Source: Candidatus Epulonipiscium sp. | GTDB lineage: Bacteria; Bacillota; Clostridia; Lachnospirales; Defluviitaleaceae | DNA length: 64,000 nucleotides | Direction of reading: 5' to 3' | Assembly (NCBI GenBank): GCA_012518815.1 | Contig: JAAYRK010000003.1 | Coordinates: forward strand, 1 to 64,000 | In this document: piece after piece, positions 1 through 64,000 of the stretch | Position numbering within the stretch: the first letter of the stretch is position 1 | How the letters are laid out: each line of letters begins with the position of its first letter | Position numbers and translations under genes: made by a program | The notes under the pieces: generated by a model | What the model was told of the DNA's origin: nothing | Database searches by the model: none | Seen by the model: only the letters and a program-made list of their open reading frames with translations

Positions 1-102
1 TCCTTCATCAATTAGTGTTTGAATAGCAGGAATCACTTTATCATAAGTACAATATGATCCACATAATGCAAAGCCTATTTTTATACCATTTAATTTATTC
101 AT
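1..102 (-). CDS. dpaB: dipicolinate synthase subunit B, N-terminal fragment
   Basis: Only the first 34 codons lie in the window; the gene continues past the left edge. The visible start reads M-N-K-L-N-G-I-K-I-G-F-A-L-C-G-S-Y-C-T-Y, which resembles the flavoprotein-like N-terminus of DpaB/SpoVFB. DpaB forms dipicolinate synthase with DpaA and makes the spore-core chelator dipicolinic acid from the lysine pathway in the mother cell. The ATG overlaps the dpaA stop as ATGA, and a GGGGG ribosome site lies inside the end of dpaA, so the two are translationally coupled. The identity rests on the short N-terminus plus adjacency to dpaA. Confidence 0.85.
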   Translation of the reverse strand, partial: MNKLNGIKIGFALCGSYCTYDKVIPAIQTLIDEG

Positions 103-983
103 ATTATTACCCCCATATCCCTAATTAGGTTAAATATTGAGTCATAAATAATTAAAGCTGCACTTAAAGGAGCTACTTTACCCGGCAGGCTTGGGGCTAA
201 TAGGGCGTGTATTCCAAGTTCTTTTGCTGCAATATAATCAACTCCTCCAGGTTTTGAAGCTAAATCAATAATTAAGGCAGACTTATTAACTTTACTAAGT
301 ACATTTTTATTTAAAATTAAAAAAGGAATTGTATTAAAAATATAATCATAATTACTTATCGAGTTTTCTAAGTTTTCAAGTCGAATTATATTATAGCCGT
401 AACTTTTAATTAATGCCAAATCCTGTGATTTTCTTGCTAGCACAGTTAATTGGGTATCAAGACCTTTTAACTTATGAGCCAAGACTTTTCCACATCTTCC
501 AAATCCTAAAACAAGACTCTTACTTCCATGAATAGTAATCTCACTGTTTTCCATAGCATATTGGATTGCACCTTCAGAAGTAGGTATAGCATTTAGGATT
601 GCTAAATCATCTCTTTCTAACAAATCAATAATTTTAAATTTATAGTTATCTGCAATTTTTTTTATTTCAGGAGAAATATTTCCTGCAATAAATACTTGGT
701 TTTCTGAGATATTTTTGAATATATCTTCAAGCATGACTGTTGAATCAAGATAATCAGAATATAAGCTTTTATTATCTTTTGAACAAGGAATAGGTCCTAT
801 AATAATGTCTGAATTTGAAATAACTTCTCTTAAGTCATTAGAAAGCTTTACATTGCTTTCAATTTTTTCTTTATTAAGGCCTAAAGTATTAACTAAGTAG
901 CCTTCCTTAGCCAAAATATTCATTAGTTTAATTTGTCGCAAATCTCCCCCAATGACTGCAAATCTAATGCTATGATTTACCAA
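99..983 (-). CDS. dpaA: dipicolinate synthase subunit A
   Basis: DpaA (SpoVFA), 294 residues, close to the family length. It has an N-terminal AVIGGDLRQ segment, ERDD then IPTSEGAIQ in the middle, a second Rossmann dinucleotide-binding motif VLGFGRCGK near residue 159, and the conserved DLASKPGG and LLAPSLPGKVAP near the C-terminus. With DpaB it makes dipicolinate during sporulation. The start is TTG at 983, chosen because AGGAGGG lies 8 bases upstream. The upstream gap carries a sigma-K-like promoter (1026-1055), which fits the known mother-cell control of the Bacillus spoVF operon. It is separated from dut by the dut terminator. Confidence 0.95.
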   Translation of the reverse strand: MVNHSIRFAVIGGDLRQIKLMNILAKEGYLVNTLGLNKEKIESNVKLSNDLREVISNSDIIIGPIPCSKDNKSLYSDYLDSTVMLEDIFKNISENQVFIAGNISPEIKKIADNYKFKIIDLLERDDLAILNAIPTSEGAIQYAMENSEITIHGSKSLVLGFGRCGKVLAHKLKGLDTQLTVLARKSQDLALIKSYGYNIIRLENLENSISNYDYIFNTIPFLILNKNVLSKVNKSALIIDLASKPGGVDYIAAKELGIHALLAPSLPGKVAPLSAALIIYDSIFNLIRDMGVII

Positions 984-1025
984 TTATATCCCTCCTGCTA
1001 AAAGATATTGGGTTATTAGTTAGTA

Positions 1026-1055
1026 TAGTTTATGTAAAAGACCCTGTGTTTGGTG
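1026..1055 (-). promoter_or_regulatory. candidate sigma-K promoter for dpaA-dpaB
   Basis: Read on the minus strand, CACC (1052-1055) is followed after 17 bases by CATAAACTA (1026-1034). This matches the sigma-K pattern of an AC-containing -35 and a CATAnnnTA -10. It lies about 45 bases upstream of the dpaA start and downstream of the dut terminator. The Bacillus spoVF operon is known to be sigma-K dependent; the assignment here is by pattern only. Confidence 0.55.
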
Positions 1056-1080
1056 CTTGTCCTTTAATGATTATCAAGGG

Positions 1081-1127
1081 AACAAAAAATAAAAAACATA
1101 TGAACCTTTATATTCATATGTTTTTAT
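1081..1127 (-). terminator. intrinsic terminator after dut
   Basis: A 13-bp AT-rich stem (1092-1104 pairing with 1113-1125, core CATATGAA/TTCATATG) with an 8-base loop is followed on the minus strand by a run of six U residues and a further U-rich stretch. The stem starts inside the dut stop codon, so termination falls immediately after dut. Confidence 0.8.
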
Positions 1128-1576
1128 ATCCCTGTGTGGCCAAAGCCTCCCGAACCTCTATCAGAAGAATCTAATTCTTCAACAATAAGCCACTCTATTG
1201 ATTCAATTTTATTAATTACCATTTGAGCAATTCTATCTCCTCTATTAATAATAAAATCTTCATTACCAAAGTTAATCATAATTATTTTAATTTCGCCTCG
1301 ATAATCTGCATCGATGGTACCAGGACTATTTAGAATTCCTATACCGTGCTTATATGCCATGCCACTTCTTGGCCTTATTTGAGCTTCATATCCTTTAGGC
1401 AATTGGATTGCTATTCCCGTAGGGATTAATTTAATTTCACCCTTTTTTATGAATTCTTTATCATTTACATTGGCATAGAGGTCCATACCTGCAGATTGTT
1501 CTGTCATATAATTGGGTAGTGGTAAATCATGGGCATTTTCCATTTTTTTAATCAATACTTTTAATCTATCAGGCAT
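1124..1576 (-). CDS. dut: dUTP diphosphatase (dUTPase)
   Basis: Hydrolyses dUTP to dUMP and pyrophosphate, keeping uracil out of DNA and feeding dTMP synthesis. At 150 residues it is the usual size for the homotrimeric family. All five motifs are present in order: AGMDLYA (29-35), RPRSGMA (68-74), [11 protein letters not shown] (86-96, with the catalytic Asp), RGDRIAQMV (112-120) and the glycine-rich C-terminal arm [10 protein letters not shown] (140-149). The ATG at 1576 lies within the end of the upstream peptidase gene (16-base overlap), with AAGGAG 11 bases upstream. It is the last gene of the pnp-peptidase-dut unit and is followed directly by a terminator. Confidence 0.96.
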
Positions 1577-2829
1577 ATTTTTTTAATCTCCTTTAGATTA
1601 ATATTATCGATTTTTCCAACTATAGATAAGCTTGTTTTTGAAAAATCAAAAATTTTATCTATAAGCTTCGTGATTTTATCTTGGCTTACAGCATCTAGAC
1701 TTTCAATAATCTCATCAGGAGTTTTAATTCTATTTAGTATTAATTGTGATTTTCCTATGCTAGACATTCTGCTACCAGTACTTTCTAATCCCATTATATA
1801 ATTGCTTTTTAGCTGTTCCTTTGTTTTAATTAAATCTTCATTAGATATTTTTTCTTTTTTGAGCAAATGTATTTCATCCATAATTAATCTAATAACTTCT
1901 ATGGTTTGGGAAGGATTCATGCCTCCATAGATTGTAAACAAACCAGTATCTTTATAATTAGTAGGATAGGAATATATGGAATAAGCAAGACCTCTTTCTT
2001 CTCTTATTTTTTGAAAAAGTCTTGAGCTCATCCCACCTCCAAATATAGTATTAAGCGTAATTAAATCATATACATCATCGGAGCCAGAACTAATCCCTGG
2101 GAAGTTAATGCAAACATGAACTTGTTCAATATCTTTTGTCTTTGTAATAATTTGAGCATTGTATTTTGGAGCTACATATATATAATCATCTTCTGCTTTT
2201 GAATTCCAAGAGGAAAACTTTTCCTCAATTTCTGCAAATATTTCATTATAATCGAAATTTCCTGCCAATGCTATAACAGTATTTTCAGGCCTATATCTCT
2301 TATTATAAAAAGAAAAAAGACTTTTATCATCAAAAAGGCTAATGCTTTCAGAACTTCCTAAAATAGGTTGTCCTAATGAACTTTCTTCCCATACAGCCTT
2401 TTGGATTAAATCATGAACAAGTTCCTCAGGAGAATCTTCATACATGTTAATTTCTTCTAGTATTACTTGCTTTTCTTTTTCTATTTCTTTATTGTCAAAA
2501 GTTGAGTTAAAAAACATATCCGATAATATATCTAATGCTTGACTAAAATGATTGTCCAAAGCACGGAAATAATAGCAAGTATATTCTTTTGTAGTATAAG
2601 CATTTAATTGTCCACCAATTCTATCCATTTCATCAGCTATTTGTCTTGCTGTTCTATTTTTTGTACCTTTGAACATCATATGTTCAATAAAATGAGATAT
2701 GCCATTTATATCTTTGCCTTCATGTCTAGAACCATTGCCAACCCATATACCAAATGCAATAGATCTAACTGAGGGAAGTTTTTCAGCTACAATTGTAACT
2801 CCGTTAGTTAGTTTTTTTAGCTTGAACAT
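1561..2829 (-). CDS. M16 family zinc metallopeptidase (processing-peptidase-like)
   Basis: A 422-residue pitrilysin/insulinase-family protease of the short bacterial type found beside pnp (MlpA/YmxG of Bacillus). The inverted zinc motif HFIEH is at residues 46-50, and the downstream glutamate helix [14 protein letters not shown] follows about 75 residues later. The C-terminal half has the [22 protein letters not shown] motif region typical of the second M16 domain; each part of that motif is visible. Its substrate is not known from sequence. The ATG at 2829 has AAGGAG at good spacing. It lies 32 bases after pnp and overlaps dut, so it is probably cotranscribed with both. Confidence 0.93.
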
Positions 2830-2861
2830 ATAAGTTCTCCTTTTCTAATTATGGCTTTATA

Positions 2862-4982
2862 TTACTCCCTTTCATTATTCATCTTTTCTGGTTTTGGAAG
2901 AGTATCTTTTCTTGATAAATTGATTCTTCCTTGATTGTCGATATCAGTTACCTTAACAAGTATTTCATCTCCGATTTTTACAACATCTTCAACATTTTTT
3001 ACATGTTCATGGGCAAGTTTTGAAATATGAACTAAGCCTTCTTTTCCAGGTGCAATTTCAACAAAAGCACCAAAAGTCGTGATTTTTACAACCTTACCAA
3101 GATATATTTCTCCAGCTTCAATATCTTTTGCAATTCCTTCGATAATAGATAAGGCTCTTTTAACTTTTTCAGAATCTACTCCACAAATATATATTCTTCC
3201 ATCATCTTCAATGTCAATTTTTACACCTGTTTCATCAATTATTTTATTAATTGTTTTTCCACGAGGCCCGATTATTTCACTTATTTTTTCAGGATCTACA
3301 CTAGTTTGTAATATTTGTGGTGCATAAGATGAAAGTTCCTTTCTTGGCTCTGAAATAGTTTTTAAAATAACTTCATCTAAAATATATGTTCTTGCTCTTT
3401 TAGTTTGGTATAGAGCTTTTTCAATAATCTCTTTTGTTAATCCTTGAATTTTAATATCCATTTGTATAGCTGTAATACCCTTATGAGTTCCAGCAACTTT
3501 AAAGTCCATATCTCCAAAAAAGTCTTCTAGACCTTGTATATCGGTTAATATAACAAAATCATCAGTAGTTTCGCCAGTTACAAGACCTACGGATATTCCA
3601 GCCACAGGTGCTTTAATTGGTACTCCGGCAGCCATTAATGACAATGTACTTCCACATACACTAGCCTGTGATGTAGAACCGTTCGAACTTAATACTTCAG
3701 TAACTAACCTAATAGCATAAGGGAATTCTTCTTCACTTGGTATAACTGGCACGAGTGCTTTTTCAGCTAAAGCACCATGACCAATTTCGCGTCTACCTGG
3801 TCCTCTTGATGGTTTAGTTTCACCAACAGAGAAAGAAGGGAAGTTATAATGATGCATATAACGTTTTGAATCCTCTAAAGCATCTAATCCATCTAAAATT
3901 TGGACATCTCCTAAAGCACCTAAAGTAGTTACAGTCAATACTTGAGTTTGCCCTCTTTTAAATATAGCAGAACCATGAGTCCTTGGTAGAATATCAATTT
4001 CAGCAGAAAGAGGCCTTATCTCTTCAAGTGACCTTCCATCAGGTCTTTTATGTTGTCTTAAAATCATGTCTCTTACGGTTTCTTTTTCAAATTTATATAT
4101 TGCTTCATTTATATAAGGTTCAAGATCTGGATTTTTTTCCAAAAAGTACTCAGTAACTTTTTCAGTAAGTTCTTTCATTTGAATATCTCTTTGCTGCTTA
4201 TCATCAGTAAAAACTGATTTTTCCATTTCATCTCTACCGATGAATTCTTTAATTTCTTCATATATTTCAGTAGGAATAACGTGTTTTTCATAATCATGTT
4301 TTGGCTTTCCACATTCAGCTTGAATTTCTTCTATAAATTTTACGATTTTTTTATTTTCCTCGTGAGCTTTAAAGATTGCTTCTAACATTATTTCTTCTTC
4401 AATTTCATCAGCAGCAGCTTCTATCATCATAACCTTATCTTTTGTAGATGCAACTGTTAAGGAAAGTTTACTTACTTCTCTTTGTTCAGCAGTAGGATTA
4501 ATTACAATTTCATCATTTACATAACCTACATTTACTGAACCAGTTGGACCATAAAATGGTATATCAGAAATTGTAAGAGCAACAGATGAACCAATCATAG
4601 CTGCAATTTCAGGACTGCAATCTTGATCTACAGAAAGTACTGTAGCTACAATTGAAACATCATTACGGTAATCATCAGGAAATAGCGGCCTGATGGGTCT
4701 ATCTATTACTCTTGATGTTAATATAGCTTTTTCTGTTGGCTTTCCTTCTCTTCTTATAAAACCTCCAGGTATTTTACCAACTGCATATAATCTTTCTTCA
4801 TAATCTACACTTAATGGGAAAAAATCTATTCCTTCTCTAGGTTTATCTGATGCTGTTGCAGTAACTAAAACAACTGTATCTTCATATCTAACCAAAGCAG
4901 CACCATTGGCTAATTCAGCAACTTTACCAATTTCAACCGTAAGCTTTCTTCCAGCAAGGTCTGTAGTAAATGTTTTAGACAT
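2862..4982 (-). CDS. pnp: polyribonucleotide nucleotidyltransferase (PNPase)
   Basis: Phosphorolytic 3'-5' exoribonuclease of the RNA degradosome; it also adds 3' tails. The 706 residues hold two RNase PH domains, the second containing [14 protein letters not shown] and the [15 protein letters not shown] substrate-binding segment. A KH domain follows ([13 protein letters not shown], about residues 560-610), then an S1 domain ([15 protein letters not shown], about 625-695). The full-length architecture is intact. The ATG at 4982 has AAGGAG 11-12 bases upstream. The 217-base gap to rpsO contains the rpsO terminator-like hairpin and two TATAAT-like sequences that could serve a pnp promoter, though neither has a convincing -35. 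Confidence 0.98.
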
Positions 4983-5168
4983 AAAAATTATTACTCCTTT
5001 CTACTTACCCTATGTATTATTTAGTATTAAAAAAAAATAGCATGCTTATTATAGTATTATTTTGAAATATAATCTAATTATACTACAAGAAAGCAAGTCT
5101 TTTATTGTTAGTTTAAATTTATTTCTAGAAAGCTTGGTGTCTAAATAAAAGAATCCTCTATTTCAAGT

Positions 5169-5196
5169 TAAAGGAGCGGATTACTCCGCTCCTTTA
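5169..5196 (-). terminator. hairpin terminator after rpsO
   Basis: A GC-rich 10-bp perfect stem (AAGGAGCGGA/TCCGCTCCTT, 5171-5180 with 5185-5194) has a 4-base loop and two more A-T pairs at the base. It starts immediately after the rpsO stop. The tail read on the minus strand is only moderately U-rich (UUUAACUUGAAAU), so termination may be partial and let some transcripts run into pnp, as is common for rpsO-pnp. Confidence 0.65.
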
Positions 5197-5199
5197 TTA

Positions 5200-5463
5200 T
5201 TATTTTCTTATGCCTAGTTCAGATATTAATGTACGATATCTTTCAATATCTTTTTTCATAAGATAATTTAACAGGCCTCTTCTTTGTCCTACCATTTTAA
5301 GTAGACCTCTTCTTGAATGATGGTCTTTTTTATGGGTTTTTAAATGCTCTGTTAAATGATTGATTCTATAAGTAAGAAGAGCAATTTGAACCTCTGGAGA
5401 ACCTGTATCATTCTCATTTCTTCCATACTTTTTAATGATTTCTTGTTTTAATTCTTTTTCCAT
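5200..5463 (-). CDS. rpsO: 30S ribosomal protein S15 (uS15)
   Basis: Primary 16S rRNA-binding protein of the small subunit platform. It has 87 residues, essentially the full bacterial length. The conserved [35 protein letters not shown] core, with its LTEHLK and HHSRRGLL segments, and the [13 protein letters not shown] block are intact. The ATG at 5463 has an excellent AAAGGAGG site. It sits between ribF and pnp but has its own sigma-A-type promoter and a structured leader resembling the S15 autoregulatory site, so it is probably a separately controlled unit. Confidence 0.98.
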
Positions 5464-5490
5464 TTTAAAATCCTCCTTTTTTTATTAACA

Positions 5491-5535
5491 CCTTTTGCTA
5501 GGAATAGGCCGGAGTATCCGTAATCCGAGCAAAGG
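5491..5535 (-). promoter_or_regulatory. candidate S15-binding leader of rpsO
   Basis: On the minus strand CCUUUGCU (5528-5535) pairs with AGCAAAAGG (5491-5499), with one unpaired A. The enclosed part contains CGGAUUACGGAUACUCCG and GCCUAUUCCU, in which CGGA-UAC-UCCG can form a short hairpin. Size, position directly before the rpsO ribosome site and the multi-helix junction fit the known Firmicutes S15 autoregulatory leaders. The assignment is from pattern memory and local pairing. Confidence 0.7.
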
Positions 5536-5550
5536 CTATATATCAAATAG

Positions 5551-5579
5551 ATTATAGCACTATAAATCTATTCTGTAAA
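5551..5579 (-). promoter_or_regulatory. sigma-A promoter for rpsO
   Basis: TTTACA (5574-5579) is followed after exactly 17 bases by a perfect TATAAT (5551-5556) on the minus strand. Initiation would be at about 5544, giving a leader that contains the candidate S15-binding structure before the start at 5463. Confidence 0.8.
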
Positions 5580-5583
5580 CTTA

Positions 5584-5607
5584 AATTTTTAATTTAAATT
5601 AAAAATT
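5584..5607 (-). terminator. AT-only palindrome after ribF (weak terminator candidate)
   Basis: A perfect 24-base palindrome made only of A and T starts 10 bases after the ribF stop and just upstream of the rpsO promoter. It could form a weak hairpin ending the rimP-ribF operon, but it lacks GC pairs and has no clear U-run. Confidence 0.3.
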
Positions 5608-5617
5608 ATATACAAAA

Positions 5618-6535
5618 TTATTTAAAATACTCTCTACAAATTTTTGCATCTGAATTTAATTGTTCTACTAATTCATCTAAGTTAGAAAATTTTCTTTCTT
5701 CTCTTAACCATTTGTAAAATTTGATACATATGCTTTCACCATACACCATTTGACAGAAATCATCGATGTAGGTTTCAATTATTCTGTTTTTACCTCTTAC
5801 TGTTGGATTACAGCCTATATTAGTAATACTGTTATAAGTTTTATTTTTATATTTTGTTTTAGTTAAATATACTCCATTAGGGGGATATAATCTATCTTTT
5901 TCAGGTAAAATATTAGCTGTAGGATATCCAATTTGTCGTCCGATTTTTCTGCCTTCTACAATTGTTCCTTTAACAATATAAGGAAGGGATAATAATTCAT
6001 TAACTATTTCAATATTTCCCTTTATAAGCTCTTCTCTTACTCGACTACTGCTTACAACTAAATCATTATGTAATACAGGAGGAATTTCAATAACTGATAA
6101 TCCCCAAAGACTTGTTCTTTCTTTTAAAAAGTTGACATTACCTTCTTGATTTTTTCCAAATTTATTATTAGAGCCAAGAACAATGATTTTTGCATTAAGT
6201 TGTTTTAAAAGTATATTCTCTACAAATTCTTTTGCAGAATAATTAGCAAATTCTTTAGTAAATGGATATTCTATATATGTGTCTATTCCGATTTCTTCTA
6301 ATCTTTTTCTTTTTTCTTCTCTTGAAAAAATCATTCCAGGAAAATCTTTTTTATTTAATAGTTTATGAGGATGAGGGTGAAAGGAAAAAACTATGGATTC
6401 ATATGCATTTTCAATAGCAAGTTTTTTAACTGTATAAATTAATTTCCTATGACCTAAATGAAGGCCATCAAAATTTCCAATAGTAATTACACTTGCTTTA
6501 TTATGAGAACTGTTTAAATTAGTTAAATATCTCAT
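5618..6535 (-). CDS. ribF: bifunctional riboflavin kinase / FAD synthetase
   Basis: Makes FMN from riboflavin and then FAD. The 305 residues match the family. The N-terminal FAD synthetase (nucleotidyltransferase) domain starts with GNFDGLHLGHRKL at about residues 20-32. The C-terminal riboflavin kinase domain has GRKIGRQIGYPTANI near residue 195 and NIGCNPTVRG further on. The ATG at 6535 has AAGGGG 7 bases upstream. It lies 11 bases after truB, the usual order in Firmicutes, and is the last gene of the rimP-nusA-infB operon. Confidence 0.97.
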   Translation of the reverse strand: MRYLTNLNSSHNKASVITIGNFDGLHLGHRKLIYTVKKLAIENAYESIVFSFHPHPHKLLNKKDFPGMIFSREEKRKRLEEIGIDTYIEYPFTKEFANYSAKEFVENILLKQLNAKIIVLGSNNKFGKNQEGNVNFLKERTSLWGLSVIEIPPVLHNDLVVSSSRVREELIKGNIEIVNELLSLPYIVKGTIVEGRKIGRQIGYPTANILPEKDRLYPPNGVYLTKTKYKNKTYNSITNIGCNPTVRGKNRIIETYIDDFCQMVYGESICIKFYKWLREERKFSNLDELVEQLNSDAKICREYFK

Positions 6536-6546
6536 GATTAAACCCC

Positions 6547-7440
6547 TTACAAAAATAATTTCAGTGGTTTTAAATAATTGTCTTCTACTTTGTAAAGACC
6601 GATAAATTCATTTTTATAGCTATAAACTTTTACAATATTCCCAGCTTTTAAAACTTTAATGGGATCATCAATATAAGAAAGGTTTATTTTGTTCCCATTT
6701 TTAAGAAGATTTTCACCAGAATATTTAATTTTAATTGAATTGTAGTTATAAAATACCTTATCTATTTTAATGATAATATTATCAATATTTCCTAAATTAA
6801 GTTGATTTTTTAATTCTTCTAGTTTAATACTATTTTCTAATTCAAAAATTCCTACTTTTGTTCTGATTAAATCTTTCATATAAGCTCCAAAGCCTAATTT
6901 ATTACCAATATCTTCACATAAAGTTCTTATGTAGGTTCCTTTTGAGCAGCTTACTTCAATTTCTATTTGATTTGGAGGTAAAAACGCAAGAATATCTATA
7001 TTATGTATATAGACTTTTCTTGCTTTTCTTTCGACAGTTTTTCCTTCTCTTGCTATTTGATATAATCTTTTTCCGTTAATTTTAATAGCAGAATACATGG
7101 GAGGTACCTGTTCATATTCACCAACGAATGAAAAAACCGCCTCTTTTATTTTGTCTTCATTAAAATCTACTTTTTTTTGACTAATGATTTCACCAGTATA
7201 ATCTTGTGTTGTGGTAGTAGTACCAAATTCAACAATTGCTTTGTATGTTTTATCAAAGTCCATTAAGAACTCAACAGCCTTTGTAGCCTTTCCTATACAA
7301 ATAGGCAGTACTCCTTCTGCTTCAGGATCAAGAGTTCCTGTATGTCCAATTTTTTTGTAGTTTAAGATTTTTCTGGCTGCAGCAACTACATCGTGAGAAG
7401 TATATCCTTTTTCTTTATAAATACTTATAATTCCATTCAA
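6547..7440 (-). CDS. truB: tRNA pseudouridine-55 synthase
   Basis: Converts U55 to pseudouridine in the T-loop of tRNAs. The 297 residues include the catalytic motif GHTGTLDPEAEGVLP at 32-46, with the nucleophilic Asp at 38. KTYKAIVEFG and the later CSKGTYIRTLCEDIG are also diagnostic of TruB. The start is TTG at 7440, chosen because AAGGAG lies 8 bases upstream and the protein begins directly with the conserved NGIISIYKEKGYTSHDVV. It lies 12 bases after nrnA and 11 before ribF. Confidence 0.97.
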   Translation of the reverse strand: MNGIISIYKEKGYTSHDVVAAARKILNYKKIGHTGTLDPEAEGVLPICIGKATKAVEFLMDFDKTYKAIVEFGTTTTTQDYTGEIISQKKVDFNEDKIKEAVFSFVGEYEQVPPMYSAIKINGKRLYQIAREGKTVERKARKVYIHNIDILAFLPPNQIEIEVSCSKGTYIRTLCEDIGNKLGFGAYMKDLIRTKVGIFELENSIKLEELKNQLNLGNIDNIIIKIDKVFYNYNSIKIKYSGENLLKNGNKINLSYIDDPIKVLKAGNIVKVYSYKNEFIGLYKVEDNYLKPLKLFL

Positions 7441-7452
7441 GTTTATGTCTCC

Positions 7453-8409
7453 TTAAAACAATTCTTTTAAAATTGTATTAATAACTTCATCTTTAGCTTC
7501 TATTATAGTTTTATTTATGGTGCAACCTGCAGCTTTCTTATGGCCTCCTCCTCCAAATATCTGAGCTATAACAGATATATCGATATTATCAGAAGAGCGA
7601 AAGCTCACTTTAATTTCATTTTCTGATTTTTCATATAAAAGACAAGCAATTAAAACTCCTTCAGTATTTTTCATAAATGATATTATGCCTTCTGTATCGA
7701 AGTTCTTTGCATCAAATTTTTCAAGTTCTTTTTTATCTAAAGTACATATTGATAATTGATTATTTTGGTATAATTCCATTTTATTTAATGCATATGCAAG
7801 CAATTTTGTTGCTGATAATGAACGGGAAAAAAATAGTTTGTTCATAATATCAGTAAAGTTAATATTATAAGTTAATAAATCAGCAATTATTTTATGGGTA
7901 AAAGAGCTAGTATTGTTATGTTTAAAGCCACCTGTATCAAAAGCAATTCCAGTATACAAAGATGAGGCTATTTCTTTATCTAATGAAAGTCCCCAGTCTT
8001 TAATAAGTTCATAAATAATTTCACAAGTAGATGATGCATTAGAATTAACTAAATTATAATCAGCATATTTTGGATTAGTTATATGGTGGTCTATATTTAT
8101 AGTTATTTTGGCTGTGTCAAAAATACTAATATATTCTCCTATTCTTTCTTTATCGCCACAATCTAAGGCAATGAAAAGTTCTAAGGGAAGATTGTCAGGA
8201 TATTCATCATATATTAATTCTTTACCGTGTATAAAGTTATATTTATCTGGTATATCCTTCATAAGTATTATGGGTTTTTTGCCCATTTTTTCAAGAACTA
8301 AAGCTAAAGCCGTACACGCCCCAATGGCATCACCATCAGGATTCGTGTGAACGGCTAAAGCAATGTGCATAGAATCATTAATAAGATTATATATTTCTTG
8401 ATTAATCAT
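7453..8409 (-). CDS. nrnA: DHH-family oligoribonuclease/pAp phosphatase NrnA
   Basis: Bifunctional nanoRNase and 3'-phosphoadenosine 5'-phosphate phosphatase. The DHH domain carries HTNPDGDAIG (DGD at about residues 25-27), the LDCGDKERIGEY segment and the namesake DHH in IDHHITNPKYADYN. The C-terminal DHHA1 domain ends with FGGGGHKKAAGCTI. I place the start at the ATG at 8409, giving 318 residues, the usual length, and an 8-base overlap with rbfA. A longer in-frame opening to 8472 exists but lies deep inside rbfA. A GTGGAG site lies 12 bases upstream. Its place between rbfA and truB is standard in Firmicutes. Confidence 0.93.
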   Translation of the reverse strand: MINQEIYNLINDSMHIALAVHTNPDGDAIGACTALALVLEKMGKKPIILMKDIPDKYNFIHGKELIYDEYPDNLPLELFIALDCGDKERIGEYISIFDTAKITINIDHHITNPKYADYNLVNSNASSTCEIIYELIKDWGLSLDKEIASSLYTGIAFDTGGFKHNNTSSFTHKIIADLLTYNINFTDIMNKLFFSRSLSATKLLAYALNKMELYQNNQLSICTLDKKELEKFDAKNFDTEGIISFMKNTEGVLIACLLYEKSENEIKVSFRSSDNIDISVIAQIFGGGGHKKAAGCTINKTIIEAKDEVINTILKELF

Positions 8410-8779
8410 GGGCTTCATCATCTCCACTGTCCTTCTTAATTTCATCAATAATTTTAGATAGATGTATACCATATTCTATAGAATCGTCAAGTTTGAAAAT
8501 TAATTCAGGTGTGTTTCTAAGATTAATTCTCTTTGCTATTTCTCTGCGGATATAACCACTGGCATTTATTAATCCTTCAATGACATTTTCTTTTTGTTCC
8601 TTATCAGCCATTACACTTATATAAATCTTGCAAATTTTTAAATCGCTAGTAGTATCAACATTAATAACACTTACAAAAGCATTATTGATACGAGGATCTT
8701 TTAAATCGTGTCGGATAATTTCACTTAACTCTTTTTTAATTTCTTCGTTTATCCTAATTATTCTTGTTCCTTTAGACAT
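8402..8779 (-). CDS. rbfA: 30S ribosome-binding factor A
   Basis: Late 30S maturation factor that binds near helix 1/28 of 16S rRNA. It is 125 residues from the ATG at 8779. The KH-like fold elements are visible: RINEEIKKELSEIIRHDLKDPRI, then VSVINVDTTSDLKICKIYISV, and LRNTPELIFKLDDSIEYG near the C-terminus. An in-frame TTG four codons upstream is less likely because the GGTGAT Shine-Dalgarno-like site lies between it and the ATG. It follows infB with a 36-base gap and overlaps nrnA by 8 bases. Confidence 0.95.
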   Translation of the reverse strand: MSKGTRIIRINEEIKKELSEIIRHDLKDPRINNAFVSVINVDTTSDLKICKIYISVMADKEQKENVIEGLINASGYIRREIAKRINLRNTPELIFKLDDSIEYGIHLSKIIDEIKKDSGDDEAHD

Positions 8780-8815
8780 TTTTATCACCAATCCGTTTTA
8801 TGGTAAAGTATTTAA

Positions 8816-10909
8816 TTAAGTTCTAGGAATTTCTTCCATAATATAGGCTTCAACTATATCGCCTTCTTTGATGTCATTAAATTTTTCAAAAGTAAGACCG
8901 CATTCATATCCGCTATGAACTTCTTTAACATCATCTTTAAATCTTTTTAAGGAGCTAAGTTGTCCTTCGTAAACTACTATTCCGTCACGGACAATTCTAA
9001 CTTTACAGTTTCTAATCATTTTACCGTCTAATACATAAGCTCCTCCAATTGTACCTAATCCTGAGGCCTTAAATGTTTGACGGATTTCTGCATGACCTAT
9101 TACCTTTTCTTCGTATTCTGGATCAAGCATTCCCTTCATTGCAGCTTCAATATCTTCAATTGCATTGTAAATAACACGATATAATCTAATATCAACTTTT
9201 TCAAGTTCTGCAAAAGATTTAGCTCCTGCTTCAGGTCTAACATTAAATCCAATAATAATTGCATTGGATGCGGAAGCTAACATTACATCGGATTCTGTAA
9301 TTGCTCCAACACCTCCGTGAATGGTATGAATTCTTACTTCTTCGTTTGATAAACGTTCTAAACTTTGTCTTAAAGCTTCTACAGAACCTTGAACATCAGC
9401 TTTGATAACAATATTTAATTGTTTTACATCACCAGATTGTATTTGACTAAATAAATCATCAAGGGAAACTTTATTTGGAGTAGCTCTTAAAGCCTGTTCC
9501 CTATCTCTTACAGCTAAATTATGAGCAATTTGTCTTGCTTCTTTATCACTATCAACTACATAAAAAGAATCTCCTGCAGAAGGAACTTCTGACAATCCTA
9601 TTATTTCTACGGGAGTTGATGGGCCTGCACTTTTAACCCTACGTCCTTTATCATCAGTCATTGCCCTTATTCTACCATAAGCTGAACCTGCTAGTATGGG
9701 GTCTCCTACTTTTAATGTTCCGCTTTGAACAAGTACAGTTGCTACAGGACCTCTGCCTTTATCTAATTGTGCTTCTATAATAGTTCCTCTAGCTTTTTTG
9801 TTGGGATTTGCTTTTAATTCTTCCATTTCTGCTACTAATAAGACCATTTCTAATAAAGTATTTAAATTTGTCTTTTGCATTGCAGAAACAGGAACACAAA
9901 TAGTATCTCCACCCCAGTCTTCAGTAAGAAGCCCATGGTCAGCTAATTCTTGTTTAACTCTGTCAGGATTTGCACTAGGTTTATCGATTTTATTTATAGC
10001 TACAATAATTTGTACATTAGCAGCCCTTGCGTGGTTAATTGCTTCTATTGTTTGAGGCATGACACCGTCGTCAGCAGCTACTACCAATATAGCTATATCA
10101 GTAACTTTTGCACCCCTCATTCTCATTGCTGTAAAAGCTTCATGGCCAGGCGTATCAAGAAAAGTAATCTTTTTACCGTTTACATCAATTGTAGAAGCTC
10201 CAATATGTTGAGTAATTCCACCCATTTCTTTTGCTGTTACATTACTTTTTCTTAAAGCATCCAATAAGGAAGTTTTACCATGGTCAACATGCCCCATTAC
10301 AACAACTACAGGAGGTCTTTCAACAAGATCTTCCTCAGAACTATCTTCCTCTGCAAATAAAGATTCTAAATAATCTTCTTCCTTTTCTTCTTCAATCAAT
10401 ATATTAAATTCCTCAGCTAACATTGAAGCAGTATCAAAATCTATTTCTTGATTTATGGATGCCATTACACCTTTCATCATTAAGCTTTTAATAAGTTCTG
10501 ATGCAGGATGCTCAAGTTTTTGAGCAAGGTTTTGTACAGTAATTTTATTAGGTATTTTTATGATTTTTATAGAATCTTCCTCGCTATCTTCTAGAATTTC
10601 TTTTTTATCCTCTTTTTGATTTACTTTTGTTTTTTTATCTATTTTAATGTCTTCTTTATTTAATTCTTCTCCAAATTCTGCTTTTGAATCATTTATATTT
10701 ACTTTTTTATTTTTATCTTTAGACTTTATATCATTAGCATCTTTGGAATCATCAGTTGTATAGTAGTCAATAATTAATTGTGCTTCCTCATCATCTAAGG
10801 AACTCATATGACTATGTACCTCTATTCCAAAGTCTGCTAATATTTTAATTAGTTCTTTACTACTTATGTTTAACTGTTTTGCAATTTCATATACTCTAAT
10901 TTTTGACAA
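8816..10909 (-). CDS. infB: translation initiation factor IF-2
   Basis: GTPase that brings initiator tRNA to the 30S subunit and promotes subunit joining. The protein has 697 residues with a fairly short, charged N-terminal region. It opens with an IF2 N-domain ([22 protein letters not shown]) and has a second copy of that fold ([20 protein letters not shown]) before the G domain. G motifs are [33 protein letters not shown] and NKIDKP. The start is the TTG at 10909, six bases after GGAGGTG; the longer GTG at 10924 overlaps that site and is rejected. It belongs to the nusA operon. Confidence 0.96.
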
Positions 10910-10927
10910 ACAGCTCACCTCCACAAA

Positions 10928-11239
10928 TTACAGCCTATCAGAATCAAGCATTTTAATAAGTTTTAAAGAAAAATTTTCATCTATTACAGCTAAGGAAGAG
11001 CGAGGGCTTTTCCCTATGGCCTTTCCCAACTGTTCTTTCGTACCAAATTCATATATTGGAATTTTTCTATAATTACATTTATCTTTGAATAATTTTTTTG
11101 TATTTAAAGATGCATCTTTAGCAATTATAACTAATTTAGCTTTATTCTTTTTGACTGCCTTTTCACACTGAAATTCACCGGATAAAAGATTTCCGGACTT
11201 CATACATAAACCTAATATAAAATAAATTGAATTGCTCAT
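10928..11239 (-). CDS. ylxQ: L7Ae/YlxQ-family RNA-binding protein
   Basis: A 103-residue protein of the ribosomal L7Ae/L30e/S12e superfamily, in the standard nusA-ylxR-ylxQ-infB position. Visible family features are LGLCMKSGNLLSGE, the central LVIIAKDASLNTKK and IYEFGTKEQLGKAIGKSPRSSLAV. Members bind kink-turn RNA, and the precise bacterial role is unclear. Its ATG overlaps the ylxR stop as ATGA. Confidence 0.9.
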   Translation of the reverse strand: MSNSIYFILGLCMKSGNLLSGEFQCEKAVKKNKAKLVIIAKDASLNTKKLFKDKCNYRKIPIYEFGTKEQLGKAIGKSPRSSLAVIDENFSLKLIKMLDSDRL

Positions 11240-11505
11240 TTTTTATTTTTCAGCTCACTTTTTAACTCTTCAAATATTTCATTTGGAACAGCTGATTTAA
11301 AAGATCTTTCTAATCCCTTAGACTTTTGTGCCTTTTCAAGACATTCTTCGTTAGGACAAATATATGCACCACGTCCTGCTTTTCTTCCTGTAAAATCTAA
11401 GGAGATTTCACCTTCTTTGTTTTTTACAACTCTTATTAATTCTTTTTTATTTTTCATTTCTTGACAACCAGTACATTTTCTAAGAGGAATTTTCCTTGTT
11501 TTCAC
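11236..11505 (-). CDS. ylxR: YlxR family RNA-binding protein (DUF448)
   Basis: Small basic protein, 89 residues from the GTG at 11505. I chose this start because GAGGAG lies 7 bases upstream and the family's conserved KIPLRKCTGCQEMKNKKELIRVV follows at once. DFTGRKAGRGAYICPNEECLEKA is the second hallmark block; the four cysteines in CxxC and CxxxxC pairs are visible. It lies 4 bases after nusA. Members are thought to act as nucleoid- or RNA-associated regulators, which is not shown by the sequence itself. Confidence 0.92.
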   Translation of the reverse strand: MKTRKIPLRKCTGCQEMKNKKELIRVVKNKEGEISLDFTGRKAGRGAYICPNEECLEKAQKSKGLERSFKSAVPNEIFEELKSELKNKK

Positions 11506-11509
11506 ATTA

Positions 11510-12616
11510 TCACTCCTCTGTATTAGAATTTGTTTCATTGTCATGGTCAATTTCGTTATCTTCAAAAGTTATCCCTGCTTCTTTTGCTTGAGATTCACTC
11601 TTAATATCTATTTTCCAACCAGTTAATTTAGCTGCTAATCTTGCATTTTGTCCTTCTTTACCTATAGCTAAGGATAATTGATAATCTGGAACTATAACAC
11701 TGGCACTTTTGTTTTCTTCATCAACAACTTTCACATTAACTACTTTTGAAGGACTTAAAGCAGCTGCAATAAATTCTGTTGGGTCCTCACTCCATTGAAT
11801 AATGTCAATTTTTTCTCCTCTTAATTCATTAACTATTACATTAACTCTTTGACCATTTTGACCTACGCAAGCACCTACAGGATCAACTTCAGGGTTATTT
11901 GAGCAAACAGCCATTTTAGTTCTTGAGCCAGCTTCTCTAGATATACTTTTAATTTCAACGATTCCTTCATATACTTCTGGAACTTCTTGTTCAAATAATC
12001 TCTTAACTAATTCAGGATGAGTTCTTGAAACAAATATTTGAGAACCTTTAGTAGTTTGTTTTACTTCAAGAATGTAAACCTTTATTCTGTTATTAATTTC
12101 ATATTCTTCTGTTGGAATTTGTTCATTTGGTTGAAGAATAGCTTCTGCTTTCCCTAAATTAATTATGACATTTTTTCTTTCTTTTCTTTGAATAATTCCT
12201 GTCATAACATCTCTTTCTTTTGTAATGTAGTGGTTATAAATGATTTCTCTTTCAGCCTCACGTATTCTTTGAATAACTACTTGTTTAGCAGTTTGAGCTG
12301 CAATACGGCCAAAATTCTTAGGGGTTACTTCAATGTCAATGACATCATCAAGCTCATAGTTAATGTTTATATCTCTTGCTTCTTCTAATGAAATTTCTAA
12401 GGCATCATTTTCAACTGTTTCAACTACAGTCTTTTGTGCATAAACTACTACATCACCATTTTCACGATTAATTGTTACTTTTATATTTTGTGAAGTTCCA
12501 AAATTCTTTTTGCAAGCAGATACAAGGGAAGTTTCAATTGCTTCAAAAAGTAATTCTTTATCAATTCCTTTTTCTTTAGCTATTTCTTCTATTGCACCGA
12601 TAAACTCGGAGTTCAT
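11510..12616 (-). CDS. nusA: transcription termination/antitermination factor NusA
   Basis: RNA polymerase-associated factor that modulates pausing, termination and antitermination. The 368 residues form the short Firmicutes version: an N-terminal polymerase-binding domain (FIGAIEEIAKEKGIDKELLFEAIE), an S1 domain (GIIQRKERKNVIINLGKAEAIL) and two KH domains (DPVGACVGQNGQRVNVIVNEL and LAIGKEGQNARLAAKLTGW are the cores). It ends in an acidic tail. The ATG at 12616 has a strong GAGGAGG site. It follows rimP by 23 bases, the usual operon order. Confidence 0.97.
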   Translation of the reverse strand: MNSEFIGAIEEIAKEKGIDKELLFEAIETSLVSACKKNFGTSQNIKVTINRENGDVVVYAQKTVVETVENDALEISLEEARDININYELDDVIDIEVTPKNFGRIAAQTAKQVVIQRIREAEREIIYNHYITKERDVMTGIIQRKERKNVIINLGKAEAILQPNEQIPTEEYEINNRIKVYILEVKQTTKGSQIFVSRTHPELVKRLFEQEVPEVYEGIVEIKSISREAGSRTKMAVCSNNPEVDPVGACVGQNGQRVNVIVNELRGEKIDIIQWSEDPTEFIAAALSPSKVVNVKVVDEENKSASVIVPDYQLSLAIGKEGQNARLAAKLTGWKIDIKSESQAKEAGITFEDNEIDHDNETNSNTEE

Positions 12617-12639
12617 ATCCTTTACCTCCTCAAAAGCTG

Positions 12640-13104
12640 TTAAAATAAAATTGCTAAACGTATAATAGCAATATCATTTCTATTAAATGATAATTCATTA
12701 CCATCTTCATCTATAATATATACTATATTATCTTTTAATCCTATCAACTCTCCAGAATATTCCTTCTTTTTATTAAAAGCTTTATAGAGTTTAATGTCTA
12801 CTATTCTTCCTTTATATCTTTCAAAATCAGAATCCTTTTTTAAAGGCCTATCAAGTCCAGGAGAACTTACTTCTAAAATATAAGAATTTTTAATAGGGTC
12901 CTCTTTGTCTAATGTTTTTTCTAAGGATTTCGAAACTAGCTCGCAATCGTCAATAGTAATGCCCCCCTTTTTATCTATGAAAACTCTAAGGTACCAATTC
13001 GTACCTTCTTTAACGTATTCTACATCAACAAGCTCAAAATTATGTTCTTCCATTATAGGCTCAAGATACGATTCTACAGCTTTTTCGATACTTTGTTTTG
13101 ACAC
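12640..13104 (-). CDS. rimP: ribosome maturation factor RimP
   Basis: Helps assemble the 30S subunit. The 154 residues show an N-terminal domain with FELVDVEYVKEGTNWYLRVFIDKKGG and the DDCELVSKSLEKTLD helix, then the EVSSPGLDRPLKKDSDFERYKGR segment leading into an Sm-like C-terminal domain. The start is GTG at 13104 with AAAGGGTG upstream. It is the first gene of the nusA-infB operon. A plausible sigma-A promoter lies about 80-110 bases upstream, after the polC terminator. Confidence 0.95.
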   Translation of the reverse strand: MSKQSIEKAVESYLEPIMEEHNFELVDVEYVKEGTNWYLRVFIDKKGGITIDDCELVSKSLEKTLDKEDPIKNSYILEVSSPGLDRPLKKDSDFERYKGRIVDIKLYKAFNKKKEYSGELIGLKDNIVYIIDEDGNELSFNRNDIAIIRLAILF

Positions 13105-13184
13105 ATTATCACCCTTTCAAACTATTGCTAATGATTAAAAGTCTTTTCTGTACAAAAGATTCTCTAAATAGTTTTTAATAAAAA

Positions 13185-13213
13185 AGAATATCCTATTCAT
13201 CATATTTCTACAA
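13185..13213 (-). promoter_or_regulatory. candidate promoter for the rimP-nusA-infB operon
   Basis: TTGTAG (13208-13213) is followed after 17 bases by TATTCT (13185-13190) on the minus strand, downstream of the polC terminator and about 80 bases before the rimP start. Both boxes are imperfect, so this is a reasonable but unproven call. Confidence 0.4.
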
Positions 13214-13249
13214 GAATATGAGACTAGAATAGTCTTAAAATCTCTTAAT

Positions 13250-13281
13250 ACAATAGAAAGAGTGGGTTTCGACCCACTCTT
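13250..13281 (-). terminator. intrinsic terminator after polC
   Basis: A perfect 10-bp stem, AAGAGTGGGT/ACCCACTCTT (13258-13267 with 13272-13281), has a CGAA tetraloop on the minus strand and is followed by the U-rich UCUAUUGUAUU. It lies about 60 bases after the polC stop. A second, AT-rich hairpin (13306-13324) stands between the stop and this terminator. Confidence 0.75.
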
Positions 13282-13305
13282 AAATAAAAAATATACGTAG
13301 CAAGT

Positions 13306-13324
13306 TAATGCTATTATAGCATTA
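13306..13324 (-). repeat. small inverted repeat between polC and its terminator
   Basis: TAATGCTA, a 3-base spacer and TAGCATTA form a perfect 8-bp stem about 20 bases downstream of the polC stop. No U-run follows directly, so it is not itself a terminator. Its role is unknown; it may protect the mRNA 3' end. Confidence 0.5.
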
Positions 13325-13344
13325 TCAATAATTAAATGCAAGTA

Positions 13345-16300
13345 TTAAAACAAGGAGAGCTGACTTGTTTCGGGTATTCCAGATATAATATCATTTTCTT
13401 TCATTATTTCAACTACTGGTCTGCTTATTTTAGTTCTTTCTACTAGATTTTCGATAGAAAGAAATTCCCCAGCTTCTCTTGCTTTTTCAATATTAAATGC
13501 AGCAGTATTTCCTAAACCTTGTAAAGCATTAAGAGGTGGCAGGATGCCTTCTGGCGTAATTCTAAATGTTACTGCAGCAGATTTATATAAGTCAATAGGA
13601 ATAAATTTTATACCTCTTACATACATTTCTAAAACTATTTCTAAAACTGTAAGGGTTCCTTTTTCTTTAGTTGAAAGATTGTTCCCTTTTTCTTCATATT
13701 CTTTTATGATTTTGCGAACTTTATTTTCTCCTTTACACATTAGGCAATAATCGAAATCTTCAGCTCTTACGGTAAAATATGTCGCATAAAAAGCTTCCGG
13801 ATAATAAACCTTAAAATATGCAATTCTAAAAGCCATCATAACATATGCAGCTGCATGAGCTTTAGGGAACATATATTTTATTTTTTTACAAGAATCAATA
13901 TACCATTGGGGTACATTAGCTTTTTTCATAGCCTCTTCATCTTCAGGTGCAAGTCCTTTTCCTTTTCTAACTTTTTCCATGATTTTAAAGGCGTGTTTCT
14001 TTTCTACTCCTTTGGCAATTAAATAAACCATAATATCGTCTCTTGTAGATATAACTTCAGGTAGAGTAGCCGTACCCTCGCGGATTAATTCTTGAGCATT
14101 ATTTAACCATACATCTGTTCCGTGAGACAGACCTGATATTCTAATTAGTTCTGAAAAAGTATTAGGCTTGGTATCTACTAGCATTTGTCTTACAAATTTT
14201 GTACCAAACTCAGGAAGTCCTAAAGTTCCAACTTCACAATTAATATCTTCGGTTGAAATATTTAATGCTTTAGTGGAACTAAACAAAGACATAGTTTTTT
14301 CATCGTCTAAAGGTATCTTTTGTGCATTAACGCCTGTTAAATCTTCAAGCATTTTAATTACAGTAGGGTCGTCATGGCCTAAAATATCAAGTTTTAGTAG
14401 TCTCCCGCTAATAGAATGATAGTCAAAATGTGTAGTGACTACTGTAGATTTAACATCATTAGCAGGTCTTTGAACAGGACAAAAGTCATATATTTCGTGG
14501 TCTTTTGGTACTATCATTAAGCCACCTGGATGCTGTCCTGTTGTTCTTTTTATTCCTGTGCATCCTTTAACAAGTCTGTTAGTCTCAGCTTTTCTTAGGA
14601 CAATATCTTTTGATTCCATATATTTTTTTACAAAACCATAAGCTGTTTTTTCAGCCAAGGTTCCAATGGTACCAGCTCTATAGACATATTCTTTTCCAAA
14701 TAATTCTTCCGTATAACTATGAGCTCTAGGTTGATATTCACCTGAAAAGTTTAAGTCTATATCAGGTTCTTTGTCACCGTCAAAACCTAAAAAGGTTTCG
14801 AAAGGTATATCATGGCCGTCTTTATTCATTTTTTCCCCACATTTTGGACAAAGCAGATCTGGCATGTCACATCCTGAACCACCGCCAAAAGACTTAACAG
14901 TTTCTGAATCAAAATCTGAGTATTTGCAATTAGGGCAAACATAATGGGGAGGAAGGGGATTTACTTCTGTAATTGATGCCATTGTAGCAACAAAGGAAGA
15001 ACCAACAGAACCCCGAGAACCAACTAAATAACCATCTTCTAAAGACTTCCAGACTAGTTTTTGGGCAATAATATACATTACTGCAAAACCATTTTTTATT
15101 ATAGCATTTAATTCTCTGTCTAACCTACTTTGTACAGGCTGGGGGAGTGGATCGCCATATATGGATTTAGCTTTTTCCATTGTTATTCTTATTAATTCTT
15201 CTTCTGCTCCGTCAATTTTAGGTGGGAAGGTTTCATCAGGAATAGGTTTTATATTTTCAATCATTTCATTTATTTTATTAGGATTATCAATGACTACTTG
15301 TTTTGCCTTATCTTCTCCCAAATAAGAAAATTCATGAAGCATTTCTTCCGTTGTACGTAAATATAAGGGAGCTTGATTATCAGCGTCTGTAAAACCTTGT
15401 CCTGCCATGATAATTCTTCTAAAGACTTCATCTTGGGGATCTAAAAAGTGTACATCACAGGTAGCAACAACAGGTTTATTAAGTGTATCAGCTAATTCAA
15501 CAATATAATTATTAATTTTTATAAGTTCTTCAATTGATTCTACAGTTCCGTTATCAACTAAAAACTGATTATTTCCTAAGGGCTGAATTTCTAAGTAGTC
15601 ATAAAAGGAAGCAATTCTTTTTATTTCTTCTTCTGACTTTTTGCTAAGAATAGCACGGTATAGTTCTCCTGCTTCACAGGCACTTCCAATAATAAGACCT
15701 TCTTTATATTTGTCATAAAGGCTTTTAGGAATTCTAGGTCTTTTGTGGAAGTAATTAATATGGGCTAAGGATACTAAGCGGTATAAATTAACTAAGCCAG
15801 TATGGTTTTTAACAAGTATAACTGCATGATAAGTCTTTAGTTTTTTTACGTCAATTTCATCTCCGGCTAAGGAATTAATTTGATTTAAGTTATTGATTTG
15901 TTTATTCTTTAATATATCAATACATTTAATAAATATTTCGCTAGTAGCTTTTGCATCATCTACAGCTCTATGGTGATTTTCTAAAGAAATTCCAAGATGT
16001 TTTGCAATAATATCTAGCTTGTGCCTACTTAAAGAAGGAAATAATAGTCTTGATAATTCTAAAGTATCTAAAATAGTATTATTAACTGATAAGGACATGT
16101 TTTTAGCAGCATTACGAATAAAAGCCACATCAAAATTGGCATTATGAGCAACAATAACGCTGTTTCCTACAAAATCTAAAAATTTAGGGAGTACTGTATC
16201 AATTGTTGGAGCATCTTTTACCATTTCATCTGTAATACCAGTTAATTCTTGAATATTGGCTGGTATTGGGACTTCAGGATTAATTAATGAGCTAAAGTAA

Positions 16301-17673
16301 TCGATAATTTCTCCATTTCTTATCTTAACAGCTCCTATTTCGGTAATTTTATCTTTTGTAGAAGATAAGCCAGTAGTTTCAATATCAAAAACCGTAAACT
16401 CATCAGATAAGGTTTGATTTTGTGGTGATTGGACAACAGCATTTAAATCATCTACTAAATATGCTTCTATACCATAGATTACTTTAATGCCATATTTTTT
16501 AGCTGCTGCAGCTGCATCAGGATATGCTTGTACTACTCCGTGGTCTGTAATTGCAATAGCAGGATGCCCCCACTTTGCTGCCCTTTCAATTAATGATGAT
16601 ACAGATACAATACCATCCATAGAACTCATTTGGGTATGGGCATGGAGTTCTACTCGTTTTTCATTTGCAAGATCAAGGCGAACTGATTTTGAAGTTTTTT
16701 CAACAATATCCTTTGCCATAATAACTATTTCTCTGGAATAATTGTCGTACTGGACAAAACCTCTTACACAGACATGAATATTAGTTTTTAATCTATCTTT
16801 AACTGAGTTTTCAAAAGTATTTTTCTTTGTAAAAAATTTTACGGTTATAGAATCACCATAATCAGTAATGTCAAAAGTAACTATATACTTTGAATTATTA
16901 ATTTCTCTATATTCTATTGAAAAGATATCTCCTTCAATAGTTACTTCTCCTAATTCTTCCGTTATATCTTTTATATTAATTATTTCAGTGTTTATTTCTT
17001 TACCTAAAATAATCGGATTTGCTTTTTCAATATCATTTAATTCTTCTTCATTGTTTGATTTGTTATTATTTGATGTTTTAATATTTTCTATAATATCTTG
17101 TTCCATATAAGATAAATTTTCTTCGTAAATTTTCTTTTTATCTTTTGTTATTTTTTCTTCTTCGAATATAACTTCCATATTAAGACCTAATTCTTCACTT
17201 AACATGGACTTTATCTTTTTATCTAATTCATTTTTTCTTAAATATAAAGATTGATTATTAGTTACTTTTATTATTAAGTTATTATCTTTAAGCTTCCAAT
17301 TACAATCTTTTAAAATACCAGTACAAATGGGATGCTTATTATAAATTGAATGTAAAAGATTATCCCAATATAAATGTATTGCTTTCTTTGAAGAACTATT
17401 ATTGTTTAATAAATTATCATCAGTAATGTATTTGCTTTTTAAATATACTTTATTAATTCCTTTAAATTGTTCTCGTATTTGACAACTAAGTTGTTCAAGA
17501 ATTTCACTATAAATGATATTTCTGGAATGTATAAGTATTTCTATAGTTTTATCTTCTTTATAAACCCTAATATTTTTAATCTTTGCTTCTTTTAGCATTT
17601 CTTTTATTGGAGCGTCAATATGCACTTTTGGAAAAACATCTAAAAAACTGCGATAACTTTCACTTTGTTGCAT
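13345..17673 (-). CDS. polC: DNA polymerase III alpha subunit, PolC type
   Basis: Main replicative polymerase of low-GC Gram-positive bacteria, 1442 residues. In order there are a PolC-specific N-terminal region (about 1-225), an OB-fold (about 240-330), a PHP domain opening with RVELHAHTQMSS (about 340) and interrupted by a DnaQ-like 3'-5' exonuclease (DIETTGL at about 430, HNANFDVAF, HHRAVDDAKAT). The polymerase part carries GSRGSVGSSFVA, a zinc-binding cysteine cluster (CPNCKY...LCPKCG) and the catalytic PDIDLNFSGEYQ. The C-terminus ends in SQLSLF, matching a sliding-clamp-binding peptide. The start is the ATG at 17673, five bases after GGAGG; the ATG four codons upstream overlaps that site. 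It is the last gene of the uppS-to-polC group. Confidence 0.98.
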   Translation of the reverse strand: MQQSESYRSFLDVFPKVHIDAPIKEMLKEAKIKNIRVYKEDKTIEILIHSRNIIYSEILEQLSCQIREQFKGINKVYLKSKYITDDNLLNNNSSSKKAIHLYWDNLLHSIYNKHPICTGILKDCNWKLKDNNLIIKVTNNQSLYLRKNELDKKIKSMLSEELGLNMEVIFEEEKITKDKKKIYEENLSYMEQDIIENIKTSNNNKSNNEEELNDIEKANPIILGKEINTEIINIKDITEELGEVTIEGDIFSIEYREINNSKYIVTFDITDYGDSITVKFFTKKNTFENSVKDRLKTNIHVCVRGFVQYDNYSREIVIMAKDIVEKTSKSVRLDLANEKRVELHAHTQMSSMDGIVSVSSLIERAAKWGHPAIAITDHGVVQAYPDAAAAAKKYGIKVIYGIEAYLVDDLNAVVQSPQNQTLSDEFTVFDIETTGLSSTKDKITEIGAVKIRNGEIIDYFSSLINPEVPIPANIQELTGITDEMVKDAPTIDTVLPKFLDFVGNSVIVAHNANFDVAFIRNAAKNMSLSVNNTILDTLELSRLLFPSLSRHKLDIIAKHLGISLENHHRAVDDAKATSEIFIKCIDILKNKQINNLNQINSLAGDEIDVKKLKTYHAVILVKNHTGLVNLYRLVSLAHINYFHKRPRIPKSLYDKYKEGLIIGSACEAGELYRAILSKKSEEEIKRIASFYDYLEIQPLGNNQFLVDNGTVESIEELIKINNYIVELADTLNKPVVATCDVHFLDPQDEVFRRIIMAGQGFTDADNQAPLYLRTTEEMLHEFSYLGEDKAKQVVIDNPNKINEMIENIKPIPDETFPPKIDGAEEELIRITMEKAKSIYGDPLPQPVQSRLDRELNAIIKNGFAVMYIIAQKLVWKSLEDGYLVGSRGSVGSSFVATMASITEVNPLPPHYVCPNCKYSDFDSETVKSFGGGSGCDMPDLLCPKCGEKMNKDGHDIPFETFLGFDGDKEPDIDLNFSGEYQPRAHSYTEELFGKEYVYRAGTIGTLAEKTAYGFVKKYMESKDIVLRKAETNRLVKGCTGIKRTTGQHPGGLMIVPKDHEIYDFCPVQRPANDVKSTVVTTHFDYHSISGRLLKLDILGHDDPTVIKMLEDLTGVNAQKIPLDDEKTMSLFSSTKALNISTEDINCEVGTLGLPEFGTKFVRQMLVDTKPNTFSELIRISGLSHGTDVWLNNAQELIREGTATLPEVISTRDDIMVYLIAKGVEKKHAFKIMEKVRKGKGLAPEDEEAMKKANVPQWYIDSCKKIKYMFPKAHAAAYVMMAFRIAYFKVYYPEAFYATYFTVRAEDFDYCLMCKGENKVRKIIKEYEEKGNNLSTKEKGTLTVLEIVLEMYVRGIKFIPIDLYKSAAVTFRITPEGILPPLNALQGLGNTAAFNIEKAREAGEFLSIENLVERTKISRPVVEIMKENDIISGIPETSQLSLF

Positions 17674-17709
17674 TTTAACCTCCATCCCGCCCTACGGACA
17701 TATCTAAAA

Positions 17710-18774
17710 TTAAAGTTTATCTATTTCTTCTAATAAAGCTTCTAATAACTTATCTTCGGGAACTGTCTTAATGATTTCACCTTTTTTAAAAATAAGCCCT
17801 ATACCTTTTCCACCTGCAATTCCTATATCTGCTTCTCTAGCCTCGCCAGGTCCGTTAACCGCACAACCCATTACAGCTATTTTAATATTTTTATTTAAAT
17901 TAGCACATTTTTTTTCTACTTCATTGGCTAAAGAAATTAAGTCAATTTGAGTCCTTCCACATGTTGGACAAGATATAAATTCAACTCCAAATTTTCTAAG
18001 CTCTAAAGTCTTTAATATTTCTTTTGCACATATTACTTCTTCTACAGGATCTCCTGTTAAGGATACTCTTATTGTATCGCCAATACCTCTAGATAAAATT
18101 GCCCCAATACCTACTGCAGATTTTATTGTGCCTCCTCTAAGAGTTCCTGCTTCAGTAATTCCTACATGAAGAGGATATTCCACTTTATTAGATAACTCTT
18201 CATAAGCATTTAAAGATAGTAGAATATTTGAGGCTTTAATAGAAATAACAATGTCGTGAAAATCAAGTTCTTCTAATATTTGAACATGTTTTAAAGCACT
18301 TTCTACTAATGCTTTATGATTGATTCCGCCATATTTATTTAATAGCTCTTTTTCTAATGAACCTGAATTAACCCCTATTCGGATAGGAATTTTTCGTTCT
18401 TTTGCAGCTTTTACAACTTCCCTAACTCTTTCTTTACCTCCAATATTTCCAGGGTTAATTCTTAATTTATCAACCCCATTTTCAATAGAAGTTAAAGCCA
18501 GGCGGTAATCAAAATGAATGTCAGCTACTAAAGGTATATGAATTTGTTTTTTTATTTCTGTAATGGCATTGGCAGCTTCCATATCGGGAACTGCTACCCT
18601 AATTATTTCACAACCAGCATCTTCTAAGCGAAGTATTTGTTTTACGGTTTCTGTTATATTTCTTGTATCCGTATTACACATGGATTGAATTGATATAGGA
18701 TGATCCGAACCAATATGGATATTTCCTATGCTAACAGTTCTAGTTTTTGAACGTTTTATATTCATATTTGACAT
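17710..18774 (-). CDS. ispG: 4-hydroxy-3-methylbut-2-en-1-yl diphosphate synthase (GcpE)
   Basis: Seventh-step enzyme of the MEP isoprenoid pathway, a 4Fe-4S protein reducing MEcPP to HMBPP. From the ATG at 18774 (GGAGG upstream) it has 354 residues. Visible marks are [24 protein letters not shown]-like opening blocks, [23 protein letters not shown] and the iron-sulfur cysteines in [12 protein letters not shown] and [10 protein letters not shown]. It lies 13 bases after rseP. Dxr from the same pathway is two genes upstream and UppS, which uses its products, is four upstream, so the group is functionally coherent. Confidence 0.97.
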
Positions 18775-18787
18775 AATTCCTCCATTA

Positions 18788-19822
18788 CTAATGGGTAAAT
18801 ACTCTTGAGATATCATTAAACAAAACGACTACCATTAAAGTCATTAATAAAGCAAAACCAATAAAATGTATCATGCCTTCTTTTTCAACATCGACAGGTT
18901 TTCCTCTTAGTGCTTCTAAGAATAAGAATACCAATCTACCACCATCTAAAGCAGGAATTGGTAATAAGTTCATAATTCCCAAATTGATACTAATTATTGC
19001 AGTAATACTTAATAGATATTGAATAGCAATATATAAGCTTGCTTTCATTCCTTCTTGATATGCTTGGCCGATAATTCCCATAACTCCTAAAGGTCCTGCA
19101 ACTTGCTCTTTTTCAACTTGGAAAGTTAGTATTTTAATGACTCCAATTATCACCTGTTTCATTATAAATAGCAATTGCCAAAAACTTTGGACAAGGACAT
19201 TAATAATATTATTTTCTCCAATTTTAGGTTCAAAACCAATTAGCCATCTTTCACCATTAAATTTTGGTGTAACAAGCTTAGTTATGTTAGTCCTATCTCT
19301 TTTAAAAACAATTTTAATGGGGCTATCTTTTGTTTGTTGTATTATAGTATCTATTTCTTCTTTTATATGAATTCTTTGCCCATCTAAAGAAATTATTTTA
19401 TCGCCAGCTTGTAGACCTATTTCTTGTGCAGCTGAATCGGGAAGGACTTTATTTACTGTTGTAGTTAAGAAACCAGATGATGAAATTGACCAAGCTATAA
19501 TGATATATGCCAATAAGAGATTCATAAGAGGACCGGCTATAATAACTGCTATCCTGATTCCAACAGATTTATTTGTGAAAGAACGATTATCATCTAAAGC
19601 AGAATCTTGCCCTAGCATTTTGCAAAAGCCTCCAAGAGGAAAAACACGTATAGAATATACTGTTTCACCAATCTTTTTACTAATAAATTTTGGTCCCATG
19701 CCTATAGCAAATTCTTCTACTAATATTCCACTTTTTTTAGCAACAATGAAATGTCCAAACTCATGAAAAAGTATTATTATTCCAAAAACAAAAATTGATA
19801 TTAATATTGTCAATACATCCAT
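18788..19822 (-). CDS. rseP: RseP/RasP site-2 zinc metalloprotease
   Basis: Intramembrane protease cleaving membrane-anchored anti-sigma factors and signal-peptide remnants. It has 344 residues from the ATG at 19822. The first membrane segment carries the zinc motif HEFGH (20-24). A PDZ domain follows ([21 protein letters not shown]), and the last segments include [14 protein letters not shown], the third zinc-ligand region. About four membrane segments are evident. The start has GAGGTG 7-8 bases upstream, and it begins 4 bases after the dxr stop. The cdsA-dxr-rseP order is standard. Confidence 0.96.
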
Positions 19823-19826
19823 TCTT

Positions 19827-20963
19827 TCACCTCGTTTTGCAAATTTTTCTTGCCCAATCATCTACATTTACTATATCGGATAATGACGGATTTTCAACGA
19901 GTTCATGTTTATCCATTACATCTTGTATTATTCTTGGGATATCTAAAAAAGCAATTTCTTTTTTTAGAAACTTATCTACTGCAACTTCATTTGCAGCATT
20001 TAAAACTGCTGGCATAGAGCCTCCAATTTTTAAGGCATCATACGCTAATTGTAAACATTTAAAAACAGATAAATCAGGATTTTCAAAAGAAAGTAGATTT
20101 CTTTCTGCAAAGTTTACTTTTGGCCAGTTATTTTTTACCCTTTTAGGATATGTTAAAGCATATTGAATAGGAAGCCTCATATCTGGTTCGCCCATTTGAG
20201 CAATAATAGAACCGTCTTCAAATTCTACCATCGAATGAATGATACTTTGAGGATGAATTAAAACTTCTATCTTATTTAATTCTACATCAAACAACCATCT
20301 AGCTTCAATTACTTCTAAGCCTTTATTCATCATAGTAGCAGAATCAATGGTGATTTTTGCTCCCATTTCCCAATTAGGATGTTTAAGAGCTTCTTTAACT
20401 GTAACATTTTCTAGTTCTTTTAAGCTTTTACTTCTAAAAGGACCTCCTGAAGCAGTTAAAATAAGTCTGCTTACAGGATTTAGAGGGTTTCCTTGCAAAC
20501 ACTGAAAAATTGCAGAATGTTCACTATCAACCGGATATATTGAGACATTATTTTTTTTAGCCTCTTCCATTATTATTTTCCCTGCAGTTACTAATGTTTC
20601 TTTGTTTGCCAGGGCAATATTTTTTTTGTTTTGGATAGCTTTGTAGGTAGGAATAAGACCTATCACCCCTACAACTGAAGTAACTAATGTATCAATTTCA
20701 TCCATAACAGCAATTTCAATTAGTCCTTCTAATCCTTTTAATATCTCTATTTTGCTACCAATTCTCTTTTTTAATTCATATGCTTTTTCTTCATCCATTA
20801 CTGCTACTTTTTTAGGATGAAATTCTTCTATTTGTTTTTCTAGCAAATCTATATTTTTATTAGTTGATAAAGCTTTAACTTCAAAGCCTTCTATATTTCT
20901 AACAACATCTAAAGTTTGAGTACCTATTGAACCGGTGGAGCCCAATATGGAAATTTTCTTCAA
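19827..20963 (-). CDS. dxr: 1-deoxy-D-xylulose 5-phosphate reductoisomerase
   Basis: Converts DXP to MEP with NADPH, the committed step of the MEP pathway. From the TTG at 20963 (GAGGTGA upstream) it has 378 residues. The N-terminal NADPH loop GSTGSIGTQT is at residues 8-17. ALANKETLVTAG, PVDSEHSAIFQCLQG, LTASGGPFR and IDSATMMNKGLEVIEA are all present, covering metal and substrate binding. The GTG three codons upstream is part of the ribosome site and is rejected as a start. It is flanked by cdsA and rseP. Confidence 0.97.
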   Translation of the reverse strand: MKKISILGSTGSIGTQTLDVVRNIEGFEVKALSTNKNIDLLEKQIEEFHPKKVAVMDEEKAYELKKRIGSKIEILKGLEGLIEIAVMDEIDTLVTSVVGVIGLIPTYKAIQNKKNIALANKETLVTAGKIIMEEAKKNNVSIYPVDSEHSAIFQCLQGNPLNPVSRLILTASGGPFRSKSLKELENVTVKEALKHPNWEMGAKITIDSATMMNKGLEVIEARWLFDVELNKIEVLIHPQSIIHSMVEFEDGSIIAQMGEPDMRLPIQYALTYPKRVKNNWPKVNFAERNLLSFENPDLSVFKCLQLAYDALKIGGSMPAVLNAANEVAVDKFLKKEIAFLDIPRIIQDVMDKHELVENPSLSDIVNVDDWARKICKTR

Positions 20964-21049
20964 AAGTCTCACCTCTTATTAACTAATCCTAAGGATGTCA
21001 ATGAAATAGTTATGTATGAAAATAAAGCGTTTTACAGCATTAGTATAAA

Positions 21050-21859
21050 TTATGCCATAAGATAGTTTATCAATAGAACTATGTAATATACAAAAGGAGC
21101 TGTAAACAAAATACTATCGAACCTGTCTAAAACTCCCCCATGTCCTGGGAACAAATACCCATAATCTTTTATATCAACATATCTTTTTATAGAGGATGCA
21201 GCTAAATCCCCTAATTGAGATGCTATACTTCCAAGTCCACCTATGATTGCACAAATAAGCGGGAAATTTGTTATTGTAATATTTACATAGGATTGAATAA
21301 CAACTCCATATAATAGGGATAGCAAAGCACTTCCAACAAAACCACCTATGGCTCCTTCTATAGTTTTTTTGGGGCTTAAACTGGGACAAAGTTTATGTTT
21401 GCCTAAAAAAATTCCCGTAAAATAAGCAGCAGTATCACTTCCCCAAGCACTAATAAAGATTAACCAAATATATATTTCTCCATACAAAAAATTATTTATA
21501 TGTATAATATAAGAAAGTAAAATACAAATATAAAAAAATCCAAAAAAGGTAATAGCTCCGTCAACTATATTATATTTTTTATGTAAAAATATAGTACTTA
21601 ATAACAATGTAATTAAAAATAAAATTACAAAAAGAAAATAAAACTGCTGGTTAGAAGCAACAAATAAGATATAAAGCAAGGTAAAAACAAACCCAATAGA
21701 TTTTATAGGTTTAAACTTTTTATCCATAGCTTTATAAAACTCATATAAGCCAATTAAAACAAAAACAGATAATGATATTTTTAATATCCAACCACCAGAT
21801 AAAATAATAAATATTAGTAAAGGAATCCCTAAAAGTGCTGTTATAATACGTATACCCAC
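21050..21859 (-). CDS. cdsA: phosphatidate cytidylyltransferase
   Basis: Makes CDP-diacylglycerol from phosphatidic acid and CTP for phospholipid synthesis. The 269 residues form about eight hydrophobic membrane segments. The signature lies in the C-terminal third: WGSDTAAYFTGIFLGKHK, then PSLSPKKTIEGAIGG and LGDLAASSIKR, ending in DYGYLFPGHGGVLDRFDS. The start is GTG at 21859 with GGAGGAG upstream. It lies 17 bases after uppS. Confidence 0.97.
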   Translation of the reverse strand: MGIRIITALLGIPLLIFIILSGGWILKISLSVFVLIGLYEFYKAMDKKFKPIKSIGFVFTLLYILFVASNQQFYFLFVILFLITLLLSTIFLHKKYNIVDGAITFFGFFYICILLSYIIHINNFLYGEIYIWLIFISAWGSDTAAYFTGIFLGKHKLCPSLSPKKTIEGAIGGFVGSALLSLLYGVVIQSYVNITITNFPLICAIIGGLGSIASQLGDLAASSIKRYVDIKDYGYLFPGHGGVLDRFDSILFTAPFVYYIVLLINYLMA

Positions 21860-21876
21860 TTAGATCTCCTCCGATA

Positions 21877-22611
21877 TTAAATACTTCCATAGCGCCTATC
21901 TCTGTTTTGATATTCAAAAATAGCCTCATAAAGGTCATTTTCATCAAAGTCCGGCCATAATTTTTCAGAAAAGAATAGTTCACTATAAGCTATTTGCCAT
22001 AATAAAAAATTACTAATTCTTTTTTCACCACTGGTTCTAATTAAAAGATCGGGATCTGGAATCCCATTAGTGTCAAGATAATTAGAAATTAAAGATGCAT
22101 TAATATCTTCTATATTAATTTTAGATTTTGTAGCATCAGAGATAATTTTTTTGATAGCTCTTGTTATTTCATCTCTGCTTCCATAGTTTAAAGCAATATG
22201 CAAATTAAGCCCTGATTTATTATATGTTAATTCTTGAAGTTGTTTAATTTTATCTTGTGTATCCTTATCAAACTTACTTATATCACCTATGACATCAATT
22301 TTAATATTACTATTTTTTGAATCCTTAAGATATTGGTTTAAATATTGGTTTAAAAGTTTCATCAAAGAGTTTACTTCTTCTTTTGGTCTATTCCAATTTT
22401 CTGTTGAAAAAGCGTAAACAGTCAAATGAGCTATTCCTAAAGAATCAGCTGCTTTAATTATTTTTTCTAAAGCTTTTGTTCCAGCTTTATGGCCAAATGA
22501 CCGAGATTGTTGCTTTTTTTTTGCCCATCTGCCGTTTCCATCCATAATAATAGCAATATGTTTTGGGAGAGAAGTCATTTTTAGTTTATCTTTATAATTA
22601 AGCTTATCCAT
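21877..22611 (-). CDS. uppS: undecaprenyl diphosphate synthase (isoprenyl transferase)
   Basis: cis-Prenyltransferase making the C55 carrier lipid for peptidoglycan. It has 244 residues from the ATG at 22611 (GAGGAGG upstream). The catalytic IIMDGNGRWAKK has its Asp at residue 24. SFGHKAGTKALE, VYAFSTENWNRPKEEV and the C-terminal PDLLIRTSGEKRISNFLLWQ are all conserved. It is the first gene after the frr terminator; I could not find a convincing promoter of its own. Confidence 0.97.
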   Translation of the reverse strand: MDKLNYKDKLKMTSLPKHIAIIMDGNGRWAKKKQQSRSFGHKAGTKALEKIIKAADSLGIAHLTVYAFSTENWNRPKEEVNSLMKLLNQYLNQYLKDSKNSNIKIDVIGDISKFDKDTQDKIKQLQELTYNKSGLNLHIALNYGSRDEITRAIKKIISDATKSKINIEDINASLISNYLDTNGIPDPDLLIRTSGEKRISNFLLWQIAYSELFFSEKLWPDFDENDLYEAIFEYQNRDRRYGSI

Positions 22612-22671
22612 AGCTAACCTCCTCAAATGGGTACAAGATATATCAATGGTCAAAATTTACACCTTAAACAA

Positions 22672-22703
22672 AATTAAGAAAACACCCCTTAAAAAAGGGG
22701 TTT
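22672..22703 (-). terminator. intrinsic terminator after frr
   Basis: CCCCTT/AAGGGG (22685-22690 with 22695-22700) with a 4-base loop is extended by A-T pairs. On the minus strand the stem is followed by UGUUUUCUUAAUUUUG. It begins about 8 bases after the frr stop. Confidence 0.8.
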
Positions 22704-22710
22704 AAATACT

Positions 22711-23265
22711 CTAGATAGAAAGAATATCTTTACTTTTCTTTTCAATATGTACATCTATTTGTTCTATATATTTATCTGTTAACTTTTGAATATCATCTTC
22801 GATATTTTTTAATTCATCTTCTGAGATATCTCCTGATTTTTCTTCTTTTCTAAATTGGTCTAAAGCATCTCTTCTGATATTTCTTATAGCAACTTTAGCA
22901 TCTTCACCTTTTTTCTTTACTTCCTTAGTTAATTCTTTTCTTCTTTCTTCAGTTAATTCAGGGAAAACTAATCTGATAACTTTTCCATCACTAGTAGGCG
23001 TAATCCCTATGTCAGAAGCTAATATTGCTTTTTCAATATCCTTCATTATAGATGAATCCCAGGGTTGAATTTGAATCATTCTAGCCTCAGGAACAGTAAC
23101 ATTTGCTACTTGTTGTAGGGGAGTTGGTACTCCGTAATAATTTACACTAATACGGTCTAATATATGAGGATTTGCTCTACCTGCTCTAATCATATTAAAT
23201 TCTTTTTCCAATGCAGTAATAGTTTTTTGCATTTTACTTTCATATACTTCATAATTCTTATCCAT
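22711..23265 (-). CDS. frr: ribosome recycling factor
   Basis: Splits post-termination ribosomes together with EF-G. At 184 residues it is full length. The conserved blocks [67 protein letters not shown] and the C-terminal [19 protein letters not shown] can be read in segments along the protein. The ATG at 23265 has AAGGGGG upstream. It follows pyrH by 21 bases, the usual pair, and precedes a terminator. Confidence 0.97.
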
Positions 23266-23286
23266 AACATTACCCCCTTAATATAT

Positions 23287-23991
23287 TTAATTAATAATTA
23301 TTGTTCCTATATTTTTGCCTGAAATTACGTCAATTATACTATTTTCAGTATTTAAAGCAAATACTAAAATATTAAGGTGCTGATCCATACACAGACTGGC
23401 AGCAGAAGTATCTATTACTTTTAATTGTTTTTCAATAATTTCTTTTCCAGTTAATTGTGTAAACTTCTTTGCATTAGGATTACTTTTAGGGTCGGAATCA
23501 TATACACCATCAATATTTTTGGCAAATAGCAATATATCTGCTTCTATTTCACATCCCCTTAAGGCAGCACCGGTATCAGTGGAAAAATAAGGATGACCAG
23601 TACCACCAGCAAAAAATACTATAGTTTTATTTTTCATATGACGAATAGCTGAATCCTTAGAAAACAATTCAGTTATATTACCAATTTGAAAAGGTGTTTG
23701 AACAACTGCGTCTAATCCATTAGACCTGCATACTTCTGCCATATATAAAGCATTCATGACTGTTGCAAGCATTCCAATTTGATCAGATTTGCTTCTATCC
23801 ATTTTGTTATCTGAACGGCCTCTCCAAAAGTTACCTCCGCCAATTACAATAGCAACTTCAGTACCTTGATTTACTACTGTTTTTAATTGTTTTACAACAG
23901 AATCTACTATATCATAATCAAAACCATGTCCTTTTGATCCTGATAAAGCTTCGCCGCTTAATTTTATTAATACTCTCTTATAATTACTCAT
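23287..23991 (-). CDS. pyrH: UMP kinase
   Basis: Bacterial amino-acid-kinase-fold UMP kinase producing UDP. The 234 residues begin RVLIKLSGEALSG, with the phosphate-binding lysine. VAIVIGGGNFWRGR, DQIGMLATVMNALYM, FFAGGTGHPYFSTDTGAALR and KNIDGVYDSDPKSNPNAKKF follow, all family hallmarks. The ATG at 23991 has GGAGGAA 9 bases upstream. It starts after the tsf terminator; an isolated TATAAT at 24045-24050 may belong to its promoter, but I see no good -35. Confidence 0.97.
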   Translation of the reverse strand: MSNYKRVLIKLSGEALSGSKGHGFDYDIVDSVVKQLKTVVNQGTEVAIVIGGGNFWRGRSDNKMDRSKSDQIGMLATVMNALYMAEVCRSNGLDAVVQTPFQIGNITELFSKDSAIRHMKNKTIVFFAGGTGHPYFSTDTGAALRGCEIEADILLFAKNIDGVYDSDPKSNPNAKKFTQLTGKEIIEKQLKVIDTSAASLCMDQHLNILVFALNTENSIIDVISGKNIGTIIIN

Positions 23992-24110
23992 GGAACAATT
24001 CCTCCGTTATTAATGTATCATATTTTTTTATAATTTTCCATATAATTATACAATAATTATTAATACATATTCTATAAAAAATTGATTATCAATGTATTTA
24101 TATTATTCCG

Positions 24111-24140
24111 AAAAAAAAGGAAACACTTAGTGTCTCCTTA
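24111..24140 (-). terminator. intrinsic terminator after tsf
   Basis: The stem AAGGAGACAC/GTGTTTCCTT (24117-24139, one G-U pair, 3-base loop) is followed on the minus strand by an eight-U run. This is a classical strong terminator, about 14 bases after the tsf stop. Confidence 0.9.
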
Positions 24141-24153
24141 ATATTTAAAATGA

Positions 24154-25077
24154 TTACTGTTCATTCATTTGTTTTGCTACTTCTTCTGCAAAGTTTTCTT
24201 CTTTCTTTTCAATACCTTCACCTGTTTCATAACGTACAAAAGCTTTAATAGAAACATCTGCTCCAATTTCTTTAGAAACATTTTCTAAATATTTACTTAC
24301 AGTTATTTCAGGATCTCTTATATATGCTTGATCAACTAAACATACTTCTTTTAGAGATTTTTTCAAACGACCTTCTATCATTTTTTCAACAATATTAGCA
24401 GGTTTGCCTTCGTTTAATGCTTGTTGTTTTAATATTTCTCTTTCTTTTTCAATATAGTCAGCAGGAATATCATCACTAGAAATATATTTTGGATTAGCAG
24501 CTGCAATTTGCATTGCAATATTTTTACCTGCTTCTGCTAATTTATCAGAAGAATCATTGCTACTTAATTGAACCATTACGCCAATTCTACCGCCACCATG
24601 GATATAGGTTGCAATAACTCCTAAGTCAAGCTCGTATTTAACAAAACGTCTAATATTTAAGTTTTCTCCGATAACAGAAATTTTTTCAGTTAATATATCT
24701 TGTACAGTTTTAGAATTATCTAAGTGCCAAGCTTCTTGCATAAAGTCTTCAATATTGTCTGTTTTTGTTAATGAAGCTTGTTTTGCAGTTTCAGAAACAA
24801 ATGTCTTAAATAATTCATTTTTTGCAACAAAGTCAGTTTCACTATTTACTTCAACTAAAGCAGCTGTTTTACCGTCCTCAGAAACATAAGTTGCAACTAG
24901 ACCTTCAGCAGCAATACGACCTGCTTTTTTAGCAGCTTTTGCTAAGCCTTTTTCTCTTAAAATTTCTACAGCTTTATCAATATTACCATCAGCTTCAGTT
25001 AAAGCTTTTTTACAGTCCATCATTCCTGCACCGGTCATTTCTCTTAAATCTTTAATCATGCTTGCTGTAATTGCCAT
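24154..25077 (-). CDS. tsf: elongation factor Ts
   Basis: Nucleotide exchange factor for EF-Tu. The 307 residues open with the N-terminal UBA-like domain (SMIKDLREMTGAGMMDCKKAL, then DKAVEILREKGLAKAAKKA). The TDFVAKNE block that inserts into EF-Tu follows near residue 80, with the longer core domain containing HGGGRIGVMVQL. The ATG at 25077 has GGAGG upstream. It follows rpsB, from which it is separated by two hairpins. Confidence 0.98.
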   Translation of the reverse strand: MAITASMIKDLREMTGAGMMDCKKALTEADGNIDKAVEILREKGLAKAAKKAGRIAAEGLVATYVSEDGKTAALVEVNSETDFVAKNELFKTFVSETAKQASLTKTDNIEDFMQEAWHLDNSKTVQDILTEKISVIGENLNIRRFVKYELDLGVIATYIHGGGRIGVMVQLSSNDSSDKLAEAGKNIAMQIAAANPKYISSDDIPADYIEKEREILKQQALNEGKPANIVEKMIEGRLKKSLKEVCLVDQAYIRDPEITVSKYLENVSKEIGADVSIKAFVRYETGEGIEKKEENFAEEVAKQMNEQ

Positions 25078-25110
25078 TTTTCAACCTCCAAATATTTATT
25101 TGATTACGAA

Positions 25111-25131
25111 ACAAGAAAGCGACGTTGTCGC
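25111..25131 (-). terminator. second hairpin of a tandem pair between rpsB and tsf
   Basis: GCGAC/GTCGC (25119-25123 with 25127-25131) with a 3-base loop is followed on the minus strand by UUUCUUGUUUCG. It lies about 40 bases upstream of the tsf start and looks like a weak terminator or attenuator. Confidence 0.5.
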
Positions 25132-25148
25132 AGTAAAATATGAGTTTT

Positions 25149-25180
25149 ATAAAAGAAAAGCGGCAATTGCCGCAATTCTT
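25149..25180 (-). terminator. first hairpin of a tandem pair after rpsB
   Basis: The perfect palindrome GCGGCAATTGCCGC (25160-25173) with flanking A/T pairs is followed on the minus strand by UUUUCUUUUAU. It fits an intrinsic terminator about 85 bases after the rpsB stop. Because tsf normally needs rpsB transcription, readthrough or attenuation is likely. Confidence 0.65.
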
Positions 25181-25259
25181 TTAATTAAGGCAGTTTTAAT
25201 AAATACATTTATATTTAAAAACTAGTTTTATTTATTATTGTAATATAATTTAAAATATA

Positions 25260-26027
25260 TTATTCAGCTTGTTCTTCTACAGCTTCTTCTGTATTTTCTT
25301 CTACAAAATCTTCATTTGTATTTTCTACAGCAACTGAATCTTGTACACCTTGTTTAGCTTCAAGAACAGCATTAGCCATTGTTCCAACAATTAATTTTAC
25401 AGCCCTGATAGCATCATCATTACCAGGAATTACATAGTCTACTTCTTCAGGGTCACAGTTGGTATCAACAATTGCTATAACAGGAATTCCTAAAATATGT
25501 GCTTCTTGAATAGCAATTCTTTCTTTTCTTGGATCAACTACAAACATTAAATCTGGAATTGAAGTCATATCCTTAATACCACCAAGGTTTTTTTCAAGTT
25601 TACCTTTTTCATGACGAAGATTTATAACTTCTTTTTTAGGAAGAAGATCGAATGTTCCGTTTTCTTCCATTTCCTCTAATTGTTTTAATCTATCAACTCT
25701 AGAACGGATAGTTTTAAAGTTAGTTAGCATACCACCTAACCATCTTTGGTTTACATAGAACATTCCACATCTTTCAGCTTCTTCTTTGATAGAATCTTGA
25801 GCTTGTTTTTTAGTTCCTACAAATAGTACATTACCGCCCTCTTCAACAACTTCTCGGATTACTTGATATGCTTCTTCAATTTTCTTAACAGTTTTTTGAA
25901 GATCGATAATGTAAATACCATTTCTTTCTGTGAAGATGTATTCTGCCATTTTAGGATTCCATCTTCTTGTTTGATGTCCAAAATGAACACCTGCTTCTAG
26001 TAATTGTTTCATTGAAATAAGACTCAT
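25260..26027 (-). CDS. rpsB: 30S ribosomal protein S2 (uS2)
   Basis: Ribosomal protein of the 30S head/body junction. It has 255 residues from the ATG at 26027, with [26 protein letters not shown] at the start readable as the family opening. [41 protein letters not shown] and [14 protein letters not shown] follow. It ends in an acidic tail rich in E and V, common in clostridial S2. The start is fixed by GGAGG 8-9 bases upstream; an in-frame ATG 14 codons earlier lies in the structured leader. It has its own strong promoter. Confidence 0.97.
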
Positions 26028-26041
26028 TTTTTTTCCTCCTA

Positions 26042-26100
26042 TTTTTGGTTTTTCCTCCGCGATCGTCATCTTTCTAAAAGACCTTTCGGCACCATATTAG
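26042..26100 (-). promoter_or_regulatory. candidate structured leader of rpsB
   Basis: The 5' untranslated region read on the minus strand contains GCC-GAAA-GGU (a GNRA-type loop), UCUUU-UAG-AAAGA and GAU-GACG-AUC followed directly by GCGGAGG. These small stems are compact and lie between a strong promoter and the rpsB start. Ribosomal protein operons commonly have such leaders for autoregulation; that S2 binds here is inference. Confidence 0.4.
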
Positions 26101-26135
26101 AAAATCCGATGCGTGTGTTTTTATTTCCACATGGA

Positions 26136-26164
26136 AGTATAGCATATATTGATTTTATAATCAA
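26136..26164 (-). promoter_or_regulatory. sigma-A promoter for rpsB
   Basis: TTGATT (26159-26164) is followed after 17 bases by TATACT (26136-26141), with TGC just before the -10 giving an extended -10. The predicted start near 26129 gives a leader of about 100 bases. An AT-rich imperfect hairpin between 26172 and 26203 may end the upstream flagellar operon, but it lacks a U-run. Confidence 0.8.
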
Positions 26165-26223
26165 TAATTAACTTTAATAAAATAATAATTTTCATTAAAA
26201 AGTCACGATTATTTCTATTTTAA

Positions 26224-26727
26224 TCATGGCTTCTGTTTTGTTATAATATCTGCTATTGTTTTATAATCACTTTTTGTAGGAATGTCAAAATAACCATAAG
26301 AAATAACTCTGTCTAACTTATTTTTTTGAAGATATAAATCAAATTCTTCGCTATCATCGATTAAATTATTTTCATATAATAATATACTAATCTCTTTTGA
26401 AACAAGTCCTTTTGGTATAAATATAGTAACCACATCAGGATCAAAATATTCATCAGACTTATTAATTTCTTTTGATTCTGCATTTGAATTTTTATCTTTT
26501 TCAACAAAATCCATACCAAGTTTTTTAGCTCTTTTAATTATTTCTTCTTGTGACAAGACAAATCTTTCAGGTGATAAGTCAAGGGGATCTACCATTCCTA
26601 ATTCTTTTGATTTTTCAATAATTTCTTTATCCGATATAGATTTATAGGGAACAAAAGAAAAAGTTATACCGGTAATGACAATTCCTAATCCTAATCCAAT
26701 CATAAAACTTCTACTTGATAATCCCAA
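26224..26727 (-). CDS. membrane-anchored protein with MltG-like domain
   Basis: A 167-residue protein of unknown function. An N-terminal membrane segment (FMIGLGLGIVITGITFSFV, residues 8-26) is followed by two similar short motifs, KEIIEKSKELGMVDP and EEIIKRAKKLGMDFV, around residues 34 and 62. The C-terminal 65 residues (VTIFIPKGLVSKEISILLY, then ENNLIDDSEEF and YGYFDIP) resemble the LysM-like substrate-binding part of endolytic transglycosylase MltG; the catalytic domain is absent. It is the last gene of the fla/che operon, 5 bases after the SwrB-like gene. A cell-wall-facing role linked to flagella is possible but unproven. Confidence 0.75.
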   Translation of the reverse strand: MGLSSRSFMIGLGLGIVITGITFSFVPYKSISDKEIIEKSKELGMVDPLDLSPERFVLSQEEIIKRAKKLGMDFVEKDKNSNAESKEINKSDEYFDPDVVTIFIPKGLVSKEISILLYENNLIDDSEEFDLYLQKNKLDRVISYGYFDIPTKSDYKTIADIITKQKP

Positions 26728-26732
26728 TTATT

Positions 26733-27248
26733 TCACCTCATCTTTGCTAGTCCGAGTATTAATTGAACTTCACCTTTTCCGATATTTAGTTCTTTTGCAA
26801 TAGTTGAAATATCTTTGCCTTCTTTATGTAGTTTTATAATATTGTCATAGTTTTTATTGTTTAACACTTGTAAAGCTTCTAAATCATTTGTCTTACTATT
26901 TTCATCAATAGAGTCTTTAGATTTTTTGTTACTTGTATTAGCATTAGTATTAGATAAGTCCTGATTCTTTTCTTCTATTAGCTGATATAAGAATAATAAT
27001 TCCTTATATTTGTTATCTAACTCAGATTTTACAAATGAAGAAAAGTTATTTAATTCTTGTAGCATATTATCTGCTTCGTTAATTTGAGTTTCTAGTTTAT
27101 TTTCTAAGTCTGTCTCTCTTTTACTAGTAGAATCTTTATTATTTTTTTCCTTCATAAAGAGTAGACCTGTTATTAATATAATTACACCTATACTTATTAC
27201 AAAAAAAATCATAATAGTTAATATTTCGCTTTGCAACATGGTATACAC
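26733..27248 (-). CDS. SwrB-like membrane protein (DUF6115 type)
   Basis: A 171-residue protein with one N-terminal membrane segment (about residues 10-31), a charged coiled-coil region (about 35-95) and a C-terminal helix-turn-helix-like end, EGKDISTIAKELNIGKGEVQLIL. This layout and its place after sigD match SwrB of Bacillus subtilis, which activates flagellar basal body maturation. Overall sequence similarity cannot be judged here, so the name is by layout and synteny. The ATG at 27248 precedes the MltG-like gene by 5 bases. Confidence 0.75.
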   Translation of the reverse strand: MYTMLQSEILTIMIFFVISIGVIILITGLLFMKEKNNKDSTSKRETDLENKLETQINEADNMLQELNNFSSFVKSELDNKYKELLFLYQLIEEKNQDLSNTNANTSNKKSKDSIDENSKTNDLEALQVLNNKNYDNIIKLHKEGKDISTIAKELNIGKGEVQLILGLAKMR

Positions 27249-27253
27249 CCCAA

Positions 27254-27562
27254 TTAAATTCTGATATCGATTATGCTATTTCCATCAGACATATTAGATT
27301 TTTTATCTTTTTCCTTTTTATCTTTTTTCTTTTTTGACTGATTACTTTGCTGCTGATTTTTATTACGTCCTTCGTCATTTACTGCATATTCAGGCTTATT
27401 GGGATTAGATACTTGCTGTTGATTTTGAGTTATTTGTTTTTCCATTTGTTGTGCAAATTCTTGTTGTTGTATTTCGCCTTTATGTGTCTGCTCATGATTA
27501 TGTTTTGATACTTCAGATGTTTTTGGTATAATTACTTGCATATCAACAGGACGTATGGACAC
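27254..27562 (-). CDS. small Gln/Lys-rich protein of the fla/che operon, unknown function
   Basis: About 102 residues from the GTG at 27562, chosen because GGGGGTG lies 8 bases upstream; the GTG three codons earlier is within that site. The N-terminus SIRPVDMQVIIPKTSEVSK looks like a folded conserved motif. The middle is rich in Gln and Asn and is followed by a lysine block. The extreme C-terminus is SIIDIRI. There is no membrane segment or recognised domain. It lies 15 bases after fapA and 5 before the SwrB-like gene, so it is certainly cotranscribed with them. I do not recognise its function. Confidence 0.75.
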   Translation of the reverse strand: MSIRPVDMQVIIPKTSEVSKHNHEQTHKGEIQQQEFAQQMEKQITQNQQQVSNPNKPEYAVNDEGRNKNQQQSNQSKKKKDKKEKDKKSNMSDGNSIIDIRI

Positions 27563-27577
27563 ATATTTCACCCCCTA

Positions 27578-29221
27578 TTAAGAATAACTGCTTGTCCTTA
27601 TATCAGCATTATCTTTATATAAAGTACAATATTTTATCTCTTCTCTTATATACATTGATGCCGTTCCAATAGTAACCTTAACTCCAGGATGAATAATATT
27701 AAATACCCTTACTCTTCCGTCATCTCTTTCTTCCATTAGGGGGTCTAATTCGGTAATTTCATTTTTAATACTCTTTAATCTGTCATTTAGAAACACCTTA
27801 GTACGAATTGACTTTAATAACATCTCTCTCTTTGCATCAGTTAGTTTATTTGCTTCTTGCAATTTATTTAATAAATCAATTGCTTGGTTAGTTTTAATTA
27901 TTTCTTTTTTGACATTGCTTAACTCATCTTTTAATTGCCTGTATCTTTCAACAATTGTAGGGTCAATACCAACTTCTATTTCAGTAGATGTTGCCATGTG
28001 AGAACCAATAACTTTAGCATTAACTTCTTTTCCAGCTCTAATAATACCTCCTACAATAAGACCTTTTTTACCTTCAACAATAACACTACCGCCGCACTTT
28101 ATTTTACTGTGCATTATTGCTTCACTGGTAATATTGCCAATTGCTTCAACGGTACTGTTTTCTATATATTTTGCTACAACATTTCCCATTGATTTTAGGA
28201 TTCCCTTGCTCATTCCTTGAATCCCTCTATATAAAACAATATCACCTTGGGCTTCTATATTAGCTCCTTCAACTACGCCATAAACTTCTACATTCCCTCC
28301 TGCTTTTATGGAAAAGCCTGTTAAAATATTGCCTTTTACAACTACATTACCGACAAAATCAATATTACCTATGGAATGGTCAACATTATGAGGAACTTCA
28401 TAGGTTTGATTTACGGTAACCTTATTATTTATTAAACTGGCTTGACCATCGATAGTTGATATTAAAGTCATTCCGTCTTCAGATATTTCAGTGTTTTTAC
28501 CTTTTGGAAGGGCTGGATTTTTTACTTTTGCAGGTAAAATTTCTTTTCCCAATACGTCTTTACCAGGGGTTCCAGGCTGAGCAGGTATTAAAGTAACTAA
28601 AGTTTGCCCCTTAGATACATTATTAATCAAATCTAAATTGCGAAAATCTACAGAACCATCTTCTAGTACTTTAGGTTTTATGTCTTTATTTGTATTAAAG
28701 TGAAATTCAAGCTTACCATGTTTACCTTCTATGGGTTTAAGTCCTTTGGCAATAACATACTTATAGTTATTCTTTCTTTCATTTAATGCTCTTTTCACTT
28801 CATCAGTATCAATCCCAAAATTAACACCTGCAGATTCAATCTCATAAATAACTTCTTCATAAGTTAGTAGTTTTCCGTTATTTTCAGGAGGAATAAAAGT
28901 AATTACTGCAAACATTTTATCTTTAGAAATGTTTACATGTACTTCTTCATCAAGTGGTTCCAATTCAACTTGATCCGAAATTAATATTTCCAACTTTTCT
29001 AAATTATTTACATCTTTAACAGCTTGTTTAATTTTTGTAAAATCATAATTGTTTACGTTTTTTTGCCTCAATCTAGTAATTATTTCTTCAATCCCTACAG
29101 GCTTCCCTTTACCCATTGGTCCGTGTAGTATAAGATAAAGGCCATCTTCTCTTAATTCAAAGTCAAAGAAACCATCATAATCAGGATATTTACTTTGTGG
29201 GAAGTTATTAGGATTATGCAT
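27578..29221 (-). CDS. fapA: FapA family flagellar assembly protein A (DUF342)
   Basis: A 547-residue member of the FapA/DUF342 family. The N-terminal half has the conserved FHFNTNKDIKPKVLEDGSVDFRNL region and PGTPGKDVLGKEI. The middle is a long beta-helix-like stretch of glycine-rich repeats (VVKGNILTGFSIKAGGNVEVYG, GANIEAQGDIVL and similar turns, about residues 290-410). A coiled coil (about 425-500) follows. The ATG at 29221 has AGGAGG upstream. It follows sigD by 12 bases. The biochemical role is not established; the name reflects genomic association with flagella and polar localisation factors. Confidence 0.88.
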   Translation of the reverse strand: MHNPNNFPQSKYPDYDGFFDFELREDGLYLILHGPMGKGKPVGIEEIITRLRQKNVNNYDFTKIKQAVKDVNNLEKLEILISDQVELEPLDEEVHVNISKDKMFAVITFIPPENNGKLLTYEEVIYEIESAGVNFGIDTDEVKRALNERKNNYKYVIAKGLKPIEGKHGKLEFHFNTNKDIKPKVLEDGSVDFRNLDLINNVSKGQTLVTLIPAQPGTPGKDVLGKEILPAKVKNPALPKGKNTEISEDGMTLISTIDGQASLINNKVTVNQTYEVPHNVDHSIGNIDFVGNVVVKGNILTGFSIKAGGNVEVYGVVEGANIEAQGDIVLYRGIQGMSKGILKSMGNVVAKYIENSTVEAIGNITSEAIMHSKIKCGGSVIVEGKKGLIVGGIIRAGKEVNAKVIGSHMATSTEIEVGIDPTIVERYRQLKDELSNVKKEIIKTNQAIDLLNKLQEANKLTDAKREMLLKSIRTKVFLNDRLKSIKNEITELDPLMEERDDGRVRVFNIIHPGVKVTIGTASMYIREEIKYCTLYKDNADIRTSSYS

Positions 29222-29233
29222 TAATATCCTCCT

Positions 29234-30001
29234 TTATAGTTCATACAATATTGTCTTATACTTTCCTAGCTTATTCTTTAAACGCATAATAGCTTTAGTA
29301 TGGAGTTGAGAAATTCTTGACTCGGAAACACCCATAATAGAACTAATTTCTTTTAAAGTTAACTCTTCGAAGTAATAAAGAATGAGTATTTTTTGTTCTC
29401 TTTCAGGTAATTTTTCGATTGATTCTTTAAGAAGGCTTTTCAATTCTTGTTTTTCAATATAAGATTCAGGTTGTTCACTTTCTGAGTTTTTTTCAGAATT
29501 AATACTATAATCATTATTTTGTTCAATATATTCATCTAAAGAAATTAGAGATATAAGATTTGTTTTTTTATAAATCTCATGTAATTCATCAATTGAAATG
29601 TTCATTTTTTGAGCTAATTCTTCGTCTGTAGCTGTCCTTCCTAATTCGCTTTCTAGCTCCATGATTGTTTTTTCAATTTCTTTATTTTTTTGTCTTAAAG
29701 ATCTGGGAACCCAATCTAATTTTCTGATATTATCTATAATTGCTCCTCTAATTCTTAAAGAAGCATAGGTTTCGAATTTTACCCCTTTTTTTAAATCAAA
29801 TTTGTCGATAGCATCAATTAATCCAAATACCCCATAACTAACTAAATCCTCATATTCAACATTTTGTCCTAGATAAATATTTAGCCTTCCTGCGACAAAT
29901 TTAACTAAAGGGGCATATTCAATAATAAGTTTATCTTTTATAGATGTTTCTTTAGTTGCCTCATACTGTTCCCATAGTATTTCAAGATTTTTATCAGACA
30001 T
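29234..30001 (-). CDS. sigD: RNA polymerase sigma factor for flagellar genes (FliA/SigD)
   Basis: Sigma-28-type factor that directs transcription of late flagellar, motor and autolysin genes. The 255 residues carry region 2 (YEDLVSYGVFGLIDAIDKFDL, then FETYASLRIRGAIIDNIRKLDWVPRS), region 3 (LGRTATDEELAQKMNI) and region 4 (LPEREQKILILYYFEELTLKEISSIMGVSESRISQLHTKA; each helix is readable). The ATG at 30001 has AGGAGG. A small hairpin (30012-30031) abuts this ribosome site. Near the operon's 3' end, its level would depend on transcription through about 30 kb, as in Bacillus. Confidence 0.97.
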   Translation of the reverse strand: MSDKNLEILWEQYEATKETSIKDKLIIEYAPLVKFVAGRLNIYLGQNVEYEDLVSYGVFGLIDAIDKFDLKKGVKFETYASLRIRGAIIDNIRKLDWVPRSLRQKNKEIEKTIMELESELGRTATDEELAQKMNISIDELHEIYKKTNLISLISLDEYIEQNNDYSINSEKNSESEQPESYIEKQELKSLLKESIEKLPEREQKILILYYFEELTLKEISSIMGVSESRISQLHTKAIMRLKNKLGKYKTILYEL

Positions 30002-30066
30002 ATAATTCCTCCTGAAACAAATTAATTTCAGTAGATTAATAAAATTATTCTTTAGTATTTATCTTA

Positions 30067-30396
30067 TTAATTAGTAGGATTAACTTTAGTAATTGCTTCA
30101 TTTTGAATATTGTTCTCCATTTCAGTATTATCGATTGTTTTCAAATCATCATCGATTTTAGTATCATCAATTAATTTAGTTTCACTTTTAGTATCAGGTT
30201 TATTAATTTTTTCATTAGATTCAGAATAAATATTTTGAATAATGCCTTTTAAAATATAGCCAATACAATAAAAAACAATAATAATAACTATTAGTTCTAT
30301 TAATATACTGCTAAAATGAGTTTTTCTTAATATACCGATACTTAAGTTTATTATAGCAGCAATTAAAGGGAGAATAATATCCAACTTTCTATCCAT
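30067..30396 (-). CDS. small membrane protein between cheD and sigD, unknown function
   Basis: A 109-residue protein with two hydrophobic segments (about residues 7-24 and 32-52, IILPLIAAIINLSIGI and LIELIVIIIVFYCIGYIL). A hydrophilic tail rich in D, K, T and N fills the second half. The ATG at 30396 has AGGTGAT 5-6 bases upstream, so it is translated. It lies 10 bases after cheD and 65 before sigD, in the same direction. I do not recognise a family, and there is no counterpart at this place in the Bacillus operon. Confidence 0.75.
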   Translation of the reverse strand: MDRKLDIILPLIAAIINLSIGILRKTHFSSILIELIVIIIVFYCIGYILKGIIQNIYSESNEKINKPDTKSETKLIDDTKIDDDLKTIDNTEMENNIQNEAITKVNPTN

Positions 30397-30406
30397 TTTA
30401 TATCAC

Positions 30407-30901
30407 CTAAATTTCTTTTATTCCATGTCCTATTGTTTTTATAAGTAGTTTCCCGTCTTCAGTATATAATTCAATTGTTCTACCGTAATTTTCACCAGTA
30501 TCAGAAGCAACAATTTTAATTCCTAATTTCTCTAATATACTATGGGCCGCAGCTATATTTCTATAGCCTATTCTCATTAATTCGTTAGTATTATTAAAAG
30601 CAAACATTTGTGCACCGCCAGCTAGTTTTGCAATAATCCGTTCCTTTACTGCTCCTAATTTAATCATTTCTTCAACTAATAAAACAGTAGCAGTATCAGC
30701 AAACTTAGCTTTATTAGAATTGTTTTTAATTTGAGTACTGTCGGGTAGCATTATATGAGCTAACCCCCCAACTCTTGATACTGGGTCATATAATGCTATC
30801 CCTACACAAGAACCTAACCCTAACGTGGTCAGAATATCTGGATATACTGCTGTATTCAAATCAGCCATCCCTACTTTAATAATTTCTTGAGTATTCATCA
30901 T
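30407..30901 (-). CDS. cheD: chemoreceptor glutamine deamidase CheD
   Basis: Deamidates glutamines of chemoreceptors and stimulates and is controlled by CheC. The 164 residues have the catalytic Cys in GLGSCVGIALYDP (residue 32) and the His in GGLAHIMLPDS (49). KLAGGAQMF and ASDTGENYGRTIELY are the later conserved parts. Its ATG overlaps the cheC stop as ATGA; a second ATG follows at once. The CheC/CheD pair is typical of Bacillus-type chemotaxis. Confidence 0.96.
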   Translation of the reverse strand: MMNTQEIIKVGMADLNTAVYPDILTTLGLGSCVGIALYDPVSRVGGLAHIMLPDSTQIKNNSNKAKFADTATVLLVEEMIKLGAVKERIIAKLAGGAQMFAFNNTNELMRIGYRNIAAAHSILEKLGIKIVASDTGENYGRTIELYTEDGKLLIKTIGHGIKEI

Positions 30902-31521
30902 ACACTAACCCCTAATGACGTTAATATTTTCTTAAAAGATTTTATATCAGGTATTAAAATAAAATACCCTACTACACGGTCTATACCTTCAGCAAATTCA
31001 GTTTCAATAAGTAAAACCTTATCTCCTACTTTTCCAAATTCAATTGCAGGAACACTAAGTATAGCTCCAGCCATATCGAAAGCTAAATGAGGTATAGATG
31101 GGACTATTGACAGATTTGTAAGTGCAGATAATGAAGATAAGTAAGAACCTGTTAATATATTTCCTATTTCACTTAGTGCAGAAATATCCATATCATTAAA
31201 TTCTGAAATATGATGTATATCTCTTCCCATTAAAATATTAACTAATACGTGAGCTGAACGTTGTTCAAGAACAAACATCATCATTCCTTCGACTTCACCA
31301 GAGACATCAAGTAATACACCAACCACAGGATTTTCAGGTCCTCCTAAAATATCGGCTAAATTTTTAAACTCTAAAATATTAACTTTAGGAACTTCCATAT
31401 CTACCTTTTTATTAATCAATTTAGACAAAGCTGTTGTTGCATTACCTGCTCCAATATTCCCAATTTCTTTTAAGACATCTAGGTGTATGGTGTTTAACAT
31501 ATCAATATCAACATTTTGCAT
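30898..31521 (-). CDS. cheC: CheY-P phosphatase CheC
   Basis: Dephosphorylates CheY-P and partners with CheD in adaptation. The 207 residues contain two copies of the phosphatase signature with E-x2-N: LKEIGNIGAGNATTALSKL (E19, N22) and ALSEIGNILTGSYLSSLSAL about 100 residues later. Both active sites look intact. The ATG at 31521 has GGGGTG upstream. It is separated from cheW by 89 bases that hold an 11-bp hairpin, and overlaps cheD. Confidence 0.96.
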   Translation of the reverse strand: MQNVDIDMLNTIHLDVLKEIGNIGAGNATTALSKLINKKVDMEVPKVNILEFKNLADILGGPENPVVGVLLDVSGEVEGMMMFVLEQRSAHVLVNILMGRDIHHISEFNDMDISALSEIGNILTGSYLSSLSALTNLSIVPSIPHLAFDMAGAILSVPAIEFGKVGDKVLLIETEFAEGIDRVVGYFILIPDIKSFKKILTSLGVSV

Positions 31522-31542
31522 TATTTCACCCCTTTAAATAGG

Positions 31543-31583
31543 GATAGATTTCCTTCCTAAAAATTTTAGTTTGGAAATCTATC
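31543..31583 (-). repeat. long hairpin between cheW and cheC
   Basis: GATAGATTTCC (31573-31583 on the minus strand) and GGAAATCTATC (31543-31553) form a perfect 11-bp stem; the loop contains a second stem, CTAAAA/TTTTAG (31557-31569). No U-run follows, and the cheC ribosome site lies about 20 bases further on. This argues for an mRNA-processing or stabilising element, not a terminator. Confidence 0.6.
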
Positions 31584-31610
31584 AAATAAAATTTAATTGT
31601 TATAATGTCA

Positions 31611-32087
31611 TTATAAAACTTCTACAGTATCTGCTGAAATAGAATCTATTAAATTTTTAATATTTAATAGAGTTACGATATTATTATTAACTTTTCCAAC
31701 ACCTTGTATAAAATTTAAATGAATGTCACTAGTAATCCCAGAAACTCCTTGGACATTTTCAATTGAGTCAGTAGAAAGTTGAAGAACTTCTTTAACTTCA
31801 TCTACAATCATACCTATTTGGCTATCATCAATTCTGACAATAATAATACGTGTATCATCAGTAAATTCATCTGCCTCTAAGTTAAACTTAAGCCTTAAGC
31901 TCATTACAGGAATAATTTCACCTCTAAGATTTATAACTCCTTTTATAAAAAAGGGAGCTTTAGGAACTCTGGTAATACTCAATACTCTTTCAATATTTTG
32001 CACATGCAAAATATCAATACCATATTCTTCACTTCCTAATTTAAACACTATAAATTGTTTAATTTCTTGATTAGAAACATTTTCCAT
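31611..32087 (-). CDS. cheW: chemotaxis coupling protein CheW
   Basis: SH3-fold adaptor linking chemoreceptors to CheA. The 158 residues include FKLGSEEYGIDILHVQNIERVLSITRVP, FIKGVINLRGEIIPVMSLRLKF and RIIIVRIDDSQIGMIVDEV, covering both beta-barrels; the segments are all present. The ATG at 32087 has GGGGGAG upstream. It follows cheA by 14 bases. It is a single-domain CheW without a receiver, so not CheV. Confidence 0.97.
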   Translation of the reverse strand: MENVSNQEIKQFIVFKLGSEEYGIDILHVQNIERVLSITRVPKAPFFIKGVINLRGEIIPVMSLRLKFNLEADEFTDDTRIIIVRIDDSQIGMIVDEVKEVLQLSTDSIENVQGVSGITSDIHLNFIQGVGKVNNNIVTLLNIKNLIDSISADTVEVL

Positions 32088-32101
32088 ATTATCTCCCCCA
32101 A

Positions 32102-34207
32102 TTATACTAAGGTATTAATATCTAAAATAAGAGCTACTTCCCCATCTCCTAAAATAGTTGCTCCAGCTATCATTTTTATTCCACTTAAGTATTTTCCGAG
32201 AGACTTAATTACTATTTCTTGTTGTCCTATTAAACCGTCTACAACGAAACCAACTTGTTTTTCACCTTTTTTAACAATTACAACTGTAATCATATCTCTT
32301 TGTTCTTTCTTAGGCACATCTAGGATATCTTCTAAATAAATTATGGGAATAAGTTGATTTCTAAGAAGTATAACTTCTTGTTTTTGAACATATTGTATGT
32401 CGGAAACATTTACATCTTCAATATTTTGAATTGTATTTAGAGGTATAGCATATTTTTCTTCACCTAATCTAACCATCAATGCTTGAATAATAGCTAATGT
32501 TAATGGAAGTCTAATAATAAACTTACTTCCTTTACCTAATTCTGACTTTACCTCTATATCTCCGCCAAGAGCTTCAATTTTAGTTTTTACTACGTCTAAG
32601 CCAACGCCTCTTCCAGATATATCAGATATATTTTCAGAGGTACTAAAGCTTGGTTTAAATAAGAGTTCTATAATGTCTTGGTCAGACATATTAGCTGCTC
32701 CATCATGAGTGATGGCACCTCTTTCAATAGCTTTTTGTTTAATTTTATTAACATTTATACCTTTTCCGTCATCTTCGACTTCTATTACTACATTATTACC
32801 ATCTTGATATGCCCTAAGATAAACATGTCCAACTTCTGGTTTCCCACTATTTATTCTTTCTTCTTTGGTCTCTAAACCATGATCGGCAGCATTTCTTAAT
32901 AAATGAATTAGGGGATCTCCGATTTCGTCAATAACTGTTCTGTCAAGCTCAGTATCTTCACCAGACATAATTAATTCAATTTCTTTGTCTAATTTTCTAG
33001 ATAAATCTCTAATCATTCTAGGGAAACGGTTAAATACTCTTTCTACAGGTACCATTCTTACTTTCATTACAGCATCGTGAAGACTGGTTGTAATTCTTTC
33101 AAGGTATTCAACTGCTTCATTGTAGTTTTGATTGGTTTTATCCCGTTCAATACCTTCTAGTCTTGTTTTAATGATGATCAATTCACTAACTAAATTCATT
33201 AAAGTATCTAATCTGTCAATATCAACTCTAACAGTTTTTCCAGCTTTGCGTTTTGTTTTAGAGCTAGCATCTCTATCATCAGAACCATTATCTAAATTTC
33301 TGTCTTGACTTATTTGTTCTTCAATTTCTACAGGTTTTTGTATCGCTTTTTGTTCTTGTGTTTCTGATAAAGCTATACCATCGCTTATTGTAACGTTTTT
33401 AATAATTACTTGGTCTACTTCTGCAATAGATAATAAATCTTTTTCAAATACTTCTTTTGAATCTTTAGAAATGACTATAACAGTAAAGTCAAATTCAAAT
33501 TTTTCGTCCTCAATATCTTCAACTTTAGGGGTTGATTTGATAATATCTCCATGACTTTCTAATGCTCTAAAAACGATAAAAGCCCGTGCTGATTTAAGAA
33601 CACAACCGTGATTTAAAAATATATGTACTTGATATACATTATAATTTCTAGCAAATGCTTCTTTTACTGCATTAGTTTCAAAATCAGTAAGTAAAGCATC
33701 TTTGATATCTATGGTTTCGCCGAAATCATCAGTAGAAGTTACTGAACCAATAGTATCTGTTGCTGGAGTTTCTATTTCACTTTCTTTAATATCCTTTGTT
33801 TCACTTTTTTCAGGTCCATTAAACTTGCCAGATAAGATATTAGTTAAATTATTAATTATATCACTATATTCCTCATTACCTTCTTTACCTGTGTTTGTAA
33901 TTTCATCTACATAACTTTCTAACGCATCTAAGCATTTAAAAAGCACATCTAATAAATTTGAATCAGCAACAATATGACCATTACGTATTTCAGAAAGCAC
34001 ATTTTCCATATTATGAGTTAAATTTTGCATTCTAGTGTAGCCCATGGTGCCAGACATGCCTTTTAAAGTATGTGCTACACGAAATACTTCGTTTAAAATA
34101 GGCATATTACCAGGTTCATTTTCTAATTGAAGTAATGATTCGTTTAAGCTTTGCAAATGTTCTTTCGATTCTTCAATAAATATCTCCAAATATTGACTCA
34201 TATCCAT
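32102..34207 (-). CDS. cheA: chemotaxis histidine kinase CheA
   Basis: Soluble kinase phosphorylating CheY and CheB. The 701 residues hold an HPt domain with the phosphoacceptor His46 in RVAHTLKGMSGTMG, a CheY/CheB-binding P2 domain (about 185-280), a short linker and the P3 dimerisation helices (TVRVDIDRLDTLMNLVSELI). The ATPase domain has an N box (LIHLLRNAADHGLE), EDDGKGIN and GRGVGLDVVK. A C-terminal CheW-like domain ends the protein. The start is the ATG at 34207, about 11 bases from GGAGG. It lies one base past the cheB stop region, within the che cluster. Confidence 0.97.
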   Translation of the reverse strand: MDMSQYLEIFIEESKEHLQSLNESLLQLENEPGNMPILNEVFRVAHTLKGMSGTMGYTRMQNLTHNMENVLSEIRNGHIVADSNLLDVLFKCLDALESYVDEITNTGKEGNEEYSDIINNLTNILSGKFNGPEKSETKDIKESEIETPATDTIGSVTSTDDFGETIDIKDALLTDFETNAVKEAFARNYNVYQVHIFLNHGCVLKSARAFIVFRALESHGDIIKSTPKVEDIEDEKFEFDFTVIVISKDSKEVFEKDLLSIAEVDQVIIKNVTISDGIALSETQEQKAIQKPVEIEEQISQDRNLDNGSDDRDASSKTKRKAGKTVRVDIDRLDTLMNLVSELIIIKTRLEGIERDKTNQNYNEAVEYLERITTSLHDAVMKVRMVPVERVFNRFPRMIRDLSRKLDKEIELIMSGEDTELDRTVIDEIGDPLIHLLRNAADHGLETKEERINSGKPEVGHVYLRAYQDGNNVVIEVEDDGKGINVNKIKQKAIERGAITHDGAANMSDQDIIELLFKPSFSTSENISDISGRGVGLDVVKTKIEALGGDIEVKSELGKGSKFIIRLPLTLAIIQALMVRLGEEKYAIPLNTIQNIEDVNVSDIQYVQKQEVILLRNQLIPIIYLEDILDVPKKEQRDMITVVIVKKGEKQVGFVVDGLIGQQEIVIKSLGKYLSGIKMIAGATILGDGEVALILDINTLV

Positions 34208-34208
34208 A

Positions 34209-35300
34209 CTAATGCACCTCCACTACTCTAATGATTTCCTTGGCGATTTTATTAATTGGTACGATTGCATCAGCAATGCCTTCATCTATTACTGCCTTTG
34301 GCATACCATAGATAACAGAAGTCTTTTCGTCTTGAGCAATAACATATGCATTATTATTAGACTTAAGTTTTTTCATACCTTCGCATCCGTCATTCCCCAT
34401 TCCAGTCATAATAACACCAATAATATCGTTGCTATTTATTTCTGAAAGAGAATTTAACATTACATTTACTGAAGGCCTATGTCCTGATACAGAAGGACTG
34501 CTTGACAACCTTATCCATAAATCATTTGAATAAGGCATTTTTTCAATTAAAATATGATAATTACCTGGTGCAATATATGCAACTCCAGGATGTAATACAT
34601 CTTTGTCTTCTGCTTCCTTAACCCTTATTTGACATATATTGTTCAATCGTTCTGCCAATGACTTTGTAAATCCAGAAGGCATATGTTGAACTATAACATA
34701 TGTTGCGGGCAAAGATTGGGGTAAATCTGGTAAGACTTCTTGTAATGCTCTAGGTCCACCTGTAGAAGTCCCTATGGCAACGATTTTTTTAATATTTGAG
34801 TTAACCGATTGTTCTTGCTTTTGCTCTTTTTTATCTTTTGGACTAATATCTTGGCTTGATTTGCTTGTACGCTTTTTATTATCAGATGGAAAATTTGATA
34901 TATTTGAAATCAATAGGATTCTTTTTATTATATCATCCCTGATTTCTTTTTCGTTCATTTTAAAAATATTACTTGGTTTAGTTATAAAATCAGCCGCACC
35001 TAATCCCAAAGCTCTGATTGTTGTATCTGCCCCCTCCTTTGTATAAGCACTGATAAGCAATACGGGTTTAGGATTTTCTTTCATAAGAATTTTAAGCATT
35101 TCAAGCCCGTCCATTTCTGGCATATCAACATCTAAAGTAATTACATCGGGGTCTAATTCTCTGACTTTTTCTAAACCTTCTTCACCATTTTTTGCCGTAC
35201 CAATTACAGTAAACCTATAATCACTATTAATTATATCAGAAATGACCCTTCTCATGAATGCAGAATCATCGACTACTAAGATTTTAATTTTTCTATTCAT
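34209..35300 (-). CDS. cheB: chemotaxis response regulator methylesterase CheB
   Basis: Removes methyl groups from and deamidates chemoreceptors when phosphorylated. From the ATG at 35300 there are 363 residues: a receiver domain (ILVVDDSAFMRRVI, phosphoacceptor Asp about residue 57 in TLDVDMPEMDG, SAYTKEGA), a linker rich in K, Q and S, and the esterase domain with AIGTSTGGP (catalytic Ser), VQHMPSGFT and IIGVIMTGMGNDG. An in-frame GTG at 35309 overlaps the preceding stop and is too close to AAAGGA. No cheR is present in the window, so the opposing methyltransferase must be encoded elsewhere. Confidence 0.96.
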   Translation of the reverse strand: MNRKIKILVVDDSAFMRRVISDIINSDYRFTVIGTAKNGEEGLEKVRELDPDVITLDVDMPEMDGLEMLKILMKENPKPVLLISAYTKEGADTTIRALGLGAADFITKPSNIFKMNEKEIRDDIIKRILLISNISNFPSDNKKRTSKSSQDISPKDKKEQKQEQSVNSNIKKIVAIGTSTGGPRALQEVLPDLPQSLPATYVIVQHMPSGFTKSLAERLNNICQIRVKEAEDKDVLHPGVAYIAPGNYHILIEKMPYSNDLWIRLSSSPSVSGHRPSVNVMLNSLSEINSNDIIGVIMTGMGNDGCEGMKKLKSNNNAYVIAQDEKTSVIYGMPKAVIDEGIADAIVPINKIAKEIIRVVEVH

Positions 35301-35305
35301 AGGAA

Positions 35306-35950
35306 TCACAATCCTTTTTCTTGCCTAACTCTTTTTCTTTGTTGCTCAAATATAAATTGAATAATTCTGTCCTGATCAGCTTTGTCTATATTATCAAACC
35401 TAACTCTATATTGATTTTTATATAATTCGACATTAGATTCTTCTCTATATAAGATTATACCTTCAACTTCAATATAATCATTTTCAATAGGAATTCTGAA
35501 TGTTATTTTACTTTTTACTTCTAAATCACTATTAGTTATAAATTTAATTCCGCCTCCGCTGATATCTTTTATAATGCCTTCATGCCAATGATCATTTAAC
35601 TTAAATTTAAATACTTGTACGCATCCATAACGAAAGAATTCCCGCCTTTGAATCTTTTCTAAAGAGGAAATTATTTCTACTTTAACAAGTTCTACAAGCC
35701 CTTTTCGAAAATTTCTCTTTGGACGTATTTTACAACTGTAAATGCCTTTGTTCGAATAAACTATGAGCATATAATCCCTATTAATTCTAAGAGGAATAAT
35801 TTGACCACCTACAATTGGAGTACCAAGGACTAAAATGTTTTTTTTGACAACTTCTTCTATTTGGCTGGTGTAGCAATAATTATTATTATTATCATCTAAA
35901 GTACATTCTTTAATTTCAACTTTAACTCCCGGTGAAAAAACATTTTTCAC
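35306..35950 (-). CDS. YcgR/PilZ-type c-di-GMP-binding flagellar brake protein
   Basis: A 214-residue protein with an N-terminal YcgR-like domain and a C-terminal PilZ domain. The c-di-GMP-binding residues are visible as QRREFFRYG (about residues 100-108, the RxxxR-type switch) and IIKDISGGGIKF (the DxSxxG motif). Members slow flagellar rotation by binding the motor when c-di-GMP is high. The start is GTG at 35950 with GGAGG 7 bases upstream. It sits between flhG and cheB and overlaps the possible cheB GTG start, which ties second-messenger control to the motility operon. Confidence 0.92.
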   Translation of the reverse strand: MKNVFSPGVKVEIKECTLDDNNNNYCYTSQIEEVVKKNILVLGTPIVGGQIIPLRINRDYMLIVYSNKGIYSCKIRPKRNFRKGLVELVKVEIISSLEKIQRREFFRYGCVQVFKFKLNDHWHEGIIKDISGGGIKFITNSDLEVKSKITFRIPIENDYIEVEGIILYREESNVELYKNQYRVRFDNIDKADQDRIIQFIFEQQRKRVRQEKGL

Positions 35951-35975
35951 TTAAGATCCTCCTTTGTTGAAATAA

Positions 35976-36863
35976 TTAATAATTATTTCTGTCAAATATA
36001 TTCATAAAACGTTTAACAAATGAGGTAAAACCAGAATTTGTTGTTTCATCAGCACTATATTCCGTGATTTTATAAGATATTTTTCTAAATGCTCTACTTA
36101 CCTCGCTATTTGGAAAACTAATGCAAACAGGCTCTTGAAGTTTTACTGATTTTACTAAGGCCCTATCATAGGGTATGCAGCCTAATTCATTAATCTCAAT
36201 ATTAAGAAATTTTTTCGATACCCTATATAATTTATTAAATATTTCTATTCCTTCGTCTTCATCGTCTACTCTGTTTACTAACACTTTAATATTTTGAGTT
36301 AAACCATTCTTGCAAAGTACTTTGATAAGAGAATAGGCATCTGTTACAGAAGTTGGTTCAGGAGTTGTTACTAAAATAATTTCATCTGCTGCTTTTGAAA
36401 AATTTAATACAGAATCTGTTAATCCAGCTCCAGTATCTATTAATATGATATCAGCAAATTGATCCAGTTGATTTAAGTTATTAATGAAATTTGAAAATTG
36501 ATTGTTATTCAGATTAATAATATCTTGTATACCTGAACCTCCTGAAATAAAGTTTATGCCTAAAGGCCCGGGAGTCATAACTTCTGTTATAGTCTTTCTA
36601 CCATATATAACATCACTTAAATTAAATTGAGGTACAATACCAAATACAACTTCAATATTAGCCAATCCTAAATCAGCATCAATAATAACAACTTTTTTAT
36701 TAGCTCTTTGTAGCTGTATTGCTAAATTTGCAGTGAAATTGGTCTTACCAACTCCACCCTTTCCACTGGTTATAGTAATTACACGTGAATTTCTTGTTTG
36801 CCGTGTATCTTGTTCTAATTGTTCACTAACTATTTTTCTTAATTTTTCTGCTTGATCCATCAT
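35976..36863 (-). CDS. flhG: flagellum number/site regulator FlhG (MinD-like ATPase)
   Basis: MinD/ParA-type ATPase (YlxH in Bacillus) that controls flagellar number and C-ring assembly with FlhF. The 295 residues start with a short helix resembling the FlhF-activating peptide (MDQAEKLRKIVSEQ). The deviant Walker A ITSGKGGVGKTNFTANLA follows, then VVIIDADLGLANIEVVFG and IILIDTGAGLTDSVL. The C-terminus has a membrane-targeting-helix-like FVKRFMNIFDR. Its ATG overlaps the flhF stop as ATGA. Confidence 0.95.
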   Translation of the reverse strand: MMDQAEKLRKIVSEQLEQDTRQTRNSRVITITSGKGGVGKTNFTANLAIQLQRANKKVVIIDADLGLANIEVVFGIVPQFNLSDVIYGRKTITEVMTPGPLGINFISGGSGIQDIINLNNNQFSNFINNLNQLDQFADIILIDTGAGLTDSVLNFSKAADEIILVTTPEPTSVTDAYSLIKVLCKNGLTQNIKVLVNRVDDEDEGIEIFNKLYRVSKKFLNIEINELGCIPYDRALVKSVKLQEPVCISFPNSEVSRAFRKISYKITEYSADETTNSGFTSFVKRFMNIFDRNNY

Positions 36864-38011
36864 AATTCATCTATACTCCCTAATAAAGCTTTTGTCATTT
36901 TTTTAGGACTAATTAATTCAATGTCATCAGGAACATTTTGACCAAAAGAAATATAAGATAAGGGTTTTTCTGTTAAGTATTTTACATTTAAAATTGTTCC
37001 TAAAGATATTGTTTCATCAACCTTTGTAAAAATAATATTATAATCAGATATGCTAGAATATTGATTGAGTATACTCATCATATCTTTATGTTTGGTTGTT
37101 GCACTTAAAACTAAGAAAATTTGTTTTTCATCTACTGTTGAAAGTAAATAATCCAACTCTTTAAATTGTTCTATATTTTTATGAGATCTTCCTGCTGTAT
37201 CTATTAATATTAGGTCATAATCTTTCATTTTATTAAGGGTTTCTGGTAATTCATCAGAGTTATAAATTACTTCAACAGGAATATTAAGTATTTCGGCATA
37301 GGTTTTTAGCTGTTCTACAGCAGCAATGCGATAGGTGTCTGCAGTAACTAAACCTACCTTTTTTCTTTCAGTTAAGCAAAAATGAGCTGTGATTTTTGCA
37401 ATTGTTGTTGTTTTTCCTACTCCTGTAGGGCCAATAAAGAATATAATTTTAGGTTGACTACTATCTGCCTTTATTGGTGCAGGTTCGCCGATTAAATCAA
37501 TAATTCTATTATAAACTACACTTATTAATTCATTTACATTTTCAGGATTTAAATCATCGTTATCATCTAAATCTTTTAAAATAAACTCTGCTAATTCAGG
37601 TAATATTTCATTATTAATCAAATTATCATATAAAAGTTGTAGTACTGAGCTATTATATTTTTTATCATTATCTTTATCGTCATAAGATTTTACTTGTTCT
37701 ACAGAAGAGACTTTATCCATTACTTTAGTAAGTAAGTCTTCCATGTAATCAAGTTTGCTTTCTAAGCATTTTATTATTTCTTTTTGTTCACTAATAATAT
37801 TATTATTTTGATTTTTGGGGGAATCAGTTATTTTATTAAATTGATCATCTAGAGCAGCTAAAACTTCTACAGATGGTTTTTTAAATAATTTAAAGATTCC
37901 TTTGGGACTTATTTTTTTAATGTTTAATATTAGTGCATCTTTACCTAAATCTTCTTTTACTTTTTCTATTGCTTCCTGTTCAGTCTTAGCTTCATATTTT
38001 TTTATCTTCAT
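36860..38011 (-). CDS. flhF: flagellar SRP-family GTPase FlhF
   Basis: SRP-type GTPase that positions flagella. It has 383 residues from the ATG at 38011, where the protein begins MKIKKYEAKTEQEA as usual; an ATG four codons upstream has no separate ribosome site. The N-terminal B domain (about 1-95) is variable and the NG domain contains FIGPTGVGKTTTIAKI, VGLVTADTYRIAAVEQLKTYA and LILIDTAGRSH. KVDETISLGTILN is the guanine-specificity region. It lies 37 bases after flhA and overlaps flhG. Confidence 0.96.
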   Translation of the reverse strand: MKIKKYEAKTEQEAIEKVKEDLGKDALILNIKKISPKGIFKLFKKPSVEVLAALDDQFNKITDSPKNQNNNIISEQKEIIKCLESKLDYMEDLLTKVMDKVSSVEQVKSYDDKDNDKKYNSSVLQLLYDNLINNEILPELAEFILKDLDDNDDLNPENVNELISVVYNRIIDLIGEPAPIKADSSQPKIIFFIGPTGVGKTTTIAKITAHFCLTERKKVGLVTADTYRIAAVEQLKTYAEILNIPVEVIYNSDELPETLNKMKDYDLILIDTAGRSHKNIEQFKELDYLLSTVDEKQIFLVLSATTKHKDMMSILNQYSSISDYNIIFTKVDETISLGTILNVKYLTEKPLSYISFGQNVPDDIELISPKKMTKALLGSIDEL

Positions 38012-38048
38012 TTTAAACACCATACCTTCATTAATAATCTTACTAATC

Positions 38049-40094
38049 TTAAGCGATACTTACCATTCCAATTGACTGGATTTCGATACTAGGATCGATT
38101 TCATTATATGACAAGACTATTAAGTCAGGAGTAACCTGTTCTGATAGTCTTTTAAAATAAATTCTTACTATTGGAGAGGTAAGAAGTATAGGCTGCTGTC
38201 CAATTGAACTAAAACGACGTATTTCTTGACTAAGTTTTTCAAATATTCTTTGAGTAGTTTCAGGATCTAATGCAAGGTATGATCCTTGTTCGGATTGCTG
38301 AACAGAATCCATAATTGTTTGTTCTAAATCAGGGTCTAAGGTGATAATATTGTTTGTTTGCTGATTAAGAAATTTTCTAGAAATTGCTCTTGACAAATTT
38401 TGCCTGACATATTCAGTAAGCAAATCTGTATCCCTTGTAATAGTACCATAGTCTGCTAATGTTTCGAATATGGTAACTAAATCTCTTATTGATACAGATT
38501 CTTTTAATAAATTTGCTAATACCTTTTGTATTTCACCAATACCTAATGTTTTAGGAACTAGTTCATCTATAAGTGCAGGATGCGTTTCTTTTACATTATC
38601 AATTAAAGTTTGAACATCCTGGCGACTTAATAATTCATGTATGTGACTCTTAATAATCTCTGTTAAATGAGTAGCAACAATAGATGGTGGATCAACAACA
38701 GTATAGCCGAGTATTTCCGCTTTTTCCCTTTGGCTTTCTGAAATCCACAATGCCGGGAGACCAAAAGCTGGTTCTACAGTTTCAATTCCATCAATTTCTT
38801 CTTCAACATATCCAGGATTCATAGCCATATAGTGGTCAAAAAGAATTTCTCCCTTGGATATTTCTACTCCTTTAATTTTGATTATATATTGATTAGGGCT
38901 TAATTGAATATTGTCTCTAAGTCTTATAATAGGTACAATTGCTCCTAATTCTAACGCTATTTGTCTTCTTATCATTACTACTCTGTCAAGTAGATCTCCA
39001 CCTTGATTAACATCTGCCAGAGGAATAATACCATATCCAAATTCCAACTCAATAGGATCTACCTGAAGAAGCGATACAACATTTTCAGGTCTTCTTATTT
39101 CTTCAGCTTCAATATCTTCAGATGAAATTTCTTCGCTTATTGACTGAAGCTTAAGATTCTTATTAATAGAATTAGCTCCAAGAAATAACAAGACACCTAC
39201 TGGAAGAGTAATAATATCTGGTAGGGGCGTAAAAAGTCCTATTGCTATAAGAGTTCCCCCAGTAATTTGTAAAACCTTGGGTGTACTTCCTAATTGCTTT
39301 AATAAATCACTGCTCATATCACTTTCTGTTGCAGTTTTCGTTACAAGTATACCTGTTGCAGTGGAAATTAATAACGAAGGTATTTGGCTAACAAGCCCAT
39401 CCCCTATTGTTAATACGGTGTAAATATCTAATGCTTCAAGTATAGGAATTGGTTTTTTTGTAACAATTCCAGTAGATCCTAGAATAATACCACCTATTAT
39501 ATTAATAAAAGTAATAATAATTCCTGCTATGGCGTCATTTTTAACAAATTTACTTGCTCCATCCATAGCTCCATAAAAACTTGCTTCTTCTTGAATCTTT
39601 TTTCTTCTTAATTTTGCTTCTGCTTCATCTATTAAACCAGTATTTAAATCAGCATCAATAGCCATTTGTTTTCCTGGCATAGCATCCAAAATAAAACGTG
39701 CAGATACTTCTGATACTCTTTCAGCACCTTTTGTAATAACTAAGAATTGTATAATAACAATAATTATAAAAATGATTGCACCAAGAACAATGTTGCCACC
39801 AGCAACAAAGCTTCCAAAAGTCCTAACAACAGCTCCTGCATCTCCTTGGCCTAATATTAATCTTGTAGTGGAAATATTTAAACCTAACCTAAATATTGTG
39901 GTAATTAGTAAAACTGTAGGAAATGTAGATAATTCCAAGGGTTCCTTGGAAAATAATGCAGTTAATAAAATTATAAGTGAAAGTGTAATATTTAATATTA
40001 ATAATACATCTATTAAAAATAGAGGAAGAGGAACAATAATCATTGAAATGACAACAATGACAAATATCCCTAAAAATACATCTCCGAATTTCAC
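38049..40094 (-). CDS. flhA: flagellar export gate protein FlhA
   Basis: Large integral membrane subunit of the flagellar type III export gate. The 681 residues comprise an N-terminal half with about eight membrane segments, including TTIFRLGLNISTTRLIL, the FHIPEP-family stretch FVKNDAIAGIIITFIN and IGDGLVSQIPSLLISTATGILVT. The C-terminal cytoplasmic domain binds chaperone-substrate complexes (YGIIPLADVNQGGDLLDRVV and later parts). The start is GTG at 40094 with GGGGGAT upstream. It follows flhB by 35 bases. Confidence 0.97.
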   Translation of the reverse strand: MKFGDVFLGIFVIVVISMIIVPLPLFLIDVLLILNITLSLIILLTALFSKEPLELSTFPTVLLITTIFRLGLNISTTRLILGQGDAGAVVRTFGSFVAGGNIVLGAIIFIIIVIIQFLVITKGAERVSEVSARFILDAMPGKQMAIDADLNTGLIDEAEAKLRRKKIQEEASFYGAMDGASKFVKNDAIAGIIITFINIIGGIILGSTGIVTKKPIPILEALDIYTVLTIGDGLVSQIPSLLISTATGILVTKTATESDMSSDLLKQLGSTPKVLQITGGTLIAIGLFTPLPDIITLPVGVLLFLGANSINKNLKLQSISEEISSEDIEAEEIRRPENVVSLLQVDPIELEFGYGIIPLADVNQGGDLLDRVVMIRRQIALELGAIVPIIRLRDNIQLSPNQYIIKIKGVEISKGEILFDHYMAMNPGYVEEEIDGIETVEPAFGLPALWISESQREKAEILGYTVVDPPSIVATHLTEIIKSHIHELLSRQDVQTLIDNVKETHPALIDELVPKTLGIGEIQKVLANLLKESVSIRDLVTIFETLADYGTITRDTDLLTEYVRQNLSRAISRKFLNQQTNNIITLDPDLEQTIMDSVQQSEQGSYLALDPETTQRIFEKLSQEIRRFSSIGQQPILLTSPIVRIYFKRLSEQVTPDLIVLSYNEIDPSIEIQSIGMVSIA

Positions 40095-40129
40095 GTAAAA
40101 TCCCCCTTATTACCCTAGATTGCAAAATA

Positions 40130-41254
40130 TCAATAGCTATTCTTTAAGCTATATACAAATGCCAGAACTTCTGCTACGGCTTGATATAATTCAGGAGGAA
40201 TTTCTTCTCCTATATCTACAGTTTGATAAAGTGTTCTTGCAAGTGCTTTATTTTCTACAATTTCTATATTGTTTTCTTTAGCAATATTTTTAATCCTCAT
40301 TGCAAGATAATCTATTCCCTTTGCTAAAACAATTGGAGCAGAATGAATATTGGAATCATATTGAATAGCAACAGCATAGTGGGTAGGGTTTGTAATAATT
40401 ACATCTGCCTTTTGCATATCTTTCATCATTCTTCTCATGGATACTTCTCGCATTTTTTGCCTTATCTTACCTTTGATTTGAGGGTTTCCTTCTGTCATTT
40501 TGTATTCTTCTTTTACTTCTTCTTTAGTCATTTTTAAATTTTGTTCATGTTCATATCTTTGAAAAAAGTAGTCGGCTGCTGCAATGAATAAGAAAAATAC
40601 ACCTACTCTTAAGCCAATATTAACTGCTAAACTTCCAACATAGATGATAAATTGCATCAATTCCATATCCATTAAAATCAAAATGTTTTTCATTTCATCA
40701 ACGATAGAATTATATATAATTGCAGTAATTATTGATACTTTTCCTATAGACTTTAATAATTCTATTAATGCCTGTTTAGAAAATAATCTTGAAAAGCCTT
40801 TTATAGGATTTAATCTCGAAAAATTTGGCTTTAAAGGTTTTAATGTAGGATGCCAGCCTACCTGAACAAAATTTACACTAAGCCCTACTATCATTGAAAC
40901 TGCAAATAATGGTGCAGTAATAATTAATATTTGACCGAAAATATGAGAAGCAAATTTTAACATAGAAGGAATATTAAATATATTATCTAACTGAGGAAAA
41001 AGCATATAAGTATTATTAAAAATTGAAGTCAATCTTTTATAAATAAATGGAGCAAATATTTTTAAGGCAGAAAACATAAAAATTAGCAAGAATGCAGTAT
41101 TTATTTCAATACTTTTTGCTACTTGACCTTCTTCTCTTGCCTTTGATCTCTTTCTCGGAGTTGGTTTTTCTGTTTTGCTGTCTTTATCTGCAAAAAACTG
41201 CAAATTAAAATATAATAATGGACAGCTCTCTGACGTTTTTTGACTTATTATCAT
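40130..41254 (-). CDS. flhB: flagellar export switch protein FlhB
   Basis: Export apparatus subunit that switches from rod/hook to filament substrates. The 374 residues have four membrane segments after DSKTEKPTPRKRSKAREEGQVAKS. The autocleavage motif NPTH (ITNPTHYAVAIQY, about residue 285) is intact, followed by VLAKGIDYLAMRIKNIAKENNIEIVENKALARTLY segments. The ATG at 41254 overlaps the fliR stop as ATGA. About 20 residues precede the usual conserved opening; a later start is possible, but no better ribosome site is evident. Confidence 0.96.
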   Translation of the reverse strand: MIISQKTSESCPLLYFNLQFFADKDSKTEKPTPRKRSKAREEGQVAKSIEINTAFLLIFMFSALKIFAPFIYKRLTSIFNNTYMLFPQLDNIFNIPSMLKFASHIFGQILIITAPLFAVSMIVGLSVNFVQVGWHPTLKPLKPNFSRLNPIKGFSRLFSKQALIELLKSIGKVSIITAIIYNSIVDEMKNILILMDMELMQFIIYVGSLAVNIGLRVGVFFLFIAAADYFFQRYEHEQNLKMTKEEVKEEYKMTEGNPQIKGKIRQKMREVSMRRMMKDMQKADVIITNPTHYAVAIQYDSNIHSAPIVLAKGIDYLAMRIKNIAKENNIEIVENKALARTLYQTVDIGEEIPPELYQAVAEVLAFVYSLKNSY

Positions 41255-42036
41255 GGAATCAATCCTTTAATGACTTTAAACAACTGCGTAAACAATTCGT
41301 TAGAAACATAATCAAAAACAAAAGATAATAAGGGAGCGACAACGAATAAACAAGCCAATCCTAGGATTAATCTTAAAGGTAAGCCAATTACAAACATATT
41401 CATCTGTGGGACAGTTCGTGCTAAAATTCCTAAAGCAACATCAAGAATAAGTACAAGAGCTATGAAAGGTGTTGCTATTTTAAAAGCAATAACAAAAGAA
41501 TTAGCTACTATATTAATATAACTCCCTATCAAATGATTGCCAAATATTACTTCGCCTATTGGAAGTACTTCATAACTATAAAATAAGGCTTGAATAAGTT
41601 TATGATGACCATTAGTAATAAGAAACATAACTAACACTATAAAATAATAAAGATTACCTGTTACAGGGACTTGTATTTGACTTAGGGGGTCTAAAACACT
41701 TACCATTGTAAAGCCAATATGGTAGTCAATTAATTGTCCAGCTAAGTAAAAAACACTAAGGACTAAATATACAATAAAGCCAAGCAACATCCCTATTATT
41801 AATTCTTTAATAATTAACATACTATAACCAAAAATATGGTTGTTATAAGTTACAGACATATTGGGTCTATTGGAAAGTACAAGAGTACTAACAATTAAAG
41901 AAAATCCTATTTTTGAATATGTAGGAATGTTCCTTCCGCCAAAAACAGGAGTAGTAACGAAAAAACCCAGGAACCTTACTAATACTAATAATAAAATATC
42001 AACTTTTAATAAAATATTACTTATAATAAAGTCCAT
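41251..42036 (-). CDS. fliR: flagellar export protein FliR
   Basis: Core membrane subunit of the FliPQR export gate. The 261 residues form about six hydrophobic segments. FLGFFVTTPVFGGRNIPTYSKIGFSL near the N-terminus and the central LAGQLIDYHIGFTMVSVLDPLSQIQVPVTG are characteristic; the parts are clear in the sequence. The ATG at 42036 has AAAGGA upstream. It lies between fliQ and flhB. Confidence 0.96.
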   Translation of the reverse strand: MDFIISNILLKVDILLLVLVRFLGFFVTTPVFGGRNIPTYSKIGFSLIVSTLVLSNRPNMSVTYNNHIFGYSMLIIKELIIGMLLGFIVYLVLSVFYLAGQLIDYHIGFTMVSVLDPLSQIQVPVTGNLYYFIVLVMFLITNGHHKLIQALFYSYEVLPIGEVIFGNHLIGSYINIVANSFVIAFKIATPFIALVLILDVALGILARTVPQMNMFVIGLPLRLILGLACLFVVAPLLSFVFDYVSNELFTQLFKVIKGLIP

Positions 42037-42049
42037 TATGCACTTTCCT

Positions 42050-42316
42050 TTAACGAATATATAAATTCATATTATTATACAAATTTTTAATAAATTCAAT
42101 CATAGTTGATAACATCCATGGCCCAAATATTAAAATAGAAACAAAAACGGCTAATATTTTAGGAATAAAAGCAAGTGTAGCTTCTTGAATAGAAGTTACT
42201 GCTTGAAAGATGCTTACAAGCAAGCCAACAGTTAAACCCATTAAAAGCATAGGAGCTGATACTTTTATAACCGTCATTATTGCTTCTTGAGCCAAGTCTA
42301 TAATGAGTTGTTCCAT
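42050..42316 (-). CDS. fliQ: flagellar export protein FliQ
   Basis: Small export-gate subunit of 88 residues with two membrane helices (about 15-38 and 50-75). LLMGLTVGLLVSIFQAVTSIQEATLAFIPK is the conserved stretch and it is complete across its length. The ATG at 42316 has GGGAGGA upstream. The FliP-FliQ-FliR order and short spacing are as in other Firmicutes. Confidence 0.97.
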   Translation of the reverse strand: MEQLIIDLAQEAIMTVIKVSAPMLLMGLTVGLLVSIFQAVTSIQEATLAFIPKILAVFVSILIFGPWMLSTMIEFIKNLYNNMNLYIR

Positions 42317-42329
42317 TTATTATCCTCCC

Positions 42330-43139
42330 TTATTTAAAAGTCTGGACAAGCTGCCCAATGACTAAATTCCATCCGTCAACCAACACAAACAGTAGCAGTT
42401 TAAACGGAAGGGAAATCATTGCTGGAGGAAGCATCATCATTCCCATAGACATTAGGGTTGAAGCTACAACCATATCAATAACAATAAAAGGAATATATAA
42501 TAAAAACCCTATCATAAAGCCGGTTTTTAATTCACTAATAATAAATGCAGGTATTAATACTCTTGATGGGATTTGAACTTTTATGTCTTCTATATTTTGT
42601 GCATTTTCAATAGGGTCTACATTGGAGATTCCCATAAATAGGTTAAGATCACTTGTTCTCACCTGTCTAAACATAAATTCTCTTATTGGTTTCATAGCAT
42701 TATCTATTGCTGTTTCTTGAGAAATAAGACCGGCTGAATATGGCTTTATGGCCTGTTCATTAATATCTGACAAAGCAGGACTCATAATAAATAATGTTAA
42801 GAACAAAGCTAGTCCTAAAAGTACTTGATTAGGTGGTGTCTGCTGAGTTCCCAGGGCAGAACGCAAAAAGTGCAAAACAATAATAATCCTGGTAAAAGAA
42901 GTCATCATTATTAATATTGAGGGTACCAAGGATATAATAGTAATTATAAAAAGAATCTGTAATGAACTAACCACTTCTTGAGGGTTTTCTGCAGGTCCTA
43001 AATCAATATCAATATGGGGAACGGGTAAACTTTGCTCATTAATAGCTTGCCCGTAGGAATTAAAACAAAAAAATATCATAAAAATTGAAAAGACAGTTAA
43101 AGTAATTATTCGTAATCTTCTTTTTTTATTCTTCCTCAT
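42330..43139 (-). CDS. fliP: flagellar export protein FliP
   Basis: Central subunit of the export gate pore. The 269 residues begin with a cleavable signal-peptide-like region (KKRRLRIITLTVFSIFMIFF). Typical motifs follow: MTSFTRIIIVLHFLRSALGTQQTPPNQVLLGLALFLT in several blocks, MKPIREFMFRQVRTSDL, and IPAFIISELKTGFMIGFLLYIPF near the end. About four mature membrane segments are expected. The ATG at 43139 has GGAGAG upstream and overlaps fliO by 14 bases. Confidence 0.97.
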   Translation of the reverse strand: MRKNKKRRLRIITLTVFSIFMIFFCFNSYGQAINEQSLPVPHIDIDLGPAENPQEVVSSLQILFIITIISLVPSILIMMTSFTRIIIVLHFLRSALGTQQTPPNQVLLGLALFLTLFIMSPALSDINEQAIKPYSAGLISQETAIDNAMKPIREFMFRQVRTSDLNLFMGISNVDPIENAQNIEDIKVQIPSRVLIPAFIISELKTGFMIGFLLYIPFIVIDMVVASTLMSMGMMMLPPAMISLPFKLLLFVLVDGWNLVIGQLVQTFK

Positions 43140-43608
43140 CTAGAATCTCTCCATCAAAGTTACTATCCTTTTCTTGTGAAGGTTTTTTTACTTTTCCTAT
43201 TAAATTTTTAAGAATATAGTCAAATTTTAAGTCAGATTGCTTATGGTTATTATCAGAAAGAATTATTTGATTTTCATCTATTTCTGATATAAAAATAATA
43301 TTATCTTTTGTAATAGCTAATAAATAGATTTTATTACCCACTTTAACTAATTGCAGGCTTTTCTGTGGAGAAATTCCTACAGTTTCTATAATTTTAATAT
43401 TACTACTTTGAAATTTTTGATATTGAACATTAGCTATTAATTTAGTTACATAATATGCAGCAAATAAAATTAAAGCAAATAATAAGATTAGGAAAAAAAA
43501 CTGGCCTAACATCTTAAACCAGTTTATATTCACTTGTCCTCCACTATCTGAAGAAGCACTCCCTTGCAGTAATAGAAAAGACAATAACAAATTACACATA
43601 GTATTCAT
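43126..43608 (-). CDS. fliO: flagellar biosynthesis protein FliO/FliZ
   Basis: Accessory protein for assembly of the FliP ring (FliZ in Bacillus). The 160 residues include an N-terminal signal-like segment, a membrane helix (FFFLILLFALILFAAYYVT, about 37-55), and the small beta-rich domain KIIETVGISPQKSLQLVKVGNKIYLLAI (read in parts), then an acidic tail. It is identified by this layout and its position directly before fliP. The ATG at 43608 has AGGA about 6 bases upstream. Confidence 0.9.
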   Translation of the reverse strand: MNTMCNLLLSFLLLQGSASSDSGGQVNINWFKMLGQFFFLILLFALILFAAYYVTKLIANVQYQKFQSSNIKIIETVGISPQKSLQLVKVGNKIYLLAITKDNIIFISEIDENQIILSDNNHKQSDLKFDYILKNLIGKVKKPSQEKDSNFDGEILDEEE

Positions 43609-43611
43609 TTC

Positions 43612-43974
43612 CTATCCTATAACCTTTCTTACGGCTTCAACTACACGTTCTGCTTGGAACGGTTTAACAATAAAGTCTTTAGCTCCTGCTTGAATAGATT
43701 CAATTACCATTGCCTGTTGTCCCATTGCAGAACACATAATAACAGTAGCATTACCGTCTATTTTTTTAATTTCTTTAACGGCTTGGATACCATCCATTTC
43801 AGGCATAGTAATATCCATAATAACTAAATCAGGTGCAAGTTCTTTAAACTTTTCAACAGCTACAACACCGTTTTCAGCTTCCCCTGCAACTTCGTAACCA
43901 TTTTTAACTAAAATATCTTTGATCATCATTCTCATAAATGCTGCGTCATCAACAATTAATACGGTTTTAGCCAT
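43612..43974 (-). CDS. cheY: chemotaxis response regulator CheY
   Basis: Single-domain receiver that signals to the motor switch. The 120 residues have the acidic pair in LIVDDAAFMRMMI (D9-D10), phosphoacceptor Asp54 in VIMDITMPEMDG, the switch Ser/Thr region VIMCSAMGQQ and the conserved Lys in FIVKPF (about 104). The ATG at 43974 has GGAGAGG upstream. It lies between fliY and fliO, as in the Bacillus fla/che operon. A TATAAT in the upstream 112-base gap lacks a matching -35. Confidence 0.97.
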   Translation of the reverse strand: MAKTVLIVDDAAFMRMMIKDILVKNGYEVAGEAENGVVAVEKFKELAPDLVIMDITMPEMDGIQAVKEIKKIDGNATVIMCSAMGQQAMVIESIQAGAKDFIVKPFQAERVVEAVRKVIG

Positions 43975-44086
43975 TAATACCCTCTCCTTTGACTGAATAA
44001 TAAAGAATATCTGGTTACTAGCTTTTATTAGGTATTATAATATATTTATATGAAAAATTCCATGAAAAACGTCAAATTATAGAGCT

Positions 44087-45271
44087 TTATATCCTTTTTT
44101 CAGGATTAACAATATCTGTAATTCTAATACCAAAGTTTTCATCAATAACTACAACTTCACCTTTTGCAACAAATTTGCCATTAACTAAAACATCAACGGG
44201 TTCTCCTGCTAATTTATCTAGCTCGATAACTGTTCCAGGGCTAAACTCTAATATATCTCTTATTAATTTATGAGTTCTTCCCAATTCAACAGTAACTTCT
44301 AAAGGAACATCTTTAATGATTTCAATATTTTCTCTTGTCTGTATAACTGCACTTTGATCAAAAGTTTGGAATTGTGCAGACTGTACATTAATATGGGGCT
44401 GACTTATGGTTGATGGCTGTGTTGCAGTAGGACTTTCATAATAAGTCTGATTCACTTGAATATGCTCTTGCTTTGGAGGTTCAGTTATTACTTGTTGAGT
44501 TGGTTGAGGTGCTTGTGGCGGTGTTTCAACAACTTTTGTTGGTTCAGGTTCAGCCTCAGACAAGCTCTTTTGAGATTTAATTAAATTGGCAGCAAGTGTT
44601 TTTGCAAAATCTAAAGGAAGAATTTGCATTATTTCACTATCTATCAATTCCCCTATTTTCATTTTAAAACAAACTCTTACTATACCTTCATCTCCAAAGC
44701 CTACATTATCCATTACTTTTCCTTTATCAAGTTGAGGTATAAAAGCATGAGGTGGTTTAATATCAATTTTTTTATTGAATATTGATGACATAGATGTTGA
44801 AGCAGAACCAACCATTTGATTCATAGCCTCGCTAATAGCACTTAAATGGAGTTCAGTTAACTCTTCATCAGTATTTTGACCTGCTCCGCCCATCATTAAA
44901 TCAGCAATTATCTTAACATCATTTTCTTTTAATATTAAAAGATTAATTCCTTCTAAACCTTCTTTATATTCAACATTTATTGCAACCATTGATTCACCGT
45001 ATTCATTAGCTAGTTGCTCCCAACTCATAACCTTAACATCAGGAGTAGTAATAATAACTTTTTGGTTTAATAATGTGAATAATGTAGTTGCTGCAGTACC
45101 CATACTGATGTTACCAATTTCACCTAAGGCATCTTTTTCATCATCAGTAAGAGGATCATTTATAACTATATTTGAAGCATCTTCAGTAAAATTATCAATA
45201 CTAATGTCATCGTCAATATCTGTTCCGCCAAGTAAAGCATCAATTTCGGCTTGAGAAAGCATATCACCCAT
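44087..45271 (-). CDS. fliY: flagellar motor switch phosphatase FliY (FliN-like)
   Basis: C-ring protein with CheY-P phosphatase activity. The 394 residues start with a FliM-like CheY-binding peptide (MLSQAEIDALLGG), followed by a CheC-like domain with two E-x2-N sites (LGEIGNISMGTAATTL and ISEAMNQMVGSASTSM). A long Pro/Gln/Thr-rich linker (about 245-300) leads to a C-terminal FliN domain (VTVELGRTHKLIRDILEFSPGTVIEL region, GEPVDVLVNGKFVAKGEVVV). The ATG at 45271 has GGGAGG upstream and lies next to the fliM stop. Confidence 0.97.
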   Translation of the reverse strand: MGDMLSQAEIDALLGGTDIDDDISIDNFTEDASNIVINDPLTDDEKDALGEIGNISMGTAATTLFTLLNQKVIITTPDVKVMSWEQLANEYGESMVAINVEYKEGLEGINLLILKENDVKIIADLMMGGAGQNTDEELTELHLSAISEAMNQMVGSASTSMSSIFNKKIDIKPPHAFIPQLDKGKVMDNVGFGDEGIVRVCFKMKIGELIDSEIMQILPLDFAKTLAANLIKSQKSLSEAEPEPTKVVETPPQAPQPTQQVITEPPKQEHIQVNQTYYESPTATQPSTISQPHINVQSAQFQTFDQSAVIQTRENIEIIKDVPLEVTVELGRTHKLIRDILEFSPGTVIELDKLAGEPVDVLVNGKFVAKGEVVVIDENFGIRITDIVNPEKRI

Positions 45272-46258
45272 TTAAATATCCTCCCTTCTTTCTATTGAAG
45301 TAATCTGTACTGCATTTTGCTTTCTATGGATTCCGGGTTTTCCATAAAATTTTAAAAGATTACCCGCTAAAACCTCTAAATCCGAATTAATGTATGAGTC
45401 CAATTTTATAACATCTCCAACTTGCAGGTCAACAAATTCTTCAACAGTTATATGGGTTCTTCCCAAAACAGTAACTACTGGAATTTTAGCTACTTCTAAT
45501 CTTTTTTCTAAAAACTTTTTATAGGCAGATTTATCTTCTTGTTCTACTACTGCAAACCAATATTTAGTATTTAATCTATCCATAATTGGTTCAATTACTA
45601 AGTGTGGAATACAAATATTTATCATGCCTTCGACTTCTCCTAGCTTTATATTTAAGGTAACTAAAGCAATCATTTCATTAGGAGAAATTATTTGTGCAAA
45701 CTGAGAATTGGTTTCAATTTTTTCCAATCTTGGGTTAAGATCGATTACATTTTCCCAAGGTTCTTTTAGTAAACCTATTAATTGTGTAACTATTCTTTCT
45801 AAAAGTATTCTTTCGATTTCAGTGAATTCCCTAATTTTATCAATCATTGAACCTCTTCCGCCTAAAATTCTGTCTATTATTGAATAGCCTAAATTAGGAG
45901 AAAGATCTAATACGATAGAGCCTTTTAAAGGAGCAAAATCTACAATTGATAAAATTACAGGATTAGATAAGGAATTGCTAAATTCATAGTAAGTAACAGC
46001 TTCCGCGTTAATTACATCAACTTGAGTAGCAGTTCGTAAATAGCCAGACAAATATGTAGATATTATTCTTGAATAATTGTCAAAAATAATTTCTAATGTC
46101 CTTAATTGCTCTTTTGCAAATTTTGAAGGTCTAGCAAAATCGTAGTTTTTTATATGTTTTTGTTGACTTGGTTCTTGAATATCTTTAAGATCAATTTCGC
46201 CAGTATTCAATGCTTTTAACAGCTCATCTATTTCATTTTGTGATAATACTTCGCCCAC
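45272..46258 (-). CDS. fliM: flagellar motor switch protein FliM
   Basis: C-ring component that binds CheY-P. The 328 residues have the N-terminal CheY-binding segment VLSQNEIDELLKALNTGEI. The middle CheC-like fold includes RTLEIIFDNYSRIISTYLSGYLRT and ILGGRGSMIDKIREFTEIE. The C-terminal FliN-like domain carries VTVLGRTHITVEEFVDLQVGDVIKL segments. The start is GTG at 46258 with GGGAGG. The fliL-fliM-fliY order is standard. Confidence 0.97.
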   Translation of the reverse strand: MGEVLSQNEIDELLKALNTGEIDLKDIQEPSQQKHIKNYDFARPSKFAKEQLRTLEIIFDNYSRIISTYLSGYLRTATQVDVINAEAVTYYEFSNSLSNPVILSIVDFAPLKGSIVLDLSPNLGYSIIDRILGGRGSMIDKIREFTEIERILLERIVTQLIGLLKEPWENVIDLNPRLEKIETNSQFAQIISPNEMIALVTLNIKLGEVEGMINICIPHLVIEPIMDRLNTKYWFAVVEQEDKSAYKKFLEKRLEVAKIPVVTVLGRTHITVEEFVDLQVGDVIKLDSYINSDLEVLAGNLLKFYGKPGIHRKQNAVQITSIERREDI

Positions 46259-46299
46259 TTAACCACCTCCCGCTACTATGATGAAATTAAAAGTTATCA

Positions 46300-46803
46300 C
46301 TATTGAACAAAAAACTCTCCAAAATAAATATCAGTAATTGTTTTTGTCTGAAAGTATTTATTTAATTCATTTAGTATTTCTTGGCCCATTAACTCTTGTG
46401 CATTAGGTTGTATTACTTCATCATAATTTTTGTTTCTAATTACATTTATAATAATATGTCTAAGTACAGGCATTTTTTCAGTTAACTGCTCATTTATTTT
46501 TTTATAATCTTTTTGACTTTTATCTAAAGCCAATCCTACAGATATGCGAAGAACATACTTATCTTCATCTTTATTATTTTGCATAAGATTGGCAGTTATT
46601 GGCTCATCAATGGAAAGAATTGCTATATCTTCAGAGTTAACTACTATTTTATTATTTTCCCCGTTTAAATTTCCATTCTCATTATTCGTATTATTCATGT
46701 CTTTAAGGGAAGTAAGTGTGAAAAATAGTGTAACAGTTACTGCTATTAAAGCAGTAAATAATATTCCTATGGCTACAAAAATAAATACTTTACTTTTTTC
46801 CAT
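46300..46803 (-). CDS. fliL: flagellar basal body-associated protein FliL
   Basis: Single-pass membrane protein that supports the stator around the motor. The 167 residues have an N-terminal helix (VFIFVAIGILFTALIAVTV, about 6-24), a short Asn-rich linker and a periplasmic-side domain with VLRISVGLALDKSQKDYKKINEQL and LRHIIINVIRNKNYDEV. The C-terminus TKTITDIYFGEFFVQ matches the family. The ATG at 46803 has GGGGGAT upstream. It follows motB by 23 bases. Confidence 0.95.
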   Translation of the reverse strand: MEKSKVFIFVAIGILFTALIAVTVTLFFTLTSLKDMNNTNNENGNLNGENNKIVVNSEDIAILSIDEPITANLMQNNKDEDKYVLRISVGLALDKSQKDYKKINEQLTEKMPVLRHIIINVIRNKNYDEVIQPNAQELMGQEILNELNKYFQTKTITDIYFGEFFVQ

Positions 46804-46826
46804 TATAATCCCCCTTATTGAATCAA

Positions 46827-47603
46827 TTAATTATTGATTCCTACATTTGTTGCATATTCACTAAGTATTTTAATTTCTACTCTTCTATTTTTTGCCCTTC
46901 CCTCAGCTGTGGAATTATCAGCAATGGGGACATATTCACCAAATCCTTCGGTTGAAAATTGGCTAGGAGTAAAATTTAATTCATTAATATAATATTTTGC
47001 CACTGCTATAGCTCTTGCAGCAGATAGTTCCCAGTTACTAGGAAATTGTGGTGTATTTATAGGTCTGTTATCTGTATGACCTTCAAAGCGGATTCTATTA
47101 TTGGGGTATTTTGCAAGTTGTATCCCTATCTTATCTAATATGCTAATTGCTTCAGGTTTTAAATCAGCTTTACCGCTGTCAAATAATATACCATCTTTAA
47201 ATGTTATGGTAACAAAATGATCTCCCAAATCTACATCAATTGCATCATCTAGTTCGTTTTCACTAACAAACGAACTAATTTCAGAATACATTTTTTTAAG
47301 TTCTTCTATACTTCTTAAATCAATCTCAGCAGTAGTTTCAGCAATATATTTTTCTAAATCGGGCAATTGACTTATTCCATTACCTATTTCACTACCATCT
47401 CCTAATGTAGAGCCACCACCTGGTAAAATACCAATTGAACCCTCCATTGAATTTACAAATGCCCTAAATTTAGAAATATCTACCGTTGACATAGCAAAAA
47501 GAAGAACAAAAAAAGTAAGTAGTAAAGTTACCATATCTCCATATGTAGTCATCCATTCTGGTGCACCTTGGCTTGCTTCTTCTGACTTTCTTCTTCTTGC
47601 CAT
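46827..47603 (-). CDS. motB: flagellar motor stator protein MotB
   Basis: Peptidoglycan-anchored stator subunit. It has 258 residues from the ATG at 47603. A basic N-terminus is followed by one membrane helix with the proton/sodium-binding Asp in TTYGDMVTLLLTFFVLLFAMS-like context (Asp about residue 25). A plug/linker region and the OmpA-type domain (FDSGKADLKPEAISIL, IRFEGHTDNRPI, NWELSAARAIAVAKYYI, NRRVEIKIL) complete it. The GTG three codons upstream lies inside the ribosome site and overlaps the motA stop. MotA and MotB sit inside the fla/che operon, as in many clostridia. Confidence 0.96.
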   Translation of the reverse strand: MARRRKSEEASQGAPEWMTTYGDMVTLLLTFFVLLFAMSTVDISKFRAFVNSMEGSIGILPGGGSTLGDGSEIGNGISQLPDLEKYIAETTAEIDLRSIEELKKMYSEISSFVSENELDDAIDVDLGDHFVTITFKDGILFDSGKADLKPEAISILDKIGIQLAKYPNNRIRFEGHTDNRPINTPQFPSNWELSAARAIAVAKYYINELNFTPSQFSTEGFGEYVPIADNSTAEGRAKNRRVEIKILSEYATNVGINN

Positions 47604-47604
47604 T

Positions 47605-48396
47605 TTATTCACCTACCTCTATACTATCATCATTTCTATTCATAGTTTCACGTAGAGTTGGTGATAAGAATGCTTTTAGTTTTTCCTCGATTATTCTTGG
47701 ATTTTCTCCTGCTTGAATAGATAGAAGTCCTTCAATCATTACTTCTTTTAAGAGTATTTCTTCATCACTTCTTACCTTTAATTTGGTTGCTGTAGGAGAT
47801 GCAAAAAAGTTGGCTAAAACTGAACCATAGAATGTTGTAACCAATGCAACAGCCATTGCAGGTCCAATAGTTGAAGGGTCATTTAACTGGTCTAACATGG
47901 CAATAAGACCAATTAAGGTTCCAATCATACCCCAGGCAGGACCTAAACTAGCTATATTGCCCCAAAAACCTTGAACTTCGCTATGTCTGCCTTCTATAAA
48001 TGCTAATTCTGTTTCTAATATATTTCTAACCAATTCAGGGTCTGTACCATCAACAATCAATAAAACTCCTTTTTGTAAAAACTTATCATCCATATCTTGA
48101 GCAGCTTCTTCAAGGGCTAGTAACCCTTCTTTTCTTGCAATATTAGCCAATTCAATTATTTTTTGAATTATATTTCCTGTATTCATTTCTTTAGTTTGAA
48201 AAATTAAACGGATAGTTTTTAGTGAATTCATAAATTTATTCATAGGATAAGCAACTAGCATAGATGCTAAGGTTCCACCAAAAGTAATCATAACTGAAGG
48301 TATATCAATAAATAAACCTAATCGCCCATTCATTGCTATAGAAACAATCATAAAAACAAAACCTAATATTAGTCCAAGAACGGTTGAAATGTCCAA
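47605..48396 (-). CDS. motA: flagellar motor stator protein MotA
   Basis: Stator channel subunit. About 263 residues from a TTG at 48396, preferred because GAGGTGA lies 5 bases upstream; a GTG at 48405 overlaps that site. Four membrane segments are visible, with the cytoplasmic loop holding AQDMDDKFLQKGVLLIVDG and the conserved FWGNIASLGPAWGMIGTLIGLIAML followed by LVTTFYGSVLANFF. The conserved charged loop residues cannot be assigned without alignment. It follows flbD, whose stop overlaps this ribosome site. Confidence 0.95.
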   Translation of the reverse strand: MDISTVLGLILGFVFMIVSIAMNGRLGLFIDIPSVMITFGGTLASMLVAYPMNKFMNSLKTIRLIFQTKEMNTGNIIQKIIELANIARKEGLLALEEAAQDMDDKFLQKGVLLIVDGTDPELVRNILETELAFIEGRHSEVQGFWGNIASLGPAWGMIGTLIGLIAMLDQLNDPSTIGPAMAVALVTTFYGSVLANFFASPTATKLKVRSDEEILLKEVMIEGLLSIQAGENPRIIEEKLKAFLSPTLRETMNRNDDSIEVGE

Positions 48397-48401
48397 TAAA
48401 C

Positions 48402-48605
48402 TCACCTCACTTTATTGCTAATATCTCCAAGTATTTTTTGTTTGTATTCAATGACATAATTGATTATTTCTTCTATAGTTTCTTTTACAACAATTTTTCT
48501 ACCTGTAGTCATTGTGATAACTGTATCAGGAGTCTCTTCGATAAATTCAATTAAATCTGAGTTAATAACAATATAACTATCATTTAATCTTGTTACTTTT
48601 ATCAT
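48402..48605 (-). CDS. flbD: FlbD/SwrD family flagellar protein
   Basis: A 67-residue protein from the ATG at 48605 (AGAGGG 6 bases upstream; earlier in-frame ATGs lie in or before this site). The family pattern MIKVTRLNDSYIVINSDLIEFIEETPDTVITMTTGRKIVVKET is present, readable as IKVTRLND, INSDLIEFIEETPDT and TTGRKIVVKE. Bacillus SwrD (YlzI) raises flagellar torque and is needed for swarming. Its position between flgE and motA suits a role in stator function. Confidence 0.92.
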   Translation of the reverse strand: MIKVTRLNDSYIVINSDLIEFIEETPDTVITMTTGRKIVVKETIEEIINYVIEYKQKILGDISNKVR

Positions 48606-48634
48606 ATACATCCCTCTTTTGGACATCAAATTAC

Positions 48635-48670
48635 CTCGCACCTTAAGACAAAAGTGTCTTAAAGTGCGAG
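48635..48670 (-). repeat. 16-bp hairpin between flgE and flbD-motAB
   Basis: A perfectly paired 16-bp stem (48635-48650 with 48655-48670, one G-U pair, core CTCGCAC...GTGCGAG) has a 4-base loop. It starts 8 bases after the flgE stop and ends about 30 bases before flbD. There is no U-run on the minus strand (GUAAUUUGAUG follows), so it is unlike an intrinsic terminator. It may set different mRNA stability for the hook and motor parts of the operon. Confidence 0.75.
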
Positions 48671-48678
48671 AAAGCTAA

Positions 48679-50022
48679 TTAACGTTTTAAATTAACTAAC
48701 TCTTGAAGCATTTCATCAGATGTGGTAATTATTCTTGAATTCGCTTGGAAACCTCTTTGGGTTGTAATCATTTCTGTAAATTCTTTAGCGAGGTCCACAT
48801 TAGACATTTCTAACACTCCACCTTGGAGATTAGGTTCATTTCCAATACCATCAAATTCACCAGAGTTAGGAGTAGTAGTAAACAAGTTGTCTCCTACTTT
48901 TTGAAGTCCAGCTGGATTTCTGAAAGTAGCAATTACCACTTGACCTAGCATTTTTTGCTGGCCATTACTGTATTGAGCAATAATAATTCCATCTGCACCA
49001 ATACTATATCCAGACAATTCACCTGGTTCACGGCCTGCTCCTAGACCATTAGAATCGCCCATTAAAGGGTCAATATTGGTTTTTTGGTTGTACTGTGTTA
49101 ATCCAGTAAAATCTACAGTAAGAGGACCTATTGTAGATTTGATTAAAGGATCTCCAGCACTTAAGTCTGCTGTTAAATCAAAAGGATTTCCTCCATTGGA
49201 AATTGTAAATGTACCATTGGTACCACCAGAATTTTCAATATCTAGATTCCCATCGCTATCAAATACAATAGTAATAGAATCCTCTTCTGCTCCTACATTT
49301 TCTAATGTATAAACATTCCCGTTAGTATCTGTTAATCTTAAAGTATCGGGAATATCCAAATTCCATTCAGAAGCAGTAGAATCATATGTCATATTAAGAT
49401 TTGCACTATATAGATTACCTAAGCTATCATAAAATTTTAATTGGATTGGAATTCCAGTAGTTGTAATACCATCTTGAATATTTATATTTCCTTGTATTCT
49501 AAGATTAGTTGTAGCTTCAGGGTCCGCAGTTAGATTTTCAGGTTTGTCTAATTTTAAATCTTCAACAGCACCTCTTTGAATTCTGGTTCCATTATCAACG
49601 GCAGGCCATCCTTTTACCTTCATCCCATTAGGAATAGTTAAATTTCCATCATCATCTTTTCTAAATACTCCAGCTCTTGTAAAGTAAGTTCCACTTTCGT
49701 CACCAACGATAAAAAATCCTTCACCTTCAATCATTAAATCGAAAGGATTGTCTGTTCTTTGAGCAGCTCCTATTGTCATTAATGTATCAATTGAAGAAAT
49801 GTTTGTACCTAAACCAATTTGCATTGGGTTTCGTCCACCTCTACCAGTTTCCTGGCTAGCACCACTTCCCCCTTGAAGAGTTTGGCTAAATACTTCATTA
49901 AAAGTTACACGGCTTGACTTAAAAGCTGTTGTGTTTACGTTAGCAATGTTATTACCTATAACATCCATTTTAGTCTGATGTACTCTTAAGCCAGAAATGC
50001 CTGAAAACATTGATCTCATCAT
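48679..50022 (-). CDS. flgE: flagellar hook protein FlgE
   Basis: Hook subunit of 447 residues from the ATG at 50022 (GGAGG 9 bases upstream; the next codon is also ATG). The N-terminal rod/hook motif MFSGISGLRVHQTKMDVIGNNIANVNTTAFKSSRVTF is present in full. Hook beta-domain sequences follow, and the C-terminal part has GVLEMSNVDLAKEFTEMITTQRGFQANSRIITTSDEML. The beta-domain is larger than in the rod proteins FlgB/FlgC, which supports hook over rod. It lies after the flagellar operon protein gene and before a strong hairpin. Confidence 0.95.
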   Translation of the reverse strand: MMRSMFSGISGLRVHQTKMDVIGNNIANVNTTAFKSSRVTFNEVFSQTLQGGSGASQETGRGGRNPMQIGLGTNISSIDTLMTIGAAQRTDNPFDLMIEGEGFFIVGDESGTYFTRAGVFRKDDDGNLTIPNGMKVKGWPAVDNGTRIQRGAVEDLKLDKPENLTADPEATTNLRIQGNINIQDGITTTGIPIQLKFYDSLGNLYSANLNMTYDSTASEWNLDIPDTLRLTDTNGNVYTLENVGAEEDSITIVFDSDGNLDIENSGGTNGTFTISNGGNPFDLTADLSAGDPLIKSTIGPLTVDFTGLTQYNQKTNIDPLMGDSNGLGAGREPGELSGYSIGADGIIIAQYSNGQQKMLGQVVIATFRNPAGLQKVGDNLFTTTPNSGEFDGIGNEPNLQGGVLEMSNVDLAKEFTEMITTQRGFQANSRIITTSDEMLQELVNLKR

Positions 50023-50119
50023 AATAAATGACCTCCTTACAATGTGGATAATTTGGTGCGGTAATTTAATCATCTTTTCTGTCATTCCAAGATGAAAAGC
50101 TTCCTACAAGAGGTCCAGC

Positions 50120-50506
50120 TTAAATAATTACAGCACCGTCAATATTAGTAAAAACTGCATCTTTTGTTTGGTTAGAATCCATTGCTGTAACAACAATACG
50201 GTTCTTAACATTAACTACTAAAGCAATTTGATCCATTAAAACTAAAGAATCCTTTATTCCTTTTTCTTTTGCTTTATCAATTGCTTTTTCTAGTTTATCA
50301 GATTGTTCTTTAGTAATAACAATATTTCGTGCATCTAATCTCATAGCAGCATGTTTGGAAAATTTAATATTGTTGTTAGAAGAAATCTTATCTTGCAAAA
50401 CTTGTTGGAATTCATTTGTATATACATTGTTATTTTGATTTTGAATTTTATTGTTTTTTGGAGTATTAATTGGGGTAATTTTAACGGGATTATGATTTAT
50501 TCTCAT
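50120..50506 (-). CDS. flagellar operon protein (TIGR02530 family)
   Basis: A 128-residue protein from the ATG at 50506, with AGGTGG upstream. The C-terminal 80 residues carry the family pattern: KFSKHAAMRLDARNI, then KLEKAIDKAKEKGIKDSLVLMDQIALVVNVKNRIVVTAMD in successive blocks. An N-terminal Asn/Lys/Gln-rich region is variable. Such proteins are found between flgD and flgE in many Firmicutes and have no established function. The gaps to flgD (16 bases) and flgE (97 bases) are consistent with cotranscription. Confidence 0.9.
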   Translation of the reverse strand: MRINHNPVKITPINTPKNNKIQNQNNNVYTNEFQQVLQDKISSNNNIKFSKHAAMRLDARNIVITKEQSDKLEKAIDKAKEKGIKDSLVLMDQIALVVNVKNRIVVTAMDSNQTKDAVFTNIDGAVII

Positions 50507-50522
50507 AAAATCACCACCTTTA

Positions 50523-51332
50523 TTAGCCTTCATATACTTTTGTAATATCTTCGTAGGCTAATTCTTTACCATTAACTACTACATACATATCTTTGTCCCG
50601 CATTAAAATATAATCAACTTTTCCATTGACTTCCTCAAATTCACTTGTTTCAGGATTAAAGTATTTACCCAATACTCTCTTTCCAGTAATAGATTCCTTT
50701 TCTACTACACCTGTTAGATTGTCCATTATTGTCTCAATATAGAAGTCATCTGAACCTACTACAAGGTAAGGAATGCCATTTTTCATGTTAATATGTCTTA
50801 CTAAACCCTCTATGTATTCCAATTTGTTATCAGTAGGATTATTTCTAGTAAATTGAATAACCTTTCCAATCAGCTCAAACGGACTGCTTGGTTGGTCATC
50901 TATTCCTAATATACTAGCATCTGTTACTAGGGTAACATCTTCAACTGCAATTTCCCTATTTCCTACTAGTAAATAAGCTTTATTATTTGTAATTTTCACA
51001 AAGTCAACTTTTCCTTGGACAATTTCAACATCAGATGTCTGCTTATTAACAATAGTAGCTTGAATTTCTTTTCCTATTAAGGAAAAAGCTTTTGTATTTT
51101 CTAAGGTTTTGTTCATGTTTTGCATTTGTTCCAATGAGCTAAATTGAGCCATTTGAGCTAAAAATTCCTTATCATCCGTGGGATTAAGTGGATCTTGGTG
51201 TCTTAATTGGGTTACCAAAAGATTTAAGAAAGCATCTTTATCTAATGTGTTTTTTGGAGCAGTATCCTCTTTGCGATACTTAATTCTTGAGTCATCGGGA
51301 CTAATATAATTAACTTTTTGAACATCTGCCAT
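50523..51332 (-). CDS. flgD: flagellar hook cap protein FlgD with three C-terminal repeats
   Basis: Scaffold for hook polymerisation. The N-terminal domain (about 25-75) has the family signature LDKDAFLNLLVTQLRHQDPLNP and FLAQMAQFSSLEQM. After that come three similar modules of about 55 residues: 83-135, 152-205 and 213-269. Each has a G-K near its start, a Gly-Lys/Leu-Val turn in the middle and a Y-L/V-V-V strand before an acidic end. Bacillus FlgD has only one such module. The ATG at 51332 has GGAGG upstream. It lies between fliK and the flagellar operon protein. Confidence 0.95.
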   Translation of the reverse strand: MADVQKVNYISPDDSRIKYRKEDTAPKNTLDKDAFLNLLVTQLRHQDPLNPTDDKEFLAQMAQFSSLEQMQNMNKTLENTKAFSLIGKEIQATIVNKQTSDVEIVQGKVDFVKITNNKAYLLVGNREIAVEDVTLVTDASILGIDDQPSSPFELIGKVIQFTRNNPTDNKLEYIEGLVRHINMKNGIPYLVVGSDDFYIETIMDNLTGVVEKESITGKRVLGKYFNPETSEFEEVNGKVDYILMRDKDMYVVVNGKELAYEDITKVYEG

Positions 51333-51360
51333 TTTTTCACCTCCAAACTATTTGGAATAG

Positions 51361-52734
51361 CTATGCAGAAAAATCAATTTGACTTTCTGAACGTTTGTAA
51401 GGATTATTAACTTCGTCTAAATAAATTTCATCAGGATTGCTTACAAAATCTGAAATAATGTTACTGATTCTTTTATTAGACTTTGAAGATTTTTCCTTCA
51501 TTAGATGTGAATGTTGATTTTGAAACTCTTGTTTCACAAACACTTCAAGATTTTCAACTTTTAATCCTTGCTCTTGAAGGGCATCTCTTAATTGATTAAA
51601 ATTGGATTCAATTATTTCTTTTACAGCCTGATTTTCAGCTATAAATTGAGCAGTTACAATTCCTCTTTCAGTAACAATTTTTAAATCCAATTTCCCTAAA
51701 TGGTCTGGCTTAAGCTGTAAGTTGATTTCTGATGTATTATCACTAACGTTTAATTTAATATGTTCTACCATTTGTTCCATAATATCTTGTGGACTTATTA
51801 GATTGTTAACTTGTCTTCCTAATAAAGTATCTGTTAAACTATCTGTTTTTTGCAATTGGGATTCTAAGCTTTGTTGAATTACTATGTTTTTATTGTCTAA
51901 AATAATCTCTTTCGGATTATTTAAATTATCAGCTTTTAGGAATCCTTCATCAGCTTTTAATTCTTTTTTCGTATTGCTATTATCATTCTTTTCAAATTCA
52001 AAGCTAAATTTTTCTTCATTTAAGCCAGTGTTATGGTTTTCAACTAGAGACTCTTCAGCATTGATAATATTATTATCATTGGCTTTTTCAACAGCTTCAT
52101 GATTTTCAAGTTGGCTGCTATTATTAGATGTAGTTTTGGGATTCAATTCTTCCGTATCATTATTGTCAAAAAGATTTACTTGTTCTTCTAGTGCATTGAA
52201 TAAATTGTCTTCAAGTATAGGATAAGTGGCTTTTAATTCATCCATTACACTAATAATGTCTTTATACAAGTCATTAATGTTTGGAATAGATAATAAATCA
52301 ATGGAACTTGATACATCTACTAGCTTTTGAAGAAAAATATTAATATTAGTCTGTAATAGTAAGTCATAAGCTGTAAGACCTGCTTCATCTAAGGCTTCAA
52401 TTATTTCTTCTTCACTAAAACCTGTTTTTTCTACTAGATTTTTAATGATTTGTTTTTCATCAGGCATTTCTTTATTATTTATTTGCCCATCCTTAGTATT
52501 GGTTTGTCGTGTGGTATTTAATTTCTTATTATGATAATCTGCTTCTTGAGAACTGTTTATATTGTTTTTATTATTGTCGTCAATAGAAGCCTTTGAAATT
52601 AAATTATCCTTGCTGTCACAACTATTGTTTAATAACTTATCAAAGCTATCGTTATTAGTATTCTTAGCAGTAACATTGGAGTAAGATTTAACTGACTCAG
52701 CTGCAAAATCAAATGACAGCATTTGAACGTTCAT
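51361..52734 (-). CDS. fliK: flagellar hook-length control protein FliK
   Basis: Secreted ruler that sets hook length and triggers the export switch. The 457 residues have a long low-complexity N-terminal and middle region rich in N, D, K, S and E. The C-terminal hook-length domain (about 330-420) reads NLQLKPDHLGKLDLKIVTERG and QLRDALQEQGLKVENLEVFV in part. One patch, FSEEEIIEALDEAGLTAYDLL (about 100-120), looks like a small helical domain. The ATG at 52734 has a GGAGGGGG site. Identification is by the C-terminal domain and location. Confidence 0.93.
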   Translation of the reverse strand: MNVQMLSFDFAAESVKSYSNVTAKNTNNDSFDKLLNNSCDSKDNLISKASIDDNNKNNINSSQEADYHNKKLNTTRQTNTKDGQINNKEMPDEKQIIKNLVEKTGFSEEEIIEALDEAGLTAYDLLLQTNINIFLQKLVDVSSSIDLLSIPNINDLYKDIISVMDELKATYPILEDNLFNALEEQVNLFDNNDTEELNPKTTSNNSSQLENHEAVEKANDNNIINAEESLVENHNTGLNEEKFSFEFEKNDNSNTKKELKADEGFLKADNLNNPKEIILDNKNIVIQQSLESQLQKTDSLTDTLLGRQVNNLISPQDIMEQMVEHIKLNVSDNTSEINLQLKPDHLGKLDLKIVTERGIVTAQFIAENQAVKEIIESNFNQLRDALQEQGLKVENLEVFVKQEFQNQHSHLMKEKSSKSNKRISNIISDFVSNPDEIYLDEVNNPYKRSESQIDFSA

Positions 52735-52755
52735 ATCCCCCCTCCTTTCATGTTT

Positions 52756-53508
52756 TTATTGTGGTGCTAAGCTTTTAACTAATCTGGCTGCACGTTCAGG
52801 ATTCATTTCTTCAATAATTGCAGCCTGTTGTTCACTATCTATATTATTAAATATTAGAACAACCAAATCCATATCAGTAACCAGCATTTCCTCTACGACT
52901 TTTGCAGCACTTGCTGGATCCATTGTTTGAAAAGGTTCAGCATATCTTTTTATTTCTTGTGTTCTAAATTCTTCAATAATTAATTCTTTATATATTTCAG
53001 TAGCTGTTTCAGGATAAAAAGTCTTGAAAAACTCTATAAAGGCCTTTGGATCTTCCTGTGCTACCATTTTACTAAATTCGTTTTTTTCAATCTTAAACTG
53101 TATCTGCTGTTCTTCAATTTCTCTAAGCCTTTTTATTTCTGCTTCAAGTCTTTCAAATGTATTTTGATAAGAAAGGAGCTGCTCATCCTTGGATTCCAAT
53201 TGATTTTTAAGAGTGTTTAATTCCTTTAATAATTTTTCTTTTGAATAGTTGGAATATTTGTCTATCTCTTTGTCTAATGGAGGAAGTATATTATTTACAA
53301 TAGGAATATTTTCTAATAAAGATCGCAAATATTTTTCTGTTAGATTTCCTACATTAAAACGTATAATAGCAGCTAATCCAATTAATATGATTATAACGAC
53401 TATAATTACAGTAAGCTTAGAACTTTTCTTTTTGCCTTCAAATGAAGGAGTATTTTCATCCTTGCTTGTTGGGGTTGAGGTAGTAACTTTACTGGCTATT
53501 TGTCTCAC
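52756..53508 (-). CDS. MotE-like membrane protein with MgtE-N-type domain
   Basis: A 250-residue protein (YlxF position in Bacillus). It has a membrane helix (LTVIIVVIIILIGLAAII, about 32-50), a coiled coil (about 85-140) and a C-terminal MgtE-N-like helical domain with AEPFQTMDPASAAKVVEEML and EEMNPERAARLVKSL. Such proteins act as stator or basal body chaperones in some bacteria. The start is unusual: the only standard in-frame codon is the GTG at 53508, directly against its AGGA site, whereas an ATA at 53499 has ideal spacing from AGGAG. It overlaps the end of fliJ by about 10-20 bases. Confidence 0.85.
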   Translation of the reverse strand: MRQIASKVTTSTPTSKDENTPSFEGKKKSSKLTVIIVVIIILIGLAAIIRFNVGNLTEKYLRSLLENIPIVNNILPPLDKEIDKYSNYSKEKLLKELNTLKNQLESKDEQLLSYQNTFERLEAEIKRLREIEEQQIQFKIEKNEFSKMVAQEDPKAFIEFFKTFYPETATEIYKELIIEEFRTQEIKRYAEPFQTMDPASAAKVVEEMLVTDMDLVVLIFNNIDSEQQAAIIEEMNPERAARLVKSLAPQ

Positions 53509-53959
53509 TCCTATCTATAAGACGGTTCTGAGATTTAAAACTTACGATTTCATCAATTATTTTTTGTTCCTTTTTATTTTCTTCATCTAAAAAATTAATC
53601 CACTCTTTTTCCTTTAATTTTTCAAGCATTTTCTTTTGTTTTGAAGCTTCTATTAATTCTTGACGTTTTTCTTCTGCTCTTTTTTTGGCAAGGATTATAT
53701 TATCTTCTTGCTCTGCAATTCTTACTTTTAAATAATTAGCGTAATTATTATAAAAGATTATTTCTCTAGGAGAAATTGAGTCAAGCATTTTTGTTCTTAA
53801 TAAACTAAATAAAGAAATAGATTCATTAACCAACTTTTCTTTTAGTTCAACTTCTCTTTGAAGCTTATTAAGTGCATCTGAATACTCTTGCTTCTTTTTA
53901 TCTTCAAATTTCTCTCTGATATTTAATACACTTTCCAAGCGAAATTGAAAGCGGCTCAT
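53489..53959 (-). CDS. fliJ: flagellar export protein FliJ
   Basis: Coiled-coil chaperone-escort of the export ATPase. The 156 residues are almost entirely helical and charged, starting FQFRLESVLNIREKFEDKKKQEYSDAL as in the family, with long heptad-like K/E-rich stretches. The ATG at 53959 has AAAGGAG upstream. It lies 21 bases after fliI. Identification is from the N-terminal motif, length and the fliH-fliI-fliJ order. Confidence 0.93.
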   Translation of the reverse strand: MSRFQFRLESVLNIREKFEDKKKQEYSDALNKLQREVELKEKLVNESISLFSLLRTKMLDSISPREIIFYNNYANYLKVRIAEQEDNIILAKKRAEEKRQELIEASKQKKMLEKLKEKEWINFLDEENKKEQKIIDEIVSFKSQNRLIDRSETNSQ

Positions 53960-53980
53960 AAAAATCTCCTTTTAGATTGC

Positions 53981-55309
53981 TTATTCCCCATAAAGAATAT
54001 TATTCATTTGTTCTAAAACTTCATTTATATTAAAGTTTTCTTCAACTCTTTGCATTAGAAAATCATTAATTCCTTTAATTTTTGACATTGCCTCATCTAT
54101 TTCTTCATTACTGCCTTTCACATAAGCACCTATATTAATTAAATCTTCTGCATCTCTATATACTGCAATTAATTTTTTTATTTCATATGCCATTTCCTTA
54201 TGTTTACTATCTACAATATCATTCATTACCCTTGATACACTTTGAAGAACATCTATAGCTGGATAATGATTTCTATTAGCGATTTTTCTGGATAAGACTA
54301 TATGTCCATCCAATATTCCTCTAGCAGTATCTGTTACAGGTTCTGTTAAATCATCACCATCAACTAAAACTGTATACAAGCCAGTAATTGAGCCTTTATC
54401 AGAATTACCTGCTCTTTCTAAGAGCTTAGGCATAACTGCAAAAACTGAAGGAGTATATCCTCTTGATACAGGAGGTTCTCCTATGGCTAATCCCACTTCT
54501 CGTTGAGCCATTGCAAATCGTGTTAAAGAATCCATAAGAAGTAATACATCTTTTCCTTCATCACGAAAATATTCAGCAATTGCTGTCGCAGTTTGAGCGG
54601 CTTTTAAACGAATTAATGCAGGTTGGTCAGAAGTTGCTACAACAAGAACAGAACGTTTAAGTCCTTCTTCTTTTAAGTCTTTTTCAATAAATTCTCTTAC
54701 TTCTCTTCCTCTTTCTCCTATTAATGCGATAACATTTAAATCTGCTTTAGTATTTCTAGCAATCATTCCTAGTAGTGTGCTTTTTCCTACGCCACTTCCA
54801 GAAAAAATACCTAACCTTTGTCCTTTTCCTACAGTTAAAAGACCATCAATTGCCTTAACACCCAAAGGTAATATTTCATTAATTCGTTTTCGCTTTAAAG
54901 GATTAGGAGGTTGATTTTGTATAGTATATTTAATGTCTGAATTTGACAATTCTTTCCCATCCATAGCTTGTCCTAAGCCATTTAAAACTCTTCCAAGTAA
55001 ATGATAACCAATGGCAACATTTAAGCTTGATTTAGAAGTTTCAATAATACTGCCAGGACCTATTCCAGACATTTCTCCTAATGGCATTAATAAGATTCTG
55101 TTATTTCTAAAACCTACAACTTCTGCCATTATGGCATCTGTTTCATTTTGCGAATGAATAAAGCAGAGGTCACCAACATTACAAACAGGCCCTATAGATT
55201 CAATAGTTAAACCTACAACTTGCGATACTCTTCCCTGATATTTAAAATAATCTTTATCTAGTACAGTTTTATATTTGTCAATGTTGATTGTACTCAAGCC
55301 CTCACCCAT
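53981..55309 (-). CDS. fliI: flagellum-specific ATPase FliI
   Basis: Export ATPase, related to F1 beta/T3SS ATPases. The 442 residues include Walker A GIFSGSGVGKSTLLGMI, GERGREVREFIE, DVLLLMDSLTRFAMAQREVGLAIGEPP (Walker B region) and PVTDTARGILDGHIVLSR. The start ATG at 55309 has only a weak AAAG site; a TTG four codons later is possible. It lies 9 bases after fliH. Confidence 0.97.
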   Translation of the reverse strand: MGEGLSTINIDKYKTVLDKDYFKYQGRVSQVVGLTIESIGPVCNVGDLCFIHSQNETDAIMAEVVGFRNNRILLMPLGEMSGIGPGSIIETSKSSLNVAIGYHLLGRVLNGLGQAMDGKELSNSDIKYTIQNQPPNPLKRKRINEILPLGVKAIDGLLTVGKGQRLGIFSGSGVGKSTLLGMIARNTKADLNVIALIGERGREVREFIEKDLKEEGLKRSVLVVATSDQPALIRLKAAQTATAIAEYFRDEGKDVLLLMDSLTRFAMAQREVGLAIGEPPVSRGYTPSVFAVMPKLLERAGNSDKGSITGLYTVLVDGDDLTEPVTDTARGILDGHIVLSRKIANRNHYPAIDVLQSVSRVMNDIVDSKHKEMAYEIKKLIAVYRDAEDLINIGAYVKGSNEEIDEAMSKIKGINDFLMQRVEENFNINEVLEQMNNILYGE

Positions 55310-55318
55310 TCTTTAAAA

Positions 55319-56056
55319 TCAATAATCCATAATAGAAAGTAACTCTTCTTTTAAGCCCTCAAATTGGACTCCTAAACTACAGTCAATATTTCCAAAATCA
55401 GTTTCAATGATACAATCTGAAAAAGATAAGGATGAATCTTTTATAATTTCGATGTTATTATCAATTCCCAAATCTTCCAAAATCTCATCTTTTGATTCTA
55501 TGACATAAGGATAATCCTTTTCGGAAACTCGAATTGTAACTTTGTCGCTTCCTTCATTTATTTGAGAGAAGCCTTTTTTAATTAGATAGGAAATATGCTT
55601 AGTATTCGTTTTTATAGTATTACCTAATAATTTTTCTAAAATATCAATAATCAACTGAACCATTTGAGGTTCTATTTCATTGATTATTTTTTCCTTTTCT
55701 AATAGTGCTTTTTCTAATTCCTTTTTAGCTTTACTTAGAATTATGTCGCCTTCCTCGACTCCTTTTCGCAATCCTTCTTCATAACCTTTTTTATATGCTT
55801 CTTCCTTGACTTCAATTATTAATGCTTCTGCATCTTTATTAGCCTTATCTAATATCCTAGCCGCTGCTTTTTCTGCTTCATGGATCATTCTATCAGCATC
55901 TTGTCTTGCTTTTTCTAAAATATTCTGAGTCATAATTTCAGCCGAAGTATCATCAATTGTAATTATTTCTTCCTTTGGAAATTCTTCATTTGTTTTTATC
56001 TCTATAGTGTTTTCGTGATTAAAATTTACAGCAGGACTTTTTATGACATTAGACAA
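55319..56056 (-). CDS. fliH: flagellar assembly protein FliH
   Basis: Regulator and stator-like partner of FliI. The 245 residues have an Ala/Glu-rich helical stretch with GxxxG-like spacing (KKGYEEGLRKGVEEGDII, about 90-107) and a C-terminal vacuolar-ATPase-E-like domain. The start is a TTG at 56056, overlapping the fliG stop region, with GGAGGTG about 10 bases upstream; I see no other good start. Identification rests on composition and the fliG-fliH-fliI order. Confidence 0.92.
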   Translation of the reverse strand: MSNVIKSPAVNFNHENTIEIKTNEEFPKEEIITIDDTSAEIMTQNILEKARQDADRMIHEAEKAAARILDKANKDAEALIIEVKEEAYKKGYEEGLRKGVEEGDIILSKAKKELEKALLEKEKIINEIEPQMVQLIIDILEKLLGNTIKTNTKHISYLIKKGFSQINEGSDKVTIRVSEKDYPYVIESKDEILEDLGIDNNIEIIKDSSLSFSDCIIETDFGNIDCSLGVQFEGLKEELLSIMDY

Positions 56057-57062
56057 TTATTTCGTCACCTCCACCTCTGGAAATAACAATTTCGCCAACT
56101 TCTTCAAGCTTTCTTATGACATTAACAATTTTTTGTTGAGCGTCTTCGACATCTCTTAATCGTACAGGACCCATGTATTCCATATCTTCCTGTATCATAG
56201 CGGAAAGTCGTTTAGAAAGGTTTGCGAAAACAACATTTTTGACTTCATCGCCGGAACCTTTTAATGCAATTGCTAAATCGTTATTATCAACTTCTCTAAG
56301 AATTCTTTGAATTGACCTGCTATCTAAGGTAATAATATCTTCAAATACAAACATTTTCTTCTTAATTTCTTCAGCTAATTCAGTATCTTCTACTTCTAAA
56401 GTTTCCATAATATATTTTTCTGTTCCTCTATCAACAGAGTTAATGATATCAACAATTGCATCTACACCACCGACAGCAGTAAAGTCTTCAGTTACTAAGG
56501 CAGACAATTTTTTCTCAAGCACTCTTTCAACTTCTTTAATGATGTCTGGCGATGTCCTATCCATTAAAGCTATCCTTCTTGCAACATCTGGTTGTTTATC
56601 CTGTGGTAAAGATGCTAATACCGTAGCAGCCTGATTTGGTTTTAAATAAGATAAAATTAATGCTATTGCTTGAGGATGCTCATTTTGAATAAAGTTTAAT
56701 AATTGAGAAGCATCTGTTTTTCTTACAAATTCGAAAGGTCTAACTTGAAGAGAAACAGTAAGTTTATTAATAACTTCTATCGCTTTTTCACTACCTAAAG
56801 CCTTTTCAAGAATTTGTTTAGCGTAAGATATACCTCCTTCAGCAATATATTGCTGTGCTAAACATACTTGATAGAATTCATCTAAAACTTTTTCTTTCAT
56901 TTGTGGGGAAACAGTACGAATATTTGCTATTTCTAAAGTTAATTGCTCGATTTCTTCTTCTCTTAAATGTTTAAATATCCGAGCTGATTTTTCAGGTCCT
57001 AATGCAATAAGAAGCATAGCTGCTTTTTCTCTACCTGAATACTCCTCCTTCAAACTTGCCAT
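56049..57062 (-). CDS. fliG: flagellar motor switch protein FliG
   Basis: C-ring rotor protein that contacts the stator. The 337 residues include REKAAMLLIALGPEKSARIFKHL, the EHPQ motif in NEHPQAIALILSYLKP (about 131-134), and the C-terminal torque helix region LRDVEDAQQKIVNVIRKLEEVGEIVI. The ATG at 57062 has GGGAGTG upstream. It lies 6 bases after fliF. Confidence 0.97.
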   Translation of the reverse strand: MASLKEEYSGREKAAMLLIALGPEKSARIFKHLREEEIEQLTLEIANIRTVSPQMKEKVLDEFYQVCLAQQYIAEGGISYAKQILEKALGSEKAIEVINKLTVSLQVRPFEFVRKTDASQLLNFIQNEHPQAIALILSYLKPNQAATVLASLPQDKQPDVARRIALMDRTSPDIIKEVERVLEKKLSALVTEDFTAVGGVDAIVDIINSVDRGTEKYIMETLEVEDTELAEEIKKKMFVFEDIITLDSRSIQRILREVDNNDLAIALKGSGDEVKNVVFANLSKRLSAMIQEDMEYMGPVRLRDVEDAQQKIVNVIRKLEEVGEIVISRGGGDEIIV

Positions 57063-57068
57063 CTATAT

Positions 57069-58709
57069 TCACTCCCATTCTTCGCTTAACCAATTGCGTA
57101 GAAGACTTGCTACTGCTTCAGGTTTTTCGTCGACAAATTTATCAATTTGCTTTTTGATTTCAGATTCTTCATTATACTCAATCGAATCAAGTTCTTCAGG
57201 AATAATTTGAGAACTTTCGAGCATTTCTTCTACAGATAATTCAGGTTCAATTTCTGTGATTTCCATCGGTTCTGCTTTTCTTATTAGTGCATATGCTAAT
57301 AATGCTATGAGTACAAATAGAATTCCTAGCAAAATGTATTCATTGTAAGATCTTGGAATAATTTCCTTGTCGATAAAAACAGGAACTTCATATCCAAGAA
57401 TTTCTACATTACTTACATTTAAACCTGATGCATTAGCTACCAAATTATGGAGCTGCGGATATTCATTATCAATATTAATAATTGAAGGAGTTGATTTAAT
57501 ACGATACTTAAACTCTTCCCAGCTTTCTCCTTCCCGCAAAGCATTTACATCATTTGAACCACGGGTATTTTCTAATTGTTCCTGATTATAAATTTTATCT
57601 CTTAATACTACCACAGATATATTAGATTCATCTGTTATAACTGAGCCGATACTCTTTTCAAGTTCTGTATATTTTTTATCTAATTCATACTTAATTTCAC
57701 TTTGATTTTCTTTAGCTTCGTATCTATTTTCATCACCCATTACATATTCTGGGGTACCAAGATCATTAGCAGCTAAACCTGGTTCGTCTCCTGTAGCCCC
57801 ACCACTTGCTTTTCTTGTAGAAATATTTTCATAAGAAACAAGTCCTTTTTTATCTCCTTCTATAGGAGAACTAACAACTTCTTGTTTTTCTCTATATTGA
57901 TCAAAGTTTAATACTAGATTTGGTGTCACCCTAACATCATCAAATAAGGGGCCTAGTATTGAAATAACTTTTCTTTCAATTTCTCTTTCAGCAGTAAGCT
58001 TTCTTTCCTGTTGTTCATCCATGTTAACACCAGGTGTATCATAATCATCAAAAAATAAAACATTACCCTTGTTATCAATAATTCTTACATTTTTTACATC
58101 TAAATTTTTAACACTACCAGCTACGTAATGGGCAATCCCCATAATTTGCTTTTTTGTTAATTGATTTTTTAAATTTAGTTTTACACTAGCTCTAGCTTCT
58201 TGATTAGCAGTTAAGAAAAAATTGTCATCACTTGGAATAACCAAGTGAACATCTGCTGATTCAACACCTTCAATTGTTGAAATCTCCATAGCTAATTTTT
58301 GTTGTTCAGCTTCTTTTAATTTTGCTTTTTTCTCCGTTTCAGTAGTTCCCATACTATTATCTAAGGCATCCTCAAAGGTAAAGCCGCTATCAGGAACTTG
58401 TTCCATTGCCAATTCCATTTTTGCTTTGGCGTAATCTTCCTTTTTTACCTCTATGGATGTACCCTGTTCGTTAGTCTGATTATATATATTTGCAGCATCT
58501 AACACTTCTTTAATTTCTGCAGTTTGGGAATGAGTTAACTCTTCATTAAATAATCTCACCATTTTAGGTCTAGTTGTAATAAAAATAGCAACTCCTAAAG
58601 AAAGAACTATAAATAATGCTATAAGTCCTAATCTTATCTTTTGTTCTTTATTAAATTTATTCCAGTATTCAGTAATTTGCTCTGATATTTTAGAAAGCGT
58701 TTCTTGCAT
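57069..58709 (-). CDS. fliF: flagellar MS-ring protein FliF
   Basis: Forms the membrane MS ring on which the basal body is built. The 546 residues have a first membrane helix (IRLGLIALFIVLSLGVAIF, about 25-43), the secretin-like periplasmic-side domains with VESADVHLVIPSDDNFF and RVTPNLVLNFDQYREKQE, and a second membrane helix (YILLGILFVLIALLAYALI, about 450-468). The C-terminal FliG-binding peptide follows (VASLLRNWLSEEWE). The ATG at 58709 has GAGGTG. It lies 47 bases after fliE. Confidence 0.97.
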   Translation of the reverse strand: MQETLSKISEQITEYWNKFNKEQKIRLGLIALFIVLSLGVAIFITTRPKMVRLFNEELTHSQTAEIKEVLDAANIYNQTNEQGTSIEVKKEDYAKAKMELAMEQVPDSGFTFEDALDNSMGTTETEKKAKLKEAEQQKLAMEISTIEGVESADVHLVIPSDDNFFLTANQEARASVKLNLKNQLTKKQIMGIAHYVAGSVKNLDVKNVRIIDNKGNVLFFDDYDTPGVNMDEQQERKLTAEREIERKVISILGPLFDDVRVTPNLVLNFDQYREKQEVVSSPIEGDKKGLVSYENISTRKASGGATGDEPGLAANDLGTPEYVMGDENRYEAKENQSEIKYELDKKYTELEKSIGSVITDESNISVVVLRDKIYNQEQLENTRGSNDVNALREGESWEEFKYRIKSTPSIINIDNEYPQLHNLVANASGLNVSNVEILGYEVPVFIDKEIIPRSYNEYILLGILFVLIALLAYALIRKAEPMEITEIEPELSVEEMLESSQIIPEELDSIEYNEESEIKKQIDKFVDEKPEAVASLLRNWLSEEWE

Positions 58710-58756
58710 TTGTTCACCTCATTTCTGTACAAAATTAGTATTATCAGCTTATAGGA

Positions 58757-59062
58757 TTATAAATTAATTCTCATAATTTCGTTGTAAGCTTCCAATACTT
58801 TATTTGTGATTTGTACAGTAAATTGAAGTGCAATATTTGCTTTTTCCTGTGCAATCATAACATTATGTATATTATCAGTTCTTCCAATAATAAAATCCAA
58901 ACTAATTTGTTCAGCTTCTTTTTGAAGAGAATTAGTTTGCTCAATTAATCCTATAGCAGCTTTATAAAAATCTTCAAAAGCTATGCTTTCTCTATTAACT
59001 TTTACATTACTATCATAATGACTATCTAAGGAATTAGTAAAATTCCTGCTTTCTATCTTCAT
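58757..59062 (-). CDS. fliE: flagellar hook-basal body protein FliE
   Basis: Rod-base adaptor linking the MS ring to the proximal rod. About 101 residues from the second ATG at 59062, six bases after GGGGG; the first ATG at 59068 abuts that site. The family pattern IHNVMIAQEKANIALQFTVQITNKVLEAYNEIMRI covers the C-terminal third and is complete. It lies 24 bases after flgC in the usual flgB-flgC-fliE order. Confidence 0.95.
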   Translation of the reverse strand: MKIESRNFTNSLDSHYDSNVKVNRESIAFEDFYKAAIGLIEQTNSLQKEAEQISLDFIIGRTDNIHNVMIAQEKANIALQFTVQITNKVLEAYNEIMRINL

Positions 59063-59086
59063 GTACATCCCCCTAAATTAGATAAA

Positions 59087-59527
59087 TTAACGACCTATTT
59101 CCAATGCTTTCAACGCCATACTTTTATTGGTATTTATTGCTGTAACATTAGCTTCATACGAGCGGTTTGCAGAAATCATATTAACCATCTCTTCAATTAT
59201 ATTTACATTTGGCATTCGGACATATCCGTTTTCATCTGCATCAGGATGCTCGGGGTCATAAACAGTTTGAAAATCACTATTGTCCTCTACAATAGCAGAA
59301 ACTCTTACCCCAGAACTATTGTGTTGCTCTATGCTGTTTTTTAAAACCGTGCTAAAAGGAACTTGTTCCTTTCTCTCTTCAAATAAAACAGTTTTCCTTC
59401 TATATGGCTCTCCGTTTTCAGTTCTAGTTGTATTGATATTAGCAATATTTTGAGAAATAATATCCATTCTTAATCTTTGAGCTGTTAAACCACTAGCACT
59501 TACATTCATTGATCTAAAAAACGACAT
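59087..59527 (-). CDS. flgC: flagellar basal body rod protein FlgC
   Basis: Proximal rod subunit. The 146 residues have the rod-family N-terminus FFRSMNVSASGLTAQRLRMDIISQNIANINTTRT and the C-terminal GYVRMPNVNIIEEMVNMISANRSYEANVTAINTNKSMALKALEIG, both complete when read. The ATG at 59527 has GGAGTGAG. It lies 11 bases after flgB. Confidence 0.97.
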   Translation of the reverse strand: MSFFRSMNVSASGLTAQRLRMDIISQNIANINTTRTENGEPYRRKTVLFEERKEQVPFSTVLKNSIEQHNSSGVRVSAIVEDNSDFQTVYDPEHPDADENGYVRMPNVNIIEEMVNMISANRSYEANVTAINTNKSMALKALEIGR

Positions 59528-59538
59528 AATCTCACTCC

Positions 59539-59910
59539 TTATCTAGTGTTGTTTAATACTATGTTGATCCGCTTAAATTCATGAGATACTTGGCTAATCA
59601 AGGTGTTATATCTAATGCTGTTTTTTACCATTTCAACCATTTCAACATCAATATCTACATTATTTTCATCGATTCGTGTTTGCAAATTATCATTTTTTAC
59701 TACAATTCTTGGTTTAACATTTTCCAACTTTTTCTTGTTTTTTGAGTTGACTGCATCTGCTAAAATTTTTTCAAATTCGACATCTTTTCTTTTATACTTT
59801 GGCGTATCTGCGTTAGCAATATTTCCGGAAATAATCTCATTTCTAAGCCACGAAGCATCAAGTGCCTTTTCAAAAATGTCAACGTTTGAATTTAACCGGT
59901 TAAACAGCAT
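59539..59910 (-). CDS. flgB: flagellar basal body rod protein FlgB
   Basis: Proximal rod subunit and first gene of the fla/che operon. It has 123 residues from the ATG at 59910, preceded by GGGAGGGG at good spacing; an in-frame start at 59925 lies upstream of that site. ALDASWLRNEIISGNIANADTPKYKRKDVEFE and the C-terminal VEMVKNSIRYNTLISQVSHEFKRI are family features. The leader from the promoter at 60030-60058 is about 110 bases long and AT-rich; I see no riboswitch in it. Confidence 0.96.
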   Translation of the reverse strand: MLFNRLNSNVDIFEKALDASWLRNEIISGNIANADTPKYKRKDVEFEKILADAVNSKNKKKLENVKPRIVVKNDNLQTRIDENNVDIDVEMVEMVKNSIRYNTLISQVSHEFKRINIVLNNTR

Positions 59911-60029
59911 TCTAACCCCTCCCATGACTTGTTAATCATACTATATACTAAAAAACCCAGGACTGTATTTTAATATATTAATTTTCAATCTTCTAAGCAT
60001 TTAAAAAATAAAATTCGACTTTTATTATC

Positions 60030-60058
60030 ATTATATACATTTAACAATAAAAGAGCAA
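60030..60058 (-). promoter_or_regulatory. sigma-A promoter for the flgB-fla/che operon
   Basis: TTGCTC (60053-60058) is followed after 17 bases by a perfect TATAAT (60030-60035) on the minus strand. It lies in the 346-base gap between flgB and codY. Outside this promoter and the codY terminator, that gap is only AT-rich sequence with no gene, tRNA or riboswitch I can support. Confidence 0.75.
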
Positions 60059-60230
60059 CATAATTATATTGAGAAATTTGTCCCATGTACTTATTTTTTT
60101 GTATAAATTTAATATATTTCATTATCTATTTAAATCAATAAAAGTAATATGTTTATAAAAAAATGTTTAAAATTGACACAACAACACATTTTATTAGCTT
60201 TATATTTAGATATCAATAGTAAAAAAATAT

Positions 60231-60258
60231 AAAAAAAAAGTGGCAAGCCACTTTTTTT
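60231..60258 (-). terminator. intrinsic terminator after codY
   Basis: AGTGG-CTTG-CCACT (60239-60252) has a CUUG tetraloop and flanking A-U pairs, and is followed on the minus strand by a run of nine U residues. It overlaps the codY stop codon, so termination is immediate and isolates codY from the flagellar operon. Confidence 0.92.
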
Positions 60259-61033
60259 AATTTCTAAGCTTATTTAATTCATCTAAAAGCACATCGTTTA
60301 ATACTTTAATATATGTTCCTTTCATACCTAATGAACGAGATTCAATTACTCCTGCACTTTCAAATTTTCTAAGAGCATTTACAATTACTGATCTAGTAAT
60401 TCCTACTCTATCAGCAATTTTACTTGCTACTAAAAGACCTTCGTTTCCGTCTAACTCTTCAAAGATATGAAGAATAGCCTCTAATTCAGAATATGATAAG
60501 GTAGCAATGGCTGAATTTACAATAGCAGTCTTTCTAAGTTCTTCAGCAGATTCTTCAGTTTTAGAACGAAGGATTTCAAGGCCTACTACAGTAGCTCCAT
60601 ATTCTCCTAGTATTAAATCATCTGTACTATACTCTCCATTCTCTTTATATATTAAGAGAGTCCCTAGTCTTTCGCCACCAGCACTAATAGGAATAACAGT
60701 GCTAATTAAATTATCATAAATTTTTTTGTCATCGGACATAGGAAATTCTGATAATGAAACATTTTCTTTAGTCTCAATAATTCTTAACAAATAGTCATTA
60801 AAATTAGTATCAACACTGTTTCCAACTTCAGTATTTTCTGATTCAAACAATTTGCTTGATGAATTTGAATAATTTGAGCCCAAAATTTTTCCTTTCTTAC
60901 TTATTACTAGTGTACTGGATTCTAATACTTCATTTAGTACTCTACATATATCGTTAAAAATAACCGGCTCAGATCCAGAACGTTGCAGCAAATAATTTAA
61001 CTTTCTAGTTTTTTCCAATAATACTACTGACAT
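60257..61033 (-). CDS. codY: GTP- and branched-chain-amino-acid-sensing repressor CodY
   Basis: Global nutrient regulator of Firmicutes. The 258 residues comprise an N-terminal GAF-like ligand-binding domain ([16 protein letters not shown] opening, about 1-155) and a C-terminal winged helix with [67 protein letters not shown] (helix-turn-helix about 200-225), each part readable. The ATG at 61033 has AGGAGG. In Bacillus codY is also next to the flagellar operon, but there trmFO, xerC and hslVU precede it; those are missing here. Confidence 0.97.
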
Positions 61034-61189
61034 TTTATTCCTCCTTGTAAAATATGTTTTTTCTGTCTAGTATTATGTTCTAAAAATTCATACTTAATAC
61101 TTAAAAACGATTATTTTTTTTAAAATAGTTATTGTTATAATTGTTTCTCTTTTGTAAATAATTAGTTAATTCATTCAATTACACTAATT

Positions 61190-61218
61190 ATCATATCACT
61201 ATTTAATTAAAAACACAA
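61190..61218 (-). promoter_or_regulatory. candidate promoter for codY
   Basis: TTGTGT (61213-61218) is followed after 17 bases by TATGAT (61190-61195) on the minus strand, about 160 bases upstream of codY and downstream of the topA terminator. The -35 is weak. The rest of the 343-base topA-codY gap is AT-rich sequence in which I see no gene. Confidence 0.4.
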
Positions 61219-61283
61219 TATATTTAATAAATCTTACTGAAAGGTTTAGTAATTAAATTATTTACCGCAAATATATTATCATT

Positions 61284-61322
61284 AAAAATTAAAAAAAGCA
61301 ATAGTTTTTAGAAAACTATGCT
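61284..61322 (-). terminator. intrinsic terminator after topA
   Basis: A stem of AGC-ATAGTTTT pairing with AAAACTAT-GCT (61297-61322, one bulged base) is followed on the minus strand by UUUUUUU and a further U-rich tail. It lies about 55 bases after the topA stop. Confidence 0.75.
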
Positions 61323-61376
61323 TAAAAAAGTTTAGTAAGTTTATCGATTTACCCTAATTTGTTTTTATTTTACTTT

Positions 61377-63437
61377 TTATTCTAATTCTTTACTATACCT
61401 GCAGTCTTCATTACTACATATAGCAATTTTTTTCTTGCCTCCTTTTTCTAGCATATAACTATTACATTTAGGACATTTTTCATTTATTGGTTTATTCCAA
61501 GACATGAATTCACATTCAGGATTATTTTCGCAACCATAGTATTTTCTGCCTTTTTTTGTTTTCTTAATGATTATTTTCCCACCACATGATGGACAATCTA
61601 CACCTGCTTCTTCATATAGAGCTTTTGTGTTTCTACATTCAGGAAAACCTGGACAAGCTAAAAATTTACCATAGCGACCGTATTTAACAACCATATTTCT
61701 ACCACAATTTTCACAAATTATATCAGTTACTTCTTCTATATCAATATTTCCTATTTCTTCTTCAGCAGTTTTTAATGTTTCGCTAAAATTAGGATAAAAT
61801 TCTCTTATTACTTTTTTCCAAGGAATTTCTCCTCTTTCAACTTCATCAAGTTGCTCTTCCATATTAGCAGTAAAATCTACATCTACAATATCTTTAAAAT
61901 ATGACTTTAAAATATCAATTACAATTTCACCAAGTTCCGTTGGATAAATTACTTTATTTTCTTTTACTGCATATCCTCTATTAAAAAGGGTACTAATAGT
62001 AGGAGCGTAAGTACTAGGACGACCTACTCCATTTTCTTCTAAAGTTTTTACTAAAGTTGCTTCAGAAAATCTAGCTGGAGCTTGTGTAAAATGTTGCTTT
62101 CCTTCTAAGTAATCAAGTTGAAGTTCTTCATTTATATTAGTAGTAAAATTAATTTCTTCTTCTTTTTCTTTTTCTTTATTGTAAACAATAAGAAAACCTT
62201 CAAATTTTAATGTAGAACCAGAAGTAGTAAATATATAATCTCCTGCACTTACTTTAAGAGAAAAAGTATTATATACTGCTGGTGACATTTGACTAGCCAT
62301 AAATCTCTGCCAAATTAACTCATAAAGTTTATATTGATCATTAGTTAAAGAGTTCTTAATTGATTTAGGCTCTTTATCTATATAAGATGGCCTAATAGCT
62401 TCGTGGGCATCTTGACTTTTTCCCTTGCTTTTATAACTATATCCCTTTTCATTTAAATACTCTTTTCCAAAATTGCTTTCAATATATTTTTTTGCTTGTT
62501 CTTTAGCCTCTTCAGAAATTCTAACAGAATCAGTACGAATATAAGTGATAAGTCCTACTGTTCCTTCTCCTTCTATGTCTATTCCTTCATATAACTGTTG
62601 GGCTATTCTCATAGTCTTTGAAGTTGAAAAACCCAGGTATTTTGAAGCTTCTTGTTGAAGAGTACTAGTTGTAAAAGGAGCTACGGGTTTTTTAATACGC
62701 TCTCCTTTTTTAACTTCATCAATTTTATAACTTGCCTTTTTTATTTCACTAATTATTTCATCTGCTTTTTCTTTTGAATCAATTTCTATTTTTTTATCTT
62801 TAAGACCATAAAATTTTGATTCGATGCTTCTATTTTCCTTATCAACAAATTTTGCTTCTATACTCCAATATTCTTCAGGAATAAAATTGTTAATTTCTTC
62901 TTCTCTATCACATATCAATCTTAAAGCAACAGATTGAACCCTTCCAGCACTAAGCCCTTTTCTAATTTTTCTCCACAAAAGAGGACTTATTTGGTAGCCT
63001 ACAATTCTATCTAAAACTCTTCTTGCTTGTTGTGCGTCTACTAAATTCATATCAATTTCTCTAGCTTCCTTAATTGAATTTTTTACAGCATTTTTTGTAA
63101 TTTCGTTAAATGTTATTCTTTGAGTATTTTTTTTATCAAGTTTAAGTGCATGTATTAAGTGCCAAGAAATAGCTTCTCCTTCTCTATCTGGGTCTGTTGC
63201 TAGATATACTTTATCTGCAGTTTTAACAACTTTTCTTAATTTACTTAAAAGTTCTCCTTTCCCACGGATTGTTATATATTTAGGTTCAAAATCTTCCTCA
63301 ATATTTACGCCTAACTGACTCTTGGGTAAGTCTCTTACATGACCCATCGTTGCTTCTACTTTATATGATCTTCCAAGGAATTTTTTAATTGTTTTTGCTT
63401 TAGCAGGTGATTCTACTATAACTAGATAGTTTGCCAT
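61377..63437 (-). CDS. topA: DNA topoisomerase I (type IA)
   Basis: Relaxes negative supercoils. The 686 residues open with the Toprim domain (VIVESPAKAKTIKKFL, then TDPDREGEAISWHL). The catalytic Tyr lies in GLITYIRTDSVRIS (about residue 300). KSQDAHEAIRP and GVGRPSTYAPTI are also present. Three C-terminal zinc ribbons follow: CENCGRNM...CPGFPEC, CPSCGGKI...CENNPEC and CPKCNSYM...CSNEDC. The ATG at 63437 has GGAGGGG. It lies 15 bases after dprA and is followed by a terminator. Confidence 0.98.
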   Translation of the reverse strand: MANYLVIVESPAKAKTIKKFLGRSYKVEATMGHVRDLPKSQLGVNIEEDFEPKYITIRGKGELLSKLRKVVKTADKVYLATDPDREGEAISWHLIHALKLDKKNTQRITFNEITKNAVKNSIKEAREIDMNLVDAQQARRVLDRIVGYQISPLLWRKIRKGLSAGRVQSVALRLICDREEEINNFIPEEYWSIEAKFVDKENRSIESKFYGLKDKKIEIDSKEKADEIISEIKKASYKIDEVKKGERIKKPVAPFTTSTLQQEASKYLGFSTSKTMRIAQQLYEGIDIEGEGTVGLITYIRTDSVRISEEAKEQAKKYIESNFGKEYLNEKGYSYKSKGKSQDAHEAIRPSYIDKEPKSIKNSLTNDQYKLYELIWQRFMASQMSPAVYNTFSLKVSAGDYIFTTSGSTLKFEGFLIVYNKEKEKEEEINFTTNINEELQLDYLEGKQHFTQAPARFSEATLVKTLEENGVGRPSTYAPTISTLFNRGYAVKENKVIYPTELGEIVIDILKSYFKDIVDVDFTANMEEQLDEVERGEIPWKKVIREFYPNFSETLKTAEEEIGNIDIEEVTDIICENCGRNMVVKYGRYGKFLACPGFPECRNTKALYEEAGVDCPSCGGKIIIKKTKKGRKYYGCENNPECEFMSWNKPINEKCPKCNSYMLEKGGKKKIAICSNEDCRYSKELE

Positions 63438-63452
63438 ATTACCCCTCCATAA

Positions 63453-64000
63453 TTAAATTCGGATAAATCTTTTACCCGGCAACTGTTTTATCAAACCTTT
63501 AATCTCCAAAAAAGTTAATATTGATTGTAATTTATTTATATTATATTTTGTTTTAAATGATAATAATTCTATTTGTGAAGGTTCAAAACTTATACAATCA
63601 TATACTATATTTTCTTCCAATGCAAGTCCAGATATACTCACATTTTTAGATTGAGACACTTCTTTACTATTACACTTATTATGCATATATATTTTAATCT
63701 CTTCCAAAATATCTTCAATATTTGTAACCAATTTTGCCCCTTGTTGAATTAATTTGTTCGTTCCAATACTAGTATTGCTAAATATGCTACCGGGTATAGC
63801 AAATACTTCTTTTCCTTGATCTAAGGCTAAATCAGCTGTTATTAAAGCTCCGCTTTTTTCTCCAGCCTCTACTATAATAACACCTTGACTTAGACCACTT
63901 ATTATCCGATTTCTTGCAGGAAAAAAGCCTGGAATGGCATTAGTACCTGGAGGATATTCAGATATAATTGCTCCTTTTTCTTCTATAGATTTCATCAAAT
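63453..64000 (-). CDS. dprA: DNA-processing protein DprA, C-terminal fragment
   Basis: The gene runs off the right edge; about 182 C-terminal residues are visible. The Rossmann-type core carries EKGAIISEYPPGT, FPARNRIISGLSQGVIIVEAGEKSGALITADLALDQGKEVFAIPGS and GTNKLIQQGAKLV, all diagnostic. A C-terminal winged-helix-like domain (about the last 70 residues) ends GLIKQLPGKRFIRI. DprA loads RecA on incoming single-stranded DNA in transformation. The dprA-topA pair is typical of Firmicutes. Confidence 0.95.
   Translation of the reverse strand, partial: LMKSIEEKGAIISEYPPGTNAIPGFFPARNRIISGLSQGVIIVEAGEKSGALITADLALDQGKEVFAIPGSIFSNTSIGTNKLIQQGAKLVTNIEDILEEIKIYMHNKCNSKEVSQSKNVSISGLALEENIVYDCISFEPSQIELLSFKTKYNINKLQSILTFLEIKGLIKQLPGKRFIRI

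Follow-up and report, generated by a model that had tools for sequence, protein, structure and literature searches.

A stable hairpin lacking a terminator tail follows the hook gene flgE at a clostridial flagellar locus and recurs at flgE ends in Bacillota

The described elements closest to the one reported here are the stabilizer stem-loops of selective RNA processing and stabilization (SRPS) in Clostridium/Ruminiclostridium cellulolyticum (PMC4423207, PMC8219983, PMC10311766) which, according to the available text of these papers, are likewise stable hairpins located within operons after highly expressed genes and followed by U-poor tails. In R. cellulolyticum, the stem-loops that close highly transcribed genes at the 3' end are correlated with the ratio between the transcripts of the genes on either side (PMC4423207). 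Of four stem-loops compared in a reporter, a U-poor one produced the highest upstream to downstream transcript ratio (PMC8219983), and most cuts in cip-cel lie downstream of stem-loops, with RNase Y hypothesized by the authors (PMC10311766). A flagellar operon (1018) is present among the predicted cases of PMC8219983, whose accessible text does not name the gene. The internal terminators of ABC importers in cellulolytic Clostridia, as presented in the available part of PMC9045158, are also recurrent hairpins after one kind of gene in an operon, have long stems and few U, and set the ratio to the downstream genes. They are described there as intrinsic, with U-rich tracts that are partly paired, whereas most flgE hairpin tails are not U-rich. 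Differential operon decay in E. coli relies, in the same manner, on RNA structures that shield an operon segment and set stoichiometry; from the accessible text of PMC5927463, these generally lie inside protein-coding regions, whereas the flgE hairpin is found in a gap, right past the stop codon.

The window, i.e. the whole stretch of 64,000 nucleotides of Candidatus Epulonipiscium sp. analyzed here, carries the flagellar genes of this locus on the minus strand; the coordinates of the original prediction are in plus-strand numbering. The hook protein gene flgE (48679..50085, minus strand), an ORF matching Pfam Flg_bbr_C, LlgE_F_G_D1, Flg_bb_rod and FlgE_D2, ends with a TAA stop codon at 48681-48679. 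The hairpin extends from 48670 to 48635 of the same strand and reads CTCGCACTTTAAGACA-CTTT-TGTCTTAAGGTGCGAG. Its 5' arm (48655..48670) begins 8 nt past the flgE stop and is followed by the CTTT loop (48654-48651) and by the 3' arm (48635..48650), which is backed by sequence, fold and covariation in relatives. Further along the minus strand are found an AU-rich stretch (48618..48634), which by analogy with the cip-cel cuts may be the place of an endonuclease cut, and an AGAGGG motif (48612..48617) located outside the hairpin and likely to be the ribosome-binding site of flbD. This small gene (48402..48605, 67 amino acids, PF06289, E 1.8e-27), which runs from an ATG at 48605 to a TGA, had previously been counted as part of the gap, so that motA had been mistaken for the neighbor of flgE. 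The flgE-flbD gap measures 73 nt and 29 nt separate the end of the 16-bp stem from the flbD start. The motA gene (47605..48405, minus strand, PF01618) begins with a GTG at 48405 that overlaps the flbD stop by 4 nt (GTGA), and motB (46827..47612, minus strand, PF13677 and PF00691) comes after it. The gene order of this same-strand flagellar run suggests a single operon.

All 16 base pairs of the stem form as RNA, one of them being G-U, and an outer 17th pair is U-G. Sequence and fold bear out the original prediction in that a 16-bp stem lies at the stated coordinates, 8 nt from flgE, and has no terminator tail. The fold of a 121-nt segment (48700-48580, minus strand) yielded -35.8 kcal/mol versus -18.7 (sd 3.2) for its shuffles (z -5.35, with 0 of 200 as good) and the hairpin alone -24.8 kcal/mol (z -3.8), confirming a real structure far beyond chance. 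It had been announced as the most stable hairpin between two genes of the operon, and it does rank at the top of the 69 mechanical ORF ends of the window, the next reaching -19.6 kcal/mol. Over the 275 co-directional gene ends in 414,309 bases of the genome, window included, it is the fifth strongest listed; the four stronger hairpins sit in gaps of 128-210 nt, and its own gap is given as 273 in this ranking, where the small flbD is uncalled. The 10 nt beyond the 17th pair contain 5 U with a longest run of 3 (tail TAATTTGATG). A consensus scan of 44000-62000 returned no terminator-like site at the hairpin, and in the window no Rfam match attained the gathering score of its family.

Two other hairpins of the window are worth mentioning. 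The second strongest at the ORF ends follows rpsO (S15, TIGR00952; 5200-5463, minus strand), after which comes pnp (2904-4958, minus strand), encoding PNPase, the enzyme such hairpins are expected to stop. A CheW-like gene (31611-32087, minus strand), whose match is below the model cut-off, is followed by a hairpin of -16.2 kcal/mol (z -3.8) without a U-run directly behind it, in the 89-nt gap preceding the next called ORF.

The comparison with other genomes was based on flgE loci from genome contigs (the best 80 of 109) and on flbD loci from genomes of the same order, class and phylum, in which matches were obtained in 57 of 76, 99 of 243 and 159 of 249, respectively. These genomes were chosen by their FlbD matches, and the 30 best loci per search were fetched together with 120 regions picked down the lists. 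The 290 records (L001-L289 and the window slice) allowed flgE to be assigned in 278, or 262 once identical 150-nt ends were removed. For flgE, as for eight further genes of these loci, each 3' end was represented by its most stable single hairpin in the 80 nt past the stop codon and compared with 60 dinucleotide shuffles; hairpins with a free energy of -15 kcal/mol or lower are referred to as strong.

Conservation, whose absence was one of the outcomes that were to refute the original prediction, is evident in these relatives: a strong hairpin follows flgE at 197 of the 262 distinct 3' ends (75%; median -21.7 kcal/mol), with z below -3 in 47%. The other genes of the same loci display one in 5-26% of cases, with z below -3 in at most 1%: fliK 5% of 82, flgD 9% of 150, flgX (TIGR02530) 26% of 148, flbD 7% of 230, motA 19% of 178, motB 5% of 125, fliL 12% of 156 and fliM 17% of 41. 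The excess is not merely a matter of room, because it persists within gaps of 50-300 nt, where 88% of 200 flgE ends carry a strong hairpin versus 0-28% for the other genes (flgD 9% of 89, flgX 28% of 43, flbD 3% of 65, motB 6% of 33, fliL 26% of 27, fliK 17% of 12 and motA 0 of 5). An energy-free count of stems of at least 11 pairs within 70 nt gave 55% for flgE, 3% for shuffled sequences and 1-5% for six other genes. Of the 180 loci with at least four ends, 127, hence not all, have their most stable hairpin behind flgE.

The 65 flgE ends devoid of a strong hairpin include 54 with a measured flbD gap, 26 of them below 50 nt and 28 with sufficient room; in gaps shorter than 50 nt, a strong hairpin follows flgE in 4% of 28. 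Universality beyond Bacillota had to be rejected: the 22 loci taken as non-Bacillota (including L060 and L081, without stated group) have a strong hairpin in 9 cases versus 188 of the other 240 (including L012, from Anaerolineaceae), and the flgE end of E. coli K-12, with a 19-nt gap and -5.8 kcal/mol, has no such hairpin. The long gap of the E. coli K-12 record (L306, 4559-4729) is that between flgF and flgG (171 nt) and not the flgE-flgF one. In L006 and L008, what appears to be another flgE-like gene lies between the matched flgE and flbD, and a strong hairpin is located behind the flbD-adjacent copy (-18.4 and -38.4 kcal/mol, respectively). Selenomonas and Centipeda loci (L039, L040, L053-L056, L058 and L059), of which two each belong to S. 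artemidis and strain F0473, contain flgE-like genes with flbD undetected in the locus; all eight show a hairpin of -21 kcal/mol or better past the stop, the tail of L056 being U-rich.

What persists at these ends is position and structure. The hairpin starts at a median of 8 nt past the flgE stop and within 20 nt in 168 of 197 cases, values bounded from above by the 80-nt search. In gaps of 150-500 nt, a strong hairpin is found in 45 of 47 cases and lies closer to flgE in 35 of these 45; it therefore belongs to flgE and not to flbD. The 197 hairpins fall into 173 similarity groups, 157 of which are singletons, and their sequences are thus mostly unrelated, so that position and structure persist rather than sequence. 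Covariation was assessed on an alignment of seven close relatives, G002 being left out as its hairpin is out of register. In these rows, 97.1% of the pair cells are paired and 10 cells in 4 pairs carry pair-preserving changes on both sides (0 of 500 shuffles as high for each of the two counts), and the covariation score is 0.305 versus 0.147 shuffled (0 of 500 as high). Nine of the 15 stem pairs never vary, and the shuffles are not surpassed in how many pairs show two-sided changes (4 versus 3.0, 148 of 500 as high) or in further pair types (7 versus 7.3, 386 of 500 as high). Seven related rows being few, the covariation counts as supporting evidence only.

The class of these hairpins was examined with several rules. 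The 8 nt behind the stem contain on average 2.20 U, versus 2.42 further on, which corresponds to the background level. A simple terminator rule is passed by 21 of the 197 strong flgE hairpins. Since U-tracts can pair into the stem, a lax rule permitting such pairing was also applied; it is passed by 39 of the 197 (42 of the 262 ends), versus a shuffled expectation of 6.0 for 262 ends, and does not flag the window hairpin. According to the rules of PMC8219983, where the stabilizer class has at most 5 U in the 10 nt downstream and a poly(U) of at most 3, the 197 are distributed into 173 stabilizers, 20 mixed cases and 4 terminators. The window hairpin falls into the stabilizer class, at its limit with 5 U and a run of 3, stability being judged by free energy. 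At -24.8 kcal/mol in its 73-nt gap it is an intergenic, presumably intra-operonic stem-loop, within the range of -6.6 to -31.8 kcal/mol published for SRPS elements in the accessible text, and it does not combine a G+C-rich stem with a U-rich tract as an intrinsic terminator does. Among the relatives, Acetivibrio straminisolvens has a hairpin of -20.5 kcal/mol with a U-poor tail and Fusibacter ferrireducens a terminator-like one of -22.7 kcal/mol (tail TTTTTATGAT). Depending on the rule, 4 to 39 of the 197 resemble terminators. Such a minority probably consists of internal terminators, and the window hairpin is most likely not one of them.

These counts bear directly on the possibility that the stem acts as a leaky internal terminator or attenuator, halting a fraction of the RNA polymerases so that fewer transcripts reach flbD and motA, in which case termination and not decay would set the stoichiometry. 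The excess of lax-rule hairpins over shuffled sequences speaks for it, as do the scarcity of U and the long stems reported for the ABC-importer terminators in the available part of PMC9045158 and the presence of Rho in the genome of the window. Nevertheless, 158 of the 197 fail even the lax rule, while 24 of 36 convergent gene ends of the same genome pass it, the U content of the tails is at background, and both the tail of the window hairpin and the consensus scan argue in the same direction; we regard this explanation as unlikely. An action on translation appears more doubtful still: the hairpin would insulate flbD from ribosomes ending flgE or mask a GAGG at the base of the stem that could serve as ribosome site for a start of flbD further upstream (ATG 48627), thereby lowering the synthesis of FlbD and of the coupled MotA. 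A GAGG is indeed present in the window at the foot of the 3' arm, 7 nt ahead of this in-frame ATG, but the match to the FlbD family (1-58 of 58-59 positions) places the start at the ATG at 48605, whose ribosome site is free. Moreover, among 179 strong hairpins, the distance from the end of the hairpin to the flbD start is at most 12 nt in only 10 and exceeds 60 nt in 55, and the hairpin is also present where flbD is undetected.

The hairpin is by construction an inverted repeat, and palindromes of such length can bind proteins. A DNA-level role, either as a protein-binding site or as a mobile palindrome, is nonetheless very improbable, as G-U pairs are kept in the genome of the window and in relatives, and one shared binding site is excluded because the 197 hairpins form 173 unrelated sequence groups. 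A dispersed repeat of the REP/MITE type was rejected, the 201-base region having one match in the genome. The fully complementary core palindrome of the relatives has no exact match there, which excludes perfect copies only; the G-U copy of the window itself fails this pattern.

The reading that we hold to be probable, with some reserve, is that of a stabilizer stem-loop of the SRPS kind within the operon, the message being cut downstream and its flgE side protected. Transcription would pass through the hairpin into flbD, since no U-tract is present, and a separate promoter has little room in the 29 nt left between the stem and the flbD start. The promoter candidate in the gap among the matches listed, on the minus strand at 48629-48601 (9/12), was discarded as it runs into the flbD start codon, and the 77 promoter matches of the scanned region show no excess over the 89.7 of shuffled sequences. 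An endonuclease, likely RNase Y, would then cleave the long mRNA in the AU-rich stretch beyond the hairpin, which would stop 3'-to-5' exonucleases such as PNPase. The upstream piece bearing flgE would consequently outlive the flbD-motA-motB-fliL piece, and each transcript of the operon would supply more hook message with no need for a second promoter. We infer read-through, cut and protection of the flgE side from the clostridial stem-loop precedents and from the Rho, RNase Y and PNPase encoded by this genome. With about 120 subunits per flagellum, the hook is needed in far more copies than the neighboring products.

Besides the flgE ends devoid of a strong hairpin, the hairpins that pass the lax terminator rule, the loci in which flgE is not the most stable end, the invariant pairs and the two covariation measures at shuffle level, and the case of E. 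coli K-12, two further points count against this stabilizer reading. Strong hairpins are not rare in the genome of the window, being found in 23 of the 110 co-directional gaps of at least 40 nt, with 12 failing the terminator rule. In addition, a 3' cap alone favors all genes upstream of flgE unless another cut precedes flgE, and no structural mark was found on the 5' side of flgE (z below -3 at 1% of 148 flgX ends). The protected 3' end put forward in the original prediction gains from the missing U-tail, the anchoring at the flgE stop, the pair-preserving changes and the recurrence. Its more specific purpose, that of producing less MotA/MotB than hook, is weakened because the hairpin is equally common where fliL follows flbD (84% of 57, versus 75% of 169 where motA does), and it is also found behind flgE at 10 of 11 loci of Bacillota without detected flbD.

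The SRPS stem-loops are backed by dRNA-seq or reporter evidence in the available text, whereas the flgE hairpin is predicted from sequence; the accessible parts of PMC6362236 and PMC10889297 hold no usable ratio of flgE to motA transcripts. Recurrence at one gene in many lineages with unrelated sequences, as seen for the flgE hairpin, is not described for SRPS in the accessible text, and no title or abstract among the matches listed in the literature describes a hairpin after flgE in Bacillota, which is no proof of novelty. The recurrence behind the hook gene is the result that should be retained. We tentatively suggest, with slightly more doubt than confidence, that Bacillota sharing this gene order maintain a mostly non-terminating hairpin anchored at the hook-gene stop codon and rebuild it time and again from unrelated sequence, that it sets hook dose or the fate of the hook mRNA across the lineage, with selection acting on structure and position alone, and that internal terminators replace it in a minority of lineages. 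As the hairpin keeps its position and stability while its sequence changes, many natural variants are available in order to test stem strength against the ratio of neighboring messages. If the proposal is true, one hairpin position would help explain how more hook subunit than motor or export parts is obtained from a single long flagellar transcript, and would offer a simple rule for deducing the stoichiometry of an operon from its sequence in bacteria for which RNA data are lacking.
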